Source: Pseudoips prasinana (taxonomy: Eukaryota > Arthropoda > Insecta > Lepidoptera > Nolidae). From it: DNA of 64,000 nucleotides. A model generated the notes under the pieces. The model did no database searches and was not told the origin of the DNA. It saw nothing but the letters and a program-made list of their open reading frames with translations. The stretch covers positions 1,922,001-1,986,000 of the forward strand of contig OX621259.1 of assembly GCA_951640165.1 (NCBI GenBank), written 5' to 3'. A program made the translations under genes and the position numbers. Shown in pieces: positions 1 to 64,000 of the stretch (its first letter is position 1; the number at the start of each line of letters is the position of its first letter).

Positions 1-717
1 AAAAAAACCAAGTTTTTTCATTTTTCACTGTCTGGCCGATCAAAACGATTGTTGTTAGTGTCTGCGAATGGTGTAAGAATTGAACAGGTTGATACAATCA
101 CCTTTCTAGGTTTTGAAGTCGACAGGTGCCTAAAGTGGGAGTGCCACATAGCAAAAATATGCGCCAGGCTGGGTAGCGCATGTTTTGCCATTCGTCGAAT
201 CGCTCGAGTCGTGCAGGAGAGGGAGGCGCGAGAATGCTATTTTGCGACTGTGCATTCGCAGCTACAGTATGGCGCTGAGTTGTGGGGTCGCTCTGCCGAT
301 TGGGAGCGCGCATTTCGCATGCAAAAACGTGCCGTACGGGCGATTGCGCGAATACCGCAGGATGAATCTGCTAGACCGTACTTCACCAAGTTTGGGATTC
401 TTACCTTACCAGCATTAGTGATATATGAGGTAGCTGTGTATATAAGGCTAAACCTGGAACTATACACGAAGAAAAGCGATGTACACTCGTACTACACTCG
501 CCGGAGGGATAAATTGTCATTAGTGAATAGAACACTAACTAAGTCAGCAAAATCGACTCATGTTATGGGCCCGGCAGTTTATAATCAGCTCCCAGAGAGT
601 ATAGTAACCGCCCTAACTGTCGCAGGTTTCGAGTATCGGTTAAGACGCTGGTTAGTCGAACGGGCGTTCTACACTTACGATGATTCTTTAAATTTAAATA
701 ATATTCTTGCAATATAA
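1..717 (+). CDS. LINE ORF2 C-terminal fragment (Jockey/CR1-like), cut by window edge
   Basis: The frame is open from base 1 to a TAA at 715-717, so the gene enters from outside the window. The protein is the part of a non-LTR retrotransposon polyprotein that follows the reverse-transcriptase palm. It has the TFLGFEVD block of the RT thumb region, then the conserved tail blocks FAIRRI, QLQYGAELWG and MQKRAVRAIARIP, which are standard in Jockey-superfamily LINEs. No stop or frameshift is visible over about 239 codons, so this copy is younger than its neighbour at 0.8-3.6 kb. A related relic lies at 53.42-53.59 kb. Whether the element is full length upstream cannot be seen. The family call (Jockey/CR1 group) is from motif recognition; the exact clade is uncertain. 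Confidence 0.85.
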   Translation, partial: KKTKFFHFSLSGRSKRLLLVSANGVRIEQVDTITFLGFEVDRCLKWECHIAKICARLGSACFAIRRIARVVQEREARECYFATVHSQLQYGAELWGRSADWERAFRMQKRAVRAIARIPQDESARPYFTKFGILTLPALVIYEVAVYIRLNLELYTKKSDVHSYYTRRRDKLSLVNRTLTKSAKSTHVMGPAVYNQLPESIVTALTVAGFEYRLRRWLVERAFYTYDDSLNLNNILAI

Positions 718-738
718 GTCGGTAAAATAGGTGGTAGG

Positions 739-774
739 TTAGGTCTGGTATTGTTCTTACAATACCAGACCTAA
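739..774 (+). repeat. perfect hairpin in LINE 3' UTR
   Basis: Arms 739-754 and 759-774 are perfect reverse complements of 16 bp around a 4-base loop (tctt). It starts 22 bp after the LINE stop codon. It could be a 3'-UTR structure read by the element's own reverse transcriptase, but that role is inferred. Confidence 0.8.
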
Positions 775-859
775 AAGGGGCAGAGAAGGTTCCTTAATTT
801 TATCTCTGGACAATATAAAAGTAGACGAGGTTTAAATATGTAAACAGTTATACAAAAGC

Positions 860-1666
860 AACTGTTTTGAAGTGTGTGGGGTAAGAGATGCTATCACAAA
901 TGTATATATAATTTGTTGTTACAGGCCTCCTGAGAACAGTAATTTTGAAAATGTTATGGATAGATTAGAAAAACTATTACTGCATTTCTTCAATAAACAG
1001 TGTATAATTTGTGGTGATTTTAACATTAATTTACAAAAAGATGACATAAGGCAAAATACCTTTATATCACTGTTAACTTGTTATAACTTCAGGTGCCTAA
1101 TTAACTCTCCGACATTTATAAGGAATCAATCACAATCGTGCATAGACAATATTTTGATAAATTTACCTGACTATTCTGTAAAAAATACTAGTGTTGACCA
1201 TAATGGGCTGGCGGATGGACATGCAGGATTATTTTGTTCCATATATTTAGAAAAAGTCGCAAATAAAAACGAACCGATTTACATCCGTTTTTACAAACGG
1301 ATATATAATTCAAAAAACAAAATTGAATTCAGGAAAAAGTTATTGGATACAAATTGGAGCTCTGGTATTAATACTTTTATAGGACAATTAAGAAATATGC
1401 ATACTTCGACTTTCAAAAAAACTAAACTTAAAATGAATATCAAAAGAAAACGGCTTTCAAACTGGGTATCCAAGGGAATAAGAGTGGCCAGCAAAGTTAA
1501 ACGGTTTCTTAACACTATAGATAAGATGAAATGCGAAAAATCGATTATTGAATATCGTAATAGATACATAAAAATGTATAGAAGAGTAGTAAATCATGCT
1601 AAAAGGAACGATGTTAGAAACCAAATAAATAGGCATCAGATTCTAGTAAAGAAATTTGGAAAATAG
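860..1666 (+). pseudogene. LINE apurinic-like endonuclease (EEP) domain, partial
   Basis: The reading frame shows the C-terminal half of an exonuclease-endonuclease-phosphatase domain, the nuclease that nicks the target DNA for retrotransposition. The visible blocks are YIICCYRPPE and then CIICGDFNIN, which holds the GDFN catalytic motif. A Ser/Asp-rich region follows, including DNILI and SVDHNGLADGHAG, where an SDH-type motif is expected. The N-terminal catalytic residues are absent because the copy is truncated. The frame ends at TAG 1664-1666. The same frame resumes at 1757, so this stop is a lesion inside what was one long ORF. Confidence 0.8.
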
Positions 1667-1756
1667 TAAATAGACGACGTTATAATACCAAAAAACTATG
1701 ACCATGAACAAATTATTCTTAAAATTGACAATAAAGTAATCAGTAATCCTCTAGAA

Positions 1757-3400
1757 GTGGCTAACATTTTTTCTAAAACATTTGACAACAGTGTATGCCT
1801 GAGGGCGTGTGACCACAATCAGGCTATGACATTTTTGACTGAGAATATTAACAGAATAGAACAAAGCATGTATTTTGACTTAGTCACTCCTTTAGAAGTA
1901 CTAAATATAGTTAAGAAAATGGTAAATAAATCTACAGTTGGTCATGATGAAATTCCTCTTGCTATCATCAAAGATAATATTGACCTGTTTGCAACACCTT
2001 TAGCTTTGTTTTACAATGAGTGCATTGAGGTTGGCCTGTTTCCTGAACAATTTAAAATCGCCCGTGTTATCCCAATATTTAAAAAAGGGTCAAAAACAGA
2101 GGCCGGCAACTAAAGACCAATCTCCTTGCTACCCGTATTGTCCAAGATTTTTGAGAAAATAATGAAAGATAGGCATATTTTACACTGTCAGCAATTTGGA
2201 TACCAAAAAACTAAAGGCACCACTGATGCTATTGAAGCTTTAGTGGACGAGGTTGTCTGTAAATTAATTGACAGGCATAAAGTGGCAGGCATCTTTTTAG
2301 ATTTGAGTTCTGCATTCAATACCGTAGACCACAATATCCTGTTGTCAAAGTTAGAACACTATGGTATTCGAGAAAATGTACTAAAACTTTTCAGTTCATA
2401 TTTGCATAACAGAAGACAGTATATAGAAATCAAAACTGTAGTAGATGATGAAGAAAACGTTTACAAACTTAGTTACAGTTTTCCGTGGAGTACCTCAGGG
2501 CTCTATCCTGGGACCAATTTTCTTTATTTTATTCCTGAATGACCTGGCTGAAGACATAAAATCACAAATACCCGATATCAAACTTATTATATTTGCAGAT
2601 GATACAAATGCTATAATATCTGCATAAACAATAACTGATTTAGAATCTAAGGTAAACGCGGTCGTAAAAGCTTTTAAGAAATGGTTTGGCTCTAATAATC
2701 TGAAACTTAACGTAAATAAAACGAAATGTATGCTGTTCAAAACTACAATAAGAAATAAAAACAGTCTTCAAGTAGTGTCTTGTGGAGATAAAGTAGATGT
2801 AGTTGATAATGTTAAGTTCTTAGGAGTATATATTGACGCTTTGCTGAACTGGAAATTGGAAACATCATCCATAACGAAAGAAATTAGTTCTGCATGCTAT
2901 GCTATTCGTAAATTGAGAGACGAACTCAGCTTGGCTCAACTCAAGCTGGTTTATTTTGCTCTGGTTAAGTCAAAGCTCAGATACAGCATCAAATTCTGGG
3001 GCAATAGTTATAACTACAACATACAATCAGCGTTTGTTTTACAAAAAAGAGCGATAAGAACAATGCTTTGCTTGCAGCAAATGGATTCATGCAGAGACTA
3101 TTTTATTAAGCTAGAAATTTTGACTGCCCCGTGCTTATATGTATTAGTTTTATTAACAGGCTTTGTAAAAAATCTCCTCAAATTTGAAAATGTTGAGGAA
3201 AGACAGATTTGAGAGCAAACTCGTAAAAACCTTCATTGTTCCAAGCCAAACTTAATGTGGTTCAACACAGTTCCAGAGTACAATCGGTCTCATTATATCA
3301 TAAGTTGCCTTTAGAATTTAAAAGCATATATAGACCACATATATTCAGGGATAAATTAAAAAACTATTTATTGAAGAAAGGCTTTTATAGTGTAAGTGTA
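1757..3400 (+). pseudogene. LINE reverse transcriptase, frameshifted and interrupted
   Basis: Frame 2 carries the region before the RT fingers (1757-2113, ending KIARVIPIFKKGSK). After a TAA it continues with the RT fingers and palm (2126-2542), including GIFLDLSSAFNTVDH, which holds the first catalytic Asp. At about 2440-2500 the homology moves to frame 0 (2445-2627), with GVPQGSILGP and the FADDT box that holds the catalytic Asp pair. A TAA at 2625-2627 follows. Frame 0 resumes at 2730-3212 with FLGVYID and the tail blocks ACYAIRKL and LQKRAIRTM. Decayed tail sequence is still readable to about 3400. All catalytic motifs survive, but the chain cannot be made from one frame. Confidence 0.85.
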
Positions 3401-3616
3401 AGAATTTATACATGACAAATGACTTCCTAATTATATAATGAAATGGTATGACACATGAACATAATCATATAAAATTGATAATAATGTAAGTAATGGTTAA
3501 TAATAAGATAAAATTGATAATAATGTAATGTAATTAATTTTAATTTGTAAATTAAGCTTTCAAATTTTCAACACAAATGTATTTGTTATGAAAAATAAAT
3601 GACTTATGACTTCTGA

Positions 3617-4667
3617 CATCTCCTTCTGACGTGAAGGCCCTTATGCGAAAAGAAGCCGAGAAAATGGAAATTTTACCGCTCAGAAGTGTTACAACTGTGG
3701 GAGATTAGGACACAAATCTATGCACTGTAAAACCAATAGATATTTGAGGACTCTTGTATAAATTCTTTGCCCATAAAATTGACGGTATCTTCTTTAATCA
3801 TTCTCCAGGCAGCTCTACATGTATTCTTCGACCCTTGTATAAATTTAGTGTGATATATTATTTTGGGATTTATTTATGCGCGATATTTAACGTATATACT
3901 TTTCACATTAAATTTTAGTTTTAACAGCATTATTCGCAATGCAAAGCGTAAATCTAATCTCAACTATTAGGTCAGAATAAAACTGAGTGAACAGTAGAAA
4001 TATACAAAATGATTACAATTTGTATAATAATTTTAATTACGTTTTAATAAATATTTATGTGATTATGGGACCACCTACCGCACGCATTTTTTAAGAACTT
4101 TTGGGGAAATAAACCATTTTTCGCGGGACAGTTAAGAATCACTTATTTGACCTCTCATACGTATTGCTACCGTTAAGCACTACCGTGGTTTCAAACTTAA
4201 GTTTACTAAAAATCTTGGTCATGATTTAACGTATTTATTTTCCAAATTAAATTTTAGTTTTAATTGCATTATTTGCAATGCAAAGCGTAAATCTAAAGGC
4301 ATCGTTAATGATCGCATTAAGCGACGCACGTAAAGGTGAAGCTTCATCATGGCTGTCGTCAATATGTTACCACGGAATGTCATGGGGCGAATTCAAAGAG
4401 CTGTTTTAGCCAGGTACGACTGCCTTGATACCACTGCCTCATTTCTAATCAACTTGAATAACATGAAACCAAAATAAAACGAGTGCTCAGTTGCATATGC
4501 TGCTACCCTCATGACATCCTTATTGTCCAGATGGAATGGCCTTAGCTTCGAGCAGATTGCAATCGCCATGAACTTAGCTAATATTGCGCAGACTGATCCG
4601 CGTGTCCAGAGGTTGGCATTTACTAATGATATTAAAACACGTAATGAGTTGCAAAGCCAACTGAAGG
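3617..4667 (+). repeat. array unit 1, rearranged edge unit
   Basis: Only the first knuckle survives. At about 3750 the sequence jumps from the region just after it into the spacer, losing the second knuckle. An extra displaced copy of spacer and gag-start DNA sits at about 3875-3960. A one-base loss in the core (gagctgttttagcc near 4400) adds a frameshift. Edge units diverging from the interior fits weaker homogenisation at array ends. Confidence 0.85.
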
Positions 4668-5816
4668 CATCTCCTTCTGGAAACGTGAAGGCCCTCATGC
4701 AAAAATAAGCCGAGAAAATGGAAATTTTACCGCTCTTAAGTGTTACAACTGTGGGAGATTAGGACACAAATCTATGCACTGTCAAACCAATAGATATTTG
4801 AGGACCCGCGATGACCGATTCAGACCGATGTCGGCCAAAAGCAGCCACAGCACGAGCAAGCAGTCAGCTGGAAGATCTGATGGAATAAATTGCTTTCATT
4901 GTAGTGAACAAGGACACTACGCGTCAAGCTGCCCGCAGCGGACCAACAGGGAGTCGCGCAGTAGCGGGACATCCGGTCCAGTCATTGAGAATGGGTTGGA
5001 TGTATGCATCGTGAAAAGGTAATCTCTTGTATAAAGTCTTTGCCCATAAAATTGACGGTATCTTCTTTAATCATTCTCCAGGCAGCTCTACATTTATTCT
5101 TTAAGGTCTAACTATTAGGTCAGAATAAAACTGAGTGAACAGTAGAAATATACAAAATGATTACACTTTGTATAATAATTTTAATTACGTTTTAATAAAT
5201 ATTTATGTGATTATGGGACCACCTACCGCACGCATTTTTAAGAACTTTAGGGAAATAAATCCATTTTTGCGGGACAGTTAAGAATCACTTATTTGACCTC
5301 TCATACGTATTGATACCGTTTAGCACTACCGTGGTGTCAAACTTAAGTTTACTAAAAATTTTAGTCGCGATATTTAACGTATTTATTTTTCAAATCAAAT
5401 TTTAGTTTTGATTGCATTATTTGCAATGAAAAGCGTAAATCTAAAAGCATCGTTAATGATCGCATTAAGCCATGCACGTAAAGGTGAAGCGTCATCATGG
5501 CTGTCGTCAATATGTTACCACGGAATGTCATGGGGCGAATTCAAAGAGCGGCTCTTAGCCAGGTACGACTGCCTTGATACCACTGCCTCATGTCTAATCA
5601 ACTTGAATAACATGAAACCAAAATAAAACGAATGCTCAGTTGCATATGCTGCTACCCTCATGACATCCTTATTGTCCAGGTGGAATGGCTTTGGCTTCGA
5701 GTAGATTGCAATCGCCAGGAACTTAGCTAATATTGCGCAGACTGATCCGCGTGTCCAGAGGTTGGCATTTACTAATGATATTAAAACACGTAATGAGTTG
5801 CAAAGCCAACTGAAGG
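4668..5816 (+). repeat. array unit 2 (dimer type A)
   Basis: Carries the variant ending ALMQK-stop at 4706-4708 and an Arg-to-Ser change in the second knuckle (CFHCSEQGH). The following core has a TAG in place of Gln near 5699 and a lost ATG. Confidence 0.85.
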
Positions 5817-6967
5817 CATCTCCTTCTGGAAACGTGCAGGCCCTCATGCGAAAAGAAGCCGAGAAAATGGAAATTTTACCGCTCTTAAGTGTTACAACTG
5901 TGGGAGATTAGGACACAAATCTATGCACTGTCAAACCAATAGATATTTGAGGACCCGCGATGACCGATTCAGACCGATGTCGGCCAAAAGCAGCCACAGC
6001 ACGAGCGAGCAGTCGGCTGGAAGATCTGATGGAATAAATTGCTTTCATTGTCGTGAACAAGGACACTACGCGTCAAACTGCCCGCAGCGGACCAACAGGG
6101 AGTCGCGCAGTAGCGGGACATCCGGTCCAGTCATTGAGAATGGGTTGGATGTATGCATCGTGAAAAGGTAATCTCTTGTATAAAGTCTTTGCCCATAAAA
6201 TTGACGGTATCTTCTTTAATCATTCTCCAGGCAGCTCTACATTTATTCTTTAAGGTCTAACTATTAGGTCAGAATAAAACTGAGTGAACAGTAGAAATAT
6301 ACAAAATGATTACACTTTGTATAATAATTTTAATTACGTTTTAATAAATATTTATGTGATTATGGGACCACCTACCGCACGCATTTTTTTAGAACTTTAG
6401 GGAAACAAAACATTTTTTCGCGGGATAGTTAAGAATCACTTATTTGACCTCTTATACGTATTGCTACCGTTTAGCACTACCGTGGTGTCAAACTTAAGTT
6501 TACTAAAAATCTTGGTCGCGATATTTAACGTATTTATTTTTAAAATCAAATTTTAGTTTTGATTGCATTATTTGCAATACAAAGCGTGAATCTAAAAGCA
6601 TCGTTAATGATCGCATTAAGCCACGCACGTTAAGGTGAAGCGTCATCATGGCTGTCGTCAATATGTTACCACGGAATGTCATGGGGCGAATTCAAAGAGC
6701 TGTTCTTAGCCAGGTACGACTGCCTTGATACCACTGCCTCATTTCTAATCAACTTGAATAACATGAAACCAAAATAAAACGAGTGCTCAGTTGCATATGC
6801 TGCTACCCTCATGACATCCTTATTGTCCAGATGGAATGGCCTTAGCTTCGAGCAGATTGCAATCGCCATGAACTTAGCTAATATTGCGCAGACTGATCCG
6901 CGTGTCCAGAGGTTGGCATTTACTAATGATATTAAAACACGTAATGAGTTGCAAAGCCAACTGAAGG
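5817..6967 (+). repeat. array unit 3 (dimer type B)
   Basis: Reads through RKEAEK, has ASNC in the second knuckle, and has a TAA in the core at cgcacgt-taa-ggt near 6630. The spacer has the aaacaaaacattttttcgcg variant. Confidence 0.85.
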
Positions 6968-8116
6968 CATCTCCTTCTGGAAACGTGAAGGCCCTCATGC
7001 AAAAATAAGCCGAGAAAATGGAAATTTTACCGCTCTTAAGTGTTACAACTGTGGGAGATTAGGACACAAATCTATGCACTGTCAAACCAATAGATATTTG
7101 AGGACCCGCGATGACCGATTCAGACCGATGTCGGCCAAAAGCAGCCACAGCACGAGCAAGCAGTCAGCTGGAAGATCTGATGGAATAAATTGCTTTCATT
7201 GTCGTGAACAAGGACACTACGCGTCAAGCTGCCCGCAGCGGACCAACAGGGAGTCGCGCAGTAGCGGGACATCCGGTCCAGTCATTGAGAATGGGTTGGA
7301 TGTATGCATCGTGAAAAGGTAATCTCTTGTATAAAGTCTTTGCCCATAAAATTGACGGTATCTTCTTTAATCATTCTCCAGGCAGCTCTACATTTATTCT
7401 TTTAGGTCTAACTATTAGGTCAGAATTAAACTGAGTGAACAGTAGAAATATACAAAATGATTACACTTTGTATAATAATTTTAATTACGTTTTAATAAAT
7501 ATTTATGTGATTATGGGACCACCTACCGCACGCATTTTTAAGAACTTTAGGGAAATAAATCCATTTTTGCGGGACAGTTAAGAATCACTTATTTGACCTC
7601 TCATACGTATTGATACCGTTTAGCACTACCGTGGTGTCAAACTTAAGTTTACTAAAAATTTTAGTCGCGATATTTAACGTATTTATTTTTCAAATCAAAT
7701 TTTAGTTTTGATTGCATTATTTGCAATGAAAAGCGTAAATCTAAAAGCATCGTTAATGATCGCATTAAGCCATGCACGTAAAGGTGAAGCGTCATCATGG
7801 CTGTCGTCAATATGTTACCACGGAATGTCATGGGGCGAATTCAAAGAGCGGCTCTTAGCCAGGTACGACTGCCTTGATACCACTGCCTCATGTCTAATCA
7901 ACTTGAATAACATGAAACCAAAATAAAACGAATGCTCAGTTGCATATGCTGCTACCCTCATGACATCCTTATTGTCCAGGTGGAATGGCTTTGGCTTCGA
8001 GTAGATTGCAATCGCCAGGAACTTAGCTAATATTGCGCAGACTGATCCGCGTGTCCAGAGGTTGGCATTTACTAATGATATTAAAACACGTAATGAGTTG
8101 CAAAGCCAACTGAAGG
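6968..8116 (+). repeat. array unit 4 (dimer type A)
   Basis: Nearly a duplicate of unit 2: ALMQK-stop, and the core TAG near 7999. The second knuckle is the consensus form. Confidence 0.85.
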
Positions 8117-9267
8117 CATCTCCTTCTGGAAACGTGCAGGCCCTCATGCAAAAAGAAGCCGAGAAAATGGAAATTTTACCGCTCTTAAGTGTTACAACTG
8201 TGGGAGATTAGGACACAAATCTATGCACTGTCAAACCAATAGATATTTGAGGACCCGCGATGACCGATTCAGACCGATGTCGGCCAAAAGCAGCCACAGC
8301 ACGAGCAAGTAGTCGGCTGGAAGATCTGATGGAATAAATTGCTTTCATTGTCGTGAACAAGGACACTTCGCGTCAAACTGCCCGCAGCGGACCAACAGGG
8401 AGTCGCGCAGTAGCGGGACATCCGGTCCAGTCATTGAGAATGGGTTGGATGTATGCATCGTGAAAAGGTAATCTCTTGTATAAAGTCTTTGCCCATAAAA
8501 TTGACGGTATCTTCTTTAATCATTCTCCAGGCAGCTCTACATTTATTCTTTTAGGTCTAACTATTAGGTCAAAATAAAACTGAGTGAACAGTAGAAATAT
8601 ACAAAATGATTACACTTTGTATAATAATTTTAATTACGTTTTAATAAATATTTATGTGATTATGGGACCACCTACCGCACGCATTTTTTTAGAACTTTAG
8701 GGAAACAAAACATTTTTTCGCGGGATAGTTAAGAATCACTTATTTGACCTCTTATACGTATTGCTACCGTTTAGCACTACCGTGGTGTCAAACTTAACTT
8801 TACTAAAAATCTTGGTCGCGATATTTAACGTATTTATTTTTTAAATCAAATTTTAGTTTTGATTGCATTATTTGCAATACAAAGCGTGAATCTAAAAGCA
8901 TCGTTAATGATCGCATTAAGCCACGCACGTTAAGGTGAAGCGTCATCATGGCTGTCGTCAATATGTTACCACGGAATGTCATGGGGCGAATTCAAAGAGC
9001 TGTTCTTAGCCAGGTACGACTGCCTTGATACCACTGCCTCATTTCTAATCAACTTGAATAACATGAAACCAAAATAAAACGAGTGCTCAGTTGCATATGC
9101 TGCTACCCTCATGACATCCTTATTGTCCAGATGGAATGGCCTTAGCTTCGAGCAGATTGCAATCGCCATGAACTTAGCTAATATTGCGCAGACTGATCCG
9201 CGTGTCCAGAGGTTGGCATTTACTAATGATATTAAAACACGTAATGAGTTGCAAAGCCAACTGAAGG
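8117..9267 (+). repeat. array unit 5 (dimer type B)
   Basis: Resembles unit 3 in its spacer and core TAA. It has a private TAG at 8310-8312 between the knuckles and a Tyr-to-Phe change in knuckle two, so it lacks the long knuckle frame seen elsewhere. Confidence 0.85.
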
Positions 9268-10415
9268 CATCTCCTTCTGGAAACGTGAAGGCCCTCATGC
9301 AAAAATAAGCCGAGAAAATGGAAATTTTACCGCTCTTAAGTGTTACAACTGTGGGAGATTAGGACACAAATCTATGCACTGTCAAACCAATAGATATTTG
9401 AGGACCCGCGATGACCGATTCAGACCGATGTCGGCCAAAAGCAGCCACAGCACGAGCAAGCAGTCAGCTGGAAGATCTGATGGAATAAATTGCTTTCATT
9501 GTCGTGAACAAGGACACTACGCGTCAAGCTGCCCGCAGCGGACCAACAGGGAGTCGCGCAGTAGCGGGACATCCGGTCCAGTCATTGAGAATGGGTTGGA
9601 TGTATGCATCGTGAAAAGGTAATCTCTTGTATAAAGTCTTTGCCCATAAAATTGACGGTATCTTCTTTAATCATTCTCCAGGCAGCTCTACATTTATTCT
9701 CTAGGTCTAACTATTAGGTCAGAATAAAACTGAGTGAACAGTAGAAATATACAAAATGATTACACTTTGTATAATAATTTTAATTACGTTTTAATAAATA
9801 TTTATGTGATTATGGGACCACCTACCGCACGCATTTTTAAGAACTTTAGGGAAATAAATCCATTTTTGCGGGACAGTTAAGAATCACTTATTTGACCTCT
9901 CATACGTATTGATACCGTTTAGCACTACCGTGGTGTCAAACTTAAGTTTACTAAAAATTTTAGTCGCGATATTTAACGTATTTATTTTTCAAATCAAATT
10001 TTAGTTTTGATTGCATTATTTGCAATGAAAAGCGTAAATCTAAAAGCATCGTTAATGATCGCATTAAGCCATGCACGTAAAGGTGAAGCGTCATCATGGC
10101 TGTCGTCAATATGTTACCACGGAATGTCATGGGGCGAATTCAAAGAGCGGCTCTTAGCCAGGTACGACTGCCTTGATACCACTGCCTCATGTCTAATCAA
10201 CTTGAATAACATGAAACCAAAATAAAACGAATGCTCAGTTGCATATGCTGCTACCCTCATGACATCCTTATTGTCCAGATGCAATGGCCTTAGCTTCGAG
10301 CAGATTGCAATCGCCATGAACTTAGCCAATATTGCGCAGACTGATCCGCGTGTCCAGAGGTTGGCATTTACTAATGATATTAAAACACGTAATGAGTTGC
10401 AAAGCCAACTGAAGG
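9268..10415 (+). repeat. array unit 6 (dimer type A start)
   Basis: Begins as type A (ALMQK-stop). Its core switches to a form with the long second core frame (10259) and a private Trp-to-Cys change there. Confidence 0.85.
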
Positions 10416-10770
10416 CATCTCCTTCTGGAAACGTGCAGGCCCTCATGCGAAAAGAAGCCGAGAAAATGGAAATTTTACCGCTCTTAAGTGTTACAACTGT
10501 GGGAGATTAGGACACAAATCTATGCACTGTCAAACCAATAGATATTTGAGGACCCGCGATGACCGATTCAGACCGATGCCGGCCAAAAGCCGCCACAGCA
10601 CGAGCAAGCAGTTGGCTGGAAGATCTGATGGAATAAATTGCTTTCATTGTCGTGAACAAGGACACTACGCGTCAAGCTGCCCGCAGCGGACCAACAGGGA
10701 GTCGCGCAGTAGCGGGACATCCGGTCCAGTCATTGAGAATGGGTTGGATGTATGCATCGTGAAAAGGTAA
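10007..10770 (+). pseudogene. gag-like fragment, best-preserved example in the array
   Basis: Three pieces make up a degraded LTR-retrotransposon gag. 10007-10225 encodes a capsid-like core with the block GEASSWLSSICYHGMSWGEF. One TAA at 10223-10225 separates it from 10259-10510 in the same frame (FEQIAIAMNLANIAQTDPRV), which probably continued the core. The nucleocapsid part lies in the -1 frame. There, one CX2CX4HX4C knuckle (CYNCGRLGHKSMHC) begins just upstream of ATG 10522, and a second (CFHCREQGHYASSC) follows 40 residues later, ending at TAA 10768-10770. The TAA and the frame change occur at the same sites in every unit inspected, so the gene was dead before it was amplified. Protease and polymerase parts are absent. 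A Ty3/gypsy-like origin is my best guess. Confidence 0.7.
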
Positions 10771-11564
10771 TCTCTTGTATAAAGTCTTTGCCCATAAAAT
10801 TGACGGTATCTTCTTTAATCATTCTCCAGGCAGCTCTACATTTATTCTTTTAGGTCTAACTATTAGGTCAGAATAAAACTGAGTGAACAGTAGAAATATA
10901 CAAAATGATTACACTTTGTATAATAATTTTAATTACGTTTTAATAAATATTTATGTGATTATGGGACCACCTACCGCACGCATTTTTAAGAACTTTAGGG
11001 AAATAAATCCATTTTTGCGGGACAGTTAAGAATCACTTATTTGACCTCTCATACGTATTGATACCGTTTAGCACTACCGTGGTGTCAAACTTAAGTTTAC
11101 TAAAAATTTTAGTCGCGATATTTAACGTATTTATTTTTCAAATCAAATTTTAGTTTTGATTGCATTATTTGCAATGAAAAGCGTAAATCTAAAAGCATCG
11201 TTAATGATCGCATTAAGCCATGCACGTAAAGGTGAAGCGTCATCATGGCTGTCGTCAATATGTTACCACGGAATGTCATGGGGCGAATTCAAAGAGCGGC
11301 TCTTAGCCAGGTACGACTGCCTTGATACCACTGCCTCATGTCTAATCAACTTGAATAACATGAAACCAAAATAAAACGAATGCTCAGTTGCATATGCTGC
11401 TACCCTCATGACATCCTTATTGTCCAGGTGGAATGGCTTTGGCTTCGAGCAGATTGCAATCGCCATGAACTTAGCCAATATTGCGCAGACTGATCCGCGT
11501 GTCCAGAGGTTGGCATTTACTAATGATATTAAAACACGTAATGAGTTGCAAAGCCAACTGAAGG
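10416..11564 (+). repeat. array unit 7
   Basis: Marked by atgccggcc instead of atgtcggcc and by an agccgccac variant between the knuckles. Its core has the TGT (Cys) form of the TTT position and the Phe variant NGFGFEQ. Confidence 0.85.
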
Positions 11565-12714
11565 CATCTCCTTCTGGAAACGTGCAGGCCCTCATGCGAA
11601 AAGAAGCCGAGAAAATGGAAATTTTACCGCTCTTAAGTGTTACAACTGTGGGAGATTAGGACACAAATCTATGCACTGTCAAACCAATAGATATTTGAGG
11701 ACCCGCGATGACCGATTCAGACCGATGCCGGCCAAAAGCAGCCACAGCACGAGCAAGCAGTTGGCTGGAAGATCTGATGGAATAAATTGCTTTCATTGTC
11801 GTGAACAAGGACACTACGCGTCAAGCTGCCCGCAGCGGACCAACAGGGTGTCGCGCAGTAGCGTACATCCGGTCCAGTCATTGAGAATTGGTTGGATGTA
11901 TGCATCGTGAAAAGGTAATCTCTTGTATAAAGTCTTTGCCCATAAAATTGACGGTATCTTCTTTAATCATTCTCCAGGCAGCTCTACATTTATTCTTTTA
12001 GGTCTAACTATTAGGTCAGAATAAAATTGAGTGAACAGTAGAAATATACAAAATGATTACACTTTGTATAATAATTTTAATTACGTTTTAATAAATATTT
12101 ATGTGATTATGGGACCACCTACCGCACGCATTTCTTAAGAACTTTAGGGAAATAAATCCATTTTTCGCGGGACGGTTAGGAATCACTTATTTGACCTCTC
12201 ATACGTATTGCTACCGTTTAGCACTACCGTGGTGTCAAACTTAAGTTTACTAAAAATCTTGGTCGCGATATTTAACGTATTTATTTTTCAAATCAAATTT
12301 TAGTTTTGATTGCATTATTTGCAATGCAAAGCGTAAATCTAAAAGCATCGTTAATGATCGCATTAAGCCACGCACGTAAAGGTGAAGCGTCATCATGGCT
12401 GTCGTCAATATGTTACCACGGAATGTCATGGGGCGAATTCAAAGAGCGGCTCTTAGCCAGGTACGACTGCCTTGATACCACTGCCTCATTTCTAATCAAC
12501 TTGCATAACATGAAACCAAAATAAAACGAGTGCTCAGTTGCATATGCTGCTACCCTCATGACATCCTTCTTGTCCAGATGGAATGGCCTTAGCTTCGAGC
12601 AGATTGCAATCGCCATGAACTTAGCTAATATTGCGCAGACTGATCCGCGTGTCCAGAGGTTGGCATTTACTAATGATATTAAAACACGTAATGAGTTGCA
12701 AAGCCAACTGAAGG
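11565..12714 (+). repeat. array unit 8, knuckle tail frameshifted
   Basis: Has agggtgtcgcg and a one-base deletion (agcgtacatcc), so the frame after knuckle two changes. The core carries LHNMK and SFLSRW variants. The tail variant recurs in unit 12, LHNMK in units 12 and 13, and SFLSRW in unit 13. Confidence 0.85.
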
Positions 12715-13865
12715 CATCTCCTTCTGGAAACGTGCAGGCCCTCATGCGAAAAGAAGCCGAGAAAATGGAAATTTTACCGCTCTTAAGTGTTACAACTGTG
12801 GGAGATTAGGACACAAATCTATGCACTGTCAAACCAATAGATATTTGAGGACCCGCGATGACCGATTCAGACCGATGTCGGCCAAAAGCAGCCACAGCAC
12901 GAGCAAGCAGTCAGCTGGAAGATCTGATGGAATAAATTGCTTTCATTGTCGTGAACAAGGACACTACGCGTCAAGCTGCCCGCAGCGGACCAACAGGGAG
13001 TCGCGCAGTAGCGGGACATCCGGTCCAGTCATTGAGAATGGGTTGGATGTATGCATCGTGAAAAGGTAATCTCTTGTATAAAGTCTTTGCCCATAAAATT
13101 GACGGTATCTTCTTTAATCATTCTCCAGGCAGCTCTACATTTATTCTTTTAGGTCTAACTATTAGGTCAGAATTAAACTGAGTGAACAGTAGAAATATAC
13201 AAAATGATTACACTTTGTATAATAATTTTAATTACGTTTTAATAAATATTCATGTGATTATGGGACCACCTACCGCACGCATTTTTTAAGAACTTTAGGG
13301 AAATAAATCCATTTTTCGGGGGACAGTTAAGAATCACTTATTTGACCTCTCATACGTATTGCTACCGTTTAGCACTACCGTGGTGTCAAACTTAAGTTTA
13401 CTAAAAATCTTGGTCGCGATATTTAACGTATTTATTTTTCAAATCAAATTTTAGTTTTGATTGCATTATTTGCAATGCAAAGCGTAAATCTAAAAGCATC
13501 GTTAATGATCGCATTAAGCCACGCACGTAAAGGTGAAGCGTCATCATGGCTGTCGTCAATATGTTACCACGGAATGTCATGGGGCGAATTCAAAGAGCTG
13601 TTCTTAGCCAGGTACGACTGCCTTGATACCACTGCCTCATTTCTAATCAACTTGAATAACATGAAACCAAAATAAAACGAGTGCTCAGTTGCATATGCTG
13701 CTACCCTCATGACATCCTTATTGTCCAGATGGAATGGCCTTAGCTTCGAGCAGATTGCAATCGCCATGAAGTTAGCTAATATTGCGCAGACTGATCCGCG
13801 TGTCCAGAGGTTGGCATTTACTAATGATATTAAAACACGTAATGAGTTGCAAAGCCAACTGAAGG
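12715..13865 (+). repeat. array unit 9
   Basis: Marked by KLANIAQ in the core, KELFLARY, and spacer variants gaattaaactg and attcatgtg. The attcatgtg and KLANIAQ markers recur in unit 14. Confidence 0.85.
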
Positions 13866-15016
13866 CATCTCCTTCTGGAAACGTGCAGGCCCTCATGCGA
13901 AAAGAAGCCGAGAAAATGGAAATTTTACCGCTCTTAAGTGTTACAACTGTGGGAGATTAGGACACAAATCTATGCACTGTCAAACCAATAGATATTTGAG
14001 GACCCGCGATGACCGATTCAGACCGATGTCGGCCAAAAGCAGCCACAGCACGAGCAAGCAGTCGGCTGGAAGTACTGATGGAATAAATTGCTTTCATTGT
14101 CGTGAACAAGGACACTACGCGTCAAACTGCCCGCAGCGGACCAACAGGGAGTCGCGCAGTAGCGGGACATCCGGTCCAGTCATTGAGAATGGGTTGGATG
14201 TATGCATCGTGAAAAGGTAATCTCTTGTATAAAGTCTTTGCCCATAAAATTGACGGTATCTTCTTTAATCATTCTCCAGGCAGCTCTACATTTATTCTTT
14301 AAGGTCTAACTATTAGGTCAGAATAAAACTGAGTGAACAGTAGAAATATACAAAATGATTACACTTTGTATAATAATTTTAATTACGTTTTAATAAATAT
14401 TTATGTGATTATGGGACCACCTACCGCACGCATTTTTTTAGAACTTTAGGGAAACAAAACATTTTTTCGCGGGATAGTTAAGAATTACTTATTTGACCTC
14501 TTATACGTATTGCTACCGTTTAGCACTACCGTGGTGTCAAACTTAAGTTTACTAAAAATCTTGGTCGCGATATTTAACGTATTTATTTTTTAAATCAAAT
14601 TTTAGTTTTGATTGCATTATTTGCAATACAAAGCGTGAATCTAAAAGCATCGTTAATGATCGCATTAAGCCACGCACGTTAAGGTGAAGCGTCATCATGG
14701 CTGTCGTCAATATGTTACCACGGAATGTCATGGGGCGAATTCAAAGAGCTGTTCTTAGCCAGGTACGACTGCCTTGATACCACTGCCTCATTTCTAATCA
14801 ACTTGAATAACATGAAACCAAAATAAAACGAGTGCTCAGTTGCATATGCTGCTACCCTCATGACATCCTTATTGTCCAGATGGAATGGCCTTAGCTTCGA
14901 GCAGATTGCAATCGCCATGAACTTAGCTAATATTGCGCAGACTGATCCGCGTGTCCAGAGGTTGGCATTTACTAATGATATTAAAACACGTAATGAGTTG
15001 CAAAGCCAACTGAAGG
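13866..15016 (+). repeat. array unit 10
   Basis: Has a private agtact change replacing agatct between the knuckles, then the type-B spacer (aaacaaaacatttttt) and core TAA near 14681, like units 3 and 5. Confidence 0.85.
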
Positions 15017-16165
15017 CATCTCCTTCTGGAAACGTGAAGGCCCTCATGCAAAAATAAGCCGAGAAAATGGAAATTTTACCGCTCTTAAGTGTTACAACTG
15101 TGGGAGATTAGGACACAAATCTATGCACTGTCAAACCAATAGATATTTGAGGACCCGCGATGACCGATTCAGACCGATGTCGGCCAAAAGCAGCCACAGC
15201 ACGAGCAAGCAGTCGGCTGGAAGATCTGATGGAATAAATTGCTTTCATTGTCGTGAACAAGGACACTACGCGTCAAGCTGCCCGCAGCGGACCAACAGGG
15301 AGTCGCGCAGTAGCGGGACATCCGGTCCAGTCATTGAGAATGGGTTGGATGTATGCATCGTGAAAAGGTAATCTCTTGTATAAAGTCTTTGCCCATAAAA
15401 TTGACGGTATCTTCTTTAATCATTCTCCAGGCAGCTCTACATTTATTCTTTTAGGTCTAACTATTAGGTCAGAATAAAACTGAGTGAACAGTAGAAATAT
15501 ACAAAATGATTACACTTTGTATAATAATTTTAATTACGTTTTAATAAATATTTATGTGATTATGGGACCACCTACCGCACGCATTTTTAAGAACTTTAGG
15601 GAAATAAATCCATTTTTGCGGGACAGTTAAGAATCACTTATTTGACCTCTCATACGTATTGATACCGTTTAGCACTACCGTGGTGTCAAACTTAAGTTTA
15701 CTAAAAATCTTGGTCGCGATATTTAACGTATTTATTTTTCAAATCAAATTTTAGTTTTGATTGCATTATTTGCAATGCAAAGCGTAAATCTAAAAGCATC
15801 GTTACTGATCGCATTAAGCCACGCAAGTAATGGTGAAGCGTCATCATGGCTGTCGTCAATATGTTACCACGGAATGTCATGGGGCGAATTCAAAGAGCTG
15901 TTCTTAGCCAGGTACGACTGCCTTGATACCACTGCCTCATTTCTAATCAACTTGAATAACATGAAACCAAAATAAAACAAGTGCTCAGTTGCATATGCTG
16001 CTACCCTCATGACATCCTTATTGTCCAGATGGAATGGCCTTAGCTTCGAGCAGATTGCAATCGCCATGAACTTAGCCAATATTGCGCAGACTGATCCGCG
16101 TGTCCAGAGGTTGGCATTTACTAATGATATTAAAATACGTAATGAGTTGCAAAGCCAACTGAAGG
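15017..16165 (+). repeat. array unit 11
   Basis: Starts as type A (ALMQK-stop). Its core has private changes cgcaagtaatgg and an ACA-to-ATA codon (Thr to Ile). Confidence 0.85.
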
Positions 16166-17315
16166 CATCTCCTTCTGGAAACGTGCAGGCCCTCATGCGA
16201 AAAGAAGCCGAGAAAATGGAAATTTTACCGCTCTTAAGTGTTACAACTGTGGGAGATTAGGACACAAATCTATGCACTGTCAAACCAATAGATATTTGAG
16301 GACCCGCGATGACCGATTCAGACCAATGCCGGCCAAAAGCAGCCACAGCACGAGCAAGCAGTTGGCTGGAAGATCTGATGGAATAAATTGCTTTCATTGT
16401 CGTGAACAAGGTCACTACGCGTCAAGCTGCCCGCAGCGGACCAACAGGGTGTCGCGCAGTAGCGTACATCCGGTCCAGTCATTGAGAATGGGTTGGATGT
16501 ATGCATCGTGAAAAGGTAATCTCTTGTATAAAGTCTTTGCCCATAAAATTGACGGTATCTTCTTTAATCATTCTCCAGGCAGCTCTACATTTATTCTTTT
16601 AGGTCTAACTATTAGGTCAGAATAAAATTGAGTGAACAGTAGAAATATACAAAATGATTACACTTTGTATAATAATTTTAATTACGTTTTAATAAATATT
16701 TATGTGATTATGGGACCACCTACCGCACGCATTTCTTAAGAACTTTAGGGAAATAAATCCATTTTTCGCGGGACGGTTAAGAATCACTTATTTGACCTCT
16801 CATACGTATTGCTACCGTTTAGCACTACCGTGGTGTCAAACTTAAGTTTACTAAAAATCTTGGTCGCGATATTTAACGTATTTATTTTTCAAATCAAATT
16901 TTAGTTTTGATTGCATTATTTGCAATGCAAAGCGTAAATCTAAAAGCATCGTTAATGATCGCATTAAGCCACGCACGTAAAGGTGAAGCGTCATCATGGC
17001 TGTCGTCAATATGTTACCACGGAATGTCATGGGGCGAATTCAAAGAGCGGCTCTTAGCCAGGTACGACTGCCTTGATACCACTGCCTCATTTCTAATCAA
17101 CTTGCATAACATGAAACCAAAATAAAACGAGTGCTCAGTTGCATATGCTGCTACCCTCATGACATCCTTATTGTCCAGATGGAATGGCCTTAGCTTCGAG
17201 CAGATTGCAATCGCCATGAACTTAGCTAATATTGCGCAGACTGATCCGCGTGTCCAGAGGTTGGCATTTACTAATGATATTAAAACACGTAATGAGTTGC
17301 AAAGCCAACTAAAGG
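16166..17315 (+). repeat. array unit 12, frameshifted tail like unit 8
   Basis: Shares the one-base deletion, agggtgtcgcg, the aattgagtg spacer change and LHNMK with unit 8, which lies 4,601 bp upstream. This marks a duplicated block. Confidence 0.85.
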
Positions 17316-18466
17316 CATCTCCTTCTGGAAACGTGCAGGCCCTCATGCGAAAAGAAGCCGAGAAAATGGAAATTTTACCGCTCTTAAGAGTTACAACTGT
17401 GGGAGATTAGGACACAAATCTATGCACTGTCAAACCAATAGATATTTGAGGACCCGCGATGACCGATTCAGACCGATGTCGGCCAAAAGCAGCCACAGCA
17501 CGAGCAAGCAGTCGGCTGGAAGATCTGATGGAATAAATTGCTTTCATTGTCGTGAACAAGGACACTACGCGTCAAGCTGCCCGCAGCGGACCAACAGGGA
17601 GTCGCGCAGTAGCGGGACATCCGGTCCAGTCATTGAGAATGGGTTGGATGTATGCATCGTGAAAAGGTAATCTCTTGTATAAAGTCTTTGCCCATAAAAT
17701 TGACGGTATCTTCTTTAATCATTCTCCAGGCAGCTCTACATTTATTCTTTTAGGTCTAACTATTAGGTCAGAATAAAATTGAGTGAACAGTAGAAATATA
17801 CAAAATGATTACACTTTGTATAATAATTTTAATTACGTTTTAATAAATATTTATGTGATTATGGGACCACCTACCGCACGCATTTTTTAAGAACTTTAGG
17901 GAAATAAATCCATTTTTCGCGGGACAGTTAAGAATCACTTATTTGACCTCTCATACGTATTGCTACCGTTTAGCACTACCGTGGTGTCAAACTTAAGTTT
18001 ACTAAAAATCTTGGTCGCGATATTTAACGTATTTATTTTTCAAATCAAATTTTAGTTTTGATTGCATTATTTGCAATGCAAAGCGTAAATCTAAAAGCAT
18101 CGTTAATGATCGCATTAAGCCACGCACGTAAAGGTGAAGCGTCATCATGGCTGTCGTCAATATGTTACCACGGAATGTCATGGGGCGAATTCAAAGAGCG
18201 GCTTTTAGCCAGGTACGACTGCCTTGATACCACTGCCTCATTTCTAATCAACTTGCATAACATGAAACCAAAATAAAACGAGTGCTCAGTTGCATATGCT
18301 GCTACCCTCATGACATCCTTCTTGTCCAGATGGAATGGCCTTAGCTTCGAGCAGATTGCAATCGCCATGAACTTAGCTAATATTGCGCAGACTGATCCGC
18401 GTGTCCAGAGGTTGGCATTTACTAATGATATTAAAACACGTAATGAGTTGCAAAGCCAACTGAAGG
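17316..18466 (+). repeat. array unit 13
   Basis: Has a private ttaagagttac change in knuckle one, and LHNMK plus SFLSRW in the core. It looks like an extra copy inserted into the duplicated block, because spacing of matched variants grows from four units to five here. Confidence 0.8.
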
Positions 18467-19617
18467 CATCTCCTTCTGGAAACGTGCAGGCCCTCATGCG
18501 AAAAGAAGCCGAGAAAATGGAAATTTTACCGCTCTTAAGTGTTACAACTGTGGGAGATTAGGACACAAATCTATGCACTGTCAAACCAATAGATATTTGA
18601 GGACCCGCGATGACCGATTCAGACCGATGTCGGCCAAAAGCAGCCACAGCACGAGCAAGCAGTCAGCTGGAAGATCTGATGGAATAAATTGCTTTCATTG
18701 TCGTGAACAAGGACACTACGCGTCAAGCTGCCCGCAGCGGACCAACAGGGAGTCGCGCAGTAGCGGGACATCCGGTCCAGTCATTGAGAATGGGTTGGAT
18801 GTATGCATCGTGAAAAGGTAATCTCTTGTATAAAGTCTTTGCCCATAAAATTGACGGTATCTTCTTTAATCATTCTCCAGGCAGCTCTACATTTATTCTT
18901 TTAGGTCTAACTATTAGGTCAGAATAAAATTGAGTGAACAGTAGAAATATACAAAATGATTACACTTTGTATAATAATTTTAATTACGTTTTAATAAATA
19001 TTCATGTGATTATGGGACCACCTACCGCACGCATTTTTTAAGAACTTTAGGGAAATAAATCCATTTTTCGCGGGACAGTTAAGAATCACTTATTTGACCT
19101 CTCATACGTATTGCTACCGTTTAGCACTACCGTGGTGTCAAACTTAAGTTTACTAAAAATCTTGGTCGCGATATTTAACGTATTTATTTTTCAAATCAAA
19201 TTTTAGTTTTGATTGCATTATTTGCAATGCAAAGCGTAAATCTAAAAGCATCGTTAATGATCGCATTAAGCCATGCACGTAAAGGTGAAGCGTCATCATG
19301 GCTGTCGTCAATATGTTACCACGGAATGTCATGGGGCGAATTCAAAGAGCTGTTCTTAGCCAGGTACGACTGCCTTGATACCACTGCCTCATTTCTAATC
19401 AACTTGAATAACATGAAACCAAAATAAAACGAGTGCTCAGTTGCATATGCTGCTACCCTCATGACATCCTTATTGTCCAGATGGAATGGCCTTAGCTTCG
19501 AGCAGATTGCAATCGCCATGAAGTTAGCTAATATTGCGCAGACTGATCCGCGTGTCCAGAGGTTGGCATTTACTAATGATATTAAAACACGTAATGAGTT
19601 GCAAAGCCAACTGAAGG
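18467..19617 (+). repeat. array unit 14
   Basis: Matches unit 9 in the attcatgtg and KLANIAQ markers, 5,752 bp upstream. Confidence 0.85.
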
Positions 19618-20768
19618 CATCTCCTTCTGGAAACGTGCAGGCCCTCATGCGAAAAGAAGCCGAGAAAATGGAAATTTTACCGCTCTTAAGTGTTACAACT
19701 GTGGGAGATTAGGACACAAATCTATGCACTGTCAAACCAATAGATATTTGAGGACCCGCGATGACCGATTCAGACCGATGTCGGCCAAAAGCAGCCACAG
19801 CACGAGCAAGCAGTCGGCTGGAAGATCTGATGGAATAAATTGCTTTCATTGTCGTGAACAAGGACACTACGCGTCAAACTGCCCGCAGCGGACCAACAGG
19901 GAGTCGCGCAGTAGCGGGACATCCGGTCCAGTCATTGAGAATGGGTTGGATGTATGCATCGTGAAAAGGTAATCTCTTGTATAAAGTCTTTGCCCATAAA
20001 ATTGACGGTATCTTCTTTAATCATTCTCCAGGCAGCTCTACATTTATTCTTTTAGGTTTAACTATTAGGTCAGAATAAAATTGAGTGAACAGTAGAAATA
20101 TACGAAATGATTACACTTTGTATAATAATTTTAATTACGTTTTAATAAATATTTATGTGATTATGGGACCACCTACCGCACGCATTTTTTTAGAACTTTA
20201 GGGAAACAAAACATTTTTTCGCGGGACAGTTAAGAATCACTTATTTGACCTCTCATACGTATTGCTACCGTTTAGCACTACCGTGGTGTCAAACTTAAGT
20301 TTACTAAAAATCTTGGTCGCGATATTTAACGTATTTATTTTTCAAATCAAATTTTAGTTTTGATTGCATTATTTGCAATGCAAAGCGTAAATCTAAAAGC
20401 ATCGTTAATGATCGCATTAAGCCACGCACGTAAAGGTGAAGCGTCATCATGGTTGTCGTCAATATGTTACCACGGAATGTCATGGGGCGAATTCAAAGAG
20501 CTGTTCTTAGCCAGGTACGACTGCCTTGATACCACTGCCTCATTTCTAATCAACTTGAATAACATGAAACCAAAATAAAACGAGTGCTCAGTTGCATATG
20601 CTGCTACCCTCATGACATCCTTATTGTCCAGATGGAATGGCCTTAGCTTCGAGCAGATTGCAATCGCCATGAAGTTAGCTAATATTGCGCAGACTGATCC
20701 GCGTGTCCAGAGGTTGGCATTTACTAATGATATTAAAACACGTAATGAGTTGCAAAGCCAACTGAAGG
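19618..20768 (+). repeat. array unit 15
   Basis: Has ASNC in knuckle two, a private tacgaaatg, and a type-B spacer joined to a core without the type-B TAA. It is a mosaic. Confidence 0.85.
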
Positions 20769-21912
20769 CATCTCCTTCTGGAAACGTGAAGGCCATAATG
20801 CGAAAATAAGCCGAGAAAATGGAAATTTTACCGCTCTTAAAACTGTGGGAGATTAGGACACAAATCTATGCACTGTCAAACCAATAGATATTTGAGGACC
20901 CGCGATGACCGATTCAGACCGATGTCGGCCAAAAGCAGCCACAGCACGAGCAAGCAGTCAGCTGGAAGATCTGATGGAATAAATTGCTTTCATTGTCGTG
21001 AACAAGGACAATACGCGTCAAGCTGCCCGCAGCGGACCAACAGGGAGTCGCGCAGTAGCGGGACATCCGGTCCAGTCATTGAGAATGGGTTGGATGTATG
21101 CATCGTGAAAAGGTAATCTCTTGTATAAAGTCTTTGCCCATAAAATTGACGGTATCTTCTTTAATCATTCTCCAGGCAGCTCTACATTTATTCTTTTAGG
21201 TCTAACTATTAGGTCAGAATAAAACTGAGTGAACAGTAGAAATATACAAAATGATTACACTTTGTATAATAATTTTAATTACGTTTTAATAAATATTTAT
21301 GTGATTATGGGACCACCTACCGCACGCATTTTTTAAGAACTTTAGGGAAATAAATCCATTTTTCGCGGGACAGTTAAGAATCACTTATTTGACCTCTCAT
21401 ACGTATTGCTACCGTTTAGCACTACCGTGGTGTCAAACTTAAGTTTACTAAAAATCTTGGTCGCGATATTTAACGTATTTATTTTTCAAATCAAATTTTA
21501 GTTTTGATTGCATTATTTGCAATGCAAAGCGTAAATCTAAAAGCATCGTTAATGATCGCATTAAGCCACGCACGTAAAGGTGAAGCGTCATCATGGCTGT
21601 CGTCAATATGTTACCACGGAATGTCATGGGGCGAATTCAAAGAGCTGTTCTTAGCCAGGTACGACTGCCTTGATACCACTGCCTCATTTCTAATCAACTT
21701 GAATAACATGAAACCAAAATAAAACGAGTGCTTAGGTGCATATGCTGCTACCCTCATGACATCCTTATTGTCCAGATGGAATGGCCTTAGCTTCGAGCAG
21801 ATTGCAATCGCCATGAAGTTAGCTAATATTGCGCAGACTGATCCGCGTGTCCAGAGGTTGGCATTTACTAATGATATTAAAACACGTAACGAGTTGCAAA
21901 GCCAACTGAAGG
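20769..21912 (+). repeat. array unit 16
   Basis: Lost seven bases (gtgttac) in knuckle one, which removes its first Cys. Knuckle two has EQGQY, so its zinc-binding His is replaced. The preceding frame ends KAIMRK-stop. Confidence 0.85.
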
Positions 21913-23062
21913 CATCTCCTTCTGGAAACGTGCAGGCCCTCATGCGAAAAGAAGCCGAGAAAATGGAAATTTTACCGCTCTTAAGTGTTACAACTGTGGG
22001 AGATTAGGACACAAATCTATGCACTGTCAAACCAATAGATATTTGAGGACCCGCGATGACCGATTCAGACCGATGTCGGCCAAAAGCAGCCACAGCACGA
22101 GCAAGCAGTCGGCTGGAAGATCTGATGGAATAAATTGCTTTCATTGTCGTGAACAAGGACACTACGCGTCAAGCTGCCCGCAGCGGACCAACAGGGAGTC
22201 GCGCAGTAGCGGGACATCCGGTCCAGTCATTGAGAATGGGTTGGATGTATGCATCGTGAAAAGGTAATCTCTTGTATAAAGTCTTTGCCCATAAAATTGA
22301 CGGTATCTTCTTTAATCATTCTCCAGGCAGCTCTACATTTATTCTTTTAGGTCTAACTATTAGGTCAGAATAAAACTGAGTGAACAGTAGAAATATACAA
22401 AATGATTACACTTGTATAATAATTTTAATTACGTTTTAATAAATATTTATGTGATTATGGGACCACCTACCGCACGCATTTTTCAAGAACTTTAGGGAAA
22501 TAAATCCATTTTTCGCGGGACAGTTAAGAATCACTTATTTGACCTCTCACACGTATTGCTACCGTTTAGCACTACCGTGGTGTCAAACTTAAGTTTACTA
22601 AAAATCTTGGTCGCGATATTTAACGTATTTATTTTTCAAATCAAATTTTAGTTTTGATTGCATTATTTGCAATGCAAAGCGTAAATCTAAAAGCATCGTT
22701 AATGATCGCATTAAGCCACGCACGTAAAGGTGAAGCGTCATCATGGCTGTCGTCAATATGTTACCACGGAATGTCATGGGGCGAATTCAAAGAGCTGTTC
22801 TTAGCCAGGTACGACTGCCTTGATACCACTGCCTCATTTCTAATCAACTTGAATAACATGAAACCAAAATAAAACGAGTGCTCAGTTGCATATGCTGCTA
22901 CCCTCATGACATCCTTATTGTCCAGATGGAATGGCCTTAGCTTCGAGCAGATTGCAATCGCCATGAACTTAGCTAATATTGCGCAGACTGATCCGCGTGT
23001 CCAGAGGTTGGCATTTACTAATGATATTAAAACACGTAATGAGTTGCAAAGCCAACTAAAGG
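21913..23062 (+). repeat. array unit 17
   Basis: The last complete unit. A one-base spacer loss (ttacacttgtat) and ctcacacgtatt are private. Confidence 0.85.
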
Positions 23063-23405
23063 CATCTCCTTCTGGAAATGTGCAGGCCCTCATGCGAAAA
23101 GAAGCCGAGAAAATGGAAATTTTACCGCTCTTAAGTGTTACAACTGTGGGAGATTAGGACACAAATCTATGCAATGTCAAACCAATAGATATTTGAGGAC
23201 CCGCGTTGACCGATTCAGACCGATGTCGGCCAAAAGCAGCCACAGCACGAGCAAGCAGTCGGCTGGAAGATCTGATGGAATAAATTGCTTTCATTGTCTT
23301 GGACAAGGACACTACGCGTATATTGCGCAGACTGATCCGCGTGTCCAGAGGTTGGCATTTACTAATGATATTAAAACACGTAATGAGTTGCAAAGCCAAC
23401 TGAAG
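23063..23405 (+). repeat. array unit 18, truncated and rearranged end unit
   Basis: Normal to about 23317, in the middle of knuckle two. It then jumps back to the gag-core segment beginning tattgcgcagactg (also at about 22977) and stops about 88 bp later. The knuckle is destroyed by the junction. Confidence 0.85.
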
Positions 23406-23514
23406 CAATTTACATAACTCTGCTCATAGATTGAATAAATCCATGGATTTTTTAGTGATTGGCTGATAATTTATAGACCCATTAATTGACTCAACTTTTA
23501 TTTTTTATTTATTT

Positions 23515-24740
23515 TTTTTTATTTATCACTTTATGCACAAAAAAAATGTACAAAGGCGGACTTAATGCCCTAGGCATTTTCTGCCAGTCAACCTTAGGGT
23601 GGTGCAGAGAGAGCATGGTAGGTGCACAGATCATAAGGTAAACATTAATAGTAGAAAAAACAGGAATATACAATACTATAAAATACTATACAATGCAATA
23701 CATACGATACTATAATATATAACACTATATAATAATATAATACTATACTACTATACAACTATTTAATCCGATCATGTAATCATATATATATATATCATCG
23801 AGGGGTTTCTGCTAATAATTTCCGAAAGATATGCTCTCGAACTTTTCTTTTAAATGAGAAGCGACTCTTGGCTTTTATCTTTTTACATCCGGGCCCAATA
23901 TTGTATTAAAACGTATCCGTCTCCATTGCGTCATTGCAACATTGCGTCTATACTCTAGAGTCCAAAAATGGTACCGTTTACACCGATTTATTTAATCAGC
24001 TGTGCAATAGTGTGCTTTGAAGTCTAAACATCTCAATAATTTCTGTTGGATGCATTCTATTCGAGATATATAGATTTGGCTCCGCGAATTTTCGGGCGCA
24101 TACGAACAGTACAGTATTTTATTGGTTTTGAATGATCGGAAACAGGCTGATGTTCTCATAACCAAACTAAAAGCTTTTTTGATGATATAATCTCTATGCT
24201 TGTCGTTAAGGAGTTTTCTATTGTATCTCAATTTTCATTTTATATACAATTTTGATGAGTTGGCTGTTTAGCTTGGTCCGATGCCAATATTTTTTTTAAT
24301 TTTGTGATTGAAACATTTGTAGGTTTGACTGGAGTTTATAACGCAAGTAAGATGACTTAGACAGGTTTGAGGACTACCAAGCTGGTCTAAGTTATTAGGG
24401 AGGATTTATTGAATTGGTGATCGAGGTTTTCAAATCATAGTTATACCGTCTATGCCTTTGATTTGAAAATCCTCGATATTCTCGATACATACGAATTTTT
24501 ATAACAGTATTCGATATTGGTTATAAATATAACGGATAAAAGTGGTTCCAAGAGTGACCCTTGAAGCACCCCAGATGGAACCGTAGTCCAACCTGATGTG
24601 AAACCCTGGAGAACAACAGCCTGCAACCGCTTATCTATGTCTGAGAAAAATCTACGGTATGGTGCTCCTTTTATAACAGTAGCTTGCAGCACTCTAAGTA
24701 GCATTCTGTGATCAATACAGTCAAAACATCTGCTAATGAT
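23515..24740 (-). pseudogene. decayed LINE, RT and 3' end, minus strand
   Basis: On the minus strand, 24704-24450 shows a weathered RT motif (GVLQGSLLEPLL, normally GVPQGSxLGPLL) after a segment around ADIDKR/VVLQGFTSGW. 24231-23992 shows a tail like the C-terminal LINE block (RIECIQQKLLRCLDFK). The right-to-left order matches one element whose 3' UTR runs to about 23515. The stretch 23530-23600 (aaggcggacttaatgcc, tctgccagtcaacc) is one I recognise from 3' ends of lepidopteran LINEs. Multiple stops and shifts mean it is dead. An AT-rich low-complexity tract at 23660-23790 lies in the 3' region. Confidence 0.7.
24420..24477. repeat. imperfect inverted repeat
   Basis: Arms 24420-24437 and 24459-24477 are complementary except for one extra base. 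It lies inside the decayed LINE. Confidence 0.7.
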
Positions 24741-25340
24741 CTGACAAAAAGCACAAATAATAAAGTGGATATATTTTCTCTGACTTTCTTAACGTACAGG
24801 CAATCTTGAGTAATATCAGGACGGTTGCTAAATAATTATTAATTAAATTAATTTTTGTTTCCTGGCTGAAACTAGCCGGCTTATACTTTAACTAGGTATT
24901 GTTGTAGAATGTCATCAATGCCATGCATACCTATAAGTTGGGTAGTTACTACGTAAGGCGATGAGCCTACGAGAAATACCGCCTAACTTCTAATAATCCT
25001 AGCTCAAAATTTGACGCCACTATCGAAATCGACGCCGAATTTATGCATAACCCCTTGTTAAATCATGCAACATTAATCTTCTCAAGTTGGTATGAGTTTC
25101 TGTCGTAGAATTAATTTCACTAATTGAATGAAGTGAAATTTAGTCCGCACTCATTTCAATATACACCGAAATCATTCATTATTTTCAACAAGATACATGA
25201 TCAAGTGTCGAGATCTCATTCCACGCGAGTTCAGCGGATCCATTACATTAGCGTCACAGTATATTCAGTTTTCACCCAGTAACTCAAGTTGGCCACTTAT
25301 TCATTTTATTAAAAAAATATAAACTACCTTATCCTAATAA
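24740..25340. other. no recognisable feature
   Basis: I see only short frames and no repeat I can name. Confidence 0.5.
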
Positions 25341-25425
25341 CACTTTTTGTTGGGCTGGCTTTGAATTTGAACAAAGGACCTCTTTATCTGCGGTTTGACA
25401 CGCTACCGCTAGAATTTATTGCTAT
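25340..25425 (-). mobile_element. SINE fragment, tRNA-like part
   Basis: Matches the tRNA-like end of the element at 62046-62390 (ggacctc-ttatctgcggt, ctaccgctaga), in the same orientation, with several changes. Confidence 0.5.
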
Positions 25426-25429
25426 TGAA

Positions 25430-26005
25430 ATGTTATATACAGTCAGGGCCACTAACTACTAGACCAGCAAGCTAGTCAAAAAGAAAGAAAATGTATTTTA
25501 TTGAATATATATTTCATTTAATATTCATCATTTAAATATATTATGGTGCTCAATAATTTCGGACAATTAATTTTGTCAGATGTTATTTTTGAAAGATATC
25601 ACATACTCGTATATGAATCACAAAGTGTTCGAAGTGATATGTACATAAACTTTCTACTTAACTTTAGATATAAAATTTTCAGGAGTTATGGTGAAAGTTG
25701 CTCGGTATCTTGTGTTGGCACAAGCACATAAAAATCTTATTTTCTATTCTGTTTATATATGTTATAGTTATATAAATGCAGTTAGTGTATAGTTCGTGAT
25801 CAAAATATTTTTTCTTCTTGACATTCTTTACTGTGACATAAAATAATAGTAGATTATTGAATGAATGCACGAGCTTTATGTTCGTGCCTGAGCGCAAGCG
25901 CAGTCAGTAAATTAACGTGAGTGCTTTAATTACTCACTTTAGCTAGGTGCATAATCTACTTTTCTTTCAACTACTAATCTACCTAAAGCGATAAAATATA
26001 ATATC
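25430..26005. other. AT-rich stretch without recognisable genes
   Basis: Short frames at 25543-25731 (+) and 25679-25897 (-) show no known motif and have the composition expected of AT-rich noncoding DNA. Confidence 0.5.
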
Positions 26006-26009
26006 TACT

Positions 26010-26300
26010 TAATTTAAAGTCACCGACATAGCCCGATGAATTGCAAAACTGAAGTGGCAGTGGGCGGGGCACATAGCTCGTAGAACCGGCGGCCGTTGGG
26101 GCAGAAAGGTTCTTGAGTGACGACCACGAACCAGAAGACGCAGCGTGGGCAGGCCCCCTACAAGATGGACCGAGGGTCTTGTGCGGGTCGCTAGAAACTG
26201 CTGGATGCGAATAGCGCAAGACCGGCAATTGTGGAGATCTTTGGGGGAGGCCTTTGTCCAGCTGCGGACGTCTTTTGGCTGATATGATGATGATGAATAT
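26010..26300 (+). pseudogene. RTE-type LINE 3' end
   Basis: Plus-strand translation in shifting frames gives the tail found on many lepidopteran RTE elements: a WAGHIA-like block, an R(T)GR block, then GRVLC, AGS-like and LGEAFVQLRTSFG near 26240-26280. It ends in an atgatgatgatga tail. The same tail occurs at 59455-59710 and 51430-51600 on the minus strand. Frameshifts show that it is dead. It is heavily 5'-truncated. Confidence 0.75.
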
Positions 26301-26740
26301 TTAATTTTTTCCGCTCTTTTATGAAAATATAAGAATGACCGGAAAGAAACCGACCAAAAACAGTTTGAAATTCAATACGAATGAATCGGACTCTTTTACG
26401 AGTAAACTTGATCACTTCTTATCTTATTTAATTTTAGTAAAAAATAGTACCTTTTCCCCTTTCTTAATTAGTAGTATTAATTAAAAAGGAAAGAAACCAG
26501 TCAAAGACAAAACTTAAACAACAGTAACGACAAATCTTCGATCTTTTAAAACTTTCGCAATTTATTCTCTTTATTCGAGATTCGTGTTTGACGAGTTTAA
26601 TGATATTTGTTTGATGTAAGAACAAAATGTACCTGGAGTCGTGGCAAGAGAGTTGTATGTGATGCTGTATCAGGTATATGTTTTGTATTCGATCTCTGGC
26701 AGTAACAGTCTGGTGGTATACAACGTGCGCCTATTTAATT
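26300..26740. other. no recognisable feature
   Basis: AT-rich, with short frames only. Nothing identifiable. Confidence 0.5.
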
Positions 26741-26744
26741 TGAC

Positions 26745-26935
26745 CTGTTGGCCTAATGTTCAGTGATCCGGACTGCTTAGCTAGATGCTGTGCTTTCGAT
26801 CCCCACCCAGGACAAATCTTTATGTGATGAACACGATTATAAGTTCCGCGTTTAATATGAATTGTATTTAGAAATATATAACTTTGTTTATCAGTTGTCT
26901 AGTCTCTGCCTACTTTGGGATCAGATGTGTTAGTT
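26745..26935 (+). mobile_element. tRNA-derived SINE, degenerate
   Basis: A B-box-like segment (ctttcgatccccaccc) sits at about 26803. It is followed by caggacaaatctttatg, gaacacgattataag and a tail with ttatcagttgtctag and tttgggatcagatg. These are the head-to-tail blocks of a common moth SINE type. Confidence 0.65.
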
Positions 26936-27167
26936 GTTCCAAGTAAAAAAAGAAAGTTAGTTATTCCATTTATATTTGTGGGTTGAATTGTTTTGCGTCC
27001 ATACACTTCAAATCTACGAACCCAAACGAGACCCTTGGGTAGACCTAAATTGTAGCAAACTTTGAGTGACGTAGACTATTCAATGGTTATTTTCGCTCTA
27101 TAAGCAGTTCAACTGGGGAAGTACCTCCATCTCGCAGAATACACTCAAGGTTATATCATTATTTATT

Positions 27168-27300
27168 ATCATCATGTCAGCCAAAGGACGTCCACTGCTG
27201 GAACCAAGAATGCTTCCTCAAAGAATAGAGGGATATGCCATAATCGCCACGCTTGGCAGACGGGATGGCGATCGCAGTTTGATGAGGCCTAATCGTAATA
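27168..27300 (-). mobile_element. RTE/SINE-type 3' tail fragment
   Basis: Begins with tatcatcatgtcagccaaaggacgtccactgctgg, the reverse complement of the RTE tail seen at 26240-26290. It is followed by a cgccacgcttggcag segment that I recognise as dispersed in moth genomes. Confidence 0.6.
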
Positions 27301-27317
27301 CTCCAAATTAATTTTCG

Positions 27318-27410
27318 ACCCTATGACTAGCTTTCCCAACCTTTTGCAACCTCCCTAAAGAGGCTTCGCGACCCTCCAAAAGACCCACAGGTTGAAAAAT
27401 ACTGTCTTAG
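27318..27410. repeat. dispersed repeat shared with 50655-50735
   Basis: The segments actagctttccc, ccttttgcaac, aaagaggcttcgcg and acaggttgaaaaatactg have close counterparts in the same order at about 50660-50735. Confidence 0.6.
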
Positions 27411-27419
27411 AGGATAACT

Positions 27420-28060
27420 CAGTTACCGTCATTAGATAAAAAACCATGTGTTTAATATCTTTTCAGTCCTAGTAATGATTAGATTTTAGATTCATTCTGG
27501 AAGCGCTTCTGTATTAATATGTCATCATTTTACAATGAAATAAAAATTTGGTACTTTGTATAAAACTCCCTTTGATCCCTGTAACAAAAACAATCTTATG
27601 ATCAAAAAAAATATTAGCTCAATGTCCACAAGCGAGTTTTAATTAAAATATCTTTGTACAAAGACGAAAAGGAAATTACTCTTTTTAATAAAGCTGAGAT
27701 CATTCGACGAATTGAGATCGCTGCGACTGAGCTACGTGTTTAATATGGGGAGAATAAATTAACGAGTGCTGACGAACGTTTGCAGCTTACATTAGCCTAC
27801 TAACATTACGAGTCGTACATTTATTGTGTCGTAAAGAGCACAGATGCAGAAATATTTAGGCTTTATTTCGTTACCTTTTTATGAGCAGATTGTTTTACAA
27901 TATAAAGGTAAGTATATTTCTTTATTATTAATGTTGTAGAAAGTTCTCCCAGAGTAAGTAGCAAGTAACTTCCATCGAGTCTATATCGAGCTTATTAATC
28001 TTTTGTGAATTTTAATATCAATCTTTTGTGACCTTCGCATTTTGTGTGTTAATTACTTAC
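27420..28060. other. no recognisable feature
   Basis: AT-rich, with no motif, repeat or open frame that I can identify. Confidence 0.5.
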
Positions 28061-28065
28061 TTATC

Positions 28066-28300
28066 GTATGGGCAGTGATTACCCTAGTGTCAGAGTTGTT
28101 CAAGCCGCCCAGAGGCCTCTGACATGTCTTAACGATTGTTTTCGAACGTTCGACGTGCCTTCCGAAGCAAGGAGACGCTCAGTAATTAAACCACTTTGGC
28201 GGTCACTCATCTATGGACTGACCGCGTGCCTAGTTGCTTAACCTCGCGGATAACTTACGGACCGATGAGAGCATCTAGCTATGAGCGCCTCTATTATTTT
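28066..28300 (+). repeat. GGGCAGTGGTTACCCTAG family, copy 1
   Basis: Opens with tatgggcagtgattaccc, then cagagttgttcaagc, a cgtgccttccgaagcaagg block, aattaaaccactttgg and actgaccgcg. The same block order occurs at 44425-44625 and, shorter, at 34452-34565. A small piece is at 32955-33015. Probably a short non-autonomous element, but I cannot define its ends or class. Confidence 0.7.
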
Positions 28301-28599
28301 ATTTTGTATGTTCATCCTTTGTGTGTATTATGTAGTAATTAAGGACTATGGGGCTCATTATAGCACAGGTCTAAATATTAATGGTTTTTTGGATGCTATT
28401 GTCTATTTTTTGTAAATCATAAATAAACAAAATTGTAGGGTTTGTTATCATCCGTTCATTCGTAAAATCTTTAGCTCTCCTCTTCAACATTCTGCTGTGT
28501 TAACTTTGTCTGATTGATTATAATCTGCAGCACAAACACTCGCACCAACAAGATAAATCACGTTCTGAAATACATAATTTAAAGGAAAATATTATGATT

Positions 28600-28765
28600 G
28601 AAATATAATAATAATATTATTATCTAGGGACAATGTCACACAGATCATCCTAGTCCCAAACTAAGCAAAGCTTGTACTATGGGTACCAGGCGACCATATA
28701 CATACTTATATAGATAGATAAATACTTCAACACATAGAAAACATCCATGACTCAGAAACAAATAT
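28600..28765 (-). mobile_element. SINE tail, minus strand (family B)
   Basis: Reverse complement of the 3' two-thirds of the SINE at 52178-52440: gggacaatgtcacacag, aagcttgtactatggg, tatacttatatag and catccatgactcag. The tRNA-like head is missing, so this is a partial copy. Confidence 0.75.
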
Positions 28766-28834
28766 AATATATAATTATTTATTCATTATCATTGTCGCGT
28801 ATAAATGTATTGTCCTTTTTGCGTGTTGAAATAA

Positions 28835-29222
28835 TAATAATATCATTCACACACGGCCACCTGATCTCAAACTAAGCAGAGCTTGTACTATGGGAACCAG
28901 ATATTTTTATTTATTTTTATTTATTTATTAACCAACTTACATTAACGGTTAGACCAAACATATAAGTTATAGGTTACATATTAAGCAAATGTTACTAACA
29001 TTTACAACTTATAATTAATAGTTACATTTTTATTAGTTATATTTAAGTATATATAACTGATATACTACATTTCTTTTGTAAATACATGATTATATAGATA
29101 ATTACACCCAGACTCTGATAAACAGACAGGTTCATGCACACAAATATTTGTCCTGGGTGGGAGTCGAACACACCACCTGTGGCGTGAAAGGCAAGCATTT
29201 ACCAACCACGACAACCGATCCG
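28835..29222 (-). mobile_element. tRNA-derived SINE (family A) with a nested insertion
   Basis: The SINE tail (cattcacacacggccacc to actatgggaaccagat, about 28840-28903) and its body and head (about 29055-29222, including the B-box complement gtcgaac) are split by about 150 bp of foreign DNA. That DNA starts with a (ttttatttatt)n run, a typical complement of a LINE tail. Intact minus-strand relatives at 48165-48405 and 51660-51860 lack it. Confidence 0.75.
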
Positions 29223-29229
29223 TGATAGA

Positions 29230-29880
29230 TTAAGCCATAGCCTTCAAATCCTTACGAATTTTATTTGATGGCTTCTCAAATAAAATTTGAAACGTTATTC
29301 CATAGAATAGTTTTGTTTACATGCTGAACTTTAAACCCACGTCTCGTCGCCAGCTAAGCGGTGTTTCATAAAAATGAGGTCGTGCGAAGTTTGGAAAACC
29401 GTGAATAGTGCTTTTGGTGTTCCGTTTTGAGAAAATTGAATACAAATACAAAACTTTTTATTGTGGTCCATAGGTCAAAAGTTGTTACAGTCACAAATAT
29501 ATATTATGTTTAGCTATGTCCAGCCATTTAGGCGTACAATATTTATTTAATTAATTACAGTCAGTTATACAATTACTTTAATACAATTATTTTTATCAGA
29601 TATACATTATGTTAAAACAATTTAATACGTGTCATTTTATTATTTAATCACCAAAAATTATTTCTTATTTTTATGTCAAGTACATTAATTATTATCTTAG
29701 TTATGATACATATTTTACTTTGCAGAGTCATTCTTAGGCGTTATTGAATTTATCTATGAAGAAATAGTTCGTTGTATAATACGATTTGTGAACCAAAAAA
29801 TCATGAAGGTTCTCTTTTGCACCTGATTGACCTTGGGATGTTATTGTATATACGCAAGGCAACGCAAAAAACACTTTCAT
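29230..29880. other. AT-rich DNA with a possible LINE-tail trace
   Basis: 29440-29560 (acaaatacaaaactttttattg followed by gtccagccatttaggcgtac) looks like a reversed LINE tail, but I cannot tie it to a coding region. Confidence 0.35.
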
Positions 29881-29884
29881 GGAG

Positions 29885-30190
29885 TAAGTGTAATCAATCA
29901 ATCAATCATTTATTTGGATGAATATGGTAAATACAAATTACAGAACTTAAAAAAAAAATTATAGGAACAACATATTCTGCCAATATTTGGCGTACAAAAT
30001 TAAATTTAATAATAGTTACAGTAATATAATTAATAAACTTCTTTATATCCTTTATATTATTACTGTGAAAACGCCATGTTTTTCGCAATATTTTTAGCGA
30101 TTTCTCAAAAGAAAATTCGTTTGAAACGTAAAGCTTCAAGCAAACTCTTTGGTCCACAATTATTACTATCGTTAAAATCGAGAACAAAAG
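29885..30190 (-). mobile_element. probable LINE 3' end, minus strand
   Basis: An (aatc)n run at 29892-29909 leads into atttatttggatgaatatgg, which is how reversed tails of some insect LINEs read. The 93-codon minus-strand frame behind it (30187-29906) has no clear RT motif, so the coding part is absent or decayed. Confidence 0.4.
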
Positions 30191-30199
30191 TGTTACAAA

Positions 30200-32950
30200 T
30201 AAAACTGAAATTATGGGTTCTGCTCAAATTCCACGCGGTAAATTAATACAGTGCCGAAATCTCTCCTTTTTAAGACTAGAAAGATATCTGGTAAGCGATA
30301 TTTTATATGATTTTTTTATACCTTTTACACACAGGGACTCAACAACAAAATAAATAATTCACAAAACTAAAACTTGATTTAATATTTGAGTGTAATGTTA
30401 TTGAATGGCAATATTTCTTTTGTACCCGACTTTTTAGTCATATTTTAGTCCGTACCGTAGCAGTAGAAAGGTAATGTGTTAAAAACTTTGAATAAGTAGC
30501 TACGGTTAAATGTTTTCATGTTCAATGTATTGGAACATTAGCCACAAATGTTGCCAACATTATGACATGAAAATTAATGAGAAAATTATGCATTCCCACT
30601 CATTTTGAAAAATAACTGCTACATGTACCCATGTAGCATATGTTATAATATGCATCGTAAAAGTTGAATAGTGTTTAGGTACTTTATCATTTTTAGCATC
30701 TAGTATGTCTCTAACATGTATTAACATCTATTGTCTAATGACTACTATCGGCGCAAACAATTTGACGTGCACTGCGAAAGACAAGAGAGGATAGTTTAGT
30801 TTTTACTAAGCGACATAAAGACATTTTTTTTGCAAATAATTCCTTTTTGATATGGTTGAGTGACATGATGAGTTTTTAAATTCAATTACGCCTCTTTTCA
30901 AAAATTATGCAAATATGTTTAAATATCACTGCAATGCCGTAAGCAATATCTACAAGGATTGTTACAATTAGTAGGAGCTGAGATATACTTCGTACCAGAC
31001 CACCGGGCTGCACCGTAATTCTTTTTTGCCATTGTGATTTCGTACGATAATGGTATCGCCATAATAATATTTGCATTTGAACATTCAACTTCAGTAAAAT
31101 GTATATTGTGTAAGAACTAATAATGTTTAATGGTTTGGCATTATGTAAATCATTATTTATACCATCACTACAGAAATAAATACCAAGTTGCAATAAAATT
31201 TATAGATTTTATTTATTTCACGTTTATATATTTATTTTTTTAGCAATGATAAATAAGACTTCTTACTTTACTATTCACATTCACTCAATTAATTTACTTA
31301 ATTTAAACGACTTGAAATAATAAAGAGGTTAATTGGACTGTATTTTGTTTTATTGATAAATGACACACATCGCAAGTGCTTGGGAACCGAACTTAAAAAT
31401 ATTAATTATAATTTATTTGGTACCATACAAATTTTCATATTTTAACTTCAGCGATTATTAAAAAAAACTGTTGCTCAGTATCAAAGCTTGTTATTTTTAC
31501 CTGTCTTTTGAGTGGCTTGAAACACGGGTAGTAGTATAACCGTCCGGTAAAATGCGGGTATTATACTACTACCTACATATATAATTATTGATAACTTCGG
31601 ATGCGCGCCATTGGTAGTAGTTTGCTCATATTACGTGGAGAATTACGAGATCGCGCAGGCTTCGATTTGTTTTTCCCTTAGAGGTTTTACTTTATAATTA
31701 AATAATAACTGTAATTGATTTATATTCTTTATTAGTACGTTTGGTGGATAAATTTGAGATGCGATAGACGCGTTTTATTGTGTTTCGGAGTTACTCGTAT
31801 AATTAGTGATTTAAACAAATTGACTTTGTGACGAAACGTGGTGTGGAGTACCTACCTGCTGTAACATAGCTTCCGGTGCCTGGATGGGGCTGGATTTGGT
31901 TATCATATCTATGCATGTAGCAGATATATGGTATAAATGGCCATTATATATTAGATATATGTATTGATACGCTAAAGAAGACTTGGATTTAAGACTCGTG
32001 TAAAACGTTATTTTCTTTAGGTTTATATGTTTTTATTTTGTTATTCCGTACATTAATTTAGGTGTTTCAAAACGGACACAAGGTTATTCGTTTAGAAAAT
32101 AACAACAGTTATAAAAAAGCTAGCACCCGACTACAATTTTTCTTTACAAACACCTCGTTCGATATCTTATTTGAATATTATCCAAGCACGAACATTTTCA
32201 ATGCACTCATATTGCAAATAAAATCGATGTCGGTCCACAAACTATGGAAATCACATTACATAGTCACAAGAAAAACATACAGTTACTATCTTTTAAAGTC
32301 TTTGTGAATTATTATTGTTATCAGGAAGAGGCCAGTCTGGTAGTTAATCGTTAAATAAATGATTTTAAATATTAAGATTGTTAAATTTTACCACAATATT
32401 GAATATTTTAGAGCCACTCAGCCGTTTTCTCGTACTCAGATATCGCACAATGTTGCTGGTGGACTTTATTAAGAAAAAGGTATGTCTCCCCATAAAAGTT
32501 TATGAAAGCTCGTGTCTAATATTTGCAATACGAGAGTCGAATAATAACTCATTTCAGTATAAACCATGCGGTTGGTACAAAACGGTTATGAGAATGAGCT
32601 CTAGTATCCAAAACTTCAATTATTAAGGAGTAAGCGTCAATAGTCGCTATTTGCACAGACACTTCGTAGAGCGTAGTTACCGCAATACGAATGGAAACAA
32701 TATTCATGACAAGAGGATAAAACCTTTGTCGTGCGAAGTAGTGAAAAGTAATTCTAACAAATGAACTTGTAAGCATTGTTATTCGGATTCAATAGGCGAC
32801 TGACTAGATTCGGCAGTGACACTCGGGCTGGAGCGATTTGCGTGTGATGTGAATACAAACACTTTGCCTCTCCGACTTGAGGGCAGAGGTATGTAGGTAT
32901 TCATTAAAGATCTGACTAAGCTGTTTTTTCTTTTTGGTTTTCTATTTTTC
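30200..32950. other. long AT-rich stretch without recognisable genes
   Basis: Several frames of 60-103 codons exist (for example 31193-30882 minus, 32062-32307 plus). None shows a domain, signal or codon pattern that I would trust. A hairpin at 31527-31573 is listed separately. I see no splice-flanked exon that I can support. Confidence 0.5.
31527..31573. repeat. 13-bp inverted repeat
   Basis: Arms 31527-31539 and 31561-31573 (ggtagtagtataa and its complement) flank a 21-base loop. Function unknown. Confidence 0.75.
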
Positions 32951-32954
32951 GTGT

Positions 32955-33015
32955 AAGCAGTGTTTACCTTTATGTTAAAGTTGTTCAAGCCGTCAAGTAG
33001 TGGTAGGCCGGTGAC
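32955..33015 (+). repeat. GGGCAGTGGTTACCCTAG family, fragment
   Basis: gcagtgtttacctttatg, then aagttgttcaagccgtc, match the first blocks of copy 1. Confidence 0.5.
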
Positions 33016-33019
33016 AAAG

Positions 33020-34020
33020 TGAAATAATGTAATAATGAAATTTATTCAGCACTTTGGTATTAACATACACTTGTACTAGTCAAGCTCACAATGCAGTATA
33101 GAAACCTAGTCAAATAGAGTATAAAAGTTACAAAAAATATTGTATTTGGCCGTTTGTGCGGTCTGTCTTATCACATATATTTTTTAGATCCTTAAATAAA
33201 CGACGAAAGACCATAATATATATTAAAAAATCCACTGGCATATGAATTACGTTTCAGTTATATATATTTTGTTCCATTTTTAGTACAAAAAAATTCCACA
33301 AAGACAAAAAGATGTAAAACACCCTTACCTGAAATATAACTACGTCTCATTTTCTTAGCTTTATTTAAAAATGAATAACTTACTATTATTCAAGCGCGGC
33401 ACTGTACTACACTACGCACTGCAAACTTTGGCAAGTCGCAAAGTAAATATTCGTCATACCGGAGTTAATTTTTAACCTGTATTCTGATTACCTAAACGCC
33501 GTGGTATGATTAACTGGAATTATTGTCACAGACAAACTTACACATTAGAGATAAGTTATCGAAAGCGATTTGGTTTGAGTTACTTGCCCATTCGTCTAAG
33601 AATCCCAGAGTGGCCATGATTTTTTCAAAGTAATGGGAATGGTTTACAGTGTTCGTGCGTTCAAGGACTATTCGTAATCTTCCCCGGTTCTAAATTCATA
33701 TATAATAGACCAAAACAATAATTCTGCTCGGATGCTTCAAGCTTAGCTATGTGGTTAGAGGGAAATACGTTCTGTCGGGCTGAGACGTCTAAGTACTGAG
33801 ATAATCGCGTATTCCAGTCCCACAACATTAAATATACATCAAGTGACTCCAGACATTAATATACAGGTTTAGTAATTGGGACAATATTAACCCACAGGTG
33901 GAATTCACTTACATTAGGTTTCGTGAATGTATCAGTAATTATATTCTGGTTAATTTGTGTGACAGTTGTATCAATCTTAATATAGTGAGTATTTTAAGAC
34001 GACCTGGTTTCTCTAGCGAT
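33020..34020. other. no recognisable feature
   Basis: AT-rich. Nothing identifiable. Confidence 0.5.
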
Positions 34021-34021
34021 T

Positions 34022-34132
34022 CAATTCGATGAGCCGGTTGGCGTGGTTAGTAGATAAAGCCATTCACGCCGCAGGTCGTTGGTTCGATTCCCATCCAGGA
34101 CAGTTGTCGGTTTGTCCTGAGTCCGGGTATAG

Positions 34133-34169
<37 letters not shown>

Positions 34170-34235
34170 TTTAGTTTGGGATCCGATGACCGTGTAGGAA
34201 TAATGTCCCATGATATTATTATTATATTGCAGGTC
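34022..34235 (+). mobile_element. tRNA-derived SINE (family A), with (TA)n
   Basis: The head gagccggttggcgtggttag and the B-box ggttcgattcccatcc are well preserved, followed by ccaggacag and gtttgtcctgagtccggg. The linker has become a (TA)n tract at about 34134-34167. The tail tttgggatccgatgaccgtg ends in an attatt run. Pol III transcription of the family is implied by the A/B-box head. Confidence 0.85.
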
Positions 34236-34451
34236 AGAGTAGAACAAGTTATTGGGATTTTTCTGCCAAAAAACAACAGTCAGTTCAATAGATTAAACAC
34301 CCCAAGATTAAGCTGTTATTTACCTGATATGTCTTCAATTTTGTCGCGATTGGGATTGGGATTCACTTTAAAACGTCGTGTTGAATAAAGGTGTGAATGT
34401 TATAAAACATGTTTATAGCAAATCTATGTCTTTTTAGATTTTTACTTTATC

Positions 34452-34565
34452 AAATGGGCAGTGGTTGCCCTAGTGTAATGACTACAACCGGGACCGAGCG
34501 TTACGTGCCCCCAAAGCACGGAGAGGCTCAGAAATAAAACAACTTTAGTAAGATAACAGCCGATA
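34452..34565 (+). repeat. GGGCAGTGGTTACCCTAG family, internally deleted copy
   Basis: gggcagtggttgccctagtg joins directly to actacaaccgggacc and gttacgtgcc, then gcacggagaggctcag and ataaaacaactttag. It lacks the central part present at 44450-44510. Confidence 0.7.
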
Positions 34566-34569
34566 AGTG

Positions 34570-35850
34570 AGAGGCCTGCTGTGTTGGGATGAAAAAAGAT
34601 TCTTCAGATTTTACAAATTGATTTTGTATAATGTATTCAGTTCCATGGGTAGAAAGCTTCAGTTACGTCCACTATTTATATTACACCTTGTATAATAGAA
34701 CCATGCCGTATGCATGTGAAAAGCAAGTGTGAGAAGCAAAATGCGTAGTACAGCGAGGTGGAATGATATGTGCTAAAGGATAAAAAAGCGTTCCGCTCCG
34801 CTCCGCTGGAGGCCGAGCCTATATAACACAGGCCCTATCTCGCACCCCTCCTATCCCCCGCGTACCTACACTCACAAACAGAACATAATACAACTCATTA
34901 AGGACTTTGCTGGTGGAGATTTTCCTTTCTCATTGCCCACGTACTCATTACAAAGATGTGAATCAACGAGCCTTGACGGAATGTTAAATATTATAGCTAG
35001 CTATAAAATTTAAGGCTCTTTATAGGTAACGTGGCTTAAGGTATGACTTTTTGGAGATCGCGAAGTTACATTAAGTGTGATTGAGCATCGAATGCGTTTT
35101 TTTAAATGATGGGCATTAATCCTCGTCTCGCTTTGTCCAATATTGTTTTATTCTGCCTAAAAACACGTTTGAACGCTGCACAGTCTCTAAGTGATGTGGA
35201 TTCCGGAGACAACCAGAAGTAATAGATTATGGCTACTTTACTAAATTAAGTTAGAAAATGATCAGTCACCATAATGTGCAAATGAGCACTTAAAGTGGGA
35301 TTCGGAGTACATCAACATGAAAACAGGACACTATTATCATATTTTGCATGATCAAAATTTTTATGGATAAAACTTATAATGCGATCCTTGTAACCAAGTA
35401 CTCGAAGGCAAAATTTAGATTGCCAACAACTCGCTACAAAAAAGCATCTAGTTATAACCAACCCTATAAAGATTTTGTTATCTAAACAAGACACTTAGTT
35501 TTTTGTATGTAATGCTTATTACATAATAGTACTGATTACGACTCTCCGTTATTCGACACCGAGGTCAATTAACTGACCTCAGTAGGTTAATGATTTAGGA
35601 ATATTAAAGTATAATATCTTATAACTTAGTTGAAAATCATGAAAAAAAATCATGACATTTAAATTATTTTTTTAAATTTATGGTAGTAATCAAAGAACAA
35701 TGGGCAAAAATGTATGGAACGTGGTACCCGCTCCAATAGTCCTCATTAATATATCATTGAATAGACATTTTGATGCAGAAAAACGTCTACCATGGCGCCT
35801 GTCCCTATTCACGTTTGGAAAGCAGTAATCTCACTATCTATACTTATTAT
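34570..35850. other. no recognisable gene
   Basis: Contains a short (cgctc)n run near 34790 and otherwise mixed AT-rich DNA. Confidence 0.5.
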
Positions 35851-35854
35851 TATA

Positions 35855-36015
35855 AAGCTTTAATCTCAGGAACTGCTAGTCCGATTTAAAAAATTCTTTC
35901 AGTGTTAGATAGCCCATTTATTGAGGAAGGCTATAAGCTATATATCATCGCTACGCTACGACTAAAAGGAGCCGAGCAGCAGGGGTGAAACCACGGGGAA
36001 CAGCTTGTGTTTTAT
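35855..36015 (+). mobile_element. Helitron-type 3'-region fragment
   Basis: The blocks ctcaggaactgctagtccg, ttctttcagtgttagatagc and tattgaggaaggctata are a widespread moth repeat that I associate with Helitron-like ends. The terminal hairpin and CTRR end are not clear here, so this is a decayed piece. Confidence 0.5.
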
Positions 36016-36176
36016 AAATGATGAAGAATTTATTACAAACTACTTATATAAGTAAAATAAAGCTAGAATAACATGATATAACACATTTAGGATTCGATTA
36101 TTAAAAGAAGTAAGAAAACAAGCATTCTTTAAATACAAAACATATATTTTATCAATAAGTGAGTAGATTTAAAACA

Positions 36177-37235
36177 TTACATATCGGTATCAACTATAAC
36201 AGCATTGAGGAAAGATGCCGGAGCAGTAAATCCCGTATGCCTCGCATAGCCTAAGTACCATACGATGGACACTATATGTGCACAAGTGCCGATCGTACGT
36301 CGCCCGGTTAAACATGTGCAATACTGTTGGACAATATTATTTGCACTGCTGATTAATATATAACAAAAATATGTTTTTACACGGACATGTCGCGACTGGA
36401 TTCGTCCACGCAAAAGCCAGGCATCTTCGTGTATGCCATAGTCTGGCAGATCATCAAGTGCTCCCTCTCTGTACGTTTCAATTATATATAGACCATTTGA
36501 TAAATGCTCGGCACAGTAAGATCTTGCCAGCTTGAGTTGGTATGTACCTAGCGCTAATAGAATTATATCCTCCTCCGTCATTGAAGGGAAGTTTTCAATC
36601 TGGCTCGCTTCCATCCTCTGAAAATATACTCTTCTGTGGTTAAGCCGTTTTCTCTCTACATACATATGCAGAAGATTCGGGGTATCTATTTTCTGCCTTA
36701 TTATATGGACGAATTCGTCTGCGTGTACGCTATCCACGATGGGTTGGTGGAAGTGATTCGTGATAGCTGCGGCAATCTTAAAATCAGTGAACATATTGGG
36801 CAGTGACTTATTAAAATATTTTTGGCGCAAGAGCTTAAAATCACGTTTAAACCGGCCATTTGCCACTTCCACAACCCACCGGCATAGCGTTACCGATCGA
36901 GCTTCGTTGGATTGTTCAGTGGTCAGCTGTGTCTCTTGGCGGTTCTTTGTTGGTGGGACATAGGATTCATACCCACATTCATCAATGAGGTCCAAGCTGT
37001 CCCTAAAACCTCGATCTAATATAAAAGCATCGTTTGTTCGGAGTAACCAATGTAATGGATGTTGTCCATCATTCATAATATCGCCCATTATTTGCGCATC
37101 TGTTTTTGTTGCAGCGTATGGACTCATTACATCCAATATATATCCATCAGTACATACAAGTAGGAAAGGTTTCAGTAGATTCTGAAACTTGTGTAAACTG
37201 TAGGATAATCTTTGGAATAAAAAGTTAGTGCAGGT
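36177..37235 (-). pseudogene. DDE transposase with C-terminal SWIM zinc finger, N-terminus missing or in another exon
   Basis: The frame is open from the TAA at 36177-36179 back past 37136 to about 37235. An upstream part shows YSLHK and CTDGYIL, whose Asp (codon near 37150) is the likely first catalytic residue. Counting from a TTG at 37136, ILDRGF carries the second Asp (residue 41) and RWVVEVANGRFKR the Glu (residue 90), the pattern of DDE_Tnp_4-type transposases. Residues 273-287 form a SWIM finger (CTC, then CAH), followed by WYLGYARH. There is no internal stop in about 350 codons. The N-terminal DNA-binding part is not seen. Minus-strand sequence near 37225-37200 has a CACTAAC branch-like site, a pyrimidine run and an AG, so a spliced upstream exon is possible. 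I found no terminal repeats. DDE and SWIM are seen; the superfamily is uncertain (PIF/Harbinger-like or relative). Confidence 0.75.
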
Positions 37236-37239
37236 GTTT

Positions 37240-38770
37240 GTACCAATATATTATCAAACTCTTCGCACTTGCGTCCTGTCCATGTCCTGTGCATGAGGAG
37301 TGCATGGCAAAGTCTTACGTAAAAACGTTATTAATAGAAAACATGAACGGAAATGCCGAAAATATTACCTTGGTACTCATTTTCTTACATAAATAAGTGG
37401 TAACTTATATACTCGTATATGTATGTTTATCGCCGGGGCCACGAGACTGTCTAAACAGGTTACTGTGGCCCTGGAAAGCAAAGGGAAACTGAAGGAACAG
37501 GGTTTTTATTAGTTAGTAAGAATGTCGTTTATCTTCAAACGCAATCAGATTTGAGAGTGGCGGCTATAGTAAAAATTGTTCCTCTTGGTAAGACCTTTTA
37601 AACGACACTACAATCATATCTATTGGAGCCGGGTACCATTTTGCTCATTCTTCTTTCAAACATTGTGGAATGTTGGTTCTAAACTGAAAATAACTGATTC
37701 AAATCTATATTTTTTTTCAACAAATCTAGGGAAACAAATACCTACGACAAGGTACACTTAAAATAAGCTTCATTAATCCATGCTAAGCAATGCCAATGCT
37801 TAAATCTGAGCTTAACTTTAATTAACGTCAAGTTAAATTTGAATGTAGCAGAGTAACTTTGTAATGTGTAAGTTCTAACAGTTAAACTTTAACATTATCT
37901 TGTTACGTTGACAAATTTTGCATTTCCAACACAAACTTCACTACTGTCTCACAAAATAAAGGAATAAATCTTTGAGCTCTCGGGTGGATGTCACGCTAAA
38001 ATACGTGACATTTTGTTTATTTTCTGAATATTGTGTCTAGAGTTACACTTTAATATTTCTTAAAACTGGTGTTATGAAAATTTGCATACATATTATATCA
38101 CATACGACCGCATGGAACATTTAAAACGTACCGATTCTATCGCTTAATGAGCAAAAACTATCATTGGCAGAATGAAAGTATCATCATGAGAGTAAGAATT
38201 AGAAATATTAGTACAAAAAACAAAACTAGTGTGCTTTAGACCTCACGACTGAAGTAAAACTTAAATATACGAAACTTAGTTGGCTATGAGAGAAGGAAAC
38301 CAAACGTGTGCTGGAATTTATCTCTCTTGCCCCTGCAGTAATATAAGAAACGTCAGAAAATCTAAAATCTCTCTCTTTCTATCTTATTCTAGCTCTACTG
38401 CCGTTCGCCTCACACGATCAAACTTTTCGCAACATAATGTCAATAATATACAAATCTACAAAACTTCAATATTTTTTGTACAGTTTTAAATTCATCCCCG
38501 ATTTTTAAACTGATTGGTTATTTACGTACTTTTTCATCCACTTCACCCCAGTAAAATTCGGGTCTAACGTGAGTACACTTGTCACTACAATAGTTCTGCA
38601 TCCGTAACGAGCTCCCACGTTTTATATTGACGATTTATTCTGCAGATATAGTCATAAACTTGCGGTGTTTGTAAACAAGTTAATAAACCGAGTGGTATAA
38701 ACGGCGTTAATAGTATAAATAGCTGTGACACAATCTCTTAAAGCTGTTCATTGGTTTAATACCAATAATG
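37240..38770. other. no recognisable feature
   Basis: Upstream side of the minus-strand transposase, where missing exons could lie, but no motif can be read. 37428-37490 holds a small ggggccac/gtggccct inverted motif. Confidence 0.5.
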
Positions 38771-38774
38771 CCTT

Positions 38775-39665
38775 TTGCTTAATGATAAGAAAACAAAAGC
38801 CATCAAATTCTCTACACCTAATGTGAAACAAATGGCCACCAATGTACAGCTTAATGGTTAACACCTGTTGAGACAGCTGTGTTTTTGGGTATCACAATTG
38901 ACTCAAAACTACAATGGGGCCCACAAATAGAAATACTATCAGGCAAATTAAGTTCTGCAGCATATGCAGTTAAAACTATTAGGAGGCTCACTGATGTGGA
39001 TACAGCCAGAATGGTTTAATTCAGTTATTTTCATAGTATAATGCCCTCTGGAATTCTTCTATGGGGTAGCGCTGCGGACATTAACACCATATTTGTATTG
39101 AGAAAAGAGCTGTTAGAGCCATATATAATCTTGGTCCGCGAGTATCTTTAAGAGAAAAGTTTAAAGAGATTAACATTCTGATTGTAGCATGTCAGTTATA
39201 CACACATATATGAAAATCTAAATTATGTGCATAAAAATAAAGAATCCTTCTGTCAAATATAAATACTCGATATAAGCATAACTATATAAAATAAGTAACT
39301 CTTTTATGGGGCAATGTATAAGATTCTACAACAAACTTCCCATTGATATCAGAGAAATGTCTACGAATAAGTTTAAAAGGACTTTAAAAGCCAAATTGTG
39401 TAGCAGGGCTTACTACAAAACTTGTGATTATTTAAATGACAAAACGGTATGGGATTGAGTCGTTCTAGATTAAACACATTTAAGTACATACAATGTCATT
39501 TTATATTAAGAAATAAATATTTAAAAAAAGGACTCCTACTGAGTTTTCTGACAGTTTTTCTCAGTAGCTGCTACGTCATGGACTGCACGGTAGGGTAAAA
39601 AAAATGACGATTCCACACAAATGTAATATTTTAACGGAATAAATGACTTTTGAGTTTGAGTTTAC
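38775..39665 (+). pseudogene. LINE C-terminal relic (Jockey/CR1-like)
   Basis: In shifting frames: KKTKAIKFST, FLGITIDSKLQWGPQIE at about 38890-38940, SAAYAVKTIRRL, then a TAA after RMV. LLWGSAADI and a KRAVRAIYNLG-like block follow near 39100. The tail ends in aataaatgacttttgagtttgagttt at about 39640-39663. It is one decayed LINE 3' half. The MULE lies 70 bp beyond its end. Confidence 0.75.
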
Positions 39666-39724
39666 TGTACTACTGTGTACACAACTAGGCTACTGTTCTA
39701 CGCAACGCTGCTATGGCGGCGGGA

Positions 39725-39734
39725 GGGCACCAGT
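39725..39734. repeat. candidate target-site duplication, left
   Basis: gggcaccagt, identical to 43299-43308 and directly outside the MULE end. Confidence 0.65.
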
Positions 39735-39880
39735 GAGGGTGTATAGTCGTTTCGCACCGTGACCGGTTCGAACCGCGGTATGAATCGCCCAAGAGCTCTT
39801 TTTGAATGTGTCCTTTCGCACCGCGGTTCGAATCGCCCAAGAACTTTTGGTAATGGGTTGATTCGGACCACAATATAGGG
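39735..39880 (+). repeat. MULE left terminal inverted repeat
   Basis: Starts gagggtgtata. It holds two variants of a repeated block built on ccgcggt(at/tc)gaatcgcccaag, at about 39773 and 39820, then gggttgattcggaccac near 39856-39872. Its outer part is about 35 bp shorter than the right repeat. Confidence 0.75.
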
Positions 39881-40359
39881 AAAAAACATTTCTAATTTTG
39901 GATAGGTGAAGTCTGACAGAAGAGATGTAGTTTTTATTGTACATTTCGTACAGTACAACCAGGCACAAAATGATAAAAGATATCGTAGGCCCGCTACATA
40001 TTAAGTATTGATGCAATTGCATTTTACATTTTTTTTACTTACTAATATATTGATTGGCTTAAAATGTAGTAAACATACATCAAATACATGAAAAAAGGTG
40101 ATGGTGTGCACACGCAAGTACATTCCAAGAATCTCAGGTAAAATTTATTATCCCTTTGGTAAAAAGTTGACTTACCGGTCACATAAACAATAGAACAACC
40201 CTACAGCAGGAACACTTGTTTCTGATTGGTAGATGCTTCTAGTGTCATTTTGCTTGCACTTTGGTCATTGAAGACGTCACAGTGTCTTATCAACTTTGAG
40301 AGTGGTGATGTGACTGAATAATTTGTTATTCAAATGTTGTGATGTGTTGATTTTATATG

Positions 40360-41050
40360 GTAAGTACAACTACATTTATTGCAAATTCATTATTAAGTAG
40401 GTAATAGAAACCATGATAATTTATATACATAACAATATAGCATTTCCATTTTTCTATGTTTTTTATTTAATATCAAATTTGCACCTATATAGTACAATGT
40501 AAAACAAATTCATTTAAAAGACATGGTATTGGAAGAAAAAATGTGTTTAAATAGCAATTTTTTATTTTAAAAATAACTAGAAATAAATAAAATGTTTTGT
40601 TTTTAATAGATCTTTTGGATGTATCTTTTGGATGTATATATGAAACAAGTGATCGCTATAAAGTAAAATTTAAACACGTTTTTTTCTTAGATTATAATCT
40701 ATCGAAGTTTGTATAATGAAATAACCAAAAAGCTGCCTGAACTTGATATTACTTCCCAAAGCCTACCAAGTATTGATCAATTGCTAAATCAATTGATATA
40801 CATTAAGGCTATTGTTCCGTTTCTTTAAATTTATCTTTAAAATGTATAAACTATAATTTGTTTCTTTTATTTAATGCATGATGATGATGACATGCACATT
40901 TCACCATTAAATTGTAAATAATAATTGTAAAGATAATAAATAAATAAGAAATAATAGTTGTAACATAAGAAATAATAGTTGTAAAATAAGAAATAATAGT
41001 TGTATTGTAAAATAATTGTTAAGTACATCAAAACTATTATTTTTTTTTAG
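40360..41050 (+). other. probable 5'-UTR intron of the MULE gene
   Basis: A good donor (atg|gtaagt, intron base 40360) and an acceptor after a T-run (tttttttag|gtc, ending 41050) lie upstream of the coding start at 41074. The ATG just before the donor would, if used, hit a TAA 22 bases after the junction, so the upstream exon is probably non-coding. Inferred from splice-site match only. Confidence 0.5.
40944..41006 (+). repeat. 21-bp minisatellite, three copies
   Basis: ataagaaataatagttgtaa-type units start at 40944, 40965 and 40986. They lie inside the probable intron, about 45 bp before its acceptor. Confidence 0.85.
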
Positions 41051-41073
41051 GTCGCTGTTTCAGTTCTGTAAAA

Positions 41074-42462
41074 ATGTCTGGTCACCCTTCAGCTTCACAT
41101 GGTGAGCCTAGCACTGTCGTCTTTCAAAAAACAAAGAGAGGGAGGCAAATGCTCTGTCGCGCTGGATATAACTATGTGTTGAAGAGAACAAACAAGGATG
41201 GGTCTGACTTATGGAGGTGTACTAATAAAGACTCTAGTAAGTGCAATGCAACACTCAAAGTGAAACCAAATCCATTTATAATACTACATGAGACTTCCCA
41301 TAACCATCCACCTAGAGGAGAAGCAGACATGGAAATAGATCGAGAGATGTATTTATGTACTGAAACATTGCAAAAGAACATTAATAAACCAGTAACGCAA
41401 ATTTACGGGGACGCTGTACAAAATCTTATCAATAAAGGAATAGATTTATTAAATCCTTTACCTCAGTTTGATAATATCAAGAAAAAACTTTACAAACTCA
41501 GAAATGAATCGCAAGGTGCTAAGAAACTTAACTTCCATAAAGCCTGTGAACTCGAGGTGCCAAAACGGTACGAAGATTTATTGTTTGCGGAATATAAAGA
41601 AAAACAGAAGCGAATCCTTATTTTCGCAAAGAAAGAAATGGTCAAATATTTGAAAAAATCGACAAAATATCTCATTGATGGTACATTCAAAATTTGTCCA
41701 AAGTGTTTCTGTCAGGTATACACTATTCATGCAGATATCGGCAGCAACCAAGAATATGCCAATGTAGTTCCCGTGCTATATGCGTTGCTTCCCGACAAAA
41801 CAAGGGCTACATATGAAATTTTATTTCAAATGATAAAAAGCCAAGTTAAAGAATGGCAGCCTACAGAAATTTCAATGGACTTTGAAGTGACTGCGATATT
41901 GGCAATAAAAGATTTATTTCCAGAAGTGAAAATACTTGGTTGTTATTGTCACTTTAACCGCTGTTTATGGCGTAAAGCTAAGCAGTTGGGAGTAGTCAAA
42001 TCAAAACTGGGGGTAATCCATGTGAAACTATGCACACAATTGGCACATCTACCCCCAGACTTTTTGGATGAAGGGTGGCTATATGTGATGAGTGAAAGTC
42101 CAAACAATATGGAAGTCACTAAGTTCAATGATTATTTTGTTCAAACATGGCTTGAACATGAGGTACTCTCAAAGACATGGAATATATATAAACAATGTGA
42201 CAGAACCAATAATATGGTGGAGTCATGGAATGCAAAAATAAAGAAAATCATTCCAGAAAAACCCAATATTGCACAATTCCTTAATGGAATAAAAAAAGAC
42301 GCCAACTTTTACTTTAGTAAATCAAACAGACCAGGTGACATACAAATTTCAAAAAGAAAAATAGACACCATAGAAATGAACCAAAGAATTCATAATATCA
42401 TACAACAGTTGTTATCTGGTAGTATAACTGTGGGCCATTGCTTAGAAAAATTAAGATTTTAG
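41074..42462 (+). CDS. FLYWCH zinc finger / MULE transposase, intact
   Basis: 462 codons from ATG 41074 (context aaaaATGtc) to TAG 42460-42462 without a break. Residues 17-79 are a FLYWCH-type zinc finger: GYNYVLKR, WRC (Cys49), Cys57, then HNH (His76, His78), likely used to bind the element ends. Residues about 195-310 are a MULE transposase core. IDGTFK gives Asp202, ISMDFE gives Asp269, and GCYCHFNR is the conserved Cys/His block. RTNNMVESWN gives the probable catalytic Glu383. The protein would cut and rejoin DNA in the nucleus. It is somewhat shorter than plant MURA proteins and has no visible C-terminal SWIM finger. It is the only long undamaged gene in the window. It could still be silent, or a domesticated gene, but the flanking inverted repeats favour a transposon. 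Confidence 0.9.
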   Translation: MSGHPSASHGEPSTVVFQKTKRGRQMLCRAGYNYVLKRTNKDGSDLWRCTNKDSSKCNATLKVKPNPFIILHETSHNHPPRGEADMEIDREMYLCTETLQKNINKPVTQIYGDAVQNLINKGIDLLNPLPQFDNIKKKLYKLRNESQGAKKLNFHKACELEVPKRYEDLLFAEYKEKQKRILIFAKKEMVKYLKKSTKYLIDGTFKICPKCFCQVYTIHADIGSNQEYANVVPVLYALLPDKTRATYEILFQMIKSQVKEWQPTEISMDFEVTAILAIKDLFPEVKILGCYCHFNRCLWRKAKQLGVVKSKLGVIHVKLCTQLAHLPPDFLDEGWLYVMSESPNNMEVTKFNDYFVQTWLEHEVLSKTWNIYKQCDRTNNMVESWNAKIKKIIPEKPNIAQFLNGIKKDANFYFSKSNRPGDIQISKRKIDTIEMNQRIHNIIQQLLSGSITVGHCLEKLRF

Positions 42463-42469
42463 TTTAAGT

Positions 42470-43080
42470 AGTTATACTTTTTTTTTCTTTTTATTGATTT
42501 TACAAGTTTCTTTATCTTTGTTGATTTTTGATAAGTAAATTATAATGAATATCATAATCTGTGATTAGCAAGAGTTAGAATTAAGTTATAATGTTGATTA
42601 AACTGTGATTTTAAACCATTACCGTCTTACTACAAAAATGTAACCAGTATTAATACATACGGATTAGGTCAGTTTTGGCCGATTCTTTTTTTGTGAATTA
42701 GCACTTGTTACACCTGTGATTGCCCTTATTTAACTAATTATAAGTAAATTGTAATGTAAATCTCTGATTAATGAGAGTTAGTTTTAAGTTAAATGTATGA
42801 TGTTGATCAAACTGTGATTTTAAACCATTACCGTCTAACAAAAAAAAAATATAGCTAATATTAATATACACTTGTTATACCATTTGATTGTACATATTTA
42901 ACTAAGTAGTTATAAGTAAATTACAATGTAAATCATGAAACTGTTAAATGTTGATGAAACTGACTGTATATTAAACATGATTTCTAAATCGCATATTTTT
43001 TTACACTTACCACTTTTCTAATCGTCTGTCCAAATGATTAGAAATCTTTAATTATTTCTATGAGTTGAAATCAAGATACA
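42470..43080. other. MULE 3' non-coding region with an internal repeat
   Basis: A segment of about 200 bp is present in two to three diverged tandem copies. taatgaat/taatgtaaat, agagttag, gttgat-aaactgtgattttaaaccattaccgtct occurs at about 42540-42630 and again at about 42745-42840, with a weaker third at about 42915-42980. Confidence 0.7.
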
Positions 43081-43082
43081 CG

Positions 43083-43298
43083 ATATGATTATTAAGTACT
43101 TTCGCTCAGTGGTCCGAATCGACCCATTCCAAAAGATACCTTGGGTTATTCGCACCGCTGCAACCACTGTGGTGTGAATCGCCCTATTCAAAAATAGTAC
43201 TTGGGCGATTCGGACCGCGCGCGGTTCGAATAACTCGTGGTGCGAAACGCCCCAAGACTCACCAGTGACTTGCAACACAAGTTGTTTATACCTACATC
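43083..43298 (-). repeat. MULE right terminal inverted repeat
   Basis: Read on the minus strand, it starts gatgtaggtata. It then has gtttcgcacc, ttcgaaccgcgcgcgg, gaatcgcccaagtac, a further gcgattcacacc block and gggtcgattcggaccac, in the same order as the left repeat. Confidence 0.75.
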
Positions 43299-43308
43299 GG
43301 GCACCAGT
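43299..43308. repeat. candidate target-site duplication, right
   Basis: gggcaccagt, matching 39725-39734. Confidence 0.65.
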
Positions 43309-43486
43309 CTCTCACAAAGTTATACTGTATGTAATTCTCTCTCATCTTTATTAGTCATAAGTATAACTTTGTAGTATATAATAAATAAATTTTGTATTGT
43401 ATTGTAATAACAAAAAGAAAATATTACGCAATTGTACAAAATTTAGTGCAAAATATAGATCTTGTCCTACATACGGAGACACATAA

Positions 43487-43560
43487 TTATAAAATAAAAT
43501 ATATATCTTGGGAAACTGCCGTCTGATCCTAAACTAAGCAAAGCCTGTACAACCATTCGC
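43487..43560 (-). mobile_element. SINE tail fragment
   Basis: tgccgtctgatcctaaactaagcaaagcctgtac matches the tail of family-A SINEs on the minus strand. Head absent. Confidence 0.6.
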
Positions 43561-43805
43561 GTATGTATATATTTCTGAATACATATATTTAATAGAAAAT
43601 CACTTAACGAGTTACCATCTCTTGAGAATGGTCCGTGGAGGAATGAAACACGTATTGGGTAGCATACCAGCGCATGTAATTTGCATTTCTACATTGTCCT
43701 TCTTGCATGTGAATATTTTTGCGCGCGGGAGGGCGGTGCATATTGTGTCCCGGTTCGATTAAACTCACAATTAGCGGTATCAATACTACATACTGATACT
43801 GACTG

Positions 43806-43960
43806 AAACTGTGGTGCAGCGGCTAATACAGTCGCCTCGCCGCGACGACTATTTGTGAGACCCATAAATAGTTGTTCTGAGTCTGGATATAATTTGTGTC
43901 CGTCTATTATAATGTTTGTAAAGTGTCCCGCGACACAGGGATAAGATTCCCTAGTGCGAA
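43806..43960 (+). mobile_element. SINE-like element, degenerate
   Basis: gtggtgcagcggctaatac, cagtcgcctcgccgcgac, then ttgttctgagtctggatat resemble the head and linker of a tRNA-derived SINE of a type different from families A-C. The B box is damaged. Confidence 0.5.
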
Positions 43961-44424
43961 AGTTGTCTTGTAAAAAATTAATGATTAAAACATTATATGC
44001 GTAATACCACATAGTGATTTCCCTAGAGTCACATAACTATATAGGTAGTTAAAGCAAGCGCAAAAAATGTGACTGTGAAATTAAATTTTTGATGAAGAAA
44101 ACCAATTACTTTTTCATTCCGTACGAGGACAAGTCTCTTAGTTGGGGCTGCGGCTGTTTTACTGATTAGATTCTATACACTCAAGTAATGTCACACAAAA
44201 CCTTGAGCCCTACTTCCCACGGATATCAGTGGAGCTCCGAGCCGGCGGCACGGCGCGAACAATTCATCACTAACCAATTACCGAAATAATAGATTCTCTG
44301 AACTTAGACAGAATTTAGACTCTGATTTTAGATAATACTAGCAACTTCTCCTGGCTTCAAACATGTTAAAGGGGAAACTATTCAATTGATTAAGAATAAT
44401 CAAGAATGCTTACTTATCTTAATA

Positions 44425-44625
44425 TCGTATGGGCAGTGGTTACCCTAGTGTCAGAGTTGTTCAAGCTGTCCAGTAGGTGTCCCATGTCGCATAATGACTG
44501 TTGGCTAATGGCTACAACCGGGATCTACAACTTTACGTGCCTTCCTAAGAACGGAGACGCTAAGATATTAAACCACTTTGGTTGTCACCCATCTAAGGAC
44601 TGACCGCGAGCACTAGGTTCGAAAC
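44425..44625 (+). repeat. GGGCAGTGGTTACCCTAG family, best copy
   Basis: Contains all blocks in order: gggcagtggttaccctag, cagagttgttcaagc, ggctacaaccgggat, ttacgtgccttcc, attaaaccactttgg, actgaccgcg. Ends are not defined. Confidence 0.75.
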
Positions 44626-44656
44626 AAAATGTGAACCAACATCCTTAAAATTTTAC

Positions 44657-44866
44657 TCAACTTTCGTCCAAATGGACTTGTCTAGTGTCTAAGAAGTTTC
44701 CATTAAATAAGTATCTAAGCCGTTGTCGTCCATACATTGTATTTCTACGGTAAAAGTCGCGCCGTGTTTCCATTGCATTTAGCACGTTAAAACGTACTTG
44801 TTCGTGAAATGGAACTCGTAAATCTGCCTCATATTTCACGGCGGCTCGTCTACTTACACATTCATG
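44657..44866 (-). other. 70-codon open frame, unidentified
   Basis: The minus-strand frame is rich in Arg, Asn and Phe (RRDFYRRNTMYGRQRLRYL) and lies in less AT-rich DNA than its surroundings. It begins after an in-frame stop, without a clear ATG before residue 40 or so. It could be an exon or a relic of a transposon ORF. I do not recognise it. Confidence 0.3.
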
Positions 44867-44964
44867 GCGCGGCTCCTACCTACGCGCTTTGTATCTACAT
44901 TTATAACCACCCACTGAAAATAGTGATTTCAGTTCAGAATTAACTCAGAAAGTTTACGCGCAGC

Positions 44965-45265
44965 TTTGGTTCAGGTAGTCACAGCGATTTGTTTGTGGCG
45001 CAGTCGCTGAGCCGAATTGGCAAGACTCGGCAATAGGGGAACGCAATCCAGAGTTCTCCCAGGGTACGTGTCCCGAACATCTGGCGCATGGCGCAAAAGG
45101 GGGGCACCTGAGTAGCATACCCGCGTACCTGCGACTTCCCCTATCATGCGCCAAGAGAAGTCCACGGCAGGTAAGGTTTAGTCGGTGCGAGTCCGACATA
45201 TCCACCTGCAGACACTTTTTACGGGTTTCATGAGTAGGCATTCCCCCTGCCATATAAAAAGGTAG
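44965..45265 (+). mobile_element. GC-rich repeat with terminal hairpin, copy 1
   Basis: Shares block order with 49445-49775: tttgtggc-cag-cgctg, cggcaataggggaa, catctggc, ggcgcaaaaggggg, agcatacccgcgt, gcgccaag, then ggtttagtcggtgcgagtcc and gcagacactttt. It looks like the 3' end of a LINE-like element. The hairpin at about 45169-45214 pairs gcaggt with acctgc and gtcgg with ccgac. Confidence 0.7.
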
Positions 45266-45724
45266 TCATCTAGCTACTATACTTTTATGTGTTAGGTTCG
45301 CTTTTGTGTGTTAGCTGCTTCCCATTCTCTGTTAGGTATTCTCTCGGGACAATTTCTACGCCCACCAGGGGATGAGATGGGGTGATGACATTCTATGCCT
45401 ACACGTTCGCTTACCCGTGAACTATTTGTGTGATGTATAGTTGTTCTGAGACTGGCTGTGTTTTGTTCCCATAAATTGCATACTAATTGTAAAATTATAC
45501 ATGGATAAGTAATACATTGCATTGATTGATACGATCAGTGCAAGTGGTTTTTATTTATTAACGCTTTGAATGGTACGAGGCAAAATTAGATAAATATTGT
45601 AATTTTTAATTTTGCCTCGTAATACCTCGAAATCCTTTGACATGGAATACGTTTTGTTAAGTCAACAAAAACTTTGATTTCAATACGATACCAACACGCT
45701 ATTTCAAATATATAAATATTGCCT

Positions 45725-45960
45725 TTCACACCGTAGGTCGTGGATTCGATTCCCAGGTCAGATATGTGTCTGAGAGAAAGAGTCTTTATTCGATACGGCC
45801 TAGAAAAATCTAAAGAACATTGAGGACGGAGTCTTTAGTGAGTACTAATTGTTGAGGCACTCCTATCGGTTTCTAGGTATTTGTTATTCGAGTGGGTCAC
45901 TGGATAGTTTACATATACGACTTGACCCCGTGGGTGGCGCTGCGATAAGATTCCAAGAAT
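45725..45960 (+). mobile_element. SINE-like element with B box
   Basis: cctttcacaccgtaggtcg and ggattcgattcccagg are a SINE tRNA-like head. The body (gagtctttattcg, ccccgtgggtggcgctgcg) is not shared with families A-C in this window. Confidence 0.55.
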
Positions 45961-46029
45961 ACTTTCCAGACTCCTAGTTCTATGTATACATTTGTTGGTA
46001 CAACATAAAATATATCCGCCCATAAAGTT

Positions 46030-47030
46030 GATAGCCCAATGCTCTTAGATAATAACGCAAGTATTCGCAACACGTAATAGCGGCGGCTTTTACGTGTTTT
46101 TGCGGATATGACACCGATCCATCAGCGTTACGCTTTACACGTATTACTTTCAGTATTCAAAGTACCATTCAGGAAGTAAGCGACAGCAAAAGAAAACCTA
46201 TTGAGCCATGAAACCGAACAAATTAAAGGAAACCGGGTCATGTGATACGGGCAAAAATGTTTACCTGGCCATACAAATTGCGTCACTTGATCGACATTTG
46301 TTGTATGAGTAAATCAATGTTATTTTTGTGTAATTTGCAAGTTAATGTTCTACACGTTGTACGGTTTATAGGTAAACTAAGCTACTTAAGTTTCGTCCAC
46401 TATTTAGAGATCACATTTAGTGATAAGGCTGCCAATTGCACAATTTTGTTATGCATCCTTGTCAAAAAGAAAAAAAGATCTGTGGTTGGTTCATGCACGG
46501 ACACTTGTTATTTCCATTTTGCACTGCTAGGGCGCATGTGCGCAAAACAAATAAACTTTCATAGCTTCACATTGAATGCGCTTGATTTACAACCACTAGA
46601 TTCTAACAGTGCTCAGTTATACTTCCTACCACAATAGATAAAGATTCACATAAACAGAAACTTTTTGAAAACAGACACAACTCATAATACGCTTTATTTT
46701 TATCATGACCAAGTGGTGGTCACAAATGGCAAACAAAATAAGTCACAAATCACAACTCCGAGCAGATTATAGAAGATAATCAGGCAGCTCGTAAATCTAA
46801 AGATAAAAACTTCAAATGGTGCGGGCGAGCCAATAAAATTGAATGGCATCAGATTCATTCCACCGTCTTTGCCTCATACAGGGTGGCAGGGGTAGAACAT
46901 ATGTACATGGGGGTGATTCGGATACTCCTCATCATAAAGTATCTAAATTTTGAGTTTGAACGTCAACTCCTCGACCAGCCTGTGTAAGGGCGATCTTCTT
47001 TTCTATTTCTTACCATCGTATATTTTAATA
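46030..47030. other. no recognisable gene; one 131-codon frame
   Basis: The frame 46242-46637 (+) is the longest unexplained one outside the transposons. It is rich in Leu, Phe and Cys and has no recognisable domain. It may be chance. Confidence 0.35.
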
Positions 47031-47033
47031 GAG

Positions 47034-47355
47034 GATGACGGCCCGTAGGTCTAGGAGTTGTAGGGCATGTTCAACGCAGATAATGACGTCCTGAGTTCAA
47101 ATACCAAGGTTGGGCCACAAAGTGATTTCGAGATTTTTCTGTTGAGAAAGATTATTTATATCAGCCTGAAGTCGGGAGTTGGCGGTATAACACCCCATGC
47201 CTCGGAACGGACGTAGTATCTGACTTTTTTCCTATCGTGTCGCTAGTGGTCCCATTGGATCATGAGAGTGGTGGAATAGAAAGTGCCCCTTCATTTCTAA
47301 CTAGCCTTCTTCTAGACTGGCCGCCGTGGCTGGCATTCGAACAGGAGGTTATTAT
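47034..47355 (+). mobile_element. SINE (family C)
   Basis: The head includes ctgagttcaaataccaagg (a B-box relic). The body runs through gatttttctgttgagaaag and tcatgagagtggtggaatag, and the tail reads agactggccgccg. The element at 62046-62390 is the reverse complement with the same order, which defines the family. Confidence 0.75.
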
Positions 47356-47598
47356 TTTAATAATGGAAGTTCAATCTCTAGAATTGCGTAATGAGATTAG
47401 AAATCAGACACTTTTATTGTATTTAGGTGCAAATACAAGTTAAAAATATCAATGTGTATGTCAATAAAATTATTACATTATAATAAAAATGAACTAAAAA
47501 TAACTGTCACTCGAAGATTAGAACGAAGAACGAATAAAAGTATCTATAATAAGAAACAATGAACTTTTGATATCAAATGAAACGATGGCTCCTTTTAT

Positions 47599-47647
47599 AA
47601 AAAGTGTCGATCCGACGACGACCTGCGTCGTCGGATCGACACTTTTT
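47599..47647. repeat. perfect 22-bp hairpin, 5-base loop
   Basis: Arms 47599-47620 and 47626-47647 are exact reverse complements (core gtgtcgatccgacgacg), with loop acctg. It is GC-richer than its surroundings. Confidence 0.9.
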
Positions 47648-47659
47648 GCATCGGACGAA

Positions 47660-48160
47660 TTCAAGCGAGATAAAACTAGCCAAAAAGATGAAGGTTTTTT
47701 TAATCTTTATTTATTTTACAGGATTTTCGTACATGAAATGACGATGCCAAATGCATGATACCTTATACTAAGCTGACTCTAAAATAACACTATACAAAGC
47801 CAATGAATGACTAACCCACTGAGTACATAGACATTCATTTAATTTTAAAGAAATATAGCATTCTAGCTCGACCAGAGTACGGTTCAGCTAAAATGCTGTG
47901 CAATACACACCAACATATCTTAAATTTATATTAAACCTTCTTATCATCTCATCTCGCCTACTACCGTTATGGACGGTCAATTATATGAACGTCTCTCAAT
48001 ATATGGTATAAATCTTCTCGTTTTCCACGCTGTTCACAATTAAGAATAAGTTGACTTGAACTCATTCCCAAATCCAATAACTACGTTGGTCGTTCAAAAC
48101 TTCTTTATTTATTCATCAACATAATTATTCTTGTTTTATAATATAATAATAATTATTATT
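47660..48160. other. no recognisable feature
   Basis: AT-rich. Nothing identifiable. Confidence 0.5.
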
Positions 48161-48164
48161 ATCT

Positions 48165-48405
48165 TAGGACATTATTCACACACGGTCTTCTGATCCCAAA
48201 CTAAGCCGAGCTTGTACTATGGAAACCAGATAACTAATATACTAAATATACTACTTTTCTTTTGTAAATACATACATAGATAATTACACTCAAACTCAGG
48301 ACAAACAGACATGTTCATGCACACAAATATTTGTGAGGGGTGGGAATCAAACCCACGACCTACGGCGTGAAAAGCAAGCATTTGTCAACCACGCCAGCAG
48401 GCCTG
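48165..48405 (-). mobile_element. tRNA-derived SINE (family A), near full length
   Basis: From tail (cattattcacacacggtc, aagcttgtactatgg) through agataattacac and aaacagacatgttcatgc to the head complement gggaatcaaacccacgacc and ggcgtgaaaagcaagcat. This is the cleanest minus-strand copy. Confidence 0.85.
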
Positions 48406-48409
48406 AAAA

Positions 48410-49430
48410 TGTGAAAACATCAATTTTATTTGTTTCTTTTTTTTAGCTTAACGTCAACATTTAGAGGTTAGTGGAACTTGTGCCGTCTAGCAAAATAAAA
48501 GTACAAGCTATTGTACTTCTATTCGTCCAATCATTTATTTTACTTTTGATATCTCAAGAAAAACCAATTAGTGATATTCTAATGTTACACATAGGCAGGT
48601 TTTTAATGATTCAATCAACATTAGATCCAACGCAACGTCTTCCAAAATTCGTCGTTTCCTTGTTTTGTATTTAAAGCGTATGCGTATTTCGAGTATGCAG
48701 GGAAAACTAAAGTAGTGTATCTTCGCTGTATCTTCGGCCCAATAAATCCGAAATGTTCGGCAAAAGGTAACTTTATAGATTTTTGATATGAACCCCATGA
48801 ATCAAAATAACTTAGGCTTCGCCAGAACGGTCGATGTCATCCCAATAAATCCCGATGGAGTCATACATATGTGATCCAAAAGTTAGCTGTGAAACAGAGA
48901 ACCCGTAATTTATTATGCAGAAGGTTTAATATTTCGTAGTATTACATGCATGTAAACTATATATTTAAAATAATTTAGGACTAACGTTATGCATTTTATT
49001 TTTTTTAAATATCCTTAAATCTGGGAACACTAATTTGAAAGCCATGTGTATGTATTTACTGATAATGCCACAGTATTGCTCTATTCGGTCGTCCCATCGG
49101 ATCATATAACTTACAAAACTTAGTACAAAGGACGATCTTATCGCTATTGCGATTTCTTCCAGACAAACAAGTATGGAGTGTATACACGAACGAAATGGAC
49201 AACTGGGTAGATACATAGGTGTAACAATATGTCATCGGTAGCGGTAAATAAATGTAGGTCACCTACGCGGATAAAAATATTTTCTTAATATCATTTCTAA
49301 ATATGCCTGATAGACTGAGCTTGTCTTGTTGTTAAGTTGCGTTCCACATGCGTACGGCCAGATTTGCCGTAATAATTGGTGCAATGACTTAGCATTTTTG
49401 GTTTTGTTAAAGTATTAGCTGTTAGCCCAA
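48410..49430. other. no recognisable feature
   Basis: Frames at 48471-48674 and on the minus strand near 49000-49250 show no domain. Confidence 0.5.
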
Positions 49431-49444
49431 GTCCCCTCGGGACT

Positions 49445-49775
49445 GCGGTGGCAGTAAGGGAAGTGTCCTCTACTTCTGCCACATGCCAGCAGCTCCGGGA
49501 AGACAGCTAACTGTTTGTGGCACAGCCGCTGTGCCGGACTGGCAGGAATCGGCAATAGGGGAGGACAACTTAGAGTCCTCCCAACCCGATCCCCAAACTC
49601 GATCATCTGGCACACGGCGCAAAAGGGGCACCGGAGCAGCATACCCGCGTTACATGGGCTCCCACTATCAGGCGCCACAAGAAGGGGCAGGTAGGTTTAG
49701 TCGGTGCGAGTCCGACATACCTACCCGCAGACACTTTTTGCGGTTGGCATTACTCCTGCCTTACCAAAAAAAAGG
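49445..49775 (+). mobile_element. GC-rich repeat with terminal hairpin, copy 2
   Basis: A better-preserved relative of 44965-45265. The hairpin at about 49685-49729 pairs ggtagg with cctacc and gtcgg with ccgac around tgcgagt. It ends with gcagacactttttgcgg and an A-run (about 49766-49773). A poly(A)-like end suggests retrotransposition. Confidence 0.75.
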
Positions 49776-49779
49776 CTAA

Positions 49780-51420
49780 GTCATAATACTGCAAATTAAT
49801 TGTGTTCCATGTGACTCCGACATGTGAACTCAATTACAAAAAAAAGACTCTTGAAATTGGATTGTCTTTCTGACTTATTTGAGTACTTCAATATCTTGTA
49901 TAAAAGTCTTCAAAGGCGGAAATGAAAAAGTGATCACTGCAAAAAATAAAATCCATGGCTTTACATACAAAATTCACTTGCGGTCATCATCTCTAAATCA
50001 AAACCACTTCTATTCTTTTTATTCGACAGAGTCTTTTATTGAAGAAGTCGAATGTGAGATAAAATCAGCTAGCCTGGTGTAACTGGTATGGAAATGGTGT
50101 TAGAAAAGTTGAAAGACAAACTATTTCAATACTTCTCTATGCAAGAGATATTGAAGAATACTGGGTAAAGTTGGATCTTAAATCAGATTTTAAATACAGC
50201 TAGCTATAAATGTGGCAAATTTGGCAACCAAGCTCAAAAATGGTCTGCTGTATTTATCTGCCGATGGGATGCTGAATTGAAAGTCGGTCAATTTGAACAA
50301 TTTATACCTTTTGGTTAAAAAGGAAATCAGTATACTCAGATTTTGAAGTGTTTGATTCCATTTGCTACCTCGTAATTGTGCGAGTTGACAGTTTTATCAA
50401 TGGCCCAAATAAAAAGTAGGGAAATAAATCGCTTAGATTTCGAAGTCGATTTAATTCTCAGCGTAGCAAAAATTGATCCGCGATGGTAGAAATTTGTTAA
50501 TGAAAAATAAACGCAACCTGAGCATTAAGAGTTCACATAAGATTTTTAAGGTGGAAGAGATATTTCATAAACAATTATTGTTTTTTAATAGAAATAGTTA
50601 TGTGTTTTAGTTAACATTTTGCTTACTTAATCTGAAACTTTATTATTTTCTTTGCTGCACTAGCTTTACCTATCTTTTGCAATGCCCCTATAAAGGCTTC
50701 GCGGACCACAGGTTCAAAAATACTGCTTTAAAAGCACAAAACCACTCAGAGTGGTGACATCCAAACACTCGTAATATTTGATGTAAAATTCAAATTCATC
50801 AAAATTGTTTACAACATATCACACTTTTTAAGTTGATATAAATAAAAGAAACGCCAACGCTGCCACAGATACAGATAGATACACAGACATACATACATCC
50901 GTATGAGACCTCTTCTTTTGTCAGGGGTTAAACTCATTTAACTCCGTCCCTATACTTTAGAAAAACGTAAAAAGGTTTAATGAATAATGTTAGAACGCCA
51001 TGTATATTTTGTGTCAGGGAATATTATAATTTCAAGCGTGTTGTTATTTTAAGCAAGTACAGTCAACAGCAAACGTAGAGGATCAAAATCAGACGAGAAG
51101 TTTGGACTCATATTGGGTGCCAGTATCATTAGCTAATATTTAACATTAAAATTTCACCCACTTTAGAAGAACTATTATGAAGGCACAATTTTGACGCAAT
51201 TTACGATAATGCCTGTGTTGAATATCGTATAATAAGCCGATTTAGTTCATCTACTTATGTTGGTGACTGTACCTATATAATTTAAAAATAACAATACCTT
51301 TTACCGAAATGTTTTTGGGTTGTTGTTAAAGCTAAATTATAATTATAATTTGAAAGTGTTAGAATCTAGTGCTGCCAGATAGGATCTAAAATTAATTACT
51401 TTTAAGTCACTAGCTTACAA
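49780..51420. other. mostly unrecognised; trace of a CCHC knuckle at about 50203-50245
   Basis: Around 50203 the plus strand reads YKCGKFGNQAQKW, which looks like a decayed CX2CX4HX4C knuckle in which the first Cys, the His and the last Cys have changed. It may be a gag relic. 50655-50735 is the partner of the repeat at 27318. Otherwise nothing identifiable. Confidence 0.4.
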
Positions 51421-51429
51421 ACGATTATC

Positions 51430-51600
51430 ATCATCAAGAACGGATGCGGAAAGGCGTCCACAGCTGGACAAGGACTTCCCAAAGGACCTCCACAATAGCC
51501 GGTCCTGCGCTGCCCGCATCCAGCGGCTTCCCGCGACCCTTGCAAGAACGACCTTGGAGGGGGCCCGCCCAACGATACACAGGACATAATGACATATGGA
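51430..51600 (-). mobile_element. RTE-type LINE 3' end, minus strand
   Basis: attatcatcatcaag, then cacagctggacaagg, ggtcctgcgctgcccgcatc and cagcggcttcccgcgacc are the reverse complement of the tail at 26200-26290 and closely match 59465-59590. Confidence 0.8.
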
Positions 51601-51659
51601 ACTCTTTGACACTGGAATCAAATGTAAGACTAATAATATCCTAATAATAAAATAATTAA

Positions 51660-51860
51660 TATAATATCCTAGGACATTATTCACACACGGCCATACTATA
51701 TAATACTACAGAAACCAGATAACTGATATACCCATACCGAGACTTAGGACGAACAGACAAGTTCATGCACACAAATATCTGTCCTGGGTGGGAATCAAAC
51801 CCACGATCAGCGGCGTGAAAGGCAAGCATTTACCAACCACGCCTACCGGCTCGCTGATTC
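51660..51860 (-). mobile_element. tRNA-derived SINE (family A), internally shortened
   Basis: Tail cattattcacacacggcc, then a shortened middle, then gttcatgcacacaaatatc, gggaatcaaacccacgatc and ccaaccacgcctaccggctc. Confidence 0.8.
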
Positions 51861-52177
51861 ATCCGCCAATACATGTAATTCAGGTGGAACATCTGCCAGC
51901 ATCCTGGACCATTAAATATGTAAAGTCTGCCACATTAAAGATGAAGAAGGTTCAAGCTAAATTAAGATTTCATTGATCAGCTTCTAATTTGAAGATGACC
52001 TTGAAATCATTGCAGCATGGTATGTAAGAGAGCCCAACGCCAATAATTCCTTGCAATCCGTTTATCATGAAGGTTGGTCGGATAGTATGGTTACTGCTCT
52101 GGTTAAGGTCACCGACGGTGTCTAACAGTGCACGGATAGTGGACATCTCACTCTCTTTGCTCAAATTGACGGTCACC

Positions 52178-52440
52178 GTAGCCTAGTTGGTGGTGCTCTT
52201 GCCTACGAAGCTGTTGGTCCTGGGTTCGAATCCCGGTAAGTGCAAATATTTGTGTGATGAGCACGAATATTTGTTTCTGTGTCATGGATGTTTTCTATGT
52301 ATTTAAGTATTTATTTATCTATATAAGTATGTATATCGTCGCCTAGTACCCATAGTACAAGCCCATAGTACAAGCTTCTTAGTTTGGGGCTAGGATGATC
52401 TGTGTGACATTGTCCCTAGAGCATATTAAATTTGTCAAGT
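52178..52440 (+). mobile_element. tRNA-derived SINE (family B)
   Basis: The head gtagcctagttggtggtgc (A-box region) and B box gggttcgaatcccgg are nearly tRNA-like. Then come gatgagcacgaatatttg, catggatgttttctatg, tagtttggggctaggatg and gacattgtccctag. The family is expected to be transcribed by Pol III. Confidence 0.85.
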
Positions 52441-52499
52441 GCGTTTAATACCTTTCATTTTCAAATCGTACTCAGCATATACCACTCGTTTAACGTAAC

Positions 52500-52985
52500 T
52501 TCATCGGTTATACATTAATTTTGAAAAAAACCTGTTCTGCTGTCGACAGCGCATTTCCATAGAAGACACACTGTCTTAATGGTATGGTATGTCTGTTGGT
52601 CCCTGAGACCGCTGACGTATGAAGGAAAAGAATTCCACTCGTCTTGTATAAGCGGTCCCGGGAAGAGGTAACCTGCTGTAGCTTAGGTAACACGCTTGTG
52701 CGTACTGGGGTGTGAGGGGAGGCATTCAGGTCCCTCCCCTCCCCGGGCGAGAGTCTCGCGGACGATGAGAGTACAGCAGAGGAACTTGTGAGATCGTTGA
52801 CGAGTACCCAGAGCCCCCCGCTACAAGCACTGTGAGGCTGGCTATCGTGGTGATTTTAGTGGGTCGAGCACAACACCACGTGCGACTAGAGCATATCCAC
52901 CACGCAAAAAAAAGGTATGTCTGTTGGTATGCCACAGGGTGGTGTGTTATCTCCTTGATTTCAATCCAGCAATTAAGCAAGCCAT
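52500..52985 (+). pseudogene. LINE RT relic carrying a nested insertion
   Basis: After the insertion, 52918-52960 encodes SVGMPQGGVLSP, the RT motif before the catalytic YADD, followed by a TGA. The part before the insertion (about 52500-52585) should hold the preceding RT residues but is too decayed for certainty. R1/Jockey-like. Confidence 0.6.
52601..52913 (+). mobile_element. 313-bp retrotransposed insertion with 15-bp target duplication
   Basis: Flanked by ggtatgtctgttggt at 52586-52600 and 52914-52928, and ending in an A-run of eight or more, so it arrived by target-primed reverse transcription. The content (aagcggtcccgggaag, gtaacctgctgtagc, ctcgcggacgatgag) is GC-richer than its host and looks like a LINE 3' UTR, 5'-truncated. 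No coding region is left. Confidence 0.9.
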
Positions 52986-53419
52986 TGCCATTGTTAGCTG
53001 CAGATTAATTTGTAGGGTTAACTAACTCCAGACACCTAAGGGTTATTGTGAATAAACTTCAAATATCAAAAAAGTAAAAAACCTGTGTAAATCACCCAGG
53101 CTTATTAATTTGTATACTTTGTACTGGGGTCCTCAGATGCAAAAAGCGAGCTAAATCCGAAGGTTAGCATTCGGCTCAACCAAGATATCGGGACTAGTCC
53201 CTCCCTCTTGCCCACCACTGCAACTCCTATAAGCCAGGATCAACAGTGGCACACAATGAAATGAAACTAAGCGGTGAGGCTGGGGCATGTCTCGAAGAAT
53301 CGTTTTAACTGTCTTACGAATTAAATACGAATCGCTTTAACGAATTTAGTCTGAAAGAAACAAGGAGGAGTTAGAAAATGAATAGTTCTACCAAGATACT
53401 CATTTCCTGATCTTTTTAT

Positions 53420-53590
53420 ATGATTGGGAGCGGGCATTCCGTATGCAAAAACGAGCCATCAGGGCTATCGTAGGCATACCACAAGATGTCTCCGAATTTG
53501 TCTCGTTTTAAGTCTCGACTGAAGCGTTGGCTTATTGAACAAACGTTCTATAGCTATGACGGATTTATGACGACCAATAAATAAAAACTA
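53420..53590 (+). pseudogene. LINE C-terminal relic related to 1-717
   Basis: DWERAFRMQKRAIRAIVGIPQD corresponds to the block at about 298-360, then jumps to a FxSRLKRWLIEQTFYSYD-like tail corresponding to about 630-680. About 280 bp between them is deleted. Confidence 0.75.
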
Positions 53591-53599
53591 CTGACTTTC

Positions 53600-54110
53600 T
53601 ACAAATGTTACTGACTTCCTACATAGGCTTCCGAATGACATGTCTAATGAATTATTTGTATGTTGACATATCAATGTTCTATAATGTATTACCAATATGT
53701 ATATTTTTAAAATTTAATATTTGACATGTAAAATGTACTTAACCAAGATAAATGATTACGATTCTATGATTCGATCATATTATTCAATCCTACTAACAAC
53801 TACATTACGAACGTTTCGAGTTCCTAAATGGGACACATTATCTTTCTCGAAGGGCATCGGAAAACTTGCCATAAAAACTCCCATTGTTATTACACAATCG
53901 CAGGCGACTGAAACACAAAATTATTTGGCACAATTGTACTGAGATAAGGATTTATTTCTCGCAATTTATCCAAGTCTGCAACCAGCGTACAGACAGAATC
54001 CGTCGATGCCAGGAAGTATTACCACATTAAGAATAATACGATAAAAATATTCATTTTTCTCAAAAGATTACAGGAATCGCTTACAGAGGAATATACACTT
54101 TCAAATGATT
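53600..54110. other. no recognisable feature
   Basis: AT-rich. The frame 53721-53942 has no domain. Confidence 0.5.
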
Positions 54111-54129
54111 GATATTGATCGACGCTTCC

Positions 54130-54252
54130 CGTGACCAGAGAGCTGGCCTTTTTTGGGTCAAAGAATCAGCGTTACCATACAGCGTGGCAATGCGGCCAGC
54201 CTTCTGGGTACTTTACCTCCCGACGATGCGGAGGAATTCTACGACGCCCTAT
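54130..54252 (+). pseudogene. possible LINE ORF C-terminus
   Basis: A frame ending at TAA 54250-54252 reads GQRISVTIQRGNAASLLGTL and then PPDDAEEFYDAL. I associate the IQRGNAAS block with the last residues of some insect LINE polyproteins, but I am not certain. No RT motif is visible before it. Confidence 0.4.
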
Positions 54253-54259
54253 AACTTAG

Positions 54260-55090
54260 TTATAGTAGTTAGATATTATAGTTAATTTAGCTTTATTTTT
54301 TGGTTTGGCAACATCGGCTGCAACACCTGTCAAATAACAGCTGGCGATTTTAATTCAATTTTAAATAGTTTTGTTGTGTTTATAGGGTTTAATAGTGTTT
54401 TAATTTATAAAATAACTATAATTAAGTGTAAAGAATAACCAAACAAATGTTCAAAACTGTGTTTTCAATGAAATATATGAACAAGTGTGACTGACGAAAC
54501 ATCACCGGCAAAATGGTGTCTTTTTTTGGAAATATCGCAGGGAGTATAATTTGTTTACATAATACCACCTCCCGTTAGCATTCCTGGGTAACAAATACTA
54601 CATACCAACTGCCGTTTTGATAATTTGTGCCCAAAGCTTCATGTTAACATTGTCGTAAACCGCCATTTTAATCTTCTTACCCACCTATAAAAAAAAATAC
54701 AGGAACAAAGTCTAAATTTTCTTCATATTTCCTTATAATTTCCCCTTCTCAGCTACTGACTTGACCTCAACATCTATTCTGTAAACTTAAACACTCCACA
54801 ATTGTATTTTAAGTCCTGTTTTAATATCTTTAAACTTTGTAATTCTATCCAAACTGTCACTTTCAGCCCTTAAAATCTATTTTACTTGTGTTTTTACTTT
54901 GTTCTTAGTTACCTTGATAGTTTTAGTGTTTCTGAATGGCCTACACTATGCCCTTAACCCGTAAGGCTGCAACTCAGGTAGGTAGGATAAAATACAAATA
55001 CCTCCTACCTACCTACACAATAGGGTACTTGGCCCACCCTCATTGTACAAATGTATAAACTGACGTGACCTTGATTGTTCTGCAACTTCC
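54260..55090. other. no recognisable gene
   Basis: A small inverted pair gtaggtagg/cctacctac lies at about 54976-55014. An ATG at about 54939 opens a 14-codon frame ending in a donor-like cag|gtaggt, which I do not trust. Confidence 0.4.
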
Positions 55091-55225
55091 AACTGAAGAG
55101 TGGGGGGAGTGTCGTAGCAGTGTATAAACCAACGGAGTCCAGTGCGCCTCATATTTACGATAGGCGTACGATCGTTAACATCGACCTACGACATCGTGTT
55201 TTATTTCTGGTTTGTTTGTTGTAAT

Positions 55226-56430
55226 AATATTGTGTACTAAGAACAATTTTCGTTCTTTAGTTCTTGTTTAAAGTTTTCATTGGTTTTAAGTTGGTAAGAT
55301 TTAATTTTTTACTATTCTTATTACTGAAACTTTATTTCTTTCATTATATGAATGAAAGAAATAAATTTCTTTCATTCATATAGTGCAAACTATGGATCCC
55401 TTTGCATTAATTTTGGATAGAAATTTTAACCTGTGGAATTATTGTTATGCTATTTCCTCTGAGGAAAGGCCGCGGCAAAACGGTGGCTATTATTGCCATC
55501 GCAGACGCCGCGCTGTCCGTCATGTATGCGTCCGATGAATGCGGAACGTAACATGAATTATAAGTTGGGTTTTAGATGGCGTTGCAGAACGTCATTAGGT
55601 CTCCTTTAAAGGGGACCTTTTTTGAACACAGTAATGTGTCAATTTTAAATACTCTGAAACTTTTGTTCCATTTCTTTCGTAGAGACTAGGTATCACAGAC
55701 TGCTATAGATGTAGCGGTGACACGCAAAACAGCCACTCAAATATACCATTACCTACAGGAGGTATGTGAGATAGCTGAAGCCCACGACCGCGATATGATA
55801 GGCGGGGATAATGACATAGTGGAGGTCGACGAAACTCACCTCTATACCAACAAATACCACAGGGGGTGATTATTGCAACGGCAAACATGGTCATGTGGAT
55901 GCATGAGCCGACTTACAAAAAAAATTCACGTAGCGTTAATACCGGACAAAAATAGGGCCACATTAGATTCCATTATACAACACAATGTAAGACCTGACTC
56001 CTACATTATGTCTGACCAGCACCGGTCATACATAGGCGTGCACTTGAGGCTGGGTATGCGTGGACATTCTAGTGTCAACCACAGCCGACAATTTACAGCA
56101 GGGACTGTCGATATCCCTGTAGATCCCAGCCTTGGGTACCCAGTACCAGGCTCACATAATGTTAGGTGCACTGTGCACACAAATACAATAGAGTGGCAGT
56201 GGCTAGAATTAAAACGCCAATGTCGCACCTGTAGGAGTCAGCGGCAGTTAAAGTGGTACATGGGCGGATACATGTACCGGCAAAATATCCTCAAAAGCCT
56301 GCCTACGAACGCTGCTAGGTTCCGCCGGTTACTGCGGGACATACATAGAGTATACCCAGGATTAGGAAGGCATGGTATTCGAATTAGGAATTGCCGATGT
56401 GGGCCTACTTGTCCTCGCCGATAATGTTGT
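55226..56430 (+). pseudogene. Merlin (IS1595/IS1016-like) transposase, copy 1
   Basis: The coding start (MDPFALILDRNFN) is at 55391. The zinc-ribbon region near 55500-55590 is broken by frame changes, including a 13-bp deletion relative to copy 2. A TAG replaces Gln near 55686. VDETHLYTNKYHRG at about 55827 gives the first catalytic Asp and is followed directly by TGA at 55867-55869. The same frame then continues to 56422-56424 with SRLTKKIHVALIPDKNRATL, MSDQHRSY (second Asp), SVNHS and HTNTIEWQW (Glu), the signature of Merlin/ISXO2-type DDE enzymes. The C-terminal half is intact. Inactive because of at least three lesions. The terminal repeats are not identified. Confidence 0.85.
55345..55382. 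repeat. 17-bp perfect inverted repeat, only in Merlin copy 1
   Basis: Arms 55345-55361 and 55366-55382 surround taaa. Copy 2 has a single short tttctttcattcttatag at the matching place, so copy 1 gained an inverted duplication just before its start codon. Confidence 0.85.
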
Positions 56431-56499
56431 TATAATTGTCATAATGTAATGTTATAATATAATTATGAAAAGTCATAATATATTGTCATGCCTGTTAGA

Positions 56500-57120
56500 G
56501 ATCAAAAAGACATTGCCATCTTGTCCCGTATTTATCCTAGTTAAAAACTGAGATTATTTTTGCTTAGTCCCTTATTGAGACCATCAGCGGTCCAGTCCGG
56601 AAGGTGTATGCCCAAGTGGTAGAGTCCAATTGGTTTCAGCAAAGGTGGGGCTGCAACCCTCGAGCCGGTAAAACCCATTTTAGTTACCCTCGAGCCGGAA
56701 AACTTTATATTAAAACTGTAGATTATGATCAACTTAAATGTTATGTTCATATAGCATATTCATAATAATATAATGTGCGTCCTTAAGGCTATGTTTCAAT
56801 TTTATATACTAACATGACTTACAAAACATTACTCGTATAACTTTTATTACTCTCCTAGCTTGGAAACGGGGCGTCGTAGGAACGGTTTCTGTGGACAAGG
56901 TTAGAACGCTGACGCAACAAACATGGCCGAATTCTATAAAAAAAAATCTCCGAATATTGTCTGTCATTTGCCCCTGAGGCTACTCAAGCTGGAATATCGA
57001 CCGACAGAAAAATTTTAAGATTTTTTTTCTTTAATTTTCACGGGGTTTTTTGACGTTATCTCGTGGTTTACGACTAGAACAACAATTTTTTCCCGAAAAG
57101 ATTTTCCTCCGAGCTACCCT
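56500..57120. other. spacer between the Merlin copies
   Basis: Includes a short direct repeat (accctcgagccgg at about 56657 and 56688) and unrecognised mixed DNA. Confidence 0.5.
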
Positions 57121-57125
57121 TTCAA

Positions 57126-57847
57126 TATTGTGTACTAAGAACAATTTTCGTTCTTTAGTTCTTGTTTAAAGCTTTCATTGGTTTGAAGTCGGTAAGATTT
57201 AATTTTTTACTATTCTTATTACTGAAACTTTATTTCTTTCATTCTTATAGTGTAAATTATGGATCCCTTTGCATTAATTTTGGATAGAAATTTTAACCTG
57301 TGGAATTATTGTTATGCTATTTCCTCTGAGGAAAGGCCGCGGCAAAACGGTGGCTATTATTGCCATCGCAGACGCCGCGCTGTCCGTCATGTATGCGTCC
57401 GATGAATGCGGAACGTAACATGAATTATAAGTTGGGTTTTAGATGGCGTTGCAGAAGGGCAGGCCGCAACGTCATTAGGTCTCCTTTAAAGGGGACCTTT
57501 TTTGAACACAGTAATGTGTCAATTTTAAATACTCTGAAACTAGTGTTCCATTTCTTTCGTAGAGACCAAGTATCACAGGCTGCTATAGATGTAGCGGTGA
57601 CACGCAAAACAGCCTTTCAAATGTACCATTACCTACGGGAGGTATGTGAGATAGCTGAAGCCCACGACCGCGATATGATAGGCGGGAATAATGACATAGT
57701 GGCGGTCGATGAAACTCACCTCTATACCAACAAATACCACAGGGGGTGATTATTGCAACGGCAAACATGGTCATTTGGATGCATGAGCTACTTACAAAAA
57801 AAAATCACGTAGAGTTAATACCGGACAAAAATAGGGCCACATTAGCC
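57126..57847 (+). pseudogene. Merlin transposase, copy 2, 3'-truncated
   Basis: Collinear with copy 1 from aatattgtgtactaag (57126) to gggccacattag (57847), where the match stops, so the second Asp and the Glu are missing. The N-terminal part is better kept than in copy 1: the frame 57360-57749 shows a zinc ribbon (CPSC, then WRCRRAGRN), LKGTFFEHSN, and IVAVDETHLY with the first Asp. It ends at the same in-frame TGA (57747-57749) as copy 1. The true start corresponds to ATG 57259, with a frame change before 57400. Confidence 0.85.
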
Positions 57848-58039
57848 GTATCGCAGGTTGATACGGTGTGTGCAAAACTTAAATCAGTACTGAGTATGTT
57901 TTACTCTTTAAAATCATCATCTATATAAATAAAAAGAGAAGTCCTGACTGATTGACTGACTCATCAACGCCCAGCCCATACCCTTGGACCTGGAAAACTG
58001 AAATATTGCATAAATGTTTTCTTTATAATGTAGACAAGG

Positions 58040-58925
58040 AATAAGGAAGGATTTCTCGAAATTAAACCCCTAAGGGGGTAAAACGTGGGTGCAAAGTTAG
58101 TATGAAACTTGGCCGTATTTGAAGTTAAGGACATAAAAATTGGTATTTGGCCTTCCAGTTAAAAATAAAAATCACATGTTTTAGGATTTTTGGAAATTCC
58201 ACCCCCAAGGGCGAAAAATAGGGGATGTAAGTTTGTATGAAAAATGTGTAAATTTTTAAGTTAAACGCATGAAAATTGATATTTGGTATCTCAGTTAAAA
58301 ATAAAAAATACATGTTTCAGCATTTTTGAGAATTCCACCCCTAGGGCGTAAAATAGAGGATGTAAGTTTTTATGAAAAACGCGACATTTTTGAAGTTAAA
58401 CCCATGAAAATTAGTGTTTGGCCTTTCAGTTAATAATAAAAATAAATATTTCGGGATTTTTGGGAATTACACCCCGAAGGGCATAAAATAGGGGATGTAA
58501 GTTAGTATAAAAAATCCGATATTTTTGAAGTAAAACGCATGAAAATTTGTACTTGGCTTTTCTGTTAAAAAACATAATTTTTTTATTTCAGGATTTTTGG
58601 AAATTCCACCCCCTAAAGTGCAAAACAGGGGATGTAAGTTTAGACTGACTGACTGAAATATCAACGCACAGCCTAAACGGCTGGAATAACAGACTTGAAA
58701 TTTTGACAGTAGGTAACTTTTATGACGTAGGCATCCACTACGAAGGGTTTTTGAAAATATCACCCCTAACGGAGTAAAATAGGGGTGAAATATTTTATGA
58801 AATCCGTCATATTTTATGTTAAAGGCTTTGGTATTTGGCCTTGCAATTAAAGATTAAAATATATATTCTAAGATTTTTGAAAATTCCACCCCCAAGGGCG
58901 TAAAATTGGGGATGTAAGTTTGTAT
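58040..58925. repeat. degenerate tandem repeat, about 130-137 bp, seven units
   Basis: A gatttttg-gaa-attccaccccc-aagggcg-aaaataggggatgtaag pattern recurs with its start at about 58048, 58184, 58321, 58454, 58591, 58745 and 58872. A gactgactga motif occurs at about 57945 and 58645. I recognise the sequence type as a common moth minisatellite, often linked to Helitron-like elements. Minus-strand frames here are by-products of the repetition. Confidence 0.8.
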
Positions 58926-58929
58926 GGGA

Positions 58930-59380
58930 TGGTCTGTCCTAGGTAAATATAGTTCTCTACAACTTCGAGTGCAGAATCTCCAACCTTAACTATAGTGGGT
59001 GCAACATTGATGTTTGACATGATTTTCGTCTTATCCATGTTCATTTTCAGACCCACTTGTTGAGAGACTCTGCTGAGGCCATCGAGCATTGTACCGAGGT
59101 CTTTTAGGGTCTCAGCCATGACTACTATATCGTCGGCAAATCGAAGGTGGGTGATGTACTCGCCATTGACATTGATGCCAAAGCCTTTCCAGTCCAGAAG
59201 CTGGAAGACATCTTCCAATGCAGCGGTGAACAGTTTCGGGGATATAACATCTCCATGTCTCACACCTCGCTGCAAGTGGATAGGTTTCGAGTTCTGGTCC
59301 TGGAGTCGCACTGACATAGTGGCGTTTTCATACAAACACTTTAACACCTCGATATACCGGTAGTCGATTTGGCACCTTTG
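58930..59380 (-). pseudogene. RTE-type LINE reverse transcriptase fragment
   Basis: The minus-strand frame 59347-58868 reads LYENATMSVRLQD, GVRHGDVISPKLF (RT motif), LRFADDIVVMAE (catalytic Asp pair) and MNMDKTKIM, then VENYIYLGQ. These are RTE/endonuclease-RT elements common in moths. There is no break over about 140 codons of homology. Homology stops at about 58930, where the tandem repeat begins, and the last residues are read from that repeat. Truncated at both ends. Confidence 0.85.
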
Positions 59381-59454
59381 GATTGATTAAGTTTAGAGCG
59401 TTTTAATTCCAAGGATAATAAAATTCATTACATATTGAAATGCAGTAATTTTAT

Positions 59455-59710
59455 ACAATTATAATCATCATCATCATATCAGCCGAAATATGTCCACAGC
59501 TGGACAAAGGCCTCCCCCAAGGATCCCCACAATAGCCAGACCTGCGCTGCCCGCATCCAGCGGCTTCCCGCGACCCTGGCACGATCGTCGGTCCACCTTG
59601 TAGTGGGCTTGCCCACGCTGCGTCTTCCGGTTCGTGGTCGCCACTGGAGAACCTTCTTCCTTCCTCCTTCTGCCCCATTGGCCGTCGGTTCTACCACCTA
59701 TGTACCCGGC
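59455..59710 (-). pseudogene. RTE-type LINE 3' end
   Basis: Minus strand: WRPRTGRRSVGKPTTRWTDD, VAGSRWMRAAQ and GEAFVQLWTYFG, then a (atg)n-type tail ending near 59455. On the minus strand this 3' end lies upstream of the RT piece at 58930-59380, so the two cannot be one collinear element. Confidence 0.85.
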
Positions 59711-59714
59711 CCAC

Positions 59715-60430
59715 TGCCACTTATAATATTTAGCGGGAAATCTCTAATTATTTAAAATAAATGTAATCGATATTTTTTTAACTTTCTATGCCTGATGATA
59801 TCTTGAACATGACATAATTATAACAAAAGTTCAGTCCTTACTGCATCACTTTTCAGACATTGTTAGTGTTTGTTAAGTAAATCAAGTTGTTTAATTGTAC
59901 CCTAGATTGGCGAGAGAAAGCCAACAGCCAGCGCCGCTATCCAAAAACTGTTACTTTTAACCACCGCAAATTCTAATGATTCGGGAATATTTATAAGATT
60001 TATTTAGCTGTTCATTTGAGTTAATTTTGTCACGATAATGGGTTTGGAGATAATAATTGTATGTTTTAAATCTATTGTTGTTGTATTTTGCTGAAATTTG
60101 TAAATGATAAGATGTAACAATAACAATATTTATCAGCTTTAGATAATAATATAGCTTTAAATAGACAGTGATAGTACAGTTATGATGCCGTGTAAAAATA
60201 TTTATGAACATGTTATAACTCGATGTAGTATCTATCATGAATAAGTAGCCTATAGATAAGAACAGTCTCATTATTATGTAACCGCGGTAAGAATCGAGGT
60301 AGCTCCTACACAAGCGTATTTTTCCGCGTTCGCCTCACAAAATTTTGCCCACATAAAAAATTTCGTATTCGTCCAACATTTTATTCCTTTTTAGCCCCAG
60401 ATGTAATATTAATTGTTATTCCTCGTTGTG
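59715..60430. other. no recognisable feature
   Basis: AT-rich. The 118-codon minus-strand frame (60313-59957) is rich in Tyr, Ile and Asn with no domain. Confidence 0.5.
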
Positions 60431-60438
60431 ATTTGCAG

Positions 60439-60504
60439 GCTGCTTTTGAGGCTTTTGACAAGTTAGAAGAAGAAGAAGAAAGAAAAAATCTGTGCATGTT
60501 GTGA
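60439..60504 (+). other. possible terminal coding exon
   Basis: A splice-acceptor-like ttgtgatttgcag ends at 60438. A 21-codon frame (AAFEAFDKLEEEEERKNLCM) follows to TGA 60502-60504, and AATAAA lies at 60511-60516. The acceptor, short acidic tail and polyadenylation signal in the right order look like a last exon. No upstream exon is recognised, so chance cannot be excluded. Confidence 0.35.
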
Positions 60505-60529
60505 CACCTTAATAAACTGTGCATTTGAT

Positions 60530-61095
60530 TTTAATTTTTAAGTGTTGTATTTAGACTAGCAATAATGTAACAGTTACTGGTTGACCTAAATAAATAAATA
60601 AAGCGCGGGCAAAGGCACAGACCTTCCAAACTATACAAGAGGATGGGGGCATGAACTTTTCAGTTACATATCATGTTATTATAGTTAAAATCCACTACTG
60701 ACACAAAACCGGACGTCAAATAAAACTCTCTGCTAATTAAACTTGTTACATTTCACCAGCCTGCACTAGACTATTAATTATTATTCCTGTTTCGTCCTAT
60801 TTTTCTTTATGGTATTCACCTCGAATATTTTTTTGTGTGAATATTAATAGAATTTTAGTACAGACAGTCTGCAAAGTTTTTAATAGCAACAATTTTCAAC
60901 CATGTTTTTGTCATAGTAAATATTGATTAGTTCAAACTTATAAGCAGATAAAAATTTAGAAAATAGATTGAATGGCAAACCCTTCTTTCAAATTCAAACG
61001 GCCGACCAATAACGAAGCATTATCTTATCAGTAAGGGAAATGGCCGGGTGACTAGACATTGCAACATGTAAGCAACATGAATACTACTCATTCGT
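60530..61095. other. no recognisable feature
   Basis: AT-rich. Nothing identifiable. Confidence 0.5.
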
Positions 61096-61102
61096 TATTT
61101 CT

Positions 61103-61410
61103 GTGTTTTGTTTCACATCCATTAATAATGAAAGTTTAATAAGACTGAAGAACAAAGGTACAGATTTGGTTGAAGCTTTACCTGAATTTTCTAAAATGAT
61201 ATCAAATCTGTACAATACGAGAAATAAATCACAAAATATTAAAAATTCAACGTTTAAGAGAGCGTTGTTAAACCTTTCAAACGACAATTATTACTTTATT
61301 TTATCCTGGCTTGATAATAACTACATGAAAAGAGAATTGAATTTTTTGAGGCTATTTATATAGAACCAACAATCCAGTAGAAGGATGTAACGCCAAACAA
61401 GACATCGATG
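61103..61410 (+). pseudogene. MULE transposase relic related to 41074-42462
   Basis: The frame at 61135-61240 reads LKNKGTDLVEALPEF and LYNTRNKSQ, matching residues 118-147 of the intact MULE protein (INKGIDLLNPLPQF, LYKLRNESQ). At 61362-61400 another frame reads RTNNPVEGCNAKQ, matching RTNNMVESWNAK around its catalytic Glu. About 230 intervening residues are deleted or decayed. Same strand as the intact copy. The divergence is large, so it is an older relative, not a recent copy. Confidence 0.65.
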
Positions 61411-61414
61411 TCGG

Positions 61415-62040
61415 GAAAACTAAATATAATAAGTAATTAAAATGTGGTATTTAGAAAAATTACAAAGATACTTATACATTTCTAACTCTTCCTGCATATT
61501 ATAGATCAATTCCACCCAGACAACAAAATAACCGCCTTACCTACCATTTAAGATTTGTCTTGAATGGAAACCAAAACCACACATTTTGGCCTAGCTGTAT
61601 GTTTTTATATTATATAAGCAATGCACCAACAGGCCTTTCATAAGAATATTATAACACATTTAAATTTGCTAACCATACTTTGATTAGTACTATGAAGTAG
61701 GGCGAAACAGGAATCAAATTTAATATGGGGCAAAAGAGGAATTCTTTGGAATGTAGGACGAACAAATGGGGCAAATATGGAACAAATCCACCCCTTGTAC
61801 AGACGCTAGCACATCCAGCTACCCCGATCTGTCACATTTCTTTTATATATTTTCAACTTTATCACAAAAGCATAAGATTTCATTTTTTCATTCGTAAAAA
61901 AATATAATGCAATTATGATCTATATTTTTGGATTATTTCTAGAACTAGATGTGTTAAACAACTGGCTTATTTGCAGAATATACATTGATGGGTGATAATG
62001 TTATTTAATGTGCATTTCAAAATATCCCGTCAAAAGTCAT
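61415..62040. other. no recognisable feature
   Basis: Nothing identifiable. Confidence 0.5.
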
Positions 62041-62045
62041 ATGTA

Positions 62046-62390
62046 ATGTCCTCCTGGCCAATATTCGGCCACGGCGCCGGCGGCCAGTCTCAATGAAGAC
62101 TAGCCAACTGCGCAAGACATATTATAGTATGTACAAAAGTGCGCGCAAACACAGGGGCACTTTCTATTCAATCGCTCTCATGATCCGATGGGACAACTAG
62201 TGACACAACCGGAAAGAGGTCAGGTACAGGCCCGACGGCTTTACGTGCTCTCTGAGACTGTGGGCTGATACTGAGAAATTTTCTTTACGGAAAAATTCTA
62301 AAATCAGTTATTGGCCCGACCTGGGGTTTGAACCCAGGACCTCGTTATCTGCGGTTGACTACCACTACCGCTAGACCAACGACGCTGTCA
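62046..62390 (-). mobile_element. SINE (family C), minus strand
   Basis: From tail (gccggcggccagtctc, gcgctctcatgatccg-like) to the tRNA-like head complement (ggggtttgaacccaggacc, ccactaccgctagacc). The head still has a good B box. Partner of 47034-47355. Confidence 0.8.
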
Positions 62391-62394
62391 AAAA

Positions 62395-63200
62395 CTCATA
62401 TTAGTTACGCGTCGCTTAATCCGTCACGAATGTTACGACAACCCTTCGACGTCCAGCGTTGATGATTCCAACCAGTTGTATAGAGAATCTCATCAGAACT
62501 TAAGCAATGAACTCAAACTCAATACACGTAGCAAACTCCTCCAAAGATTTTCAAAAACGGTATCCGATCTCATCAAACAGCTTTGGTCTAATGAGGCCAC
62601 ACTCGTTACTATGTGTTTCATAGTGCATGTAAGATTGGATTCGTAATTTGGATTTTAATTGTAACATTTATATTAGATGCATTTCATAGTAAAATCTACT
62701 AACATCTGAATGTTGGTATGGCATACTTTGTATATACCTATATATATACAAAGTAAATTAAATTTATATATATATATATATGTAAAAAGTAAAGTATTTT
62801 TATATACTTTTTTAATAAAAGCACCTGAAGATTTGGTTCACGCTGATGTTTTTCCTACTATGTCTACGATTATACTTACAAATTATAGATTTCATTGATA
62901 TTTAAATAATTTAGATTTGAAATTGTAATGCAAAATTATAAACATCACTGTAATTTCATGTTTTAAACATAATCTTTGCATACCCTCCTTGAGGGTGAAA
63001 TATGTCATGTAGGTACTTACTACTGTATAACACCTTATGCTTACCGTATTAAATGGAAATAAATGATATTATGTCTGTTTGTTTCAGTGTTTTAACCACA
63101 TCGACAGATACACAATTTTTTAGATTTATTCAAAATGTTGGTTATTTTTATCGCACCTTTTCCATTTCACATCTGACATTAGCACAATTGTCAACACCGG
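62395..63200. other. no gene; AT microsatellite and hairpin
   Basis: Arms 62724-62736 and 62743-62755 (tactttgtatata and its complement) form a 13-bp inverted repeat. A (TA)n tract follows at about 62766-62782. Confidence 0.6.
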
Positions 63201-63241
63201 CATGACTTGCCATTTGGAAAACGAAGAAGAACAAGCCAAAC

Positions 63242-63313
63242 AACCAATATCAACAAAATTACGAAAACAGACCAACCAACCAATATCAACAAAATTACGA
63301 GAATAATGCCCGG
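63242..63313 (+). repeat. 36-bp tandem duplication coding a 12-residue repeat
   Basis: aaccaatatcaacaaaatta starts at 63242 and again at 63278. In one frame each copy encodes NQYQQNYEN, and the frame continues open to about 63458. It resembles the Asn/Gln-rich part of some retrotransposon gag proteins, but another frame is also open, so the coding claim is weak. Confidence 0.5.
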
Positions 63314-63839
63314 TTCCTTTATTTTACGATCCGTCATTGGACCAACGTTACCATCCGTAATTCAGCTACCGATACCGATGCAAAACTAGTGTTCCACAAT
63401 GCCCTACCTGCGACGAACATCCGTAGTTTAAACCACCTACGACTCGTTCGGCGATGAACCTCTCGCTCCTCTTCACGATTAGTTATAACAAAACGTCTAC
63501 GTCAATTATGCAACTAAAATCATTTATTATTCTGTAATATTATGTGAGTAATAGTACAAATTACTGTACTTATAGTTACAGTAATAATTTAATTTGCGTT
63601 TTAGGTTTAAAATATTTATAAATCATTAGTATTGAAAATTTGATGTTACGAGTGCATGGTGTGAACAAAACGCGTAACATGAAAGCGCATGGCGCATGCG
63701 TCTGTCGTCTGACGTCTGTCCAGGAGTATTTCATGGTTTCTAAATAAGTTTTTAAATTGAGTATTTAATCTAAGGTTTGTGGTTATGAAATCTTAAAAGA
63801 TAGAAAAATAATCAACCCTTTCTAACGGAAAACAAAGCC

Positions 63840-63980
63840 ATGAATTCTCTATCAGTTTCAGAGCTAGACATCACGGAAATCTCCTCAAACACTATGTTAA
63901 CTACCAAAATAAAATACAAACAACTGGTAAACCGACCGAATTCGACTAGTAATCAAAGCAGTAACGCCTCGTTATTTTGA
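63840..63980 (+). other. 46-codon ORF with good start context, unidentified
   Basis: ATG 63840 in aaagccATGaa runs to TGA 63978-63980 and encodes a Ser/Thr/Asn-rich peptide (MNSLSVSELDITEISSNTM). It could be the first coding exon of a gene beyond the window or a chance frame. No domain. Confidence 0.3.
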
Positions 63981-64000
63981 CAGTTCCGTGACAGTAGAAA

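What the first reader, a model, noticed from the sequence alone, without database searches (positions are those of the whole stretch)
3617..23405. A retrotransposon gag fragment amplified into an 18-unit macrosatellite
About 20 kb consists of head-to-tail copies of one 1,150-bp unit containing a capsid-like core and two CCHC knuckles, with no protease or RT. Tandem satellites built from an LTR-element gag piece, rather than from whole elements or LTRs, are unusual. Uniform orientation and near-constant spacing exclude independent insertions.
Basis: partly seen in the sequence, partly recalled or inferred. Interest (0 to 1): 0.8.

Follow-up and report, generated by a model that had tools for sequence, protein, structure and literature searches.

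The report
Satellite built around captured gag piece
In what looks like a moth or butterfly chromosome, a broken piece of an old retrotransposon gene sits inside another tandem repeat, and the combined block has been copied head to tail into fast-changing arrays, a new example of a known way that repeats arise.

Summary
The array is real: 16 complete units (1,144-1,151 bp) and one partial, head to tail at 4301-23319, with scrambled edges at 3617-4300 and 23320-23405. The unit is a chimera: about 715 bp of a Ty3/gypsy-type gag, a ~90-bp junction block, and a ~340-bp monomer that forms its own gag-free tandem array elsewhere on the same contig. Other arrays have a 1,275-bp unit; the window's lacks ~125 bp of it. 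The unit reads as neutral: broken frames, no codon-position bias. In searches that scored only part of their candidates, DNA relatives lie on one 28-Mb contig (C25), except one gag copy on C33 and one weak match on C23. A twin array 600 kb away shares both flanks at about 99.5%, yet units 1-16 have no twin partner above 99.22%, and each array shows its own block duplications. This is a good record of satellite turnover, probably by unequal exchange, but a new member of a known kind.

The parts
3617..4300 (+). Left edge: scrambled remnant of the 1,275-bp type unit (unit 368-505, 724-801, then the ~125-bp block missing from the 1,150 type, then monomer 807-1150)
   Evidence: (junction block matched at C25:1925751-1925880 = window 3751-3880)
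4301..22694 (+). 16 complete head-to-tail units of 1,144-1,151 bp
22695..23319 (+). 17th unit, partial (625 bp)
   Evidence: with the 86-bp end piece 99.7% identical to the twin array over 711 bp
23320..23405 (+). 86-bp end piece (unit 281-366), shared with the twin array
4301..5015 (+). Within unit 1: gag-derived part, capsid-like region plus nucleocapsid, broken by stops and a frameshift
   Evidence: (unit 3)
4741..4782 (+). Unit 1: first CCHC knuckle
   Evidence: sequence; PF00098 on the corresponding piece of unit 3
4891..4932 (+). Unit 1: second CCHC knuckle
   Evidence: sequence; PF00098 on the corresponding piece of unit 3
5016..5106 (+). Unit 1: junction block of unknown origin; the 141-bp form of the 1,275 type was matched only in C25 arrays
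5107..5448 (+). Unit 1: ~340-bp satellite monomer, present elsewhere on C25 as a gag-free tandem array
872..3616 (+). Left flank: degenerate non-LTR retrotransposon (endonuclease 872-1666 and RT 2126-2542 frames); compared with the twin from 1220 on, 99.5% identical
23406..26379 (.). Right flank shared with the twin array (99.4% over 2,508 bp) except 23508-23871, absent from the twin

Best explanation
A chimeric, non-coding higher-order satellite. Step 1 (inferred from junctions): a truncated gag piece of a Ty3/gypsy-type element was joined by illegitimate recombination into a ~340-bp satellite. Step 2 (structure shown, mechanism inferred): gag plus flanking monomer sequence was amplified as a 1,275-bp unit and spread over about 3.2 Mb of one contig in direct and inverted order. 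Step 3 (difference shown, direction inferred): loss of ~125 bp gave the 1,150-bp unit, which expanded beside a leftover 1,275-type remnant. Step 4 (shown in the assembly): the array and its flanks occur twice on the contig. Step 5 (pattern shown, mechanism inferred): both copies then turned over by unequal exchange or gene conversion, with a 2-unit block duplication in one and a 4-unit one in the other. No coding function is needed.
For: Unit structure and gag-free monomer array (21 pairs of 7 monomers 84.3-95.1%). 71 of 71 monomer matches on C25 (39 of 401 candidates scored). 40 of 40 junction-block matches on C25 (40 of 73 candidates scored). 1,275-type remnant at the left edge. Window units form one clade, 17 of 17 (support 0.786), against arrays A, B, C in a tree of 45 gag pieces that did not yet hold the twin. 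Twin with flanks 99.5% and 99.44% and right edge 99.72%, but no window unit 1-16 has a twin partner above 99.22%. Twin P2=P6 and P4=P8 100%, P3/P7 99.9%, P1/P5 99.2%, offset-4 p=0.0006; window offset 5 p=0.006, offset 2 p=0.04. Variable sites by codon position 21/16/20 in the window, 47/37/48 in arrays B and C. Array ends and breaks fall at different unit positions.
Against: Monomer-first order is inferred: gag-free monomers could derive from the composite. Offset p values are uncorrected for the 10 and 8 offsets tried. Clade support is moderate, recombination violates a tree model, and once the twin is added its units interleave with the window's. Mean identity between the twins (98.17) is almost that within them (98.22, 98.46). 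The left scrambled edge is 97.7% between twins, below the flanks. Flanks may have been homogenised by conversion, which would exaggerate the contrast. The junction block has no identified source. No reads were seen, so the assembly is trusted.
Confidence: 0.82

Rival explanations
1. A gag fragment alone was amplified into a satellite, and the non-gag part is just the fragment's own flank.
For: About 62% of the unit is gag-like.
Against: The rest forms a tandem array without gag, at 337-344 bp spacing, and the 1,275 unit holds a monomer tail joined to a monomer in the same way.
Confidence: 0.07
2. The array is a source of antisense or small RNAs (a piRNA-type locus) that restrains the gag family, and is kept for that.
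For: Gag-rich tandem and inverted clusters on one contig; dispersed, more distant gag copies exist on other contigs.
Against: No expression data could be seen; no sign of coding constraint, which does not speak against an RNA role. The only close gag relative outside C25 among the scored matches is one copy on C33, 84-87% identical.
Confidence: 0.06
3. A tandemly repeated domesticated gag gene that still makes protein.
For: In the 1,275-type array C, 3 of 6 units have a + strand frame of 142-153 aa as their longest; 3 of 15 twin capsid matches hold no stop.
Against: In the window the longest frame is antisense in 15 of 16 units; each of the 16 window capsid matches listed holds 1 or 2 stops; a frameshift parts capsid and nucleocapsid (one unit); no codon-position bias.
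Confidence: 0.02
4. A Helitron or other mobile element with fixed ends carries the gag piece and concatenates by rolling-circle replication.
For: Such arrays are described in a review (PMC12628747, passages).
Against: Array ends or breaks fall at different unit positions: about 1121, 1065 and 997 in the 1,275 frame, 368 in the window's unit; one dispersal carried its flanks. Helitron end motifs were not searched.
Confidence: 0.03
5. Assembly artefact (false duplication, or an array mis-sized in assembly).
For: Exact 4-unit duplication in the twin; twin on the same contig with flank divergence of 0.3-0.6%, a size that alleles could also show; on the left a third sampled stretch stays in order at 91-98%.
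Against: Unit-specific variants throughout; right of the twin the two sampled stretches match only in pieces, mostly 82-93%, at shifted positions; the window has no N.
Confidence: 0.07

Closest known systems
Rye E3900 satellite (Secale cereale; listed in the review PMC9659126, passages seen)
   Same: Tandem repeat that contains a partial gag reading frame of an LTR retrotransposon.
   Different: Plant; here an insect, and gag is nested in a separate ~340-bp satellite with intermediate forms still present. The original rye paper was not seen.
CRM1TR and CRM4TR of maize (PMC3648361, passages seen)
   Same: Ty3/gypsy-derived tandem arrays with locus variants; illegitimate recombination and gene conversion proposed.
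   Different: Built from LTR and UTR, not gag; pericentromeric.
Heterologous higher-order repeats (term seen in a reference title and a search listing; definition recalled)
   Same: A larger unit made of unrelated sequences and repeated as a block.
   Different: Here one component is a retrotransposon coding fragment.
Long-monomer satellites of crambid moths, such as Cper-Sat01 2,244 bp (PMC8042265, passages seen)
   Same: AT-rich, kilobase-sized tandem units in Lepidoptera, low genomic abundance.
   Different: The passage seen (cut at its start) seems to report no relevant similarity to described sequences; no gag origin is stated in what I saw.

Membership tests
Satellite DNA | Head-to-tail tandem arrangement of near-identical units | tested here: met
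   16 complete units, mean 98.2%
Satellite DNA | Concerted evolution: units more alike within than between arrays | tested here: met
   W-W 98.4%, W-B 95.1%, W-C 95.2%. Not so for the recent twin: WW 98.22, PP 98.46, WP 98.17
Satellite DNA | High genomic abundance | tested here: inconclusive
   At least about 65 units on C25, counted; the searches give lower bounds
Higher-order repeat satellite | Larger block repeated as a whole on a simpler monomer background | tested here: met
   The 1,275-bp unit holds a monomer and a monomer tail; gag-free monomers at 337-344 bp spacing
Ty3/gypsy-derived satellite | Homology of the unit to an LTR-retrotransposon part | tested here: met
   4 gag-like proteins 57-67% identical; some relatives carry RVT_1 and one PF17919. 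The Ty3/gypsy name is inferred from these
LTR retrotransposon copy | Protease and RT in the unit | tested here: not met
   No match in five translated pieces of one unit
LTR retrotransposon copy | LTRs and target-site duplication | not tested
   No search for LTRs or TSDs was run
Domesticated gag gene | Open frame and purifying selection | tested here: not met
Helitron-type array | Fixed termini shared by copies | tested here: not met
   Array ends and breaks at different unit positions; terminal motifs were not searched
W-chromosome repeat | Lies on a gene-poor, repeat-rich W | tested here: inconclusive
   C25: 1 of 96 homeodomain and 2 of 131 RRM matches, all beyond 15 Mb, against 2.4 and 3.3 expected by length; repeat cross-match 0.30 versus 0.25 in ten 3-kb stretches each

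The most novel reading that the evidence does not exclude
The gag-bearing satellite is a maintained regulatory array: amplified gag pieces in tandem and inverted order supply small RNAs against a retrotransposon family, and its rapid turnover keeps the supply large while its sequence drifts.
Probability: 0.06. Interest if true: 0.65.

Novelty: new member of a known kind. Interest (0 to 1): 0.38.

Why it matters
Intermediates of satellite birth are usually lost. Here a simple monomer array, the gag-bearing 1,275-bp composite, the 1,150-bp derivative and a duplicated twin lie on one contig, so the order of events can be read from one assembly. Twin arrays with about 99.5% identical flanks but reshuffled interiors would allow the rate of unequal exchange in a holocentric insect (holocentricity recalled, not tested) to be estimated.

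Tried and rejected
Viral contigs: no relative of the nucleocapsid piece (3 stretches matched a pattern, none confirmed). Rfam on the window, L013 and L018: 0 matches at gathering scores. tRNAs in the window: 0. W-chromosome idea: tested weakly, no support. Coding constraint within arrays: not found. A protein-kinase search did not complete, so the gene-density test rests on two families. Source of the 141-bp junction block: matched only in the arrays themselves. Literature: the listings (searches returned no paper) and passages of six papers showed no insect satellite made of gag inside another satellite. I did not read whole papers, and the library lacks most subscription papers, so this is weak.

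The one search point weakens the case against a false duplication, so that rival went from 0.05 to 0.07 and the best explanation from 0.84 to 0.82.

Full report
What is there. One unit (4301-5450) matched against the window gives 16 complete copies and one partial, all on the + strand, from 4301 to 23319, with edge pieces at 3617-4300 and 23320-23405. The 16 complete units are 96.4-99.8% identical, mean 98.2%. The finding's coordinates, period and orientation hold.

What the unit is made of. Translation of one unit shows a capsid-side frame and, in another frame, a nucleocapsid piece with two CCHC knuckles. The capsid piece matches gag-like proteins at 57-67% identity: 4 hits among 36 candidates, two of them from named moths (Mythimna loreyi, Leguminivora glycinivorella). 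A search with one of the four, P0002, gave 42 proteins including itself among 2,280 candidates, from moths, butterflies, flies, bees and a sawfly where named. Some carry reverse transcriptase (PF00078) and one also PF17919, hence the Ty3/gypsy name, which is an inference. Against P0002 (406 aa) the unit begins near residue 113 and ends near 357.

The rest of the unit is a different repeat. The window lies at C25:1922001-1986000 of a 1.126-Gb genome in 56 contigs. On C25 near 0.552-0.554 Mb the unit's last ~340 bp occurs head to tail without gag at 337-344 bp spacing, with pairwise identity 84.3-95.1% (21 pairs of 7 monomers). All 71 monomer matches lie on C25, with 39 of 401 candidates scored. 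The unit search (174 matches, not all listed; 36 of 184 candidates scored) lists C25 apart from one match on C33 (84%, unit 1-715) and one on C23 (80%, monomer part). Its list does not show the twin array described below, so it is far from complete. Other arrays on C25 have a 1,275-bp unit, in which the gag part is followed by a junction block, a monomer tail and a whole monomer. The window's 1,150-bp unit lacks one ~125-bp block of this. The left edge of the window array still has the longer type.

Neighbours. Arrays or pieces lie at 0.53-0.56, 1.326-1.344, 1.926-1.945, 2.87-2.91, 3.04-3.07, 3.69-3.70 and 3.72-3.73 Mb of C25. Counting 3+17+6+17 units (whose other two of 45 pieces are a gag-only copy and C33), 15 in the twin and 3+4 capsid hits (102 of 1,159 candidates scored) gives at least about 65, partial ones included. 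The segments at 0.532 and 2.868 Mb share 5.9 kb at 97.8%; the latter holds an inverted gag cluster, 97.0% over 2.7 kb. More distant gag copies, 41-49% identical to P0002, lie on many other contigs. In the tree of 45 pieces the 17 window units form one clade, support 0.786; the twin was fetched later, and its units interleave with the window's.

The twin. C25:1324001-1346500 aligns to the window on both sides of the array: left flank 99.5% (7 mismatches in 2,402 columns), right flank 99.44% (14 in 2,508), right-edge piece 99.72% (2 in 711); the left scrambled edge is 97.7%. The twin has 14 complete units and one partial, against 16 and one. If units had stayed in place, each window unit should have a partner near 99.5%; the best partners of units 1-16 are 97.8-99.2%. 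The twin holds a 4-unit block duplication (two pairs 100%, one 99.9%, one 99.2%; offset-4 p=0.0006). The window holds a 2-unit one (units 1, 3, 5 at 99.5-99.8%; units 2 and 4 at 99.3%; offset 2 p=0.04) and an excess at offset 5 (p=0.006). These are permutation values from 5,000 shuffles, uncorrected for 8 and 10 offsets. Against a clean reading: mean identity between the arrays (98.17) is almost that within them (98.22, 98.46), no column was near-fixed for different bases by the criterion used, and flanks may have been homogenised by conversion. Of three further stretches sampled around the twin, the left one keeps order (pieces of 91.3, 91.2 and 98.4%), while the two on the right match only in pieces, mostly 82-93%, at shifted positions. 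So a false duplication by the assembly is less likely but not excluded.

Function. In the window the longest frame is antisense in 15 of 16 units, and each of the 16 window capsid matches listed holds 1 or 2 stops (3 of 15 in the twin hold none). Variable sites show no codon-position bias within arrays (21/16/20 and 47/37/48); differences to the C33 copy lean to third positions (24.8/29.4/39.4 on average for the window), as expected from a coding past. No Rfam family or tRNA was found. I therefore favour a neutral satellite shaped by illegitimate recombination, segmental duplication and unequal exchange or conversion. These mechanisms are inferred from structure.

Sex chromosome. The idea that C25 is a W was tested only weakly. 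C25 is 2.5% of the genome (28.0 of 1,125.7 Mb). It has 1 of 96 homeodomain matches (weak, with a stop in its frame) and 2 of 131 RRM matches (no stops), all beyond 15 Mb, against 2.4 and 3.3 expected by length. Ten 3-kb stretches of distal C25 are hardly richer in shared repeats (0.30) than ten from other contigs (0.25), and 17 pieces around the window are at 0.19. So C25 gives no sign of being a W; this is not settled.

Novelty. A review lists gag-containing plant repeats, among them rye E3900 (PMC9659126, passages), and another names gag or pol domains as satellite sources (PMC12628747, passages). The listings (43 and 83 were empty) showed no insect case of gag nested in another satellite, in a library that lacks most subscription papers. 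The case is a new member of a known kind, with unusually complete intermediates.

Noticed in passing
L011 (C25:532000-541900) and L020 (C25:2868500-2878400): Duplicated segments with rearranged gag pieces in inverted order, interrupted by another reading frame that looks non-LTR-like (recalled, not searched).
   Followed up: partly
L009 4501-5787 (C33:41.826 Mb, - strand): A gag copy with an open 428-aa frame, the only close relative of the array gag outside C25 among the scored matches; a reverse-transcriptase frame (RVT_1) lies nearby.
   Followed up: partly
window 58118-58641: A separate ~135-bp tandem repeat, about 3.9 copies.
   Followed up: no
window 41074-42462: Open 462-aa frame with FLYWCH and MULE transposase domains.
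   Followed up: no
window 36177-37136 (-) and 55873-56424 (+): Frames with DDE_Tnp_4 and ISXO2-like (IS1595) transposase domains.
   Followed up: no
window 23508-23871: 364 bp present beside the window array and absent from the twin; contains AT-rich short tandem repeats.
   Followed up: no
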